IMG/VR virus record: IMGVR_UViG_3300044613_000766 | Span: 1 to 39,833 of that record | Length of the DNA stretch: 39,833 nt | DNA from: a virus | Strand: one strand, 5' to 3' | Shown here: piece after piece, positions 1-39,833 of the stretch | How the letters are laid out: each line of letters starts with the position of its first letter | Position numbering within the stretch: position 1 is the first letter of the stretch | The notes under the pieces: generated by a model | What the model was told of the DNA's origin: nothing | The model's database searches: none | Seen by the model: the letters and a program-made list of their open reading frames with translations, nothing else | Made by a program: the position numbers and the translations under genes

Positions 1-2
1 GA

Positions 3-533
3 GGTCTTGTAAAAGGTGATGCTACTCAAGCCATAGATGGTTTAGGTCAACTAGCTGCTCAAGGAACTTTAGGTAAACTTCCAACAGAAGCTTTAGGTAT
101 GATTATGAATCTAGTTAAAGAAACAAAACCCTACTTATGGAGACAAGCCATCCAACAGTATGGTCCTATAGATACTAAGAATGAAGAACAATTACACATT
201 CTATTAAAAGACTTGTTATTGAATATGGATAATGAAGATGAGCCAATAATCAAAGATCCTTTGGATATTGGGTCTTACCAAGGTAATCTTGAACAAGAAC
301 CATTTATCCCAGATATTATTAAACCATCTAAACCAAGTCTTAATAATAAAGCTTATGTTACTAAAGATTATATTAAGAGTGTTAAGAAACCAGATATACT
401 ACCTCCGTATACAAATACTCAACAAACTAACAAGGTACAAAGAATACCTCAGAATATAATCAATAGTTTCTATAATCAAAGAGGAGTATCTCCATTATTG
501 GTAGAACAGTTGTATAGACTGAATCAACAATAA
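3..533 (+). CDS. C-terminal part of an unidentified protein, cut by window edge
   Basis: The reading frame is open from base 3 and has no stop before TAA at 531-533, so this is the 3' end of a longer gene that begins outside the window. An internal ATG at 99 is not needed to explain it. The visible 176 residues are hydrophilic, rich in Asn, Gln, Lys and Pro, with a proline-rich stretch in the second half and no motif I recognise. Base composition (AT-rich) matches the virion genes at the right end of the window, not the GC-rich genes that follow. It may therefore be the last gene of a late operon. It is followed by two strong hairpins. Function unknown. Confidence 0.7.
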   Translation, partial: GLVKGDATQAIDGLGQLAAQGTLGKLPTEALGMIMNLVKETKPYLWRQAIQQYGPIDTKNEEQLHILLKDLLLNMDNEDEPIIKDPLDIGSYQGNLEQEPFIPDIIKPSKPSLNNKAYVTKDYIKSVKKPDILPPYTNTQQTNKVQRIPQNIINSFYNQRGVSPLLVEQLYRLNQQ

Positions 534-536
534 CAA

Positions 537-556
537 ATAGTTGGAGCTATGGATAT
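537..556 (+). promoter_or_regulatory. Degenerate copy of the 20-nt promoter-like repeat
   Basis: Just after the stop of the first gene lies ATAGTTGGAGCTATGGATAT. It matches the exact 20-mer found at 8719 and 15531 at 16 of 20 positions, including the ATAGTTGG and GCTA blocks. It is intergenic and points rightward. Whether it is active cannot be seen. Confidence 0.35.
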
Positions 557-560
557 AGTA

Positions 561-590
561 CTTAGGGGTATCCTAAAGGGTATCCCTAAG
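561..590 (+). terminator. Hairpin terminator after the left-edge gene
   Basis: A 13-bp stem (arms CTTAGGGGTATCC and GGGTATCCCTAAG, two G-T pairs) with a TAAA loop is followed by an AT-rich tract (ATTTAAATAT). It starts 27 bases after the stop codon. It resembles the terminator after the capsid gene (36460) in its CCTAG/GTATCC core. A terminator is the simplest reading, although the downstream T run is short. Confidence 0.7.
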
Positions 591-693
591 ATTTAAATAT
601 TATGTATTGATTACTATAGTACCCAAATGGAATATTTAGGTATTTTCACTAGTCCCATCCCGGTCGATTTCGATATAAATTGAATAATACAAT

Positions 694-727
694 CCCCCCT
701 CGGTATCCCCAGATACCGTTAGGGGGG
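694..727 (+). terminator. Second strong hairpin, probable terminator before tRNA-Asn
   Basis: CCCCCCT (694-700) pairs with AGGGGGG (721-727), and inside this GGTATC pairs with GATACC. The downstream sequence TACTTTATT is only partly T-rich. It sits nine bases before tRNA-Asn, so it could equally act as a processing structure. It also marks the abrupt change from the AT-rich left edge to the GC-rich early block. Confidence 0.6.
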
Positions 728-735
728 TACTTTAT

Positions 736-808
736 TCTCCTATAGCTCAGTCGGTAGAGCAGAGAGCTGTTAACTCTCGGGTCGTTGGTTCAAGTCCATC
801 TGGGAGAG
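736..808 (+). tRNA. tRNA-Asn(GUU)
   Basis: A full cloverleaf can be drawn. The acceptor arms are TCTCCTA and TGGGAGA, with one G-T pair. The D-arm contains AGCTCAG...GGTAGAGC. The anticodon stem is GAGAG/CTCTC with loop CTGTTAA, giving anticodon GTT. The T-arm has TGGTTCAAGTCCA. The discriminator is G and no CCA is encoded. It stands alone, about 8 kb from the other five tRNAs, at the left border of the GC-rich block. Confidence 0.95.
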
Positions 809-1065
809 CTGAGGAAATCGACTTAGGGGTCGCGGATTTACAAGGGGGTATTTGATAGTTGCGGACCGCCGCTACCCCCCGCCACCCCCCACCGGGGGCC
901 GTATGCCACCATTTGACCCCATCGCCAGCCAAAGTACCCCAAAGCCTGCGGAAAGTTGCTGTCCCGTGGGCTACCCATGCTGGTATCGGAAGGAAGCATT
1001 CACGGGAAGCCTGTACGCTTCCCTGCTCCTTTCCATCAAATCCTCCTTGAAAGGCAGGAATCACT
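809..1065 (+). other. GC-rich early leader without a convincing gene
   Basis: This 257-base stretch has C-rich and G-rich runs. Long frames cross it on both strands (for example 852-1361 on + and 747-1388 on -), but they overlap tRNA-Asn or a better gene and have no ribosome-binding site, which is expected by chance in GC-rich DNA. No clear sigma-70 promoter could be fixed. The position before the first early gene makes it a likely place for the early promoter and leader RNA. Confidence 0.4.
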
Positions 1066-1374
1066 ATGCGTTTGAAGAATGCGAAGGTTGTTTCCAACCC
1101 GTCCGCCACCGTCATGGGCGATCTGCTGGCCCAAATCCAGCACCTCACGGCGGCTGTGGCGGCGTTGCAGGCGGCTCCGGTGGCCCCGAAGGGGCCGAAG
1201 GCGACCCCGAAGGGCCGCAAGGCGAAGCCGAAGGCTTCGACCCCGGAGTGGATCAAGGATTTCGCCGCCAAGAAGGCGGCTCGGAGGCGTTTGGCGGCAG
1301 AGATGCGGGCGAAGGGCATCGAGATCACGGAGGCGTCTTGGAAGGCCGCAAAGGCCGCTAACGGCATCGCCTGA
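1066..1374 (+). CDS. Small basic Ala/Lys-rich early protein
   Basis: A 102-residue protein starts at ATG 1066, with AGGAA about six bases upstream. Residues about 20-38 are Ala/Leu-rich and helical. Then follows a Pro/Lys/Arg tract (about 40-58) with KGPKA, KGRKAKPKAS and similar histone-tail-like steps, and an Ala/Arg/Lys-rich helical C-terminus. This composition suits a nucleic-acid-binding protein. I recognise no family, so DNA binding is inference from charge only. It has the highest GC of any gene in the window. Two other long frames cross the same bases, but only this one has a sensible start signal. It is followed by the first of three related hairpins. Confidence 0.6.
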   Translation: MRLKNAKVVSNPSATVMGDLLAQIQHLTAAVAALQAAPVAPKGPKATPKGRKAKPKASTPEWIKDFAAKKAARRRLAAEMRAKGIEITEASWKAAKAANGIA

Positions 1375-1390
1375 CCGTTAGGCCACAACT

Positions 1391-1439
1391 CGCGGCAATG
1401 GAGTCTCCACCCTACGGGGTGGAACTCTCCCTTTCCGCG
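1391..1439 (+). promoter_or_regulatory. Structured intergenic hairpin, UNCG family copy 1
   Basis: The core stem CCACCC/GGGTGG is closed by a TACG tetraloop (C-UACG-G, a UNCG-type loop). It is flanked by GGAGT...ACTCTCC, and outside that CGCGG (1391-1395) pairs with CCGCG (1435-1439). Two further copies follow at 1808 and 2077 with changed but still paired stems. No T run follows, so RNA processing, stabilisation or translational control is more likely than simple termination. Confidence 0.7.
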
Positions 1440-1480
1440 TGGACAGGGTATTTCACTTACTCTTGCAGGAGAACGCCACT

Positions 1481-1798
1481 ATGGAAACCTTGATTGGATT
1501 GTGCCTTGTGCTGCTCGGAATCGCTCTCGCAGCCTTCTTTGGCCTTATGAAGGCAATGGGGTGTACTCATTGCCTCAAGGAAGCCGGAGTCAAGACCCCT
1601 TCGGGGGATGGCGACCCTAGGCTTTGGGCTTGCGTTGTCGATGAGTCTGACAGGTATGCAAATCACCCTGATCAATGGGTTGAGGTGGTTTATCTTCCCG
1701 AATCAGGAAAGCGCAAGGCAACTCGTATCTATGTTTACAACATGGATTTAGATGATGAAGGTATTCAAACCTATGCGTTTACTAAACCGAATCGCTAA
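1481..1798 (+). CDS. Small membrane-anchored early protein
   Basis: The start is ATG 1481, with AGGAG upstream at good spacing; a longer in-frame start at 1439 has no such signal. The 105-residue product opens with a clear hydrophobic segment (about residues 4-23, LIGLCLVLLGIALAAFFGLM), followed by C-T-H-C and a soluble acidic domain. A single N-terminal membrane anchor with the rest in the cytoplasm is likely. Early phage membrane proteins often act on host envelope or defence functions, but nothing here shows a specific role. The gene lies between hairpin copies 1 and 2. Confidence 0.75.
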   Translation: METLIGLCLVLLGIALAAFFGLMKAMGCTHCLKEAGVKTPSGDGDPRLWACVVDESDRYANHPDQWVEVVYLPESGKRKATRIYVYNMDLDDEGIQTYAFTKPNR

Positions 1799-1807
1799 CA
1801 AGATCTT

Positions 1808-1838
1808 GGAGTCTCCCTCCTACGGGAGGGAACTCTCC
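1808..1838 (+). promoter_or_regulatory. Structured intergenic hairpin, UNCG family copy 2
   Basis: Core stem CCCTCC/GGGAGG... reads as CCCTCC (1815-1820), loop TACG, GGAGGG (1825-1830). The flanks GGAGTCT...AACTCTCC are as in copy 1. Compared with copies 1 and 3 the stem bases differ on both arms while pairing is kept. The outer pairing is weaker here (ACAA with TTGT). It sits about 40 bases before the ribosome-binding site of the 1880 gene. Confidence 0.65.
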
Positions 1839-1879
1839 TCGACCGTTGTGGTTGAGATTCGCACCTAGGAGAACTTGCA

Positions 1880-2077
1880 ATGGCAAAGAAGCAGAAGGTA
1901 ATCCTCCCCGAGTTTGTTTCGATTACGATTCAACTCGTTCCCAACAATCCCATGACCACCGAGGAAATCGACAAGGTTGTGGATGACATTGAGGATGCCA
2001 TCAAGATCAACGGCGTAAAGGCATACCACCCCAAGGTTGACGCAATCCTTGTTTCCTGCCTTACTCCGTTGGACTAA
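1880..2077 (+). CDS. Small early protein, unknown
   Basis: A 65-residue protein with a strong site (TAGGAG, then ACTTGCA, then ATG). The pattern ITIQLVPNN ... TTEEIDKVVDDIEDAI ... VDAILVSCL suggests a beta strand, a helix and another strand in a small alpha/beta fold. No family recognised. The TAA stop overlaps the first paired bases of hairpin copy 3. The GGAG-ACTTGCA-ATG leader is nearly identical to that of the 2192 gene, so the two probably share translational control. Confidence 0.75.
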   Translation: MAKKQKVILPEFVSITIQLVPNNPMTTEEIDKVVDDIEDAIKINGVKAYHPKVDAILVSCLTPLD

Positions 2078-2123
2078 CGGTAATGGAGTCTCTTTCCTAC
2101 GGGAAGGAACTCTCCTTTACCGT
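2077..2123 (+). promoter_or_regulatory. Structured intergenic hairpin, UNCG family copy 3
   Basis: Outer arms ACGGTAA (2077-2083) and TTACCGT (2117-2123) pair perfectly. The inner stem TCTTTCC/GGAAGGA has one T-G pair and is capped by TACG (2098-2101). The flanks GGAGTCT and ACTCTCC are retained. This is the longest of the three hairpins and begins inside the stop codon of the preceding gene. Confidence 0.7.
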
Positions 2124-2191
2124 GTGGTAAGGAACGGGCAAAGATTGGCTAGTCTTTGCCTGTTTATTTCTCGCCTAGCCGGAGACTTGCA

Positions 2192-2413
2192 ATGGTTATG
2201 ATTTCTATCTATCGTCGCCCCGTGTTTATTGTCCTTATGAAGGACGAAACAAGCACTCCTGTTTACAAGGAGCAGTTCGACTCTCTTGCAGATGCAAGGG
2301 ATGAGTGCGACAAGATTTCTTGGGACTACCCGCGTTCCCAAGTAATCCTGATGCGTAAGGAAGGGGATGCTGTTCAGGTTCTTTACACAAGGAATCCCCT
2401 TACCAAGGCGTGA
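2192..2413 (+). CDS. Small early protein, unknown
   Basis: A 73-residue protein starts at ATG 2192, seven bases after GGAG (2181-2184). An earlier TTG at 2156 in frame lacks a site. Residues 2-14 form a hydrophobic strand (MISIYRRPVFIVLM). The segment with DSLADARDECDKI is a likely helix, and QVILMRKEGDAVQVLY looks like a beta hairpin. No recognised family. It is the last of the hairpin-separated small genes. Confidence 0.7.
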   Translation: MVMISIYRRPVFIVLMKDETSTPVYKEQFDSLADARDECDKISWDYPRSQVILMRKEGDAVQVLYTRNPLTKA

Positions 2414-2579
2414 CTAGGCGTATATGCGTATATGTATATGCGTATGCATACAAAGGGCTGATTATCCCAATAGATCGGGATGATGCCCACCCAACTACGC
2501 GCATATATGCATATGAATGGGCTAATTATCCCAATAGATCAACCGCCACACCCATAGAAATATGCGTGTGGTGATTTCC
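2414..2579 (+). repeat. Direct repeats in an alternating purine-pyrimidine tract
   Basis: No gene. A 22-base direct repeat, GGGCT(G/A) followed by ATTATCCCAATAGATC, occurs at 2455-2476 and 2519-2540. Before each copy lies alternating purine-pyrimidine DNA (TATATGCGTATATG at about 2420; GCGCATATATGCATATG at about 2500), with a shorter ATATGCGTGTG after the second. The first copy forms a long hairpin (GGGC...GCCC around ATTATCCC/GGGATGAT, 2455-2488); the second lacks the pairing half. Tandem phage promoters or a replication start are possible readings. Confidence 0.6.
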
Positions 2580-2620
2580 CTGCCAGCGTAGGCAGATGGA
2601 ACTTACCACCGTAGGTAAGT
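2580..2620 (+). promoter_or_regulatory. Two adjacent hairpins with A(G/C)CGTA loops
   Basis: CTGCC/GGCAG (2580-2595, loop AGCGTA) is followed five bases later by ACTTACC/GGTAAGT (2601-2620, loop ACCGTA). A third, weaker hairpin with loop ACCGTA occurs at 3410-3425. They lie in the leader of the 2656 gene, and their presence argues against the upstream start at 2596. Confidence 0.55.
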
Positions 2621-2655
2621 CACTAGATACCCACACAGAAAGTGAGGTTACTTGT

Positions 2656-3354
2656 ATGAAGATTTCGCTCAAGCAGTTGGCTTCGGCCTGCACCGTTGCG
2701 TCCAAGGCTCATCCGGAGATTGCTCTGGGTAAGTCGCAGAACCTGCGGATCAACCCTTCGTTCGGCTCGACCACCGAGGAGTTGATCTCTGGCGCAATCG
2801 ACGGCAACACCATCGCACAGGCTGAACTCGCTCGTCGTGCAGCGAAGAAGAACATGACCATTGAGGCTTTCCTCAAGGGCAAGGCTTCTTCGCAGGCTCG
2901 TCGTGAGGCCAAGCAGCAGGAGAAGGCTACGCCTATCGCTGCTGCTCCGGCTCCGGTTCAGCAGGAGAATGTGGTGTCGCTTCAGTCGATGCAGTCCGAG
3001 TTGCAGAGGATGATGTCTCTCATCGCCAGCATGGCAGAGAAGAAGCAGGAAACCCCTGCTGCTGTGGCTCCTGCTGCTGCTGCTCCTGCTCCGGTGATTG
3101 ACAAGGTTCTCAAGACCAACTGCATCAAGGCCGCAATGGCTGCGATCAAGTCGGAGGATCGTGCGGCTCTCAAGGCCGAACTCATCAACCTCGGCGTGAT
3201 CGACGGCTCCAGCAAGATGCGGTTCAGCAAGATGGTTGACCTGTTCAACGAGAACTTTCAGGTGAAGGTGAGCAAGCACAACGCTCCCGCCTCCACCCCG
3301 AAGGTGATCGCTTCGGCCAACCTGTCGGTCGGTAACATTCAGTTCACGGACTGA
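2656..3354 (+). CDS. Ala/Lys-rich early protein with helical linkers
   Basis: I chose ATG 2656 (GAGG nine bases upstream) over ATG 2596, because the intervening DNA folds into hairpins. The product has 232 residues. Residues about 1-75 hold a motif-like run NLRINPSFGSTTEELISGAIDG, split here as NLRINPSFG and GAIDGNTIAQAELARRAAKK, resembling a small helical domain. Two Ala/Pro linkers (about 95-105 and 135-150) flank a predicted helix (LQSMQSELQRMMSLIASMAE). The C-terminal part is again Lys-rich and helical. This looks like a modular, possibly DNA-binding or RNAP-associated early protein, but no family was recognised. It lies directly upstream of RNAP1. Confidence 0.7.
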   Translation: MKISLKQLASACTVASKAHPEIALGKSQNLRINPSFGSTTEELISGAIDGNTIAQAELARRAAKKNMTIEAFLKGKASSQARREAKQQEKATPIAAAPAPVQQENVVSLQSMQSELQRMMSLIASMAEKKQETPAAVAPAAAAPAPVIDKVLKTNCIKAAMAAIKSEDRAALKAELINLGVIDGSSKMRFSKMVDLFNENFQVKVSKHNAPASTPKVIASANLSVGNIQFTD

Positions 3355-3372
3355 TACAAACCGTGACTACAC

Positions 3373-3400
3373 CCCAACACAGGAGAAATCTTGTGTTGGG
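3373..3400 (+). promoter_or_regulatory. Strong hairpin presenting GGAG in its loop, upstream of RNAP1
   Basis: CCCAACACA (3373-3381) pairs perfectly with TGTGTTGGG (3392-3400). The ten-base loop contains GGAGAAAT, a ribosome-binding-like sequence. A further weak hairpin (CCGTC/GGCGG, loop ACCGTA) follows at 3410-3425. It is 55 bases before the RNAP1 start and 18 bases after the previous stop. It could stop transcription, stabilise the RNAP1 message or control translation. No T tract follows. Confidence 0.55.
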
Positions 3401-3455
3401 CTTTCAAAGCCGTCACCGTAGGCGGTATCGCAACTCCTACAGAAAGGAGATTCAC

Positions 3456-5474
3456 TTGATCCGATGCAAGATGGAGTCGATTGCTATGGGAGTGCTTCAC
3501 GATATTAGTGAGATCGTGCAAGCATTCTCGGAGGCAGTTGACGGCGTGTTGAACAAGGTTCAACGCCAACCCCAATGGCTGCAAGAAATCCAGCAGCACC
3601 AGACCGAAGCCTGCAAGGCTTTGATCGAAGGCATTGTGCGTAACTGCTCAATGAACGGTGTTGTTGAAGTTCATGCTCCAATCAACGCTATTGCGAGTGC
3701 TTTGAAGCGTGTCGGTATGGGCAATGATTCAAGGCATCGCGTAGTGATTGCTTGGAACCTGTTGCATATTGCACAGGCAGCGGGGTGGGTTGTCATCCAT
3801 CAAAGCAATACCTCAACCATCGTTCGCATCACGCAGTCGTTTGCGTATGCAATGTATGGTAAGTGGTTTGCTTTGGCGGGAACTGCTTGTCCTCCGATGT
3901 TGGACAAGCCTGTTCAGCACACCCTCAAGCGTCGTGGTGGTTACAAGACTCGTGCTTTCCGCAAGGGTATTGTTCGTGGTAAGTGGTCGCAAGTTTCTTC
4001 AACTGCGATTGCTGCCGCCAATGCCATGCAGAATACGCCGTGGGTTATCAACAAGCGTGTGCTTGCTGTCGCCAACACCGTGTTCGCTGACCGAATCGAC
4101 CCTGATGTGAATGGTCGTGAGCGTCAGTTGTGGAATCACAATGCGTTGCTTGATCTGTCCAATCAGATTGGCAATCGCAGGTTCTATAACCCCACCTACT
4201 TCGAGGGTTCAGGTCGCATCTTCTATTCGTGCGATCTGCTGTCTCCACAAGCAAACGACCTCACGCGAGGCTTGCTTCTGCTTGGTCGCAGGCAGAGGCT
4301 CAACAAGCATGGATGGTATTGGCTTGCGGTTCATGTCGCCAACTGCTTTAGCGGTGTCGGCAAGGCTCGCAAGTTGGATAAGTTGCCATTCAATGAGCGT
4401 GTTGCTTGGGTTCGTAAGAACTCCAATGTGCTGCTTGCTATTGCCAATGATCCGCATACGCATCGTGCGTTGTGGTGGAATGGCATCGGCAAGAAAGCAC
4501 AGACATTCCAAGCGTTGGCTGCGGCTATTGCTTGGGATGAAGCCTTGCGTACAGGCTATACGCAACAGCCTGTGATGCTCGATCAGACTTGCAGCAACTA
4601 CGGTCATGCAGCAGCAATGCTTCGTGATTCGCACCTCGCAAGCCTGACGAACATGGCTCCGTCGAAATCCTTTAGCGATTTCCACTCGTCAGTATTGACT
4701 AACTTCAAGCGAGTCGCAAGTGAAACTTACGACAGCGATGTGGTTGGTTCGCTGACAAGAAACGATGTCAAGTCACCAAGCATGGTGCTTGGCTACGGTG
4801 GAACCGTCAAGGGAATCGCAGGAACCATGATGGGTCGCAAGACTTGGGCAAAGGTAGATGACAAGTGGAAGCGTGTTGCCGAACCCGGTACGCTTCCCGC
4901 TCGTTTGTCCAACAACCCATCAGAGCACTACAAGATTGCGTTCAACATGGCAACGCTTGCACGGGAAGCAGTTGTTGAGACTGCTCCTGCTGCGTTTGCT
5001 GTGACAAATGCAATCCGTAAGTGCATCAAAGTTCACCGTGAACATGGCGGTGATCGCTTTGGTTGGGTCAGCCCAAGTGGTTTCCATGTCAGTCTCAAGT
5101 CCACAAAGAAAGTGGAGGACAAGATCGTTGCCGCACAGTTCCTTGGCGGCGCACAGGTGAAGTGGCATTTCTTCACCGACGAAATGAATTGGCGTAAGAT
5201 GAACACCGCCACTTCGCCTCGTTTCACTCACTCGTTTGACGCAGCAACTCTGCATATCTGCTTTGCCAACTGTGAGTTTGATGTGGTTGGTGTGCATGAT
5301 TGCATTGGCTGCTTGCCCAATCACATGACTAGGTTGTACCGATTCTTCCGTGAATCGCTCGTTGCGATTTACGAAAGCAATCCATTCAAGAACTTCTGCA
5401 ACAACTACGGTGTTGAGATTGAGCAGGGTGACTTGGATGTGTCAGGTGTGTCACGATCCTTCATGCTTTCCTGA
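3456..5474 (+). CDS. Single-subunit (T7-type) DNA-directed RNA polymerase, RNAP1
   Basis: It transcribes phage DNA from phage promoters. From the likely TTG start at 3456 (AAAGGAG, spacing 6) it is 672 residues, against 883 in T7, so most of the missing length is N-terminal. Palm and finger motifs are present. Motif A is LDQTCSNYGH with Asp376. Motif B is KSPSMVLGYGG with Lys439 and Tyr447, the same eight-residue spacing as T7 K631-Y639. Motif C is VHDCIGC with Asp615. The usual GIQH after motif A is NYGH, and the DxRGR motif reads EGSGR before a CDLLSPQ stretch shared with RNAP2. The frame stays open upstream to a GTG at 3363 without a site. Catalytically intact by motif, but clearly divergent and far more GC-rich than RNAP2. 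Confidence 0.93.
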   Translation: MIRCKMESIAMGVLHDISEIVQAFSEAVDGVLNKVQRQPQWLQEIQQHQTEACKALIEGIVRNCSMNGVVEVHAPINAIASALKRVGMGNDSRHRVVIAWNLLHIAQAAGWVVIHQSNTSTIVRITQSFAYAMYGKWFALAGTACPPMLDKPVQHTLKRRGGYKTRAFRKGIVRGKWSQVSSTAIAAANAMQNTPWVINKRVLAVANTVFADRIDPDVNGRERQLWNHNALLDLSNQIGNRRFYNPTYFEGSGRIFYSCDLLSPQANDLTRGLLLLGRRQRLNKHGWYWLAVHVANCFSGVGKARKLDKLPFNERVAWVRKNSNVLLAIANDPHTHRALWWNGIGKKAQTFQALAAAIAWDEALRTGYTQQPVMLDQTCSNYGHAAAMLRDSHLASLTNMAPSKSFSDFHSSVLTNFKRVASETYDSDVVGSLTRNDVKSPSMVLGYGGTVKGIAGTMMGRKTWAKVDDKWKRVAEPGTLPARLSNNPSEHYKIAFNMATLAREAVVETAPAAFAVTNAIRKCIKVHREHGGDRFGWVSPSGFHVSLKSTKKVEDKIVAAQFLGGAQVKWHFFTDEMNWRKMNTATSPRFTHSFDAATLHICFANCEFDVVGVHDCIGCLPNHMTRLYRFFRESLVAIYESNPFKNFCNNYGVEIEQGDLDVSGVSRSFMLS

Positions 5475-5484
5475 AAGGAAACAA

Positions 5485-5952
5485 ATGAACGAGTCACGAA
5501 GCCGCACATTCCAGATGTGCAAGGAGTTTGCTGATGAGATGAGGCTGGTGCTTCCATCTCTGATGAAGCGTGAGGATTTGGAAACCAAGTTCTCCAAGTT
5601 GTCTCTGCACCTTGCGTGTTGCTCACGCTTGGCACAGCAAACGGAAGAACTTGCGGCATCAATGAGCAAGAACATCGAACTTCACAAGAAGTTGGCCGAA
5701 GTCAAGAGTGATTTGATTGGGGCAAAGAATGACATCATTCAAGACCTCAATGATCAACTTACTTTCATCAAGTTGCAACTTGAAGACACAATCAAGAGGC
5801 TGAACGAGGATCGGTGGTATACGGAGCAAGCAAAGACTCTTGAGAAGATGGGTCACTTGCGAAATCCTGACAAGGCTTTGACTTGTGGGGATTGGGCTGA
5901 TGCTTGCAGCCTTGATGCCGCAATCGAATCCCTTCGAGGAGAACAGCGATGA
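5485..5952 (+). CDS. Coiled-coil early protein, unknown
   Basis: Starts at ATG 5485 behind GAAAGGAAACAA, ten bases after the RNAP1 stop, so it is probably co-transcribed with it. The 155-residue protein is mostly helical. Residues about 25-110 carry heptad-like Leu/Ile spacing (KLAEVKSDLIGAKNDI, LNDQLTFIKLQLED), a convincing coiled coil. It ends with a short globular part containing NPDKALTCGDWADACSLDAA. No enzyme motif. Its stop overlaps the next start (ATGA). Confidence 0.7.
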   Translation: MNESRSRTFQMCKEFADEMRLVLPSLMKREDLETKFSKLSLHLACCSRLAQQTEELAASMSKNIELHKKLAEVKSDLIGAKNDIIQDLNDQLTFIKLQLEDTIKRLNEDRWYTEQAKTLEKMGHLRNPDKALTCGDWADACSLDAAIESLRGEQR

Positions 5953-6170
5953 ATGATTTGAACTGGCTAACTTATGTATGCAAGAACAGTCTTCCAATGA
6001 CTGAAGAAGAGAGACAGAATGCATACTACGCTCTTACGGCTAACCCAAACAAAGAACTGAATGAACTTCGTGATCGTGTTTCCTTGTTGGAAGCACAACT
6101 TCGGGGTTATCGTGATGAACTTCGCGATAAGAATGTTGAGATCAGGGTTCTTCGCAGCCTTCTCAAGTAA
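5949..6170 (+). CDS. Small coiled-coil protein, unknown
   Basis: A 73-residue protein translationally coupled to the preceding gene through a four-base ATGA overlap; GAGG upstream supports this start. The N-terminal third is a short helical domain (LTYVCKNSLPMTEEERQ). The rest is a coiled coil (ELNELRDRVSLLEAQLRG, DELRDKNVEIRVLRSLL). Being coupled to another coiled-coil protein suggests that the two may pair, which is inference. Confidence 0.65.
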   Translation: MNDLNWLTYVCKNSLPMTEEERQNAYYALTANPNKELNELRDRVSLLEAQLRGYRDELRDKNVEIRVLRSLLK

Positions 6171-6179
6171 GGAAATCAA

Positions 6180-6545
6180 ATGTTCAATCTGCACACACAA
6201 TCACATTGTAATGGATTCACCATGACATTTGAGAATGGATACACAGTATCCGTTGCATGGGGATGGGGAAACTATTGCGATAACAAGAACAAGCGTCCTG
6301 TTACTTATGGAGCAAGCAACTGTTTGCCCCCTCTTTCTAGCACCGAGTTCTATGAGTGCAAGACTGCGGAGGTTGCTGTCTGGAATCGGGATGGTACATT
6401 CCTAACACCCGATGGCAAACTTGGTGGTGATGTTCTTTCATATAGAACACCCGAAGAAGTTGCGTCGTTTCTTTCTGAAGTTGCGTCTTGGAAATCAAAC
6501 AAGGAGTTCAACAATGAACCAACAAATCAAGGCACGATGGGTTGA
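6180..6545 (+). CDS. Small Trp/Gly-containing protein, unknown
   Basis: A 121-residue protein with AAGGAAATCAA before ATG 6180. Residues 15-60 look like a beta-rich domain (MTFENGYTVSVAWGWGNYC...), followed by a helix starting TPEEVASFLSEVASW. Phage proteins with the TFENG...VSVQWG pattern are common and uncharacterised; I give no function. Its last 32 bases overlap the start of the next gene in another frame. Confidence 0.7.
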   Translation: MFNLHTQSHCNGFTMTFENGYTVSVAWGWGNYCDNKNKRPVTYGASNCLPPLSSTEFYECKTAEVAVWNRDGTFLTPDGKLGGDVLSYRTPEEVASFLSEVASWKSNKEFNNEPTNQGTMG

Positions 6546-6999
6546 GGCTTTGCGTTCGGGTAAGTACGGACAAACAACGAGTCACCTTTCTGATAAGGAA
6601 GGGTTCTGTTGTTTAGGTGTTCTTTGTGATTTGTATATTCAAGATCACCCAACCACAAGTGAATGGAGGCAGTACGAAGAGGACTCTCCATTCAATGTCT
6701 TTGCTTGTAACATCAACACAGACAACAGACAGTCCAATCACGAAGTTCTTCCTTATGAAGTCGCAAAGTGGGCAGGCTTTGACAAGGAAGAAACTTACCC
6801 AACAGCAATCAAGGTGACTACGGGAGATACGATCAACTGTGATGTTGTTGTTCGTAGTGCTGATCTTTGTGACGATCTTCCTATTGTTTCCGGTCGTAGT
6901 GAACTGCAAGACAAGAAACAAGTCAGTCTTGCAGAACTCAATGACGAATATCACTTTTCGTTTGTTGCTCTTGCAGACATCATCGAAAAGCAACTCTGA
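6514..6999 (+). CDS. ALRSGKY/FCCLGVLCDLY family protein, copy 1
   Basis: Starts at ATG 6514 (AAGGAG, spacing 7) and overlaps the previous gene by 32 bases. The 161-residue protein opens with W-V-E-ALRSGKYGQ, then FCCLGVLCDLY, then LPYEVAKWAG, and ends with SLAELNDE...FVALADIIEKQL. The same order of blocks is seen in the 11380 gene. This is a widespread small phage family without a known function; the conserved Cys pair could bind metal or form a disulfide. Copy 1 lies in the RNAP1 block and copy 2 sits beside RNAP2. Confidence 0.75.
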   Translation: MNQQIKARWVEALRSGKYGQTTSHLSDKEGFCCLGVLCDLYIQDHPTTSEWRQYEEDSPFNVFACNINTDNRQSNHEVLPYEVAKWAGFDKEETYPTAIKVTTGDTINCDVVVRSADLCDDLPIVSGRSELQDKKQVSLAELNDEYHFSFVALADIIEKQL

Positions 7000-7120
7000 T
7001 CCTTCGGAGGGCGGTACTCTCCCGCGTTCTCATGGTAGAAATATCATGGGAATGTTTAGGCATTTCGCGTGGTAGCCTATTGAATGACCACATATGTTGT
7101 ATAGCAACTACACCTATACA

Positions 7121-7212
7121 AAGGAGACACATGTAGAGTTCTAGGTATACACGCTGTCTATAACCTAGGTAGGCAAGTGGTTCGCCACGGGATTCTCTTT
7201 CGAGAGAATCCC
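7121..7212 (+). promoter_or_regulatory. Start-stop mini-ORF followed by tandem hairpins
   Basis: AAAGGAG (7121-7127) is followed four bases later by ATG TAG, a complete initiation site for a one-codon frame. After it come a CTAGGT...ACCTAG imperfect stem (about 7140-7169), a GTGG-TTCG-CCAC hairpin (7177-7188), and directly next to that a perfect 10-bp stem GGGATTCTCT/AGAGAATCCC with TTCG loop (7189-7212). The rest of 7000-7254 holds no gene; 7001-7025 (GGAG...CTCTCC, CGCG) may be a decayed fourth copy of the UNCG hairpin family. Confidence 0.5.
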
Positions 7213-7254
7213 CTACGATACACTTGTTCTGTTCTTTTCTAAAGGAGATTGACA

Positions 7255-7467
7255 ATGGAAACTAGTGCACCTAATATGGACAGGGATTGGTGGGTTGTCT
7301 ATCGTACTCTTGACAATCCCAAGTGGAGAGTTCTTTCATACCACGATACAAAGTATGATGCTAATCGTGCTGCTATGAATAACTTTCATGGACTTTCAGG
7401 TTGTGATGTTGTGTCGTGTCATCGTGATGATCTTTCCTTTTACCTTGGAGACAATGCAAATGCCTAA
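7255..7467 (+). CDS. Small hypothetical protein
   Basis: A 70-residue protein from ATG 7255, seven bases after AAAGGAG. WWVVYRTLDNPKWRVLSYHDTKYDANRAAMN reads as two beta strands followed by a helix, a pattern common in small phage proteins. No known family. It overlaps the following MPNWCNN gene by eight bases, indicating coupled translation. Confidence 0.65.
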   Translation: METSAPNMDRDWWVVYRTLDNPKWRVLSYHDTKYDANRAAMNNFHGLSGCDVVSCHRDDLSFYLGDNANA

Positions 7468-7987
7468 CTGGTGTAACAATACTGTTCTTCTTACTCACGC
7501 TGATCCTGCAAAGATTCAGGCACTCAAGGATGCTCTTTCAAAGGATATCTTCTTCGATCATATCCTTCCACTTGGTGAGTGGGATTATGACAAAGCAATC
7601 AAGACTTGGGGAACCAAGTGGGAAGCATCTAATCTTTCTTGGATGCAGTTTGATAACAAGAATCAGATTGAGATTTCTTTTGAGTCTGCTTGGGGTCCGC
7701 CCGAAGAAATTTATAACGCAATGGTTGCAGATGGTTGGACAGTAGAGGCTTATTTCTTTGAGCCGGGAATGGGATTTGTTGGTAAGTATGGTACTGATCC
7801 TGATGGTCTTTATGAGGACTATTATGAGATGGATGATCCTATTCCTGCTAAGTTGGTTGATATGTTTTGTATTCAAGATATGTATGAGGATTCTGATTAC
7901 GAACTCGTTGATAATGGTGACGGACATTACATTGTAAAGGAAAGGATTAGTGATGACAACGACACGACTCAAGTTGAAGCCGAATAA
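7460..7987 (+). CDS. MPNWCNN-type phage/plasmid protein (Api92/YubB-like)
   Basis: Starts at ATG 7460, which gives the hallmark N-terminus MPNWCNNTVLL. A second in-frame ATG at 7454 is six bases earlier, and GGAG at 7446-7449 could serve either. The 175-residue protein has a ferredoxin-like beginning (strand, then PAKIQALKDAL helix, then DHILPL), a central FESAWGPPEEIYNAMVADGW segment typical of this family, and a very acidic C-terminus. Family members occur in many phages and plasmids and have no settled function. Confidence 0.75.
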   Translation: MPNWCNNTVLLTHADPAKIQALKDALSKDIFFDHILPLGEWDYDKAIKTWGTKWEASNLSWMQFDNKNQIEISFESAWGPPEEIYNAMVADGWTVEAYFFEPGMGFVGKYGTDPDGLYEDYYEMDDPIPAKLVDMFCIQDMYEDSDYELVDNGDGHYIVKERISDDNDTTQVEAE

Positions 7988-8165
7988 GATTCTAAATGGA
8001 AAGCATTATCGTTGGGGTGATTTGTATGATTCGTGGAATCAATCACAGAAAGATCACTTTGATGGTATCATTGATGTCTATGCTCCGCTTATGCGTGATA
8101 ACATTCAATACCCTAGTATTGCAGATCAATGGAAGGCTGATGCTGCACGGAGATTTACCAAGTGA
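7953..8165 (+). CDS. Small hypothetical protein
   Basis: A 70-residue protein that overlaps the end of the previous gene by 35 bases in another frame. AAAGGATTAG lies just upstream of ATG 7953. It is basic at the N-terminus (TTTRLKLKPNKI) with aromatic WGDLYDSWNQSQKDHFDGII in the middle. Family unknown. The stop is embedded in the next start (GTGA). Confidence 0.55.
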   Translation: MTTTRLKLKPNKILNGKHYRWGDLYDSWNQSQKDHFDGIIDVYAPLMRDNIQYPSIADQWKADAARRFTK

Positions 8166-8314
8166 AACCTAGTGAAGTTCTTGATCGTATCTTTAATGTT
8201 GTTGACAATCTAGATGATGAGTGTGGTAATATTGAGGATATCAGAGAACTTCTTTTGGATTGTAGTTATCTGATCAATCATTTCTTTTCTATTTATGGAG
8301 ACTCAAGGATTTAG
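8162..8314 (+). CDS. Tiny acidic hypothetical protein (GTG start)
   Basis: A 50-residue frame begins with GTG overlapping the previous TGA. It is acidic, helical (PSEVLDRIFNVVDNLDDE, IEDIRELLLDC) and uses the same codon style as its neighbours. Its end abuts the next ATG. Coding status rests on tight packing and composition only; no family recognised. Confidence 0.5.
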   Translation: MKPSEVLDRIFNVVDNLDDECGNIEDIRELLLDCSYLINHFFSIYGDSRI

Positions 8315-8316
8315 TT

Positions 8317-8496
8317 ATGAATGATATTGAAAAGGTTGGACATAATCTTCTTGATTATCTTGTATCCCTTGATTTTATTGAGATTTCTTGGGATGCAAAT
8401 GGTAAGGATTATTATAAACTTACTGAATTTGGTATTATGGTTGAAAATATGTTAAAGGTTTTTACGGAAAATAATAACAACAATACTGGATATTAA
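8317..8496 (+). CDS. Tiny protein with winged-helix-like pattern
   Basis: A 59-residue frame from ATG 8317, with an AAGGA upstream. The pattern IEKVGHNLLDYLVSLDFIEI, then KDYYKLTEFG, then a final helix resembles the recognition-helix and wing part of winged-helix regulators (the Y-x-LTEFG ending is common there). It may be a small transcription regulator, but it is short and the call is tentative. It ends in an Asn-rich tail. Confidence 0.5.
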   Translation: MNDIEKVGHNLLDYLVSLDFIEISWDANGKDYYKLTEFGIMVENMLKVFTENNNNNTGY

Positions 8497-8498
8497 GT

Positions 8499-8657
8499 AT
8501 GTTGAATGTATATACGGTACATTATCGACCAGACCAATGTTGTTATGAGGTTATTAGAAATATGAGTGTTGTTGTTGATGCTTTTGATGACGAAAACGAT
8601 GCTCATTCATATGCTTGTTATCTAACTAAAGAGGAAGAGAAATGGCTGGAGCAGTAA
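8499..8657 (+). CDS. Tiny hypothetical protein
   Basis: A 52-residue frame from ATG 8499, two bases after the previous stop. It reads as strand-loop-strand-helix (MLNVYTVHYRPD, CYEVIRNMSVVVDAFDD, then AHSYACYLTKEEEKWL). A clear ribosome-binding site is lacking, so translation may depend on coupling. It overlaps the next tiny gene by 16 bases. Confidence 0.45.
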   Translation: MLNVYTVHYRPDQCCYEVIRNMSVVVDAFDDENDAHSYACYLTKEEEKWLEQ

Positions 8658-8722
8658 TAACTTTTGGATTATTCGTGGCTATTGTTCTTTACATGAAGTA
8701 TCAATATCCACTTGATGAATAG
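8642..8722 (+). CDS. 26-residue single-span membrane peptide
   Basis: GAGGAAGAGAA precedes ATG 8642. The peptide is MAGAVITFGLFVAIVLYM followed by KYQYPLDE, that is, one hydrophobic span and a short polar tail. Its stop codon is part of the promoter-like 20-mer at 8719. Tiny phage membrane peptides include holin-like and host-modulating proteins; none can be assigned here. Confidence 0.55.
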   Translation: MAGAVITFGLFVAIVLYMKYQYPLDE

Positions 8723-8738
8723 TTGGGGCTACTGATAG
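8719..8738 (+). promoter_or_regulatory. Candidate phage promoter, exact 20-nt repeat copy 1
   Basis: ATAGTTGGGGCTACTGATAG is identical base for base to 15531-15550. It is mostly intergenic (its first four bases overlap the stop of the preceding tiny gene) and precedes tRNA-Lys. Twenty identical intergenic bases 6.8 kb apart suit the promoter of one of the two phage RNA polymerases. A processing signal is an alternative. Confidence 0.55.
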
Positions 8739-8755
8739 AGCCTCCAAAATTACTC

Positions 8756-8828
8756 GCCTTCGTAACTCAACTGGTAGAGTAGCCGACTTTTAATCGGTAG
8801 GTTACAGGTTCAAGTCCTGTCGAGGGCA
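8756..8828 (+). tRNA. tRNA-Lys(UUU)
   Basis: Acceptor arms GCCTTCG and CGAGGGC pair with one T-G. The D-arm reads AACTCAACTGGTAGAGT. The anticodon stem is GCCGA/TCGGT around loop CTTTTAA, giving anticodon TTT. The T-arm is ACAGGTTCAAGTCCTGT. Discriminator A, no CCA. It reads AAA, the favoured Lys codon of the AT-rich late genes. Confidence 0.95.
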
Positions 8829-8849
8829 TTCCATTTACAAGGAGATAAC

Positions 8850-9242
8850 ATGGACAAAGATACTGAATATGAAGAAATCAATATTGATATTGATGGTGTT
8901 GAGTATACAGTTGATTTTGTTATTCGTGAGTATTGGGATTGGGTAGATCATGGTATTGGTCCTTACGATTATCATGGTGCTTTTGGTGTCCACGAAGACT
9001 GGCAATGGGAACTAAAGGAACTTGAAATCTTTGACATCTTTATCCATGAATACAATGATGGACAACTTATTACAAAGTCTGATCTTAATGATTGGGATAA
9101 AGACTTTGCAAACAAAATAAAAAAAGCGTGTCTTAAGATTGGTTGGGATGATGCTGAAGAACCTGAACAAAGTGGTAGTTATTATTATAATACTAAAGAT
9201 TATTATGATGAAGATGACTACAGAAATACTTATCTAGATTAA
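8850..9242 (+). CDS. Very acidic hypothetical protein
   Basis: A 130-residue protein with AAGGAG seven bases before ATG 8850. It is strongly acidic throughout (Asp and Glu with Tyr/Trp), opening with a beta-like INIDIDGVEYTVDFVIREYW and ending in a Tyr/Asp-rich tail (YYYNTKDYYDEDDYRNTY). Phage proteins of this charge can mimic DNA, as T7 Ocr does, but no sequence similarity to any DNA mimic is visible, so that remains only a possibility. It lies between tRNA-Lys and tRNA-Ile. Confidence 0.75.
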   Translation: MDKDTEYEEINIDIDGVEYTVDFVIREYWDWVDHGIGPYDYHGAFGVHEDWQWELKELEIFDIFIHEYNDGQLITKSDLNDWDKDFANKIKKACLKIGWDDAEEPEQSGSYYYNTKDYYDEDDYRNTYLD

Positions 9243-9251
9243 ATAAATTAT

Positions 9252-9324
9252 TGGGGTGTGCCTGAATTGGAAAAAGGTCGTGACTTATAATCGCGCTCAT
9301 GTGGGTTCGATCCCCGCCGCCCCT
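9252..9324 (+). tRNA. tRNA-Ile(UAU)
   Basis: Acceptor arms TGGGGTG and CGCCCCT leave a T-T mismatch at the first pair; the other six pairs hold. The D-stem is short (CCT/AGG). The anticodon stem is CGTGA/TCGCG around CTTATAA, giving anticodon TAT, which reads AUA. The T-arm GTGGG TTCGATC CCCGC is regular. The terminal mismatch makes the exact ends uncertain by a base. Confidence 0.85.
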
Positions 9325-9328
9325 ATTT

Positions 9329-9345
9329 TGTCCTTATAGGAAGGA
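9329..9345 (+). promoter_or_regulatory. Small hairpin between tRNA-Ile and the next gene
   Basis: GTCCTT (9329-9334) pairs with AAGGAC (9340-9345) around an ATAGG loop. It lies four bases after tRNA-Ile and 38 bases before the next start. It could help release the tRNA 3' end or protect the downstream message. Confidence 0.4.
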
Positions 9346-9382
9346 CAGTTTCTCACTAAACTATACTTTAAAAGGATAGAAT

Positions 9383-9763
9383 ATGAATCACTTTGCAGAA
9401 AAGATGGAAGAGTTTCTTAAGGAAGCCGCTAGCGATGCTGTTAAGGATCAGGTTAGCGATGCTATTGACGATATTCGTAGTGACTTTGAATCAGAGGTTG
9501 AAGATGCAAAGTATAGCATGGAGCAGACTATTGATTCTGCTATCTCCGATATGCGTAGTGATATTATTTCAGATGTAATGTCTGATATTGATTCAACTAT
9601 TGATGATCGTATTGAAAAGCATAAGGCAATCAATGCTCCTCTTAATTCCGATGATATGCGGTGGATCAAGGATTGCATTGATGCTATCGTTAAGGAGCGT
9701 ATTTCTATGATCCTTGATGAACTTGCAAAGTTTGCAAGACCAACTTATATTCCCAATAAGTAA
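9383..9763 (+). CDS. Amphipathic coiled-coil protein with Asp/Ser/Ile repeats
   Basis: A 126-residue protein (AAAAGGATAGAAT before ATG 9383). Residues about 15-80 are a run of heptad-like units built of Asp, Ser and Ile/Met (VSDAIDDIRSDFESEVEDA, AISDMRSDIISDVMSDID), predicting a long acidic coiled coil. A short C-terminal domain ends in a Pro/Lys tail. No catalytic motif. It probably forms a homo-oligomeric rod; its role is unknown. Confidence 0.75.
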   Translation: MNHFAEKMEEFLKEAASDAVKDQVSDAIDDIRSDFESEVEDAKYSMEQTIDSAISDMRSDIISDVMSDIDSTIDDRIEKHKAINAPLNSDDMRWIKDCIDAIVKERISMILDELAKFARPTYIPNK

Positions 9764-9771
9764 TAGCATTA

Positions 9772-9845
9772 GTTCCTGTAGCTCAATTGGATAGAGCGTG
9801 GCACTTCTAATGCTAAGGTTAATGGTTCAATTCCATTCAGGAACG
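9772..9845 (+). tRNA. tRNA-Arg(UCU)
   Basis: Acceptor arms GTTCCTG and CAGGAAC are perfectly paired. The D-arm is TAGCTCAATTGGATAGAGC. The anticodon stem TGGCA/TGCTA (one G-T) closes loop CTTCTAA, giving anticodon TCT, which reads AGA. The T-arm is AATGGTTCAATTCCATT. The 3' acceptor strand contains AGGAAC, placed to act as ribosome-binding site for the small gene at 9850. Confidence 0.95.
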
Positions 9846-9849
9846 CTTT

Positions 9850-10026
9850 ATGAAATACGGATTGTGGTGTAAAAACTCAAAAGATTGGATGATGGAATCT
9901 CGTACTGAAGTTGCTCTTTGGGAATTAGAAAAAGAAGCAGACAAGTGGAGAAGAAATCATACAGTTCATCCTGATAACTATGAAACTAAAGCCTATGTAG
10001 ACCAACGGCAGAGTCAACGGATTTAA
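9850..10026 (+). CDS. Small basic/aromatic protein overlapping tRNA-Leu
   Basis: A 58-residue frame starts five bases after tRNA-Arg; the only Shine-Dalgarno-like bases (AGGAAC, 9839-9844) belong to that tRNA. The protein MKYGLWCKNSKDWMMESRTE... is rich in Trp, Lys and Glu with a helix TEVALWELEKEADKWRRN, a pattern seen in many small phage proteins. Its last eleven codons and stop lie inside the tRNA-Leu gene on the same strand. The N-terminal two thirds look genuinely coding; the overlap could be tolerated or fortuitous. Confidence 0.55.
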   Translation: MKYGLWCKNSKDWMMESRTEVALWELEKEADKWRRNHTVHPDNYETKAYVDQRQSQRI

Positions 10027-10063
10027 AATCCGTAAAGTGTGGGTTCGAATCCCACCATAGGCA
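9991..10063 (+). tRNA. tRNA-Leu(UAA) with a short variable loop
   Basis: Acceptor arms GCCTATG and CATAGGC pair perfectly. The anticodon stem ACGGA/TCCGT closes loop TTTAAAA, giving anticodon TAA, which reads UUA. The T-arm is GTGGGTTCGAATCCCAC. The variable region is only AAAGT, whereas bacterial Leu tRNAs normally carry a long variable arm, so it is a reduced form. Discriminator A, as LeuRS prefers. It overlaps the end of a small reading frame. Confidence 0.9.
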
Positions 10064-10066
10064 CAT

Positions 10067-10139
10067 GGGGCTATCGTCTAGTGGTCTAGGATAGGAGGCT
10101 TTCATCCTCTTGACCGGAGTTCGAATCTCCGTAGCCTCA
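10067..10139 (+). tRNA. tRNA-Glu(UUC)
   Basis: Acceptor arms GGGGCTA and TAGCCTC pair with one G-T. The D-arm is CGTCTAGTGGTCTAGG. The anticodon stem GGAGG/CCTCT closes loop CTTTCAT, giving anticodon TTC. The T-arm is CGGAGTTCGAATCTCCG. It lies three bases after tRNA-Leu, so both are probably cut from one transcript. Confidence 0.95.
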
Positions 10140-10155
10140 CTACTTTGGAGGTACT

Positions 10156-10290
10156 ATGAAAAACAACAAGCACAAAGATAAGGATAGATATAAATACAAA
10201 AAGAAAGAAAAGAATAAGGGGTGGGGAGATAGAAAGCGTAAGGAACAGAGAGATCAGTTCCGTATTCGGGATCGTTCTGATTTAGATTAA
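10156..10290 (+). CDS. 44-residue highly basic peptide
   Basis: GGAGG precedes ATG 10156 by seven bases, a strong site. The peptide alternates Lys/Arg with Asp/Glu (KHKDKDRYKYKKKEKNK, then DRKRKEQRDQFRIRDRSD) with no hydrophobic core, so it is probably disordered and nucleic-acid associated. Codon use matches its neighbours. Function unknown. Confidence 0.6.
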   Translation: MKNNKHKDKDRYKYKKKEKNKGWGDRKRKEQRDQFRIRDRSDLD

Positions 10291-10304
10291 GCGTCAGTTG
10301 ACGC
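10291..10304 (+). promoter_or_regulatory. Palindromic hairpin in the DUF932 gene leader
   Basis: GCGTCAGTTGACGC is a near-perfect palindrome (stem GCGTC/GACGC, loop AGTT). It is followed directly by AGAAAGG and the ATG at 10318, echoing the hairpin plus AAAGGAGG arrangement at 15544-15560. It may be a processing site, mRNA stabiliser or operator. Confidence 0.4.
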
Positions 10305-10317
10305 AGAAAGGTACTGT

Positions 10318-11325
10318 ATGGCTCACGAAATTATGTCAAAGGATAGGGCTGTGTTTAATCGCGTTGCTGCATGGCATCGCCTTGGTACTGTGGTTGAGTC
10401 TGATATGAATCCATCAGATGCTCTTAAGGCTGCTGGTCTTGATTGGAATGTTATCAAGACTGGTTTTGTTAAGGCTGACCACCCTGATGTTGGTACTGTT
10501 TTCTCTGAAGACTATAGTGCAATCGTTCGTCAGGACACTCAGGAAATTCTTAGTGTTCAGTCTAGCGATTATCAGGTCATTCAGAATAGCGAACACTTTG
10601 AAATGGCTTATGAACTTAGCCGTGATGTTAAGGTTGAGTCTGCACTTAGTTTGAAGAATGGTCGTAAGGTTGTTCTTCTTCTTCGTGGTGATTCGTTTGA
10701 TGTTCGTGGTTCTAGCGGTGATACTGTTACCGAATACATGGGTCTAATCAATAGCCATGATGGTAGCATTGCTTTCTCTGCTCTGCCAACAAGTGTTCGT
10801 ATTGTTTGTCAGAACACTTTGAGCATGGCTATTGCTCAAGCAAAGAGAGGTAAGAATATGTTCCGTATTACCCATAAGGGTAGTACTATGGAAGACAAGA
10901 AGGAAGCAATGCGTGATGCACTTCGTCAGTTCCGTAATAGCGGACAGTTCTTCCGTGATGCTGTGAATGATCTTGCTAATTATGAACTTGATAAGGCTGG
11001 TATCCAGAAGTTCTGGATGGATGTTTGGGGTCTTATCGAAACTCCTATTGTTACTAACCCAAGGACTGAAGCCGAACAGGATAACTATAACAACGCTGTA
11101 AAGGCTGTGTCTAATTGGTCTGAAACCTTTGACCGTGAAAGGGATGAGACTGGTAGTACTGCAAATATGTGGATGGCTGCTAACGCTGTTAGCAAGTTCA
11201 TTCAGCATCGTGTTGCAAAGAAGGGCCGTAAGGCTTCAATGGAGAATCGTGCATGGGATAATCTTGCTGGTCTGAATCAGGATTCAACCATGAAGGTGTT
11301 CCGTCACGCTCTCGCTCTAGTCTAA
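10318..11325 (+). CDS. DUF932 family phage/plasmid protein
   Basis: A 335-residue protein with AGAAAGG upstream of ATG 10318. It has the marks of the DUF932 (phage/plasmid-like TIGR03299) family: an N-terminal MAHEI...AWHRLGTVV, then an alpha/beta body with DYQVIQNSEHFEMAYEL and GRKVVLLLRGDSF, and near the middle TSVRIVCQNTLSMA, followed by helices. Length is usual for the family. Its function is not established, although genes of this family often sit with phage or plasmid DNA metabolism. It uses noticeably more GC-ending codons than RNAP2 but fewer than RNAP1. Confidence 0.85.
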   Translation: MAHEIMSKDRAVFNRVAAWHRLGTVVESDMNPSDALKAAGLDWNVIKTGFVKADHPDVGTVFSEDYSAIVRQDTQEILSVQSSDYQVIQNSEHFEMAYELSRDVKVESALSLKNGRKVVLLLRGDSFDVRGSSGDTVTEYMGLINSHDGSIAFSALPTSVRIVCQNTLSMAIAQAKRGKNMFRITHKGSTMEDKKEAMRDALRQFRNSGQFFRDAVNDLANYELDKAGIQKFWMDVWGLIETPIVTNPRTEAEQDNYNNAVKAVSNWSETFDRERDETGSTANMWMAANAVSKFIQHRVAKKGRKASMENRAWDNLAGLNQDSTMKVFRHALALV

Positions 11326-11379
11326 TCATTAAGTTGAGGTGGGATGCGCATACCTATCACGCATTGCATAGGAGATACA

Positions 11380-11790
11380 ATGAAGAAAGATATTGCAAAG
11401 CTTTGGACAAAGGCTCTTCGATCTGGTAAGTATAAGCAAGGTAAATATACTCTTCGTAACCATGATAATAGTTTCTGTTGTCTTGGTGTTCTTTGTGACC
11501 TTTATAATAATGAACAAAAGAAAAAGAAGAAGAAGACTTTGAATGTTGTTAAGATTAATGATAAGGTAGAGGGTAAGTGCTATAAGTATGGTCCTGCTAC
11601 TTCTTATCTTCCGGTTGTTGTAAAGAAGTGGGCTGGTATGAAAACAACTAAAGGTGAATTTTGTGGTAATAAAAACTGTATCTTCGGTTGGTATAGTTTG
11701 GCTGGGATAAATGATGGGGATTACAGTAATTTTAAAAATTCATTTAAGCACATTGCTAAAATTATTAATGATAATGTAGATCAACTTTGA
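11380..11790 (+). CDS. ALRSGKY/FCCLGVLCDLY family protein, copy 2
   Basis: Starts at ATG 11380 (TAGGAG, spacing 8); an in-frame upstream start at 11344 lacks a site. The 136-residue protein shares W-x-x-ALRSGKYxQ, FCCLGVLCDLY, LPxxVxKWAG and a final SLAGIND...FKHIAKII block with the 6514 gene. A Lys-rich insertion (KKKKKK, about residue 47) follows the CDLY block, and extra Cys residues (CGNKNC) appear in the second half. It is directly upstream of RNAP2. Function unknown. Confidence 0.75.
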   Translation: MKKDIAKLWTKALRSGKYKQGKYTLRNHDNSFCCLGVLCDLYNNEQKKKKKKTLNVVKINDKVEGKCYKYGPATSYLPVVVKKWAGMKTTKGEFCGNKNCIFGWYSLAGINDGDYSNFKNSFKHIAKIINDNVDQL

Positions 11791-11802
11791 TAGGAGGTAC
11801 TT

Positions 11803-14298
11803 ATGCCTGAGTTATGGAATTTACTAAAGCCAGAAGTTCAGGAGAGTAGAAAAACCTATCAAGCTCTTATTGAAGAGGAGATGCTTAATCTTTCCAACAA
11901 TAGATATTGGGAAGAGTATAATCGTGCTCCTGATGAGGGTTATCCTGAACAGGGATTACTTGATTCTTGTGTAGTTCACTTAACTCCGTTCTATCAAGAA
12001 TGGATTGATTTGATTAGCAAGAATCGTAAGACTCCTGAATGGGCTTATCCTTTGTTTGCTGTTGGTGCTGGCAAGATGGCTGATATTACTATTCGTTGTC
12101 TCATGTTAGAGTGGTTTAACTCTGCAATGTGGGATCGTAAGATGGATGGTAAAGACGGTGACTTACATACAGTTCCACTACCATCCGCACAGCATATGGC
12201 CCACCAAATTTCTAACATGGTAATTGATATTGTTTCTTATCAAGCTGCTAAAGAAAACTTTAAGCAAGATTGGTTAAAGCAATCTCATTATCAAAAGAAC
12301 TGGACTGTTAAGAGATGCAAAGCATTTTCTCTTAAGATGAACTGTATTAATAAAAAGCAGTTTACTAGAAAGCAAAGAGAAGATTTTGGACATCATATGT
12401 TACGCATTGCTGAAATGAGTAACATTGTTTCTATTAAGAACTATCGTAAGCGTATTAATAATCGTTGGTATGAACGAGTTGTTGTAAGTTTTACTGATGA
12501 TATCTTAATGGAACTTAACAATAAACACAACGATCTTGTTTCTAGGGCTAGTCTTTTGTATAGACCTATGATTGTCCCTCCTGTTCCACACGCTGTGGAT
12601 TCTAGTGGTGGCAATCTAATGCCTTGGATTCGTAAGCCTGTTGTTCAAAAGTTTAAAGATGTTTATTGGGATGAAACAGTAACACAAAAGAATTCTACTC
12701 CTAGTGAAATGGTTGTTCGTGGTCTTAATAATTTAATGAACACGGAATGGACTATTAACTATAAAGTTTATGAAGTAATGAATGCTTTATTTCATAACAA
12801 TACAAGAGAAGCAAATCTTCCAGCTTATAACTTTGATGCCTTTGACTTTGGAGAGTCTTACCCAGAACAGGGTACTAAAGAAGAGAAAGCAAAGTGGTGT
12901 CAAAGAAAAGAAGAGTCTTGGTCTTCTTGGTATAAAGAAGAAAGATCAAGAGGAAGAATGCTTGTTAGATTAAAGCTTGCTAAAGATCTAATGAAGTGGG
13001 GTTTCTTTTATCACATTTATACTTGCGACTTTAGAGGTCGTGCTTATACTGCTTGTGATCTTTTATCACCACAAAGTTCAGACTTTGATCGCAGTTTAAT
13101 TATGTTTGCCAAGCCAGTTAAGCAAACCGAACAGGGTTTGTATTGGTTAAAGATTCATCTTGCAAATCTTTTCGATCAAGATAAAGAACCATTTGATGTT
13201 AGAATTAAATGGGTTGAAGATAATCTTAAGAACATTCAAGATACTGCTAAACATCCATTTGAAATGAGATGGTTCTGGATTAGCGATAAAAAGAAAAAGA
13301 ATCCTAGTTTCCAAAGACTAGCAGCAATCTTTGAACTTTGTAGAACAGATGGTCTTACTCAGTTACCAATTCAAATGGATGGTTCTTGTAATGGAGTTCA
13401 ACATTGGGCTGCTATTATGAAAGATGTTGATCTTGCTTACAAAGTAAATCTACAACACTCAAAAGACCCTCAAGATCTTTATGGGTTTGTTGCAGATTCT
13501 ATGACCAATTCTATGAAAGAAGATGTTAAGAGTGATTCTACTGATCCTGATACAAGAGGATGGGCAGAGTTGTTTCTTAATCATTGGGATAATAAAATCC
13601 CAAGATCTGTTTGTAAGAGAGCTGTAATGACTGATCCATATGGAGTTACTTTCTATGGTATTCGTCGTTACTGTAAATCTGAAGGACATCTTGACTGGGT
13701 TGGTAAGGATAGGATTGCTGGTGCTGTAATGGAACTTGCTACTTATATTGATAAGTGTCTTAAGAATACCTTGACTAACGCTAATAAAGGTAAGGTATGG
13801 TTAAAGCAAGTTGCAGATATAGCAAGTAATATGGGAAAGAATCTTGAATGGACTACACCATGTGGGTTTAAAGTTGTTCATCAATACTATCAAATCTTAA
13901 CTAGAAGATCTATTGCTAAACTTTTTAATATGAAAGAGCTTAACTTTGGTTCTGTTGATTCTAGTCAGATTGATGATGACCAAGTAAACTTGGCTGTTAG
14001 TCCTAATTATATTCATAGTCTTGATGCTGCTCATATGTGGTTGACTATGAATAGAATGATTAATTCTGGTATTACTAACTTTAGTTTTGTACATGACTCT
14101 TATGGGTGTGCTGCTCCTTATGTTTCAATGATGAGACAGTACACTAAAGAAGAGTTCTATGAGATGCACAAAGAACCGCTGCTTAATAAATTAAAAGAAG
14201 AGTTACAATTACTCCTTGGAGTAGAACTACCAACACTTCCTGAATGCGGAAACTTTGAGTTATCTTCTGTACTTGAAGCAGATTATTTCTTTCATTAG
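11803..14298 (+). CDS. Single-subunit (T7-type) DNA-directed RNA polymerase, RNAP2
   Basis: An 831-residue enzyme close to T7 RNAP length (883), with AGGAGG before ATG 11803. Landmarks in order: DFRGRAYTACDLLSPQ (DxRGR motif), motif A MDGSCNGVQHWAA with Asp526, motif B KRAVMTDPYG with Lys605 and Tyr613, motif C FVHDSYGC with Asp765, and a C-terminus ending in aromatic DYFFH, recalling the FA-F foot of T7 RNAP. The N-terminal part aligns in overall plan with a promoter-recognition domain. It should transcribe middle and late genes. It is AT-rich like the late genes, unlike RNAP1, and sits upstream of the replication genes as in cyanophage-type autographiviruses. Confidence 0.97.
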   Translation: MPELWNLLKPEVQESRKTYQALIEEEMLNLSNNRYWEEYNRAPDEGYPEQGLLDSCVVHLTPFYQEWIDLISKNRKTPEWAYPLFAVGAGKMADITIRCLMLEWFNSAMWDRKMDGKDGDLHTVPLPSAQHMAHQISNMVIDIVSYQAAKENFKQDWLKQSHYQKNWTVKRCKAFSLKMNCINKKQFTRKQREDFGHHMLRIAEMSNIVSIKNYRKRINNRWYERVVVSFTDDILMELNNKHNDLVSRASLLYRPMIVPPVPHAVDSSGGNLMPWIRKPVVQKFKDVYWDETVTQKNSTPSEMVVRGLNNLMNTEWTINYKVYEVMNALFHNNTREANLPAYNFDAFDFGESYPEQGTKEEKAKWCQRKEESWSSWYKEERSRGRMLVRLKLAKDLMKWGFFYHIYTCDFRGRAYTACDLLSPQSSDFDRSLIMFAKPVKQTEQGLYWLKIHLANLFDQDKEPFDVRIKWVEDNLKNIQDTAKHPFEMRWFWISDKKKKNPSFQRLAAIFELCRTDGLTQLPIQMDGSCNGVQHWAAIMKDVDLAYKVNLQHSKDPQDLYGFVADSMTNSMKEDVKSDSTDPDTRGWAELFLNHWDNKIPRSVCKRAVMTDPYGVTFYGIRRYCKSEGHLDWVGKDRIAGAVMELATYIDKCLKNTLTNANKGKVWLKQVADIASNMGKNLEWTTPCGFKVVHQYYQILTRRSIAKLFNMKELNFGSVDSSQIDDDQVNLAVSPNYIHSLDAAHMWLTMNRMINSGITNFSFVHDSYGCAAPYVSMMRQYTKEEFYEMHKEPLLNKLKEELQLLLGVELPTLPECGNFELSSVLEADYFFH

Positions 14299-14307
14299 GA
14301 GATAGTG

Positions 14308-14544
14308 TTGGCTAAGAAGAAAAAGAAAATTCACAAAGTTACTAATGAAAAAGAAATGGAACTAGCAGTTCAACGCTGTGTTGATCTTGCTTTATCAGAT
14401 GATCTAAAGAAAACAATAAATCTTTGGTTCCCTACTGGTAGATTCTCAGCAATCTTTTTAGATAATTGCCATGCCGAGATGATGCTTAAGGATGTTCCAT
14501 TTCAAACAGATATGAATATAAATATTTATATAGAAAAGGAATAG
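14308..14544 (+). CDS. Small basic protein, unknown (TTG start)
   Basis: AGGAG (14297-14301) is six bases from TTG 14308 and only three from GTG 14305, so TTG is preferred. The 78-residue product starts with a Lys tract (AKKKKKIHKV), continues with a helix (EKEMELAVQRCVDLALSDDLKK) and a beta part (GRFSAIFLDNCHAEMML). It is packed between RNAP2 and the phosphoesterase. A regulator of RNAP2 or a DNA-binding protein is possible from position and charge, but no motif supports it. Confidence 0.6.
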   Translation: MAKKKKKIHKVTNEKEMELAVQRCVDLALSDDLKKTINLWFPTGRFSAIFLDNCHAEMMLKDVPFQTDMNINIYIEKE

Positions 14545-14546
14545 TA

Positions 14547-15206
14547 ATGGCAAGAGTATTAGTTATTGGTGATACTCATTTTCCTGCTGTGCATAAAAAC
14601 TATTTTACATTTGTAAAAAAGATTAGAGATAAATACAAGTGTAATGAATTTGTTCATGCAGGCGATGTGGTAGATCATCATTGTATTTCATTTCACTCAA
14701 AGCATCCTGAAAATGAGGGTGCTGTTACTGAATACAAAAAGGCTATGAATTATATCAAGCAATGGGAAAAGGAATTTCCTTCTCTTAAAATTTGTATTGG
14801 TAATCACGATGAGAGAGTCTTTAGACTGGCTTCCAGCGTAGGAATTCCAGACTTTTATTTAAAAACTTATAACGAAGTTTATGGAACTACCAAGTGGGAG
14901 TGGATGTATGCTCATATTATTGACGGCACTCGCTATCAACACGGTACTGGCTCTTCTTCTCAATATCCAGCTTTTAATACAGCTAAAATGTCAGCGTTCC
15001 CCATTGTCATGGGACATCATCATTCTATTGCTGGCATCAATTGGCTTTGTGGCCCTGATCGAAGGATCTTTGGCATGGATGTTGGGTGTGGTGTAGATAA
15101 AAATAGATATGAAATGGCTTATGGTAAGAACCTTATTAAGAAGCCTATCATATCTTGTGGTGTTGTTATTGATGGCGTTCCTTACTTAGAACTTATGGAT
15201 ATGTGA
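14547..15206 (+). CDS. Calcineurin-like metallophosphoesterase
   Basis: A 219-residue enzyme with the complete two-metal signature: GDTH (Asp9, His11), GDVVD (Asp40), GNHDER (Asn86, His87) and a late GHHHS. This predicts a Mn/Fe-dependent phosphoesterase acting on phosphomono- or diesters in the cytoplasm. Phage members range from protein phosphatases (lambda) to nucleases and cyclic-nucleotide hydrolases, so the substrate cannot be assigned. Its place at the head of the replication cluster makes a role in DNA or nucleotide turnover, or in removing cyclic nucleotide signals of host defence, conceivable but unproven. Confidence 0.9.
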   Translation: MARVLVIGDTHFPAVHKNYFTFVKKIRDKYKCNEFVHAGDVVDHHCISFHSKHPENEGAVTEYKKAMNYIKQWEKEFPSLKICIGNHDERVFRLASSVGIPDFYLKTYNEVYGTTKWEWMYAHIIDGTRYQHGTGSSSQYPAFNTAKMSAFPIVMGHHHSIAGINWLCGPDRRIFGMDVGCGVDKNRYEMAYGKNLIKKPIISCGVVIDGVPYLELMDM

Positions 15207-15213
15207 GGTTAAT

Positions 15214-15531
15214 ATGGAACAAAGAAAATTTAGTGTGTTAACTGAAGAAATGTTTAAGTTTGTCACTCCAAAGTTTACTATTAGAATGTGGCTTCCATTA
15301 AGTCAACCCTTTAGTGAAAATGATTTATATCCTACAAACCAAACTAATGATATAGTTAGTTGTGATAATAACTGGATGCGTTCTAATATTGAAATCCTTA
15401 TTGAAAGTAAATGGAAGGATCTTGGAATGGCTGAACTTGGAATGCGTTTATTGTCAGCTTATGAAGCCAATGCTGTTGAAGTTCTTGATGAGAATGGAAA
15501 TGGTAAGGTTTTCTATAACGATTGGCCCTGA
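15214..15531 (+). CDS. Hypothetical protein
   Basis: A 105-residue protein with GAGG before ATG 15214. It starts with a basic amphipathic segment (EEMFKFVTPKFTIRMWLPL) and continues with an acidic helix-rich part. No family recognised. Its last base is the first base of the promoter-like 20-mer, so transcripts starting there begin a new unit with the next gene. Confidence 0.65.
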   Translation: MEQRKFSVLTEEMFKFVTPKFTIRMWLPLSQPFSENDLYPTNQTNDIVSCDNNWMRSNIEILIESKWKDLGMAELGMRLLSAYEANAVEVLDENGNGKVFYNDWP

Positions 15532-15560
15532 TAGTTGGGGCTACTGATAGGTGCTATCAG
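15531..15560 (+). promoter_or_regulatory. Candidate phage promoter copy 2 with hairpin
   Basis: ATAGTTGGGGCTACTGATAG (15531-15550) is identical to the 8719 copy. Here its end forms a 7-bp hairpin, CTGATAG (15544-15550) with CTATCAG (15554-15560), immediately before AAAGGAGG. If transcription starts in the 20-mer, the mRNA would carry a 5' hairpin right next to the ribosome-binding site. It precedes the SSB/RusA/ThyX operon. Confidence 0.55.
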
Positions 15561-15575
15561 AAAGGAGGAATAAAT

Positions 15576-15785
15576 ATGACTACAGAAACTACAAATAATA
15601 GTCCTGTTGTAACTGGTATTAGCGTAATTGAATATCTTTCAAACATTAGTACTGTTCTAACTAGCATGACTACTAACATTAATGAACAAGTTACTCGTCT
15701 TGTTGCTGCTCAATCAGCTGCTACTGCTAATCTAAATAAGGAGAATCTAAATGAAGTCAACGAAACTGCCACCGCTGGTAACTGA
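15576..15785 (+). CDS. Small Thr/Asn-rich protein before SSB
   Basis: A 69-residue protein with the strong site AAAGGAGG eight bases before ATG 15576. It is rich in Thr, Asn and Ala, with a helix VIEYLSNISTVLTSMTTNINEQ, split here as VIEYLSNISTVL and TTNINEQVTRLVAAQSAA. It overlaps the SSB gene by 35 bases. Position suggests an accessory of the SSB operon; family unknown. Confidence 0.6.
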   Translation: MTTETTNNSPVVTGISVIEYLSNISTVLTSMTTNINEQVTRLVAAQSAATANLNKENLNEVNETATAGN

Positions 15786-16278
15786 AACTCTTGAAGTCAA
15801 GTGGAGTAATCTACTAAAGCCAGATACAAACTTTGGTGAGAACTCTGCTAACCATAACATTACTGTTATTGTTGACAAGAATCTTGGTAAGGTTCTTGCT
15901 GATCTTCTAAAGAAGAGTGGAGCAAAGAAGATTAACGGTGTTTCCGAAAAGGAAGGCGTTAAGTATGTTAAGTTTAAGAGCAAGAATCATATTGACAAGA
16001 TTAAGTTTCCTTGCGTAGATGCTCTTGCTAAGGAAACAGATGTTGTTGCTTTTGGCGGCGATAAGGTTCGTCTAAAGCTTCAGCCTATGGTTCTAAGTCG
16101 TGATAACTCTCTCAGTCTATATCTTAACGGTGTTCAAATCATCGAAAAGAATAATACTGGTGGTAGTTCCGGTAACGGATTTGCTCCAGTAGAGGGTGGT
16201 TTTGTTGGCGCAGGTGCTAACAAGTCTGCTACCACTACCGAGACAGAAGAAGTTACTGACGATGACATTCCGTTCTAA
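15751..16278 (+). CDS. Single-stranded DNA-binding protein (phage type)
   Basis: It coats single-stranded DNA at the replication fork and recruits partners. The 175-residue protein (AAGGAG, ATG 15751) has a beta-rich core (TLEVKWSNLLKPD, HNITVIVDKNLGKV, DKVRLKLQPMVL, SLYLNGVQII), a Gly/Asn/Ser-rich linker and the acidic tail EEVTDDDIPF. An acidic C-terminus ending in Phe is the hallmark of SSB proteins, including T7 gp2.5. It is followed by RusA and ThyX and overlaps both neighbours, so it is in the replication operon. Size fits gp2.5-like proteins (232 in T7) on the small side. Confidence 0.82.
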   Translation: MKSTKLPPLVTETLEVKWSNLLKPDTNFGENSANHNITVIVDKNLGKVLADLLKKSGAKKINGVSEKEGVKYVKFKSKNHIDKIKFPCVDALAKETDVVAFGGDKVRLKLQPMVLSRDNSLSLYLNGVQIIEKNNTGGSSGNGFAPVEGGFVGAGANKSATTTETEEVTDDDIPF

Positions 16279-16655
16279 TGGAATGGAAGTTTGATATCTC
16301 ACCAGTAGCAGCATCTAGACCTAGGGTTGGAAGATGGGGAGCTTATTACTCCGGTCCATATAAAGACTTTAGAGAAAAGGCTGCTGAAAAAGTATATGAA
16401 GTAATAGGTACTGATAGAAAATTACTTAGTGGTCCTTTATGTATTACTTTAGAGTTATATGTAAAGCGTCCTAAGAAAACTTCTAGAGGTCATCCAAGGG
16501 CAGACTTGGATAATTATACTAAAGCTGTGTTTGATATTTTAAACGGTAAATTATGGGAAGATGATTCGCAGATCATCTCCATGTATGTAACCAAAGAGTG
16601 GGCAGAAGTCGGCTCTGATGGTTACTTTGTACTAGGGATCAACGATCCCAAGTAA
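16278..16655 (+). CDS. RusA-like Holliday-junction resolvase
   Basis: It cuts branched DNA to resolve recombination or replication intermediates before packaging. The 125-residue protein fits the RusA family (120 in E. coli). It has the N-terminal P-x-A-S-RPRVGRWGAYY, a basic patch YVKRPKKTSRGHPR, and the acidic catalytic region RADLDNYTKAVFDILNG followed by WEDDSQI, giving the expected three to four Asp residues. ATG overlaps the SSB stop (TAATG). It takes the place that T7 fills with endonuclease gp3. Confidence 0.9.
   Translation: MEWKFDISPVAASRPRVGRWGAYYSGPYKDFREKAAEKVYEVIGTDRKLLSGPLCITLELYVKRPKKTSRGHPRADLDNYTKAVFDILNGKLWEDDSQIISMYVTKEWAEVGSDGYFVLGINDPK
16635..16649 (+). promoter_or_regulatory. 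Short hairpin at the end of the RusA gene
   Basis: GGGATC and GATCCC pair perfectly around AAC, within the last codons of the RusA gene. No T tract follows. Together with the tRNA-like fold just downstream it may protect the message end or mark a processing point. Confidence 0.35.
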
Positions 16656-16658
16656 TTG

Positions 16659-16741
16659 TCTTTGGTAGTTTAAGTTAGTAAAATAGTATACATTTACCCC
16701 AAGCGTGTATAAAGATGGTGGTGCAAATCCACCCCAACGAT
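16659..16741 (+). ncRNA. tRNA-like element with an enlarged anticodon loop
   Basis: TCTTTGG (16659-16665) and CCAACGA (16734-16740) pair in six of seven positions. A D-like arm has GTTT/AAAT. A T-like arm is GGTGG TGCAAAT CCACC with conserved C, R, A positions in the loop. The anticodon arm is a 6-bp stem TATACA/TGTATA but with a 13-base loop (TTTACCCCAAGCG) instead of seven. Total about 83 bases. It may be a decayed tRNA, a tRNA with an insertion, or a tRNA-like leader of thyX. It lies 14 bases before the ThyX start. Confidence 0.5.
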
Positions 16742-16755
16742 TTAAGGAGATAGTT

Positions 16756-17403
16756 ATGAGCATTGTAGAATATATTGATCACATGGGTACTGATAGTTCT
16801 GTTGTTGATGCTGCTAGAGTTTCTTTTGATAAACTCTCAACTAATTACGATACCTTACAAAATCAAAAACTAATTAACTATTTAGCAAAGCATAATCATT
16901 GGAGTCCTTTTGCTCATACTTCTATTAAGATGAGATTCAAGGCTCCTGTTTTTATCGCACGACAGTTAGCAAAGCATCAGATTGGTTTTGCTTGGAATGA
17001 AGTTAGTCGTAGGTATGTTGACTTTACCCCTGATTGCTGGATACCAGATAACTTTAGAAAGAAGTCTGCTAATAAGAAGCAAGGTTCAATGGATGAATTT
17101 GTTGATAATTTTGAACTACTTCTTGAATATAAAAATATGTGTTCAGCTTGTTTAATTATGTATGATAGACTTCTTGAGTCTGGTGTTTGCCCAGAACAAG
17201 CAAGAGCAATTCTTCCACAGTCTATGTATACAGAGTGGATTTGGACAGGTTCTCTTTACTCATGGTATAGAATGTATGAACTTCGTTCACACGAAACAGC
17301 ACAGAAAGAAGTACAAGAATATGCTAAGGCTGTGTCTGCTATTTGTAATAACCTGTTTCCTATAAGTTGGAAAGCATTAACTAATGCAGCAGTCGTGGCT
17401 TGA
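16756..17403 (+). CDS. thyX: Flavin-dependent thymidylate synthase ThyX
   Basis: It makes dTMP from dUMP using methylene-tetrahydrofolate, FAD and NADPH. I start it at ATG 16756 (AAGGAG); an earlier in-frame start would lie in the tRNA-like element. The 215-residue protein has HWSPFAHTSIKMRFKAP and the ThyX signature region KHQIGFAWNEVSRRY. The canonical RHR is KHQ, a variation I associate with phage ThyX proteins, while NE-x-S-x-R-Y is kept. The neighbouring deaminase and the dUTPase downstream can feed it dUMP. It replaces host ThyA/ThyX dependence for the AT-rich genome. Confidence 0.93.
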   Translation: MSIVEYIDHMGTDSSVVDAARVSFDKLSTNYDTLQNQKLINYLAKHNHWSPFAHTSIKMRFKAPVFIARQLAKHQIGFAWNEVSRRYVDFTPDCWIPDNFRKKSANKKQGSMDEFVDNFELLLEYKNMCSACLIMYDRLLESGVCPEQARAILPQSMYTEWIWTGSLYSWYRMYELRSHETAQKEVQEYAKAVSAICNNLFPISWKALTNAAVVA

Positions 17404-17740
17404 TTTAGCAAAGCAAATATCTTTGACAGTACAAAGAGATAGGGTTCATGTTTCTTTAGTTGTTAGAAAGAATAAATTAATTGCTGTTGGTACTAATAAC
17501 TGGAAGACTCATCCTAAAACTGTTGAACTTGGTTATATGTTACCTTATCTTCATTCTGAGTTAGATGCGTTTAGAAAACTAGAATCTAATTTAGATAAAT
17601 TAACTTTAATAAACTATAGATTTAGTAAGACCGGACATATTGGAATGTCTAAACCTTGTAAGTTTTGTATGCCTTGGTGTCTTAATATATTTGACAAGAT
17701 CTTTTATACCAACGAAGTTGGGGAAATGGTTGCGTTATGA
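17384..17740 (+). CDS. Zinc-dependent deaminase-family protein (dCMP/cytidine deaminase-like)
   Basis: A 118-residue protein overlapping ThyX by 20 bases. It carries the deaminase zinc signature: HSE (His57, Glu59) and PCKFC (Cys92, Cys95), plus the upstream GTNNWKTHP step seen in many phage deaminase-like proteins. Coupling to ThyX suggests conversion of dCMP to dUMP, the substrate of ThyX. Substrate is inference; nucleoside, nucleotide or nucleic-acid bases are possible in this superfamily. An additional Cys (MPWC) follows the motif. The start has only a weak site, consistent with coupled translation. Confidence 0.75.
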   Translation: MQQSWLDLAKQISLTVQRDRVHVSLVVRKNKLIAVGTNNWKTHPKTVELGYMLPYLHSELDAFRKLESNLDKLTLINYRFSKTGHIGMSKPCKFCMPWCLNIFDKIFYTNEVGEMVAL

Positions 17741-18051
17741 AGATAGGGGAAACTAAAACAATTATGTCTAGGTATGGACAACCTAGAGTATTTACTAAAG
17801 TTGCTAGAAATAAATACATCGTTGATGGACCTTCGGCGTATTGCAGAGGAGGTGCTACTAATGATGGAAATCCTTTTATTGATTACGATGGTGGTCCTTT
17901 TTTATGCACGGGCGATTCAATGTCGTTCTATATTGGAGAATCAGCAAAGAAAGAAATCATTGAAAAAATAATTGCTATTGAATCTAGTCAAGATGATTAT
18001 CTTACACTAGAGATTACAACTAGGCAGTTAAGTAAGGTATTAAAACTATGA
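17737..18051 (+). CDS. Hypothetical protein
   Basis: A 104-residue protein overlapping the deaminase by four bases (ATGA) and the next gene likewise. The N-terminal half is beta-rich with Gly and aromatic residues (RVFTKVARNKYIVDG, then GGPFLCTGDSMSFYIG), the C-terminal part helical. No family recognised. Coupled on both sides, so it belongs to the nucleotide/replication operon. Confidence 0.65.
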   Translation: MKIGETKTIMSRYGQPRVFTKVARNKYIVDGPSAYCRGGATNDGNPFIDYDGGPFLCTGDSMSFYIGESAKKEIIEKIIAIESSQDDYLTLEITTRQLSKVLKL

Positions 18052-18296
18052 GTGATGATCCTATGAGTTCGGTTTTACTAAGAATAGAAGAACTAAAAAG
18101 TGAATGCAAACAACTCCGCGAAGAACTGGATAGGCGTATCAACATGTGTGATATGCGATCAGAAACTATTATTGAACTTATTGCTGAACGCGACGAGGCG
18201 AGGAGGGAAATATGCATTATGCTTGAAGACGCAACAAATAATCACCGAAAAAATCACGCAAAAAGGTGGGGCTGGGACTGCTTTAAAGGAGAATAG
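18048..18296 (+). CDS. Small coiled-coil protein before primase-helicase
   Basis: An 82-residue protein with a coiled coil (VLLRIEELKSECKQLREEL, continuing to ERDEARREI) and a C-terminal AKRWGWDCFKGE. The coiled-coil plus W-DCFK ending recurs in small proteins of phages and is uncharacterised. Starts by ATGA coupling. Function unknown. Confidence 0.65.
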   Translation: MSDDPMSSVLLRIEELKSECKQLREELDRRINMCDMRSETIIELIAERDEARREICIMLEDATNNHRKNHAKRWGWDCFKGE

Positions 18297-18299
18297 TAA

Positions 18300-20045
18300 A
18301 TGATAAACAATAGTACATTTACTGGTAAAAGAACACAATGTCCACGGTGCGCTGCTTCTGGTAATGACCATAAGGGTGATAACCTAACAGAATATACAGA
18401 TCATTATTATTGCTTTGCTTGTCAATACTATGAAGGAAAGGATGGTTATAAAAAACCTATGGAAGAAACAGTTATAACTAAAGACTTTACTCCTATTGCT
18501 GGTAGGTTTGAAGACCTAACAGATAGAGGTATCAGCGAAAAAACTTGTAGACTTTATGGATATACTACCGCTAAAGTAAACGGTAAAGATATTCAAATTG
18601 CTAGTTACTATAAGAACGGTGAACTATTAGGTCAACATCTTCGTGGTCCTAATAAGCAATTCTTTTGGAAGGGTAATAGCAAGGGTGTTGAGTTATATGG
18701 TCAGCATCTGTGGAAGAACGGCGGCAAGAGACTAGTAATTACCGAAGGTGAGATTGATTGTATGACTGTTAATCAGCTTCTTGGTGGTACTTGGCCTGTT
18801 GTTTCTGTTCCTAACGGTGCTCAATCTGCTGTTAAATCAATTAAAGATAACTATGAGTTTGTTTGTAGTTATTCTGAAGTCGTTCTTTGTTTGGATAACG
18901 ACGATCCCGGTAAGCAAGCTACTAAACAAATTGCAGAAATACTACCACCCGGTAAGTGCAAGATTGCTAAGTTGCCTTACAAAGATGCTAATGAATGCTT
19001 AATGAATAACAACGGCAAGGCTGTTGTTTCTGCTATTTGGGAAGCACAACAGTATTCGCCTGATGAAATTTTACATGTATCTACAATTGTAGAAGGTAGT
19101 GAGGATATTAAAAATGTTAGAGTCTACCCATTCCCCTTCGATAGCCTTAGCGAGTTTCTTATTGGTCAACGCTCTGGTGAAATTAGTCTATGGGCTAGTG
19201 GAACTGGTAGTGGTAAGTCTACTATTCTGCGTGAGCTTATTCTCCATCATCTGGAGGAAGGTAGATCAGTCGGTGCAATCATGCTTGAGGAATCTCCACA
19301 AGAAACAATGGATGACATGATTAGTTTGATTCTTAACAAGCCAGTACGAGCTATTCGTGCTTGTCGAATGATGAACGATCTTCGTGGTAAGCTTGGAAAG
19401 AATCCTATTAACATGGATTTTGTAGATGATCTTTCTGATGAAGAGTATGCTGCTGCAAAGCGCAAGCTTAGCGGTACTAATTTCTTTATCTATGATCACC
19501 TTGGCAATAATGCTATGCAAAATCTGCTTGCTCGTATGGAGTATATGGCAGTCAGCCTTAAGGTTGATGTAATTGTTCTTGATCATATTACAGCAGCGGC
19601 TGCTGGTCTTATGGGTATGCATGATAAAGATATAGATGGCGGTAATTCAGAGCGTATTATTATTGATACGCTTATGAAAGAACTACGATCTATTGCTGTT
19701 CGTACAGGTGTGCATATTGATATTGTGTCTCAACTTAAGAAAACAGAAAAGGCATATGAAGAAGGTGATAGAATTACACTACAGGATCTTCGTGGTTCTG
19801 GTGCTCTATCATCTGTTCCTAATACTGTTATTGCCCTTGAGCGTGATAGACAAAATACAGATGAAGTAATAGCAAATACAACAACTATTAGAGTTCTAAA
19901 GAATCGTCTTACTGGTCGTGCTGGTATTGCTGCTGCTTTATATTATGACCGTAAGACTGGTAGACTAAAGGAAGTTGGTTTTGCTATTGATGATGGTGGT
20001 CAGGTTGTATTTGATCCTAATAATAATGTAACACAAGGAAGTTAA
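18300..20045 (+). CDS. DNA primase-helicase (T7 gp4-like)
   Basis: It unwinds DNA ahead of the polymerase and makes RNA primers. The 581-residue protein (566 in T7) has a zinc ribbon with Cys14, Cys17, Cys38 and Cys41. Next comes a TOPRIM primase core (VITEGEIDCM, then VVLCLDNDDPGKQA). The RecA-like hexameric helicase has a Walker A of WASGTGSGKST (Lys306), a Walker B-like VDVIVLDHITAAA, and downstream DIVSQLKKT and DLRGSGALSSVPNTVIALER. It starts at ATG 18300 after AAAGGAG. PurA follows after one base. Confidence 0.96.
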   Translation: MINNSTFTGKRTQCPRCAASGNDHKGDNLTEYTDHYYCFACQYYEGKDGYKKPMEETVITKDFTPIAGRFEDLTDRGISEKTCRLYGYTTAKVNGKDIQIASYYKNGELLGQHLRGPNKQFFWKGNSKGVELYGQHLWKNGGKRLVITEGEIDCMTVNQLLGGTWPVVSVPNGAQSAVKSIKDNYEFVCSYSEVVLCLDNDDPGKQATKQIAEILPPGKCKIAKLPYKDANECLMNNNGKAVVSAIWEAQQYSPDEILHVSTIVEGSEDIKNVRVYPFPFDSLSEFLIGQRSGEISLWASGTGSGKSTILRELILHHLEEGRSVGAIMLEESPQETMDDMISLILNKPVRAIRACRMMNDLRGKLGKNPINMDFVDDLSDEEYAAAKRKLSGTNFFIYDHLGNNAMQNLLARMEYMAVSLKVDVIVLDHITAAAAGLMGMHDKDIDGGNSERIIIDTLMKELRSIAVRTGVHIDIVSQLKKTEKAYEEGDRITLQDLRGSGALSSVPNTVIALERDRQNTDEVIANTTTIRVLKNRLTGRAGIAAALYYDRKTGRLKEVGFAIDDGGQVVFDPNNNVTQGS

Positions 20046-20046
20046 T

Positions 20047-21093
20047 ATGGCTATAGTTGATATTGTATTTGGTCTTGCTTGGGGTGATGAGGGTAAGGGT
20101 AAAGTAGTGTCTGGTTATTGCCAGAAGTTTCCTTATAAGTATGTATGCCGCTGGAACGGTGGACCAAACGCTGGTCATACTGTATATGTAGACGGTAAAA
20201 AGTACAAGACCCATCAAATTCCAAGTGGTATCTTTCATAATAAAGAATGTATTATTGGTCCTAATTGCGTAGTTGATTACTTTAAACTACAAAAAGAAAT
20301 TAGGTATTTAGAGACTGCTGGATTTAATCCAATGGAAAAACTATGGATTCACCCACATGCTAGCTTTATTACACCAGAAAATATTCGTTATGATGAGATG
20401 TATCTTCAGAAAGAATTAGGTACTACTGGTTGTGGTATTGCTCCTTGCTATTCAGATAAAGCTTTACGAAAGTCTGCACTAGCAAAGAACTTTCTTAAGT
20501 CTGTTGAAATGGAAGATTTACTGTGGCCTGAAGATAGAGAATTTTGTGGTAGTGATAGAATTCTTTGTGAAGGTGCTCAGGGTATGTGGTTAGATATTCA
20601 TCAAGGTAATCCACCTTATACAACTAGTTCAGAAACTTTGCCTTATGCTGCCTGCTCTCTTGGTTTTTCTTTTAGAGATATTGGAGATGTAGTCGGTGTT
20701 GCAAAGATGTATGATACTAGATCTGGTAATGATCCACGGTTTCCAGAGTCTTTTCTTACCTGTCCTGAACGCTCAAAGATTGGAGCTATAGGTAATGAAT
20801 ATGGCACAACTACAGGTAGACAGCGTAAAGTTGATTTCCTAGATTTAAATAGATTATTAAAAGCTATTCTTATCAGCGGAACAACAACTGTAATTCTTAA
20901 TAAAGGTGATGTATTAAATGAGTGTGGCATCTTTAAACTATATTATGGTATGCCCGGAAATACTGTAACATTTAAAACTCTTGAAGAAATGCAAGACTTT
21001 ATTAGAGCGCAGATTAATAATGCTACTTGGGTTGATGAGTGCTGTGTACATTTTTCAAATGATCCACAAACAATTCCACAGGAGATTGTATGA
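20047..21093 (+). CDS. purA: Adenylosuccinate synthetase-like enzyme (PurA, short form)
   Basis: The family joins IMP and aspartate with GTP to give adenylosuccinate, the committed step to AMP. At 348 residues it is much shorter than bacterial PurA (about 430) and matches archaeal PurA and phage PurZ. The N-terminus has FGLAWGDEGKGK with Asp14, the position of the catalytic Asp (E. coli Asp13), then WNGGPNAGHTVY with His44. Later come LCEGAQGMWLDI and EYGTTTGRQRKVDFLDL for nucleotide binding. In PurZ, which uses dGMP to make diaminopurine, this Asp is reported lost, so retention favours IMP as substrate. One base after primase-helicase and overlapping GuaC by four (ATGA). Confidence 0.88.
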   Translation: MAIVDIVFGLAWGDEGKGKVVSGYCQKFPYKYVCRWNGGPNAGHTVYVDGKKYKTHQIPSGIFHNKECIIGPNCVVDYFKLQKEIRYLETAGFNPMEKLWIHPHASFITPENIRYDEMYLQKELGTTGCGIAPCYSDKALRKSALAKNFLKSVEMEDLLWPEDREFCGSDRILCEGAQGMWLDIHQGNPPYTTSSETLPYAACSLGFSFRDIGDVVGVAKMYDTRSGNDPRFPESFLTCPERSKIGAIGNEYGTTTGRQRKVDFLDLNRLLKAILISGTTTVILNKGDVLNECGIFKLYYGMPGNTVTFKTLEEMQDFIRAQINNATWVDECCVHFSNDPQTIPQEIV

Positions 21094-22142
21094 AAGTAGA
21101 AGAAGATATTAAGTTAGATTTTTGTGATGTTCTTATTAGACCAAAGCGTTCTACATTAAATAGTAGAAGCGAAGTATCTATGACAAGAACGTTTAAATTT
21201 AGTTTACCATCAGGTCTTATGCAATGGACTGGAGTTCCCATTGTTGCTAGTAATATGGATACTATTGGTAATTGGGAAGTTGCTTCAGAACTTGCTAGTT
21301 TTGATTCGCTGACTGCACTACATAAATACTATAGTGTAGATGAGTGGAAAAAAGCAAATGTTATGGCTGGTAATCTTTCAAATAATATAGTCTATACTAT
21401 GGGTATGGGCAAAGATAACTTTGCTGAAGTCGATAAAGCTAGACAGATTATTGATCTATATCCTAGTATTAGGTTTATTTGTATTGATGTGGCTAATGGT
21501 TATACAGAAAAGTTTGTAAGATATGTTTCTAGTATACGAAGTTTATTTCCTCAACAAGCAATTATTGCTGGTAATGTTGTATCTAGAGAAATGACTGAGG
21601 CTTTGCTATTAGCTGGTGCTAATATCATTAAGATTGGTATTGGTCCCGGTTCTGTATGTACAACTAGAAAGGTTGCTGGTGTTGGCTACCCGCAACTGTC
21701 GTGCATTATGGAGTGTGCTGATGCCGCGCATGGATTAAATGGTTATGTTCTATCGGATGGTGGTTGCACTTGTCCGGGTGATGTAGCTAAGGCATTTGGA
21801 GCGGGTGCAGATTTTGTTATGCTTGGTGGTATGTTTGCTGGAACTAACGAAGCATCTGGTGAAGATGTTTATAAAGATTCTAGATTAGTTGGCAAACGAT
21901 TTTATGGAATGTCATCAGACACGGCTATGGAAAAGTATGCTGGAGGTGTTGCTACCTACCGAGCATCAGAAGGTAAGACCGTAGATGTTCCTTATACTGG
22001 ACCAATATCAGAAGTAATGAAATCAATTCTTGGTGGTGTGAGATCAGCGTGTACTTATGTTGGTGCTGATAAACTAAAGGATCTACCAAAAAGAACTACA
22101 TTCGTTAGAGTTAATAGACAGTTGAATACATTCTTTAAGTGA
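21090..22142 (+). CDS. guaC: GMP reductase (GuaC)
   Basis: It reduces GMP to IMP with NADPH and releases ammonia. The 350-residue protein matches E. coli GuaC (347) in length and closely in sequence as I know it: [18 protein letters not shown]-like start ([20 protein letters not shown]), [20 protein letters not shown], the catalytic loop [11 protein letters not shown] with Cys190, [45 protein letters not shown] and [12 protein letters not shown]. It lacks the CBS domains of IMP dehydrogenase. Coupled to PurA, whose substrate it makes, and nine bases before DNA polymerase. I know of few phage GMP reductases. Confidence 0.95.
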
Positions 22143-22150
22143 GGAATACT

Positions 22151-23848
22151 ATGAGATTAGTACTTGATGTTGAGGCAAACGGACTAAATGAAGTTTCTAT
22201 TGATGGTAAAAAGATTATTAAAGAAGCAGACACAATTCATTGTGCTGTCGTTTACAATATTGACACAGGTACTACTTATAAGTTTACTCCAGAAAATATC
22301 GTGACCCTACCAAGTCTTTTAAATAAAGCAACACTAATAATCGGTCACAATATTTTCTTTGATGTTTCTGCTGTAAAGAAAATTCTAGGTAATTTTAAAT
22401 GTTCCAAATATTATGACACATTAATTATATCAAAGTTAATGTATCCTGATAGAGATGATCATCCGCTTGGTGGTAACTCTCTGGAGTGTTGGGGTAAGTT
22501 TCTAAATAATCATAAGATAGATTATCAAGGAGGGTGGGAAAACTACTCTGAAGAAATGCTTACCTACTGTGAGCAAGATGTTATGCTTACAGTAAACATT
22601 TATAACTACCAATTAAACAATTGCAAAGTACCAGAACAAGTTATTAAGTTTGAACACCTCGTTTCAAAAATATTATCTGAACAAACATATAACGGTTTTG
22701 GTTACAATGCGGTTGATGGCGACAAGTTAATAGGTGAGTTGTTAATAGAAAAGGCTCAGATCGAAGATGAGATGCGTACTATCTTTCCAGATAAGATTGA
22801 AGAAAGATGGTCTACCAAAACAGGTAAGCGTCTTAAAGATAAAGTTGAAGTATTTAATCCCGGTAGCCGTCAACAGATTGCTAGTAGGTTGTTTGATAAG
22901 TATGGATGGGAAGCACCTTTAACAGATAAAGGTAATCCTAAAGTAGATGAGGCGGTGCTTGCTAAGTTAGATTATCCTGAAGCAAAGAAACTAGTACAGT
23001 ACTTTGATTGTATTAAGTTAATGGGTCAGGTAGAAGATTGGAATACAAGAGCATCTTTGTCTAGGGATGGCAACATTCACGGCCTTGTAAACGCACAGGG
23101 AGCCGCTACAGGGCGTTGTACACACAACCAACCTAACATGGCTCAGGTCAGTAAAGACAAGCGTGCAAGGGCTTTGTTTGTTCCTCTTGAGAAAGATCAT
23201 GTATTACTTGGCTCTGACTTACAGGGTTTAGAGTTAAGAATGTTGTCTCACTTTATGGCTAAATATGATAATGGTAAGTATGGAGATAAGATTCTTAATG
23301 ATGATATCCATACATATAATCAGAAAGCAGCAGGTCTTCCTAATAGAGATGCTGCTAAAACCTTTATCTATGCTTATTGTTATGGTGCTGGAGATGAGAA
23401 ACTAGGTAAGATTATTGGCGGTAATAGAAATGCTGGTAGTCAAATTAGATCTAAGTTTCAGAAAGAAATTCCTGCATTAGATAAAGTTCAACAAGAAGTA
23501 AAGTATTCTGTTGCAAAGACTAAAGGTGTACAATTACCTGACGGTAGAACAGTACCAGTAAGATCTGAACATGCAGCGTTAAATACATTACTACAAGGAT
23601 CTGGTGCAATTATTAGTAAACTATGGATGTGCATAGCTCATGTTAATCTTAAGAAAAGATTTGGAGATGCTGTTAAACAAGTTGCTTATGTTCACGATGA
23701 GTTGCAGTATTCATGTCCTAAAGATATAGCAGAAGAAGTAGGTAAGATTGTAACTGCCGCTGCTACAGAAGCTGGCGAAAAGTTGGATCTTAAGATACGA
23801 ATTGATGCTAATTATTCTATAGGTTCTAACTGGAGTGAGACTCACTAA
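22151..23848 (+). CDS. DNA polymerase, family A (T7 gp5-like)
   Basis: It replicates the phage genome. From ATG 22151 (GAGG upstream) it is 565 residues against 704 in T7. The 3'-5' exonuclease is present: LDVEANG (Asp6, Glu8), IGHNIFFD, and YCEQDVMLT. The polymerase has motif A SDLQGLELRMLSHF (Asp356), motif B/O-helix RDAAKTFIYAYCYGAGDEKLG, which is close to T7 gp5, and motif C VAYVHDELQYSC (Asp516). A Tyr occupies the O-helix position that in T7 admits dideoxynucleotides. It begins nine bases after GuaC, so the purine enzymes are made in step with replication. Shortening appears to be in the thumb/exo linker region. Confidence 0.96.
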   Translation: MRLVLDVEANGLNEVSIDGKKIIKEADTIHCAVVYNIDTGTTYKFTPENIVTLPSLLNKATLIIGHNIFFDVSAVKKILGNFKCSKYYDTLIISKLMYPDRDDHPLGGNSLECWGKFLNNHKIDYQGGWENYSEEMLTYCEQDVMLTVNIYNYQLNNCKVPEQVIKFEHLVSKILSEQTYNGFGYNAVDGDKLIGELLIEKAQIEDEMRTIFPDKIEERWSTKTGKRLKDKVEVFNPGSRQQIASRLFDKYGWEAPLTDKGNPKVDEAVLAKLDYPEAKKLVQYFDCIKLMGQVEDWNTRASLSRDGNIHGLVNAQGAATGRCTHNQPNMAQVSKDKRARALFVPLEKDHVLLGSDLQGLELRMLSHFMAKYDNGKYGDKILNDDIHTYNQKAAGLPNRDAAKTFIYAYCYGAGDEKLGKIIGGNRNAGSQIRSKFQKEIPALDKVQQEVKYSVAKTKGVQLPDGRTVPVRSEHAALNTLLQGSGAIISKLWMCIAHVNLKKRFGDAVKQVAYVHDELQYSCPKDIAEEVGKIVTAAATEAGEKLDLKIRIDANYSIGSNWSETH

Positions 23849-24300
23849 TGAAAATAAATGTTTATATATCATTTTATTATTTACCAATAAAGCTTTATTC
23901 TTTTTGGAGAACTGTTTTACTTCGTTTATTTACCTTTAATAAAGTAAACCATGTTGCTTTAATCTTTGAGTTTCCTTTTGCTAATTTAACACCGTTTGTT
24001 TTAGACGGTAGGAAAACAAAGTTAACAACTGAATATGTTTTAGAAAGACAAGGTTGTGTTGTATTGTATAAAAAGTATATGGGTTCTACTAATATGTGTG
24101 TAGAAGATGTTAAACAAATTGTTGATACACAACCTATAACTACTTGGTATAAGATATTATTTTGGTTATTAATAACTAGATGGTTTGGTTATAAACCAAA
24201 TCACTGTGGCACTCTTGCAACAAACTGGTTAAATAAAACTTTTGGATACTCGTATGATGGTTCTTTTCCGCATAAGTTAATGAAGGAGATTAAACAATGA
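23848..24300 (+). CDS. Hydrophobic protein with His...Cys hydrolase-like motifs
   Basis: A 150-residue protein overlapping the polymerase stop by one base and the dNMP kinase by four. It has aromatic/hydrophobic segments at the N-terminus (YISFYYLPIKLYSFWRTVLLRLF) and near residue 105 (KILFWLLITRWFG). NHVALIF and, later, NHCGTLATNWLNK are arranged like the His-then-Cys order of permuted NlpC/P60 (YiiX-type) hydrolases. Membrane association is likely; the enzymatic call is tentative. A lysis or envelope role is possible but odd in this operon. Confidence 0.6.
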   Translation: MKINVYISFYYLPIKLYSFWRTVLLRLFTFNKVNHVALIFEFPFANLTPFVLDGRKTKLTTEYVLERQGCVVLYKKYMGSTNMCVEDVKQIVDTQPITTWYKILFWLLITRWFGYKPNHCGTLATNWLNKTFGYSYDGSFPHKLMKEIKQ

Positions 24301-25040
24301 TTATTATTCTAATTGGAGGTAAGGCTAGAGTTGGAAAAACAACACTAGCAAATTGTATTGCAGAGTATTGTTTAGAAAATAGACTTACTCCAAAGATGGT
24401 TCCTTTTGCTTATGGTATAAAGAAAGCAGCTGAGTTAAAAGGATTAAGTAAAGATAAAGACTCTATTGGTTATCGTGATTTCTGTCAAACACTTGGCGAA
24501 ACTATGCGTATTAAAGATCCTGATTATTGGGTTAATGAGTGGAAGCTTCGTGTAGAAGAAATTAGAAAAGAAGAAATAGAACAACTTAAACAAAACCCAG
24601 AGTTATGGAAAGAGCGTGTTGTTATTGTGGATGATTGTCGTTATATGAATGAGATCGCTATTGGTAGAGAATATAATGCAACATCTATTTTTGTAAAGCA
24701 AGGCAAAAGAAAACTTATAGAAGAAGATGCTGAATGGCGTAACCATGAAAGTGAAGAGCTTTCTAATAAAATAGAAAGTAAAGATAAAAACTATACAGAT
24801 CTTTTTTATTTTTATATTACTAATGATAGTACAGTCGATGTCTTTAAAAAGCATTGTATTAAAAACATAACAACTTGGCTCGGGTTTTTAGCTGATGGTT
24901 CTAAACCTGAATGTAACTGCGAACTGTGTAAAGCTAATAGAGAAAATAGAGAACCAGATCCAGAAAGAATCATAGAAGATCTAATAGATATTTTAGAAAA
25001 AGCTTTAGATGACGAGGATAATATAGGAGATAAAAAATGA
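24297..25040 (+). CDS. Deoxynucleoside monophosphate kinase-like protein
   Basis: Family members phosphorylate dNMPs (such as dTMP) to diphosphates. The 247-residue protein has an N-terminal P-loop GGKARVGKTTLA, a substrate region YRDFCQTLGETMRIKDPDYWV typical of phage dNMP kinases, and RVVIVDDCRYMNE as Walker B. The Walker A and DDCRY-N-E pattern strongly suggests T4 gp1-like kinases. The C-terminus adds a Cys cluster (CNCELCK) and an acidic tail. It completes the route from dUMP through ThyX to dTTP together with host NDK. ATGA overlaps link it to both neighbours. Confidence 0.85.
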   Translation: MIIILIGGKARVGKTTLANCIAEYCLENRLTPKMVPFAYGIKKAAELKGLSKDKDSIGYRDFCQTLGETMRIKDPDYWVNEWKLRVEEIRKEEIEQLKQNPELWKERVVIVDDCRYMNEIAIGREYNATSIFVKQGKRKLIEEDAEWRNHESEELSNKIESKDKNYTDLFYFYITNDSTVDVFKKHCIKNITTWLGFLADGSKPECNCELCKANRENREPDPERIIEDLIDILEKALDDEDNIGDKK

Positions 25041-25792
25041 AAGCTATATTAGATGGAGATATAATGGCTTATCGTATAGCTTTTAGAGCTGATGCTGAAG
25101 GTATCGAAGATATAGATCTTTGGGTTCAGGATGCATTAGATGCTTGGACTCCATCAAAAGCATCTAATGTAGTAGTTGCTTTCTCTTGTCCTCGTTCTAA
25201 GAACTTTAGAAGAAGAATATGGGAACCATATAAAGCCCATAGAGATACTGGTAAGCATGCCCCTGATTGCTTAAAAGAAGTAGAACAATCTATTAAAGAT
25301 CATTGTTCTAGCTTTATAGTAGGCAATCAAATAGAAGCTGACGATCTTTTAGGTATTGCTACCTCAACTCCCGGCAGGTCGTGTATTGCTGTTACTATTG
25401 ACAAAGACCTTCGTAGCGTACCCGGTTGGCATTGGAATCCTGATAAGGAACTAGAGCCAGTACTTGTATCAGAAGAAGAAGCTGATAGAAACTTTCACAT
25501 CCAATGGCTTACTGGAGATACGACCGATAACATTCCGGGTATTTGGAAGATGGGACCAGCAAAGGCAAATAAGGTAATTGATAGTGTTTCTAAATCCAAT
25601 TGGACATTAGCTGTTTTGGCTACTTATGAACAATCTGTAGATAAGAACAAAGAAAAGTATACCTACGATTATTGCGTTACTATGGCTAGATGTGTAAGAA
25701 TACTTAGATACGGTGAAACATCAGCTAAAAGAATTACAACAAAGACTATTGATAAGGAAATTAAACTGTGGGTTCCTAATTGTTGGAGCTAA
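25037..25792 (+). CDS. 5'-3' exonuclease (T7 gp6 / FEN family)
   Basis: It removes RNA primers and degrades DNA for nucleotide recycling. The 251-residue protein has ILDGDIMAYRIAF (first metal Asp residues), FRRRIWEPYKAHRD (helical arch and RxPYK step), QIEADDLLGI (central acidic cluster), TIDKDLRSVPG and QWLTGDTTDNIPGI followed by MGPAKA, the helix-hairpin-helix region. These match the phage FEN/gp6 order. Starts by ATGA coupling to the kinase. A degenerate promoter-like TTGGAGCTA lies across its stop at 25783. Confidence 0.93.
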   Translation: MKAILDGDIMAYRIAFRADAEGIEDIDLWVQDALDAWTPSKASNVVVAFSCPRSKNFRRRIWEPYKAHRDTGKHAPDCLKEVEQSIKDHCSSFIVGNQIEADDLLGIATSTPGRSCIAVTIDKDLRSVPGWHWNPDKELEPVLVSEEEADRNFHIQWLTGDTTDNIPGIWKMGPAKANKVIDSVSKSNWTLAVLATYEQSVDKNKEKYTYDYCVTMARCVRILRYGETSAKRITTKTIDKEIKLWVPNCWS

Positions 25793-25815
25793 TAGATATT
25801 TTCAGAAAGGTTTAT

Positions 25816-26340
25816 ATGACTAAATTACAGATTATATGGATGTATATCCTAAGATATACTTGGTATCTACCAGTAAATATTAAGAACAAATTAAAAAAAA
25901 CACCAGAAAAACAGGTAGTAAATATAAAAAGCAAGTACATTCCAGAAAGAAAAACTGAAGGTTCTGCTGGTTATGATCTAATTGCTAATATAGAAGAAAG
26001 CTTTTGTGTAGTTTTAAACAACGAAACAAAGCTTATTCCTACTGGTGTTCATATCGAAATACCAAAAGGTAAGTGTGGTCTATTATTCCTAAGATCTAGT
26101 GTATCTATTAACTCCCCCCTTATTCTAGCAAACGGTGTTGGTCTTATTGATTCTGATTATAGAGGCGAAATTAAGATCCCTTTAAAGAATGTATCAAGTA
26201 GACGAGCAGTTATTAATAGGGGTGAAAGATTAGCTCAATTAGTTATTGTGGATTGTTTTACTCCTGAGTTAAATAGAGTAAAATTCTTAGAAGAAACTAA
26301 AAGAGGTGACGGTGGATTTGGATCAACAGGAGTAAAATAA
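25816..26340 (+). CDS. dut: dUTPase with a hydrophobic N-terminal extension
   Basis: It hydrolyses dUTP to dUMP and so keeps uracil out of DNA and feeds ThyX. All five trimeric dUTPase motifs are visible in the 174-residue protein: AGYDL (about 51-55), LRSS, GLIDSDYRGEI, RLAQLVIV and RGDGGFGSTG. The start is ATG 25816 (AGAAAGG); an upstream start at 25780 has no site. The enzyme core begins near residue 35. Before it lies LQIIWMYILRYTWYLPV, a hydrophobic stretch that could be a membrane-associated helix, unusual for dUTPase. Abuts the RNR start. Confidence 0.95.
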   Translation: MTKLQIIWMYILRYTWYLPVNIKNKLKKTPEKQVVNIKSKYIPERKTEGSAGYDLIANIEESFCVVLNNETKLIPTGVHIEIPKGKCGLLFLRSSVSINSPLILANGVGLIDSDYRGEIKIPLKNVSSRRAVINRGERLAQLVIVDCFTPELNRVKFLEETKRGDGGFGSTGVK

Positions 26341-28223
26341 TGAACACATTTCAAAACTTTATTGCACTAAGTCGTTATAGTCGTTGGATTGAATCAGAAA
26401 ATCGTAGAGAAACTTGGACAGAAACAGTAGATCGTTGGTGGAATTACTTTACAACTAAAGTTCCACAACTAGAATCTAGACCTGATATTAAGGATGCTAT
26501 TCTAAACCTACAAGTTCTTCCAAGTATGCGTGGTCTTATGACCGCTGGACCTGCACTAGATAGAGATCATACTGCTCTTTACAATTGCTCTTATCTTGAT
26601 ATTGATTCAGTAAAGTCATTCAGTAATCTTATGTATATTCTTATGTGTGGTACTGGAGTAGGTTACTCTGTAGAACATCGTTGTACAGATAAACTACCAG
26701 TAGTTCCTAATAAAATTGAAAAGAATTTTAATAAGGTTATTGAAGTACAAGATTCAAGAGAAGGTTGGTGTAATTCATTATTTGATTTACTATGCAATCT
26801 TTATGAAGGTATTCATCCTAAATGGGACACTAGTATGGTAAGACCATCTGGTGCTAAACTAAAAACATTTGGTGGTCGTGCTAGTGGTCCCGGTCCTTTA
26901 GAAGAAGTATTTAGATTTGTTACACAAACATTCTATACTGCTCAAGGTCGTAAACTAACAGCATTAGAATGCCATGATATTTGTTGTAAGATTGCTCAGT
27001 CTGTTATTGTAGGTGGTGTCCGCAGATCAGCCATGATCTCTCTATCCGATTTATCAGATCGTGAGATGGCTAAGTGTAAGAGTGGATCTTGGTGGGCATC
27101 TAGTGGTCATAGAGCACTTGCTAATAACTCTGCAATCTATCAAAGTCGTCCTCCCCTTGGACAGTTCCTAGAGGAATGGACTGAATTGTATAACTCACAT
27201 TCAGGAGAACGCGGAATATGCAATCGTCAAGCAATGAAAACAATAGCGGAAAAGTCTGGAAGAAGAAGCGACATCGAGTATGGTACAAACCCATGTTCAG
27301 AAATAATTCTCAGGCCGAATCAATTCTGCAATCTCAGTACGATTGTTATAAGACAAGAAGACACAATACTAACAATCAAAAAGAAGATTGAGATGGCTAC
27401 TATTATTGGTACTATCCAAAGTATGTTTACACATTTCCCTTATCTTTCTAAAGAATGGGAAGATAATTGTAAAGAAGAAAGATTACTTGGAGTATCAATG
27501 ACTGGTATCTTTGATAATTCTTTAATGAACGGTTCAAAGGGAATGGGTAAACTTGCTCACGCTCTTGAATCATTTAGAGAACACGCTGTAAAAGTAAATC
27601 TTGAATGGTCTGAAAAGCTTGGTATTAATCCAAGCAAATCAATTACATGTATTAAGCCAGAAGGTACAACTAGTTGTCTGGCTGATTCATCTAGTGGTCT
27701 TCATCCAAGATACGCTCAGTTCTATTATAGACGAGTCCGTATTGATAAGAAAGATCCTATGTATCAGTTTATGAAGGATGCTGGAGTTCCTTGTGAAGAT
27801 TGTGTAATGAATCCAGATTCAACTGGTATATTTACATTTGCACAAAAAGCTCCTCAAGATTCTATTACTCAAAAGAATCTAAGAGCTTTAGATCATCTTG
27901 AATTATGGTATACTTATCAACAGTCATACTGCCATCACAAACCATCAATCACAGTTTCTTATGGGGATGATGAATTCCTAGCTGTAGGTCAATGGGTATA
28001 TGAAAACTTTAACGAAATCTCTGGTATCTCTTTCTTACCTAAGTCAGATCATGTTTATGCTCAGGCTCCGTTTGAAGAAATTGATGCTAGAACTTATAAC
28101 CTATATCCAAAAATAGATGTTGATTGGTCTTTATTACAAGAGTATGAAAAGACTGATTCAACAAAGTCATCTCATGCTATGGCATGTACTGCTGGTGCTT
28201 GTGAAATTATAGATTTATCTTGA
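26340..28223 (+). CDS. Class II (B12-dependent) ribonucleotide reductase, monomeric type
   Basis: It makes deoxynucleotides from ribonucleotides using adenosylcobalamin. The 627-residue protein is near the monomeric RTPR type (739 in Lactobacillus leichmannii). Seen are LPSMRGLMTAG, YNCSYLDID (first redox Cys), MCGTGVGYSVE, VRPSGAKLKTFGGRASGP, VGGVRRSA, TNPCSEI with the thiyl-radical Cys319, CIKPEGTTS, and a C-terminal CTAGAC pair with the spacing expected for re-reduction. No NrdB-like gene is near, consistent with class II. Host supply of B12 is implied. A stretch around 27200-27380 uses different synonymous codons from the rest. Confidence 0.94.
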   Translation: MNTFQNFIALSRYSRWIESENRRETWTETVDRWWNYFTTKVPQLESRPDIKDAILNLQVLPSMRGLMTAGPALDRDHTALYNCSYLDIDSVKSFSNLMYILMCGTGVGYSVEHRCTDKLPVVPNKIEKNFNKVIEVQDSREGWCNSLFDLLCNLYEGIHPKWDTSMVRPSGAKLKTFGGRASGPGPLEEVFRFVTQTFYTAQGRKLTALECHDICCKIAQSVIVGGVRRSAMISLSDLSDREMAKCKSGSWWASSGHRALANNSAIYQSRPPLGQFLEEWTELYNSHSGERGICNRQAMKTIAEKSGRRSDIEYGTNPCSEIILRPNQFCNLSTIVIRQEDTILTIKKKIEMATIIGTIQSMFTHFPYLSKEWEDNCKEERLLGVSMTGIFDNSLMNGSKGMGKLAHALESFREHAVKVNLEWSEKLGINPSKSITCIKPEGTTSCLADSSSGLHPRYAQFYYRRVRIDKKDPMYQFMKDAGVPCEDCVMNPDSTGIFTFAQKAPQDSITQKNLRALDHLELWYTYQQSYCHHKPSITVSYGDDEFLAVGQWVYENFNEISGISFLPKSDHVYAQAPFEEIDARTYNLYPKIDVDWSLLQEYEKTDSTKSSHAMACTAGACEIIDLS

Positions 28224-28230
28224 GGTATTT

Positions 28231-28428
28231 ATGTTAGATAGAAATTTATTTAAAACTAAGATTGAAAACAAACTCCCATTTTCTAATCAAGAATTTCCAT
28301 TAATCTTAAATTGGTTATATGATCATATTATTGAATTAGAAAATAGAATTAAAAAGTTAGAAGAACCTAATGAACAACTTTCCAAGAATAGACGAGGATT
28401 TGGTTTTGGCTCTAGAGAGACTTTATAA
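28231..28428 (+). CDS. Small helical hypothetical protein
   Basis: A 65-residue protein with TTGAGG before ATG 28231. It has a hydrophobic helix (FPLILNWLYDHIIELENRI) that runs into a charged coiled coil (KKLEEPNEQLSKNRR) and a Gly/Phe-rich end. It overlaps the next gene by 59 bases in another frame. Unknown function; marks the change from DNA metabolism to structure. Confidence 0.6.
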   Translation: MLDRNLFKTKIENKLPFSNQEFPLILNWLYDHIIELENRIKKLEEPNEQLSKNRRGFGFGSRETL

Positions 28429-28564
28429 ACCATATCCTTATGATCCTAAATTAAATAGTGAAGACTTTACTAGAGAGTCTGCGTTTGCTGCTGGTCAAGT
28501 AGATGTTGTTTCTAAACTAAGAACAATATATGAAAAACAAAAGAAAGGAATAATCAATGTCTAA
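28370..28564 (+). CDS. Small conserved-type phage protein
   Basis: A 64-residue protein that starts within the preceding gene. The C-terminal RESAFAAGQVDVVSKLRTIYE resembles the R-xAF-xxGQ-xDVVxxL core of small Bbp19-like phage proteins that sit before the portal gene in podoviruses. I use that only as a tentative link. It overlaps the start of the 28557 gene by eight bases. Confidence 0.6.
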   Translation: MNNFPRIDEDLVLALERLYKPYPYDPKLNSEDFTRESAFAAGQVDVVSKLRTIYEKQKKGIINV

Positions 28565-30104
28565 TTTTCAATACTTAAGCTGGTTGTCTGGTATTGCTAA
28601 ACAAGCATCTGATATTTCCACTAGACAGCAAAAGTATTCTAGAGCTACAGGAAAAAAGTTTAAACTATCTTCTAAAGATATTCGTACTTTAGGTAATTTA
28701 AAACAACAAGTTGAAAAATCAAATCCCCTTTCTAATATTAAAGCAACAGAAGAATTAAAAAACCAAGCATTAAAAATAAGTAAGTCATATACAGATTATG
28801 TAAGTAAACAACAATCAACAAAAAATACTGTAGATAAATTATCTGTTTTAAGAGACTTAACTTCTGGTGTTTATAATGCAACTCCGGGACAAATAATTAT
28901 GGGTTGGAAAAAGCCAACAAAACCAAGAAGAGGTAGAAGAGGTAGAAGAGATAGAAGAGGAGTTCCGCAGTATGGTTGGACAAACAAGGGAAACACTTTT
29001 AACACAGAATTAGATGGTGGTTCTTCTGGTTTAGAAAGGATGTTTTCACAATATGGTGTTAACCAACAAGTACAACAAACTACTGCTCCCAATTTGAGGC
29101 AAGTAAGTACAACTACTACATATAAGTATATAGAAAAAAACAAAGCACTTAGTTTATTAAGCGATAAAACATTAAGCACAAAAATTCGAAAAAATTATAG
29201 AGCTATATATTCAAAAGATCAATTAGATTATTTAAATAAAGTTTTAACTAACCCACTTTTAGAAAAAGATCTTTATACTTCTGTTGGTAATACACAATAT
29301 TTAAAAATAGGAATGCTACATCAAGCTATTGGTAAGTTATTAAATCCAAATGCTTCTTCTGAAATAAAAAATAGCGGTATTTGGCTTGGAAAAGGTGGAT
29401 CTCAAACAAGTTTTTTGGGTGGTGTTTACCAAGTAAATCCTTGGTCTATTTATGTAAATAACTATAAAGATACGTTTTTTCAAGGAGATTCTAATTATCA
29501 AAAAACAAAAACAACAGGAATAAAAGAACAAGTATTATTAGAATCTTTTTTAAAAAAAGGTGGTATATTATCTGGAATAAATTTAAGCGAATACAATAAA
29601 TGGATAGCTGAGTCAACTAAACAACAAAAATTAATTGATTCTTCTTTAAACGAATATTTAAAAACAGGTGGTAGTGCTCTAAGTAGTAGAACTTGGGAAG
29701 GTCATATTCCAAGTAATCCTAATTATATAAACACAGCTTATGGTGGAATTTCTGGTCATTACGGTAAAATTACAAACATAAAAGGACCATCAAATACTTA
29801 TAGTGGTTATGTAAGTCGTGCAAGAAATCACGCTATATTATATGGTAAAGCTCAAGAGTCAGCTTATCTTGCTTTACAAAAAGCAATCCTTGATCAAGAA
29901 CAAAAGACAAAAGATATAACAGCAGCAAGAACACAAACAATTAGTAACATTTCAAAGTTAACAGAACAAAATAAAGCTAAAACAGCTATTGGTAAAACTT
30001 TAGAACAAGCCAAAACAGAAGCACTTAAGAAAAGATTATCTACTAGTGGGGGTGCAAGTTCTTATAAAGCATCACCAACACAATCTACACAAAGACCTTT
30101 ATAA
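28557..30104 (+). CDS. Large hypothetical virion-region protein with an Arg-rich patch
   Basis: A 515-residue protein (AAAGGAATAATCA before ATG). It is Lys/Gln/Ser/Thr-rich. Residues about 120-140 form a dense Arg cluster (KPRRGRRGRRDRRG). The middle contains repeated Gly/Ser and Tyr-rich segments, and the C-terminus has a helical, Gln/Thr/Lys-rich part. No family recognised. Position just before the portal suggests a virion or DNA-packaging accessory; the Arg patch could bind DNA. Both are inference. Confidence 0.75.
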   Translation: MSNFQYLSWLSGIAKQASDISTRQQKYSRATGKKFKLSSKDIRTLGNLKQQVEKSNPLSNIKATEELKNQALKISKSYTDYVSKQQSTKNTVDKLSVLRDLTSGVYNATPGQIIMGWKKPTKPRRGRRGRRDRRGVPQYGWTNKGNTFNTELDGGSSGLERMFSQYGVNQQVQQTTAPNLRQVSTTTTYKYIEKNKALSLLSDKTLSTKIRKNYRAIYSKDQLDYLNKVLTNPLLEKDLYTSVGNTQYLKIGMLHQAIGKLLNPNASSEIKNSGIWLGKGGSQTSFLGGVYQVNPWSIYVNNYKDTFFQGDSNYQKTKTTGIKEQVLLESFLKKGGILSGINLSEYNKWIAESTKQQKLIDSSLNEYLKTGGSALSSRTWEGHIPSNPNYINTAYGGISGHYGKITNIKGPSNTYSGYVSRARNHAILYGKAQESAYLALQKAILDQEQKTKDITAARTQTISNISKLTEQNKAKTAIGKTLEQAKTEALKKRLSTSGGASSYKASPTQSTQRPL

Positions 30105-30115
30105 GGAGATAGAAT

Positions 30116-30475
30116 ATGGGCGCACCTAAAATAGTTGGTGGCATGTCTCAAGCAGAGATGAATGCCATGTTAGAAAAACAAGCACAGTTAGCAAAAGAAG
30201 CTGAATCTGAAAGACAAAGAAACCTTCAGATTTATGAAGAACAACGACAAAGAGCTGAACGAAGTCAATTACTTCTACAAAAAGCACAAGAGCAAGTTAG
30301 TATAGCACAGCAAAGAGAAGCTGAATCTGAAGTAGCTAATGAACTACAAGCACAAGGAATGGGTAATTTTGATAACCTAACAGAAGAACAAAGACAAAAA
30401 CTAACTTCTATGTTTAGTTCTTTATATACAAGTCAGTTTGGTAGTAGCCAAGGTGCTACACAAAGACCTAGTTAA
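30116..30475 (+). CDS. Gln/Glu-rich coiled-coil protein before the portal
   Basis: A 119-residue protein with AAGGAG before ATG 30116. Residues about 10-85 form one long charged helix (AEMNAMLEKQAQLAKEAESE, ending QEQVSIAQQREAESE). The C-terminus is short with a phage-typical helix (NLTEEQRQKLTSMFSSLY). Small coiled-coil proteins often precede portals in T7-like phages. Function unknown. Confidence 0.7.
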   Translation: MGAPKIVGGMSQAEMNAMLEKQAQLAKEAESERQRNLQIYEEQRQRAERSQLLLQKAQEQVSIAQQREAESEVANELQAQGMGNFDNLTEEQRQKLTSMFSSLYTSQFGSSQGATQRPS

Positions 30476-30485
30476 GGATTAGCAA

Positions 30486-32129
30486 ATGGCAGATTATACA
30501 TTAGCTGAAAGATTTAAAACACTAAATAGCCATCGTCAATATAGATTAGACTTGGCTAGAAAGTGTGCAAGTTTAACAATTCCTTCTATTCTTCCACCAA
30601 AAGGGTGGACTGAAAATACTAGACTTCCACAACCTTATTCATCAATTGCTGGTCGTGGTGTTACCGCAATGGCCAGCAAAATGTTGTCTGCCCTAATGCC
30701 ACTAAACGATTCTCCTTTCTTTAAACTAGGCTTAAAGAATGGGGTAGAACCAAGTACTGAAATAAGATCTTATCTTGAAACTCTTAGTTTTCAAATCTAT
30801 AATAAACTAACATCTCAAAATCTAAGAGATACTTTATTTCAATCATTACAACATTTAATTATTTCTGGTGATGTAATGACTGTAATGGATGATGATTTTT
30901 CTTTTAGAAATGTAAGAATAGATCAGTATGTAATACAAAGAAATGTTTATGGTAAGATTATAGAAATAATCTATTTAGAATATATTCCTATAGATCCTTT
31001 ACATAAAGAAATAAATACTATTGATGGTAATGATTTGGAATATAGAAGTGGGTATAAAACTATTTATTGTCAATATTATTTAGATGAAGATGATAAAACA
31101 TGGGTTGGTAAAAAAGAAGACGCTGAGGGAAATGTTTTAGAGTCTGGTGAAAACACGGTATTACATTTAGTTCCACTACGTTGGTATGGTATTGTAGGTG
31201 AAAACTATGGTAGATCTCATTGTGAAGATATACTTGGTGATTTAATCACACTGGAAAACTATACTCAATCTCATATTGAAGGTATGGCTGCTAGCTCTAC
31301 TTTCTGGATTGGTGTAGATCCTAGCGGTCTAACTGAAATAGATGATATTGCTAGTGCTAACAACGGTTCTTTTGTTCCAGCCAAACAAAATGATATTTTC
31401 TGTATTAGTCCCGCTCAAACTTTAAACCCACAAATAGCTTCAACACAAGCAGCAGTACAAGAAATGAGAGCAGAAGTTTCGGATGCTTTTTTAATGACTA
31501 GAGGTGCTTTACCTACTGGTGATAGAGTTACTGCTACTGCTGTTAGAATGATTGGTTCTGAATTAGAAACAGTTTTAGGTGGAGCTTTCTCTGCTGTAGC
31601 AAGAGATTTGATGGAACCAATAGTAAAAAGAACAGTATTCTTAATGTTAAATAACGGCGATCTTGATCCCGGATTATATGAACAGTTCTTTGATAAAGAC
31701 GGTACTTTAAATATAGAAATAGTCACAGGTCTTCAAGCCTTGTCTAGAGATTCTGATTTACAGAAGTTAATGCAAATGGGTGAGATGGTTAGAAACCTAC
31801 CACCACAAGCACTACAAACCTTTAAATGGGATTCTTATTCTAAAGCATTAATATCATCTCTTGGTTTTGATCCTAGAATGTGGGTTAAATCAGAAGAAGA
31901 AATTAATCAAGAACAACAAGCACAACAACAGCAAATGATGCAGATGCAAATGCAACAAAGAGCTGGAGATGCTGTATCTAGTGGTGTTGTTAATACTGCT
32001 GCTAATACTTTACAAGCAGCTGCTCAACAAGATCTTGAACAAACTGGCGGTGAAAATGTAGCAGGAGTTGCACAACAAATGGGTATAGATCCAGAACAAA
32101 TAGCAGCTCAGTTAGGATTACAACAATGA
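30486..32129 (+). CDS. Portal protein (head-tail connector, T7 gp8-like)
   Basis: A dodecameric portal forms the DNA channel at the capsid vertex. The 547-residue protein (536 in T7) has the family's N-terminal pattern (LAERFKTLNSHRQYRLDLAR, then ASLTIPSILPPKGW) and SIAGRGVTAMASKMLSALMPLNDSPFFKL, split here as GRGVTAMASKMLSALMP and FFKLGL. Later there is RWYGIVGENYGRSHCED and RGALPTGDRVTATAVRMI, both typical of podovirus portals. The C-terminus is Gln-rich and helical (EEINQEQQAQQQQMMQMQMQ), as in barrel domains. It lies upstream of scaffold and capsid, as in T7. Confidence 0.95.
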   Translation: MADYTLAERFKTLNSHRQYRLDLARKCASLTIPSILPPKGWTENTRLPQPYSSIAGRGVTAMASKMLSALMPLNDSPFFKLGLKNGVEPSTEIRSYLETLSFQIYNKLTSQNLRDTLFQSLQHLIISGDVMTVMDDDFSFRNVRIDQYVIQRNVYGKIIEIIYLEYIPIDPLHKEINTIDGNDLEYRSGYKTIYCQYYLDEDDKTWVGKKEDAEGNVLESGENTVLHLVPLRWYGIVGENYGRSHCEDILGDLITLENYTQSHIEGMAASSTFWIGVDPSGLTEIDDIASANNGSFVPAKQNDIFCISPAQTLNPQIASTQAAVQEMRAEVSDAFLMTRGALPTGDRVTATAVRMIGSELETVLGGAFSAVARDLMEPIVKRTVFLMLNNGDLDPGLYEQFFDKDGTLNIEIVTGLQALSRDSDLQKLMQMGEMVRNLPPQALQTFKWDSYSKALISSLGFDPRMWVKSEEEINQEQQAQQQQMMQMQMQQRAGDAVSSGVVNTAANTLQAAAQQDLEQTGGENVAGVAQQMGIDPEQIAAQLGLQQ

Positions 32130-32425
32130 GAAAACCTTTAGATAAGAAATCAATGCCTTGTAATAAACCACGCAAGTCCCCTAACCCAAATAAAAAGCGT
32201 GTAGTAAAAGCATGTGCAAATGGAAAAGAAAAGATTATTCATTTCGGTGCGTCTGGTTATGGTCATAACTATTCTCCCGGTGCAAGAAAATCTTTTAAAG
32301 CTAGACACAATTGTTCTAGTGCAACTAATAAACTATCAGCTAGATATTGGGCTTGTAAGAATCTATGGGCTGGTCCCGGTGGTTCTAAAGCCAGCTGCCC
32401 AAAAGGTAGAAAGTGTAAGAAGTAA
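32126..32425 (+). CDS. Lys/Cys-rich conserved-type phage protein
   Basis: A 99-residue strongly basic protein overlapping the portal stop by four bases (ATGA). It has several Cys residues (CNKP, KACANGKEK, HNCSSATNK, RYWACKNLW, ASCPKGRKCKK) and FGASGYGHNYSPGARKSFKARH, a set shared with small proteins found near portals or in structural regions of phages. A structural zinc site is plausible. Function unknown. Confidence 0.7.
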   Translation: MRKPLDKKSMPCNKPRKSPNPNKKRVVKACANGKEKIIHFGASGYGHNYSPGARKSFKARHNCSSATNKLSARYWACKNLWAGPGGSKASCPKGRKCKK

Positions 32426-32556
32426 TGCCATTTAAATCCAAACAACAAGCAAAGTTTATGTTTGCTACTCATCCAAAGATTGCTAAGAAATGGGCTGATA
32501 AAACCAGTTCAATTAAATCACTTCCTAAATACGCTAAGAAGAAAAAGAAAAAATGA
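32425..32556 (+). CDS. MPFKS-type small phage protein
   Basis: A 43-residue protein that starts in the previous stop (TAATG). MPFKSKQQAKFMFATHPKIA followed by KKWADKT...LPKYAKK is the hallmark of a very common small phage protein with unknown role. The C-terminus is a Lys tract. Coupled to its neighbours. Confidence 0.75.
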   Translation: MPFKSKQQAKFMFATHPKIAKKWADKTSSIKSLPKYAKKKKKK

Positions 32557-32669
32557 AGACTAAATTCAAATGTGCATGTGGAACAACAACAAGAGTGACG
32601 GGGAAACAAGCAGAATCAAAGAAGAATATGACAGCTTCCTCAAAGATGAAGAAGTCCTCAAAGCGTTAA
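32553..32669 (+). CDS. 38-residue basic peptide with CxC
   Basis: Begins in the stop of the previous gene (ATGA). KFKCACGTTTRVTGK looks like half of a zinc ribbon, followed by a Ser/Lys tail. It overlaps the 32570 frame out of phase for 100 bases. Coding is supported by coupling but the protein is too short to be sure. Confidence 0.45.
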   Translation: MKTKFKCACGTTTRVTGKQAESKKNMTASSKMKKSSKR

Positions 32670-32728
32670 AAAAAATAAGAATGAAATATAATAAACTTTT
32701 GAAAAAACTAAAGGATGGTGAAACATGA
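32570..32728 (+). CDS. 52-residue coiled-coil peptide in an overlapping frame
   Basis: ATG 32570 opens a frame overlapping the CxC peptide and ending in the ATGA start of the next gene. The product ...TSRIKEEYDSFLKDEEVLKA and KKIRMKYNKLLKKLKDGE has convincing helical, coiled-coil character. The region after 32669 belongs to it alone. One of the two overlapping frames could be spurious; the helical composition favours this one in its second half. Confidence 0.5.
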   Translation: MCMWNNNKSDGETSRIKEEYDSFLKDEEVLKALKKIRMKYNKLLKKLKDGET

Positions 32729-33384
32729 GTAATTATTTAAATGCTTTAGCTAAATCAGAAAGTTTTTATATTCTTCCAGTATGTAATTTATTTATTAACC
32801 CAGTTACACTTGATCCATCAAATCGAGATGATCCTACATGGATTGAATTTGGATCAACTGGATACTCTACATTAACAAGTACAGGCGGAAATCAAGGTCA
32901 GTATAATGATAATCTAGATGAAATTATTTTAACAGATAAAATAAAAAATTTAGACATAGATTATATATCTTTTAGTTCAAACTATAGTTCTACTGTTCCA
33001 ACTGGTGCTACTCAGGATGTTAATGTGATTACTTGTGATTTAGTTTATACTATTGAAAACGGATTAAATCCTTTTATTGATGGTAGTGGTACTTCGGTAA
33101 ACTTAATAGAACAAGATAAATATTATGTACAGTTAAAAGCTCATTCTGGAAAACTAATACCTATTGATTTTAGAAATTTATATTCTATTAGAGATGTTGG
33201 TGTTTTTTTTACAGATGAATTACCAGCACCTACATTCTCTCCAGATAAAAATAATAAAGCAAGGCCATATAATATAACGCTTTGGAAAAAGTTTTTAACT
33301 AGTTCTAATTTAAATAAAAATTCATTTATAGTATCTGGATTGTTACCATCAGGTATAAATGAATATGTAAACCCAAACTATTAA
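32725..33384 (+). CDS. Virion-region protein, tandem paralog A
   Basis: A 219-residue protein upstream of a shorter relative. Shared blocks in order: FYILPVCNL, LDIDYISF, GTSVNL, KLIPID, NITLWKKF and KNSF...G-LP-G. Composition is Ser/Thr/Asn/Asp-rich with beta strands, typical of capsid-decoration or tail-associated domains. Compared with paralog B it has an extra loop (about residues 27-60) and a longer C-terminal loop. Placed between portal and scaffold. No known family recognised. Confidence 0.75.
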   Translation: MSNYLNALAKSESFYILPVCNLFINPVTLDPSNRDDPTWIEFGSTGYSTLTSTGGNQGQYNDNLDEIILTDKIKNLDIDYISFSSNYSSTVPTGATQDVNVITCDLVYTIENGLNPFIDGSGTSVNLIEQDKYYVQLKAHSGKLIPIDFRNLYSIRDVGVFFTDELPAPTFSPDKNNKARPYNITLWKKFLTSSNLNKNSFIVSGLLPSGINEYVNPNY

Positions 33385-33398
33385 GAGTAGGAATAATT

Positions 33399-33941
33399 AT
33401 GTCTTATGTTCAAGCAAAAGTTCAAAACGAATACTTTTATATATTACCAGTATGTAATCTTTTACCTTATGTTTCTACAATAAATGTGGCTGGTGGAGTT
33501 ACTGGTAACAATACTACTTTATACAACACTCCTTTAGATATTACTATACCAGACTATATTAAAGCTTTAGATATAGATTATATTTCATTTGGTGCTAATC
33601 CGGGATCAACAACACAACTACCATCTAATGTTGTAGTTGCTCAAATAGTATATGATACTGGTTCTAATAATTTTAATGTAATTAACTCAGCCGGTACTTC
33701 TGTTAACTTAGCTACAGACTCTGAATACAGAGTTGAAATAAGAGTTATAAACGGAGAACTATTACCTATTGATATTAAAAGCATTAAAAAAATAACAACA
33801 AGTGGAAGCGGTGCTTCTTCTACTTGGATTGCTGCTCCAACTAATATTACACTTTGGAAAAGATTTGTTCGTAGTGGAGTAGAAAATAAAAATAGTTTTG
33901 TACAAGATGGCAAGTTGCCACTTGGTCCTAATGCTACTTAA
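33399..33941 (+). CDS. Virion-region protein, tandem paralog B
   Basis: A 180-residue protein with AGGAATAATT before ATG 33399, 15 bases after paralog A. It keeps YFYILPVCNLLP, ALDIDYISFGAN, AGTSVNL, ELLPIDIKS, NITLWKRFV and NKNSF. The pair arose by tandem duplication, then diverged to the level that only these blocks remain obvious. Probably a beta-rich virion component, by composition and position only. Confidence 0.75.
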   Translation: MSYVQAKVQNEYFYILPVCNLLPYVSTINVAGGVTGNNTTLYNTPLDITIPDYIKALDIDYISFGANPGSTTQLPSNVVVAQIVYDTGSNNFNVINSAGTSVNLATDSEYRVEIRVINGELLPIDIKSIKKITTSGSGASSTWIAAPTNITLWKRFVRSGVENKNSFVQDGKLPLGPNAT

Positions 33942-33960
33942 TTTTTACAAGGAGAAATAA

Positions 33961-34917
33961 ATGATTGACGAAACAAACGAGACTCAAGAATTTGAATATC
34001 AACAACCAGCACAACCAAGTGAGGCTGATGTTCAAATAAAACAGATTGAACAATCTCGCGTTACTATGACAAAAGAAGATATTAATGCAGTAAATGAAAG
34101 AAAAGCTTTTGAAACTTATATTAAGAATCAAGGAATTGAGATACCAAAAAATTTTAAAGATGCTGGTGCTTATTTTGATTCTCTAAAAAGTGCTCAAAAA
34201 GAATATACAAAAGCAAGACAAGAAATTGCTGATTTAAAAAAAAGATATGAAGCAAATACTTTTGAAGAATCAGTAAACACAGAAGAAGTAATTGAACAAG
34301 TTACTCCAGAAGTTGAAACTAAAAAAGAACTAAGAATTCAAAAACCAAAAGAACAAACATTAACAGAACAAACTAAACAACCAGTAGTTACTGATGAAGA
34401 TTGGTCTAAGTGGTCTATGGAAGTTGCTATTAGTGGAGACATTTCAGAAGAAACTAGAATGGAAATCAGAGAAACAACTGGTTTTTCTGATCGTGTAATT
34501 AATGATTATGTAGAAGGTCAAAAAGCAAAATCAAGAGAAGCTTTTTCTAAGGCTGCTGATCTTGTTGGTGGTAATAATAAACTAAGTTCTATTTTCGAAT
34601 GGGCTTCAAAGAATTTATCACCACAACAACAAGCTGATATTAATGCAACACTTGCAAGTCCTAGTTGGGATGTAGCTTTACTAGGTCTTGAAGCAAAGTA
34701 TAATAAAGCTGTTGGTAATTCAGCAAAACAAAAAGAAGTACAAGGCTCTAAGAAACAAGTAAATGTTTCTTCAACAGCTCAAGTACTCAAACCATATAAG
34801 ACAAAGCGTGAGTTCTATGCAGAAAGATCAAGTCCAAGGTATCATTCAGAACCTAAGTTTAGAAAAGCTGTAGAACAAAGAATCGCAATGTCAGATATTG
34901 CTAGACTTCCAAACTGA
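33961..34917 (+). CDS. Capsid scaffolding protein (T7 gp9-like)
   Basis: It directs capsid assembly and is then released. The 318-residue acidic, helical protein (T7 gp9 is 307) sits between portal and capsid as in T7. The N-terminus is disordered and Gln/Glu-rich, and the centre has DEDWSKWSMEVAISGDISEE then GFSDRVINDYVEGQ. The C-terminus has PYKTKREFYAERSSPRY and FRKAVEQRIAMSDI, the sort of basic, helical end that contacts the coat protein. Identification rests on place, length and this pattern. Confidence 0.88.
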   Translation: MIDETNETQEFEYQQPAQPSEADVQIKQIEQSRVTMTKEDINAVNERKAFETYIKNQGIEIPKNFKDAGAYFDSLKSAQKEYTKARQEIADLKKRYEANTFEESVNTEEVIEQVTPEVETKKELRIQKPKEQTLTEQTKQPVVTDEDWSKWSMEVAISGDISEETRMEIRETTGFSDRVINDYVEGQKAKSREAFSKAADLVGGNNKLSSIFEWASKNLSPQQQADINATLASPSWDVALLGLEAKYNKAVGNSAKQKEVQGSKKQVNVSSTAQVLKPYKTKREFYAERSSPRYHSEPKFRKAVEQRIAMSDIARLPN

Positions 34918-35009
34918 GTTTATTTACAAGATCCCCCTTACTAGGCAATGGATGTGTATTTAAACAAAGTAACACAAGAATGACTCCTATAGGAAAAATC
35001 TAAATTGTG

Positions 35010-35040
35010 TAAGTCGTTACTTATCGTTATTTTTTTTTAT
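35010..35040 (+). terminator. Weak terminator-like hairpin before the capsid gene
   Basis: TAAGT (35010-35014) pairs with ACTTA (35019-35023) around CGTT, followed by TCGTTA and eight T residues. It lies 31 bases before the capsid ATG. The stem is short, so it may only reduce readthrough. The 154-base gap around it (34918-35071) has no gene and also contains TCCTATAGGA, a perfect palindrome at about 34985. Confidence 0.45.
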
Positions 35041-35071
35041 TATTACTAATTTATTATAGGAGAATTTTACA

Positions 35072-36415
35072 ATGCCACAAACAGGCACAGACATTAACGA
35101 AGCAAACTTACCATATAGAACTGACGTATCAGCAGGTCTATCAGGCCCATTAGCTGGAGCCAATAAACTTTGGCTACCAATTTGGTCTGGTGAAGTAATT
35201 CACGCTTATGATCAATACAATGTATTCGAAAACCTAGTAGACTCACGAACCATTTCAACAGGCGTAGCCGCCGAGTTCCCAATCACAGGAACCGTAGGTG
35301 TTAAGGCTGCTTGGAATGCTGGTGAAGAACTACTTGGTAGCACTACTGACTCAGCATCACAAACCATTTCTATTAAGCTAGACAAGCGACCAATGGCCGC
35401 TCACTTTGAACTTGACAACGTAGACTTAATGATTACCCAATGGGAATATCGTTCAGAACTAGCTCGTCAAGCTGGTCTTGCTCTAGCAAACGCAAGAGAT
35501 AAGCAGGTCGCTGCTTATGTTGCAAGAGCTGGTGTAGAAGATCTAACTTGGAACGGCGCAGCAGATACTGGTTCACAAAGTACATCTCTTGACCCAAGAG
35601 GTGTAAACACAGGTCCAGTATTCCTTGATGTTAAGTTTACACATTTAGGTTCTTCTACTGCTAATGCTACACAAAGAACCAACGCAGCTCTTGCCGCACT
35701 AAAGGCAATTGAAGATTTCTTTGTATATCTACAAGAAATTAATGCACCAACTGATGGTGTAACAATGGTTGTAACTCCAAGAGCTTTCCAAGATATTCGT
35801 GCTCTCGGCGTAGCTAGAGATAATACTGCACTTGAAAAAAATATCTCTCCTTTCTTCGGTGGAGTAGCCGAAGTTGGCGGTCTTGGTGCTCAACTACCAA
35901 TGGGTATGAATGCTTATACCGATAGTCTAGAATATATGGGTGCTAGAATCATCAAGTCTAGCAATGTACCAAATACCAATTTCTCAGGTATTGGCGAAGC
36001 TAGATATAATCTAACTTTCGGTAATGCAGGTATTAAGGCTATGATTTTCCAACGCTCATGCATGGGTTCACTAAGCCTTATGGGTATGAAAGTAGATACA
36101 GTAGATGATGTTCGTAGAAATACTGTATTTACTGTAGCCAGCATGATGAAGGGTTGTGGCGTTCTTCGTCCAGAATGTTCAGCTCTTCTTGTTGGTCAAA
36201 CAACATCAGGAACAAATAACACCGCTGCTTCTTATAGCAAAGGTACTGGTAAGTTATTTGATAGCGATACTACAGATGTTATGTCAGAATTATCTGGTGC
36301 TAATGAAGGTGGAGCTAAAGCAGCTTTGGCTAGAAACGAACTAAGAGTTCTTCTTGGTGGAAACTTCAGCCGTGAATTCACCGCTACTAGTGCTACTGGA
36401 TTCCCATACGCTTGA
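35072..36415 (+). CDS. Major capsid protein (T7 gp10-like)
   Basis: The main HK97-fold shell protein. The 447-residue protein (AGGAG, ATG 35072; T7 gp10B 398) has the podovirus pattern LWLPIWSGEVIHAYDQYNVF, SRTISTGVAAEFPITG, LDKRPMAAHFELDNVD, LMITQWEYRSELARQAG, TMVVTPRAFQDIRAL, and late TVFTVASMMKGCGVLRPEC. It uses clearly optimised codons with more C-ending codons than adjacent late genes, as expected for high expression. No obvious frameshift product. Followed by the strongest terminator in the window, as with T7 T-phi. Confidence 0.96.
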   Translation: MPQTGTDINEANLPYRTDVSAGLSGPLAGANKLWLPIWSGEVIHAYDQYNVFENLVDSRTISTGVAAEFPITGTVGVKAAWNAGEELLGSTTDSASQTISIKLDKRPMAAHFELDNVDLMITQWEYRSELARQAGLALANARDKQVAAYVARAGVEDLTWNGAADTGSQSTSLDPRGVNTGPVFLDVKFTHLGSSTANATQRTNAALAALKAIEDFFVYLQEINAPTDGVTMVVTPRAFQDIRALGVARDNTALEKNISPFFGGVAEVGGLGAQLPMGMNAYTDSLEYMGARIIKSSNVPNTNFSGIGEARYNLTFGNAGIKAMIFQRSCMGSLSLMGMKVDTVDDVRRNTVFTVASMMKGCGVLRPECSALLVGQTTSGTNNTAASYSKGTGKLFDSDTTDVMSELSGANEGGAKAALARNELRVLLGGNFSREFTATSATGFPYA

Positions 36416-36459
36416 TCTAATTGATTAAGTTTGTATGACAATTTGATAACTTAATATTG

Positions 36460-36500
36460 TCCCCTAGTATCCGAAAGGGTACTAGGGGATTTTTTCTTTT
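36460..36500 (+). terminator. Rho-independent terminator after the capsid gene
   Basis: TCCCCTAGTA (36460-36469) pairs with TACTAGGGGA (36480-36489), extended inside by TCC/GGG around a GAAA loop. A T tract (TTTTTTCTTTT) follows directly. It is in the same place as T-phi of T7, after the capsid gene, and would allow more capsid than tail message. Confidence 0.95.
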
Positions 36501-36512
36501 AAAGGAGGCTAT

Positions 36513-37184
36513 ATGGGTTTTATAACCAAGCTACAAGCAATTAATCAAATGTTACTGGCTGCTGGTGAATCTCCAGTAGCCGACCTAATCGAAAGTTCTG
36601 GAATTGATACAGGTATTGCTAATACTATTTTAGAACAAGCAAGCCTAGATTTTCAAATGAGAGGTCTAGCTAATAATAAAATTTTAAGAAAACTAACACC
36701 AGACTCTAGTGGTAAAATTCTTTTTGAAACTGGTGACTCTGATGAAGAAGGTATTATCAGTGTAGATCTTATGTCAAGACATTTAAATGACGATGGTATT
36801 GTTATCATTGCTAAACTATTACATGATATTCCACCTAGACTTTATAACTATACAGATGAAACAGATATCTGGAAATCAACAGAAACTTATTATGTTGAAG
36901 TAATTAAAAAAGTAGCTTGGGAACATTTAGATACAAATATTCAAAGAGCTGTTATGGCTACTGCAATGAGACAATATCAAATTGCTGTGCAAGGTGATGG
37001 AGAAGCTGATAGATATTTACAATACAACGAACAACTATATGGTCTTAAAGGCCGTGCTTCTGATATACACCAAAAGAAAAGAAACATTTTTAGAACTGGT
37101 GATTTAAATACTATTAGAGCAGCTTTAAGAAATCCTTATATTTATAATCCTAATAGAATTAGAAATTGGGAAGGACTAATTTAA
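36513..37184 (+). CDS. Tail tubular protein A (T7 gp11-like)
   Basis: A dodecameric ring below the portal that forms the upper tail. The 223-residue protein (196 in T7) has AAAGGAGG before ATG 36513. The N-terminus ITKLQAINQMLLAAGESPV is the signature of this family, followed by ANTILEQASLDFQMRGLANN and, later, LPPRLYNYT-like IPPRLYNYT and AVMATAMRQYQ. The C-terminus is basic. TAATG overlap links it to tail tubular protein B. Confidence 0.95.
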   Translation: MGFITKLQAINQMLLAAGESPVADLIESSGIDTGIANTILEQASLDFQMRGLANNKILRKLTPDSSGKILFETGDSDEEGIISVDLMSRHLNDDGIVIIAKLLHDIPPRLYNYTDETDIWKSTETYYVEVIKKVAWEHLDTNIQRAVMATAMRQYQIAVQGDGEADRYLQYNEQLYGLKGRASDIHQKKRNIFRTGDLNTIRAALRNPYIYNPNRIRNWEGLI

Positions 37185-39833
37185 TGGCAAAATCAAGAAG
37201 AGCCACACCATCTGGTGGAGTTGCTAGTACAAGAATTCCAATCTATAGTTTATCTAGCGGTGTATCTACACAACCACCATCAAAGCGTCTTCCTTTAGAA
37301 GCAGAAGTATTAGATAATGTTTTAATTTCTTTAGAAAGGTCTGCTGAAAAAAGACCGGGATTTGAAATATTACCACAAAATTCTTTTAGCTCTACAATAC
37401 AACAAGTAAACGAAAACCGATTAGATTTATTTAGATTAGAAGAAACTTTTGGTTCTAACGAATTAAAAGATATTTTTTGGTTTTGGTTTACTTTAAATGA
37501 AAATAATAGATTTTTAGTTGGTATAGATTATAAAGCTAAAGCTAATGATTTAAACCCATATCCTATTTTGTTTTATATTTATAAAATAGAAAATAATTCA
37601 TGGGTTGATTTAACACCAACTTCTAATATAGAAAAAACACAACAAGATACCACAATTGTAAAAGACGATACTAGAAAGTATATTACATATGGAAATTCTA
37701 CAAACAAAGCAAAAAATGTTTTAGTAATTACTACATTGGGCTCAAGTCTAGTTGTGTTAAATAAATTAGTTAAAGCTGGTTTTACTAGTGGTACTGATGG
37801 TTTTTCTATTGATTTAGATGGTTCTATCTTAATACAAAACGATAGTCAAGTTAGTGATACTTTAGGACCAAAAATAACTTATTATACTTCTACTAGAATA
37901 GCTGGTTCAACAGGTAGTTTAGAAACTAACACACAAGAAACTTACATTACAAATTTTCCTTTAACAGGCAATGCTTTACCAACAACACTAACAATATCTT
38001 TACCAGTACCTTCTAATTTAGGAGATAACAGTAATATTGTTTTTTGCGATAATACAACACCCGGATCTTTAACAGCAGACCCCACCGCCACTACTCATTC
38101 TAGATATTTTACAGGTTTAATTGACGAGGTGTATAACAACGATCAAGATAATTTAACTTTTGAAAATACACCAACAGCTTATAAATCAACGACAACAACA
38201 TCAATTACTGGAAATGGTTTAGAAGGAAAAACAATTACAGGAATTGTTCCAACAACAGCAATACCAGCAGAAATAGCAGTACCTGTTGTTGGTACTAGTA
38301 GCGGACAATATGCAAACACAACACAACAAAACTTAAACTACCATAGAATTTTAATTTGGATAGATCAAGATAAATATTTTACAGGATTAATTACTGGAGT
38401 ACAAAGAACTCCATCTTTAGCTTTAAACATTAAAGTAGATTATGTGAGTGCGGCTTTAAAAACAGACTCGACTGCACATACAACTTCTAAAAATATTGCA
38501 TATGAGTGTTGTACAATAAACATAAACTATACCAGTTCTTATTTATCAGCTATTAATACAGCAAACTCTAATTGGAAAGTTTTTTGGGGTACATATACTC
38601 CAGTAGAAGATTTTAAATATAAAGATTCAGCACAACCTTGGTTAGGACAATCGTTTGCTGACTTTAGTGAAATTAGATTTCCACCAGATCCGGTTGAAGT
38701 TTACGCAAACAATAGTAATATTGTTGGTAATTTTATTGTAGATAGTGCTGCAAAATCAATGTTAGCTTCATTATATGATTCTACTCATCCTTTAAATAAC
38801 CAAACAACTTTAAACGGACGAGGAAAAATTTTATATACAGCTGGACCATACCTAAGTCAATCTTCTGGTTATTATAGAGTTATTAACTTTCCAGATAGTG
38901 TTTTTTATAAAGATGGAACAACTAATATACAAGGAACAGGTAGACCTTATACCAAAAAAGTTAGATCACCAGATTATTGTTCTGTTATTGATAAAAAAAG
39001 AATGCCTCAAAAACTAACTTTTAATGAATCACCAGAAGGTATAAATCAAGATTGGTTATTTTCTCCTGTTGAATGGGAAGAAAGAACTTCTGGAGATAGA
39101 ACTAATAATCCCGGCCCCAGTGTATTTTTAGATTCAAATAAAAACGCAGTACACAAAAGAATAAATTCCATAGTTAGTTATAGAGATCGTTTATTTTTTG
39201 CTGTCGATGATACAGTATTTACTACACAACTTGGAAATTTTGAAAACTTATTCTTACAAGATCCAAGTAATATTGTTTCGTCTGATCCTATTGATATTAA
39301 AGCATCAGCAAAAACATATGCAGAAATATCTAATCTAACTCCGTTTAATGATTTCTTATTTATTAATACTAAAGCAGATATTCAGTTTGAATTAAGAGGA
39401 GCAGAAAATCAAATTACCCCTCTTACCGCCCAAATACAACCAACTACTTTTTATTCTACAGCCAAATTTACTGAACCTTTATTAATGGGTTCTTTAATTT
39501 ATTTCTTATCACCAAATAAATTATATATGTATATTTCACAAACACAAGCTGCTTTAAGTTCTGCTGAAGATATTTCAACAACTTGTATTGGATATCTTCC
39601 AGAAAATTTTAAAACAGCTTGTGTAAGTCCTGCTAATAATACAATTTCATTTGTTGATGAAGATAATCCAAACTATTTATATATGTATACAAATAGAATC
39701 TCAACCGAAAAAATGATTCAAAATGCATACTATAGATATATTTTAGATTCTGGTATTGAAATAGAAACAATGCAAACCTATGATAACTATCTTCATTGTG
39801 TTGTTAAACGAAATAACTTTAATGGTGGAATTG
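37184..39833 (+). CDS. Tail tubular protein B (T7 gp12-like), cut by window edge
   Basis: The large nozzle protein of short tails. The frame starts in the preceding stop (TAATG) and stays open to the window end, giving 883 codons with no stop (T7 gp12 is 794 in total). The N-terminus contains IPIYSLSSGVSTQPPSKRLP then EAEVLDNVLISLERSAEKRP, matching the family pattern of a GGVS-QP-x-x-RLP region and an EGL-KRP region. Middle and late parts are beta-rich. The 3' end is outside the window, so its full length is unknown but it exceeds T7. Confidence 0.92.
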   Translation, partial: MAKSRRATPSGGVASTRIPIYSLSSGVSTQPPSKRLPLEAEVLDNVLISLERSAEKRPGFEILPQNSFSSTIQQVNENRLDLFRLEETFGSNELKDIFWFWFTLNENNRFLVGIDYKAKANDLNPYPILFYIYKIENNSWVDLTPTSNIEKTQQDTTIVKDDTRKYITYGNSTNKAKNVLVITTLGSSLVVLNKLVKAGFTSGTDGFSIDLDGSILIQNDSQVSDTLGPKITYYTSTRIAGSTGSLETNTQETYITNFPLTGNALPTTLTISLPVPSNLGDNSNIVFCDNTTPGSLTADPTATTHSRYFTGLIDEVYNNDQDNLTFENTPTAYKSTTTTSITGNGLEGKTITGIVPTTAIPAEIAVPVVGTSSGQYANTTQQNLNYHRILIWIDQDKYFTGLITGVQRTPSLALNIKVDYVSAALKTDSTAHTTSKNIAYECCTININYTSSYLSAINTANSNWKVFWGTYTPVEDFKYKDSAQPWLGQSFADFSEIRFPPDPVEVYANNSNIVGNFIVDSAAKSMLASLYDSTHPLNNQTTLNGRGKILYTAGPYLSQSSGYYRVINFPDSVFYKDGTTNIQGTGRPYTKKVRSPDYCSVIDKKRMPQKLTFNESPEGINQDWLFSPVEWEERTSGDRTNNPGPSVFLDSNKNAVHKRINSIVSYRDRLFFAVDDTVFTTQLGNFENLFLQDPSNIVSSDPIDIKASAKTYAEISNLTPFNDFLFINTKADIQFELRGAENQITPLTAQIQPTTFYSTAKFTEPLLMGSLIYFLSPNKLYMYISQTQAALSSAEDISTTCIGYLPENFKTACVSPANNTISFVDEDNPNYLYMYTNRISTEKMIQNAYYRYILDSGIEIETMQTYDNYLHCVVKRNNFNGGI

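Follow-up and report, generated by a model that had tools for sequence, protein, structure and literature searches.

To our knowledge, phages with a T7-type polymerase usually carry one such enzyme, and N4, which has a virion enzyme and a heterodimer, is the known exception. A count in GenBank agrees with a similar statement made in the initial annotation of the DNA studied here: 2592 matching places were found in the 2578 phage records with a match (the 14 extra places were only counted). In N4, the early enzyme is a virion RNA polymerase (RNAP) of approximately 3500 aa and the second enzyme is a heterodimer of gp15 and gp16 (PMC4496689, PMC12633501). The RNAPs of phiKZ and AR9 are multisubunit enzymes (PMC4666361, PMC5312081), unlike the single-subunit RNAPs (ssRNAPs) described below. 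No description of two free-standing ssRNAPs in one phage was found in the open-access literature, and no isolate with this arrangement was found in the collections searched.

The window and its phage family

The window (the whole stretch of DNA analysed here, an IMG/VR record of 39,833 bases) covers approximately 60% of an uncultivated phage genome of ~66 kb. Its left end lies inside a giant gene and its right end inside a tail gene. Relatives with overlapping ends are contigs of 66-68 kb (G018, 123-bp overlap; G043, 55 bp; G021, ~1.5 kb and imperfect). In addition to two polymerases, RNAP1 and RNAP2, the window encodes a T7-type primase-helicase, PolA, an exonuclease, and portal, scaffold, capsid and tail genes. 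The nearest isolates show ~40% identity to the primase-helicase, 33% to the portal and 28% to RNAP2. The initial description of a T7-like genome is loose for a genome of ~66 kb whose RNAPs fall outside the sampled Autographiviridae RNAP clade.

Relatives of RNAP2 (~50-97% identity) were found in 15 contigs by a single-protein search and in at least 80 IMG/VR contigs by an alignment search. A broad search with a Syn5-based alignment returned 80 generic ssRNAP contigs, which were kept outside the analysis. No close isolate was found for the family defined by RNAP2, and a search for RNAP2 relatives among bacterial genome contigs found no host. These phages, with genomes of ~66-68 kb, constitute a family that is not yet described; RNAP2 is its common enzyme and RNAP1 is present in some members.

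Six tRNA genes (Asn, Lys, Ile-tat, Arg-tct, Leu-taa and Glu) are located between positions 736 and 10140, and the tRNA-Asn gene, which is conserved among relatives, marks the left border of the early region. Two small paralogous proteins (phrog_18067) are encoded at 6412-6999, where the early region ends, and at 11344-11790, just 5' of RNAP2. At 20047-22142, a gene for a PurZ-like adenylosuccinate synthetase (phrog_1211, PF00709) adjoins a gene of the IMP dehydrogenase/GMP reductase type (PF00478). The phage DNA may contain 2-aminoadenine.

The giant virion-type gene is represented in the window by its C-terminal tail (3..533, + strand; last 176 aa). Each of the five full-length relatives has a giant ORF (3543-5140 aa), in the sense orientation, directly 5' of the early region. 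The giant ORF of G046 (5140 aa; L225:4309-19729) weakly matches the virion RNA polymerase phrog_2206 (1.3e-7) and phrog_414 (1.3e-4). It contains the sequences FDGNFNGIHH (motif A-like), RKLFKKPVMVYLYG (motif B-like) and, further on, PRVVHAHD; motif C was looked for and is not recognisable. This ORF is possibly a decayed or rearranged N4-type virion polymerase. G046 is the sole match to the phrog_2206 profile, with no match in six of the seven records tested, and the giants of G021, G043, G018 and G010 have none of its polymerase-like features.

The two polymerases

RNAP1 (3456..5474, + strand; 672 aa) starts at a TTG codon at 3456 with a good Shine-Dalgarno sequence (AAAGGAGATTCAC) in front and stops at 5474; its length would be 703 aa if the upstream GTG at 3363 serves as the start. 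RNAP2 (11803..14298, + strand; 831 aa) starts at an ATG codon at 11803 and stops at 14298. Both ORFs are open and complete and score far above the curated cut-off of 22 bits for PF00940 (RNAP1: 135.5 bits, E-value: 3e-39; RNAP2: 297.3 bits, E-value: 3e-88), in agreement with the initial annotation of two complete ssRNAPs. RNAP1 also matches phrog_414 (1.9e-94). By sequence, RNAP2 gives a slightly better score with human mitochondrial RNA polymerase (2e-53) than with T7 RNAP (6e-50).

In an alignment with T7 RNAP, residues D537, R627, K631, Y639, G640, H784 and H811-D812 (T7 numbering) are kept in both enzymes. These include the catalytic Asp pair (D537 and H811-D812) and the O-helix Lys and Tyr (K631 and Y639), as had been read from the sequence at the outset. 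The CDLLSPQ block reported as common to both enzymes and the unusual RNAP1 motifs were likewise found: RNAP1 has EGSGR for DxRGR and, in motif A, NYGH in place of GxQH. At the DxxGR motif, RNAP2 has DFRGR; in the EGSGR of RNAP1, R425 is kept, D421 is replaced by E and R423 by S, and the relative L071 has DVSGR. The N terminus of RNAP1 is shorter than that of T7 RNAP. An AlphaFold2 model of RNAP1 (18-row alignment; mean pLDDT 87, pTM 0.86) matches T7 RNAP structures along its entire length and superimposes on the T7 RNAP-promoter complex 1cez with a Z-score of 34.4 over 637 residues (rmsd 3.7 A, chain 30-883). The model thus gives RNAP1 the fold of T7 RNAP, with the N-terminal promoter-binding domain also present.

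When whole records were searched with the PF00940 and RNAP1 profiles, a second ssRNAP was found in at least 17 records of the RNAP2 family. In the ten genomes measured, it precedes RNAP2 by 4.2-6.5 kb and has the same orientation. The carriers can be divided into group A (the window, G021, G043, G052, G065, G066, G067 and the record of L239) and group B (G008, G044, G046, G049, G053, G055 and G064); G050, G056 and G063 have divergent second ssRNAPs, and the match in G062 is weak. Because L118, L238 and L239 are near-identical and L106, L111 and L119 are close, the independent lineages are fewer than the records. A single-sequence peptide search of viral contigs returned no RNAP1 relatives, and an alignment-based search then found them. 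Among isolates, no RNAP1 relative above ~27% identity was found. In the window's subclade, RNAP1 is present only in the window and G021, and 22 related records, including the complete G018, have RNAP2 alone. In L002, L004 and L010, both flanks of the RNAP1 site are present with 2-3 kb between them instead of 6 kb, and the absence of RNAP1 from these loci is therefore real.

In a maximum-likelihood tree, RNAP1 and RNAP2 form separate clades, with group A at 100/99 and group B and the RNAP2 family each at 100/100. In this tree, which is unrooted and has long branches, the sampled Autographiviridae RNAPs are united in a 99/99 clade to which neither RNAP1 nor RNAP2 belongs. Groups A and B are on the same side of a 92/84 branch, and a single origin of the early enzyme in the two groups is suggested. 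The separate clades led to the rejection of RNAP1 as a recent duplicate of RNAP2. An ancient duplication linking the two enzymes is possible, since a grouping of group A with the RNAP2 clade was not rejected by the AU test (p 0.28).

The window and L071 share 41% identity in RNAP1 and 69% in RNAP2; for the window and L102, these values are 32% and 52%. By these comparisons, RNAP1 is the faster-evolving enzyme. Orthologue pairs of group-B RNAP1 have a dN/dS of 0.16-0.18, and so the gene is maintained by selection. The GC contrast pointed out in the initial annotation (RNAP1 51%, RNAP2 35%) extends to the family: RNAP1 is GC-richer than RNAP2 in all ten two-polymerase genomes compared, and the early region of L002, which is without RNAP1, is likewise GC-rich. 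Because the contrast is general and the early region is GC-rich even without RNAP1, recent import of the gene was rejected; its high GC content is a trait of the early region and no sign of such an event.

Two classes of conserved elements

Gene X (2656..3354, + strand) is located directly 5' of RNAP1 and encodes an Ala-rich protein of 232 aa. It has no Pfam match; L071 has a relative at the corresponding position (28% identity, E-value: 1e-12). Gene X and RNAP1 probably form one operon. Two elements designated class 1, which are candidate RNAP1 promoters, are found in tandem just 5' of these genes, at 2455..2476 (GGGCTGATTATCCCAATAGATC) and 2519..2540 (GGGCTAATTATCCCAATAGATC), both on the + strand. 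An alternating purine-pyrimidine run (GCGTATATGCGTATATGTATATGCGTATGCATAC, 2417..2452, no strand assigned) lies 5' of the first copy, and similar runs precede the class-1 elements of L071, L102, L118 and L241. Each of the five independent group-A genomes covering this region has the tandem pair just 5' of gene X-RNAP1 (window 2455/2519, L071 707/775, L102 384/438, L118 2239/2297 and L241 8925/8983). The elements are 16-30 bp long and 54-68 bp apart and follow the alternating runs. L241 was retrieved by RNAP1 alone and has the pair as predicted from the other four genomes, in which the pattern had been seen beforehand.

The class-1 elements align nearly without internal gaps. Their core is approximately TTCTRCCAAWGGGA in L118, L125 and L241, whereas L102, the window and L071 have more divergent versions. 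The likeness between the window and L071 elements is at chance level (59/300 shuffles), and shared ancestry of the core is therefore clear only among L102, L118, L125 and L241. The window has only the two copies, even at 4-6 mismatches. Further copies are found in G043 (42453, after RNAP1; 50769, within the RNAP2 gene; 51664, after RNAP2), L118 (6013, after RNAP1) and L125 (851, a few bases after the RNAP1 stop; 8479, after RNAP2). The L125 element at the RNAP1 stop continues into GGGAGA, which is the T7 start sequence, and several class-1 elements resemble ssRNAP start sites in that they run on into GGGAGA or GGGGA. Every one of the 16 copies has the sense orientation, and Markov controls gave 0-0.13 chance hits per strand. 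No class-1 copies were found in the late region of the complete G043, and group B yielded no clear class-1 family. Within the window's subclade, class 1 is confined to the two genomes that have RNAP1; many of the other loci stop short of that region. This pattern suggests that class-1 elements function as RNAP1 promoters.

Class-2 elements have a 23-bp consensus, CCNAATAGTTGGGGCTACTGATA, with 23 conserved bp. Three sites are present in the window, all on the + strand. The first (533..555), a candidate RNAP2 promoter, immediately follows the stop of the giant gene and has 3 mismatches to the 20-nt core; the second (8715..8737) has the exact core, AATAGTTGGGGCTACTGATA; the third (15527..15549), 1.2 kb after RNAP2, has 1 mismatch. 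The AATAG core starts at 536, 8718 and 15530. There are ~3-5 copies per genome in the window's subclade, in most contigs at approximately -8 to -11 kb, -3 to -5 kb and +1.1 to +1.6 kb relative to RNAP2, with more copies at +6 to +9.7 kb in some. In 49 loci of this subclade, 89 sense and 0 antisense hits were found at up to 4 mismatches. Of these, 83 lie outside ORFs of at least 150 aa (61% of random positions fall inside such ORFs), and 64% lie at a gene end, compared with 19% of random positions. A related family, AATARTTGGGTAAWGGAG, is present at four sites in L121, a more distant relative; one of these sites is directly 5' of RNAP2. This pattern would fit a promoter function. Because class 2 accompanies RNAP2 both in genomes that have RNAP1 and in those that lack it, it is likely to be read by RNAP2.

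No element of either class was found immediately 5' of the structural genes. T7-style late promoters, in the form of a large family of near-identical 20-mers, were sought in five genomes and not found. A once-per-genome element at 34960-35015, 5' of the capsid gene, consists of GACTCC, a loop and GGAANAATC inside a stem. It is conserved in six genomes (capsids with ~45-60% identity), and the stem sequence varies between genomes. It looks like an RNA structure in the 5'-UTR; its single-sequence folding is not clearly above that of shuffles. With one copy per genome, this element was set aside as a promoter.

Three hairpins with a TACG loop lie on the + strand between small early genes of the window, at 1399..1438 (GGAGTCTCC..CCTACGGG..GGAACTCTCC), 1807..1846 and 2084..2123, with paired stem changes among the copies. 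Two similar hairpins are present in G021 (~37600 and ~39600), and none were found in RNAP1-less relatives. An interpretation as N4-like hairpin promoters was not adopted, because the paired stem changes and the stable UNCG-type loop fit an RNA element equally well; only the window and G021 have them. A 61-bp non-coding block with two hairpins (6997..7057, + strand), located where the early region ends and the middle region begins, is 97-100% identical in L001, L002 and L014, with flanks of mostly 75-92% identity, and is possibly a terminator or processing site. In the early region, predicted sigma-70 promoters and terminators were not clearly more frequent than in shuffled sequences.

Transcription model and comparison with described phages

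The analysis shows two intact polymerases under constraint, a conserved synteny and two element classes with separate distributions. Purifying selection, this synteny and the strand specificity of both classes support the view that RNAP1 and RNAP2 are two working polymerases with separate roles. The initial annotation had proposed a division of labour between early/middle and late promoters. Separate roles are upheld by selection, synteny and the two element classes, but the elements do not show a plain division into early/middle and late. Those linked to RNAP1 are confined to the two flanks of RNAP1 and the surroundings of RNAP2 (early/middle), but those linked to RNAP2 are found where the early region begins and also among middle and replication genes.

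We infer from these patterns which enzyme reads which class and in what order. The explanation that we consider probable is a cascade of two orthogonal ssRNAPs, RNAP1 acting on class 1 and RNAP2 on class 2. The host polymerase would first transcribe the GC-rich early region, presumably yielding a little RNAP1. RNAP1 would read its own class-1 tandem pair, amplify the gene X-RNAP1 operon and transcribe rightward through early/middle genes toward RNAP2. RNAP2 would then read the class-2 promoters for expression of early, middle and replication genes, and the structural genes would probably be reached by read-through. RNAP1 would be an accessory, fast-evolving early stage; most close relatives would have lost, or never had, RNAP1 and its element while retaining RNAP2 and class 2. 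Such a cascade would explain why RNAP1 and class 1 are present or absent jointly and why RNAP2 and class 2 stay. RNAP1 of the window might serve little beyond its own operon, because the only two class-1 copies are both 5' of gene X-RNAP1.

As an alternative, RNAP2 alone might transcribe the phage and read both classes, with RNAP1 as a passenger that is redundant or decaying. Two unrelated promoters are read by the RNAP of KP34 (PMC6834552), 22 related records (the complete G018 among them) are without RNAP1, and the EGSGR and NYGH motifs of RNAP1 are unusual. However, these odd motifs are partly common to L071 and so look inherited rather than the result of random decay; RNAP1 keeps its catalytic residues and has a dN/dS of 0.16-0.18 in group B; and class 1 is missing from all RNAP1-less subclade loci despite RNAP2 proteins that are up to 97% identical. 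This alternative is judged quite improbable. It is also unlikely that the class-1 pair is an operator or a replication/partition site (bound, for example, by the gene X product), with the RNAP1 promoters elsewhere. The class-1 elements are always sense and not consistently palindromic, several continue into GGGAGA or GGGGA, and G043, L118 and L125 have further copies at a distance from gene X, located after RNAP1 and beside RNAP2, although the pair always adjoins gene X, is accompanied by alternating palindromic runs and has no further copies in the window.

A recent horizontal transfer of a GC-rich block, or a chimeric contig, might be suspected from the GC step (~0.52 to 0.36) and from the lack of this block in close relatives. 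Family sequence is nevertheless present on both flanks (657-851 and 6997 onward), which disfavours a chimeric contig, and the same gene order recurs in many independent contigs. RNAP1 exceeds RNAP2 in GC content in ten of ten genomes, and the early region is GC-rich also without RNAP1. Recent transfer or chimerism is consequently considered very improbable, and a cascade of two orthogonal polymerases is the preferred reading. On balance, the phages described here may represent a family with two complete, free-standing, orthogonal ssRNAPs, separate promoter classes and a three-step cascade (host RNAP, self-amplifying RNAP1 and RNAP2), in which some members may also have an RNAP-like domain in the giant virion protein. 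If true, two free-standing polymerases with two promoter sets would be a new architecture for a transcription cascade. The family would allow the study of polymerase/promoter co-divergence, RNAP1 evolving faster than RNAP2 and being gained or lost between close relatives, and would be a natural source of orthogonal polymerase-promoter pairs for in vitro transcription and synthetic biology.

Among described phages, N4 and the Schitoviridae resemble this family in having two T7-family polymerases in one phage, which here would also be used in succession, and a giant virion-type protein. RNAP1 (672 aa) is similar in length to N4 RNAPII (673 aa in two subunits). In contrast to N4, RNAP1 and RNAP2 are each encoded by one continuous ORF among non-structural genes, there is no split RNAPII, and the phrog_2206 profile of the virion RNAP is without a match in six of seven records. 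T7 and other Autographiviridae (Syn5, LUZ100 and the Roseobacter CRP phages) share with this family the polymerase fold and residues, the T7-type replication and head genes and strand-specific promoter-like elements of 23 bp. They differ in having one ssRNAP and genomes of ~40 kb, compared with two ssRNAPs and 66-68 kb here. The jumbo phages phiKZ and AR9 also have two phage-encoded RNAPs for different gene sets, as is proposed for this family. KP34 also has two unrelated promoter classes in one phage, but a single enzyme reads both (PMC6834552), whereas in the family described here each class tracks a different enzyme.
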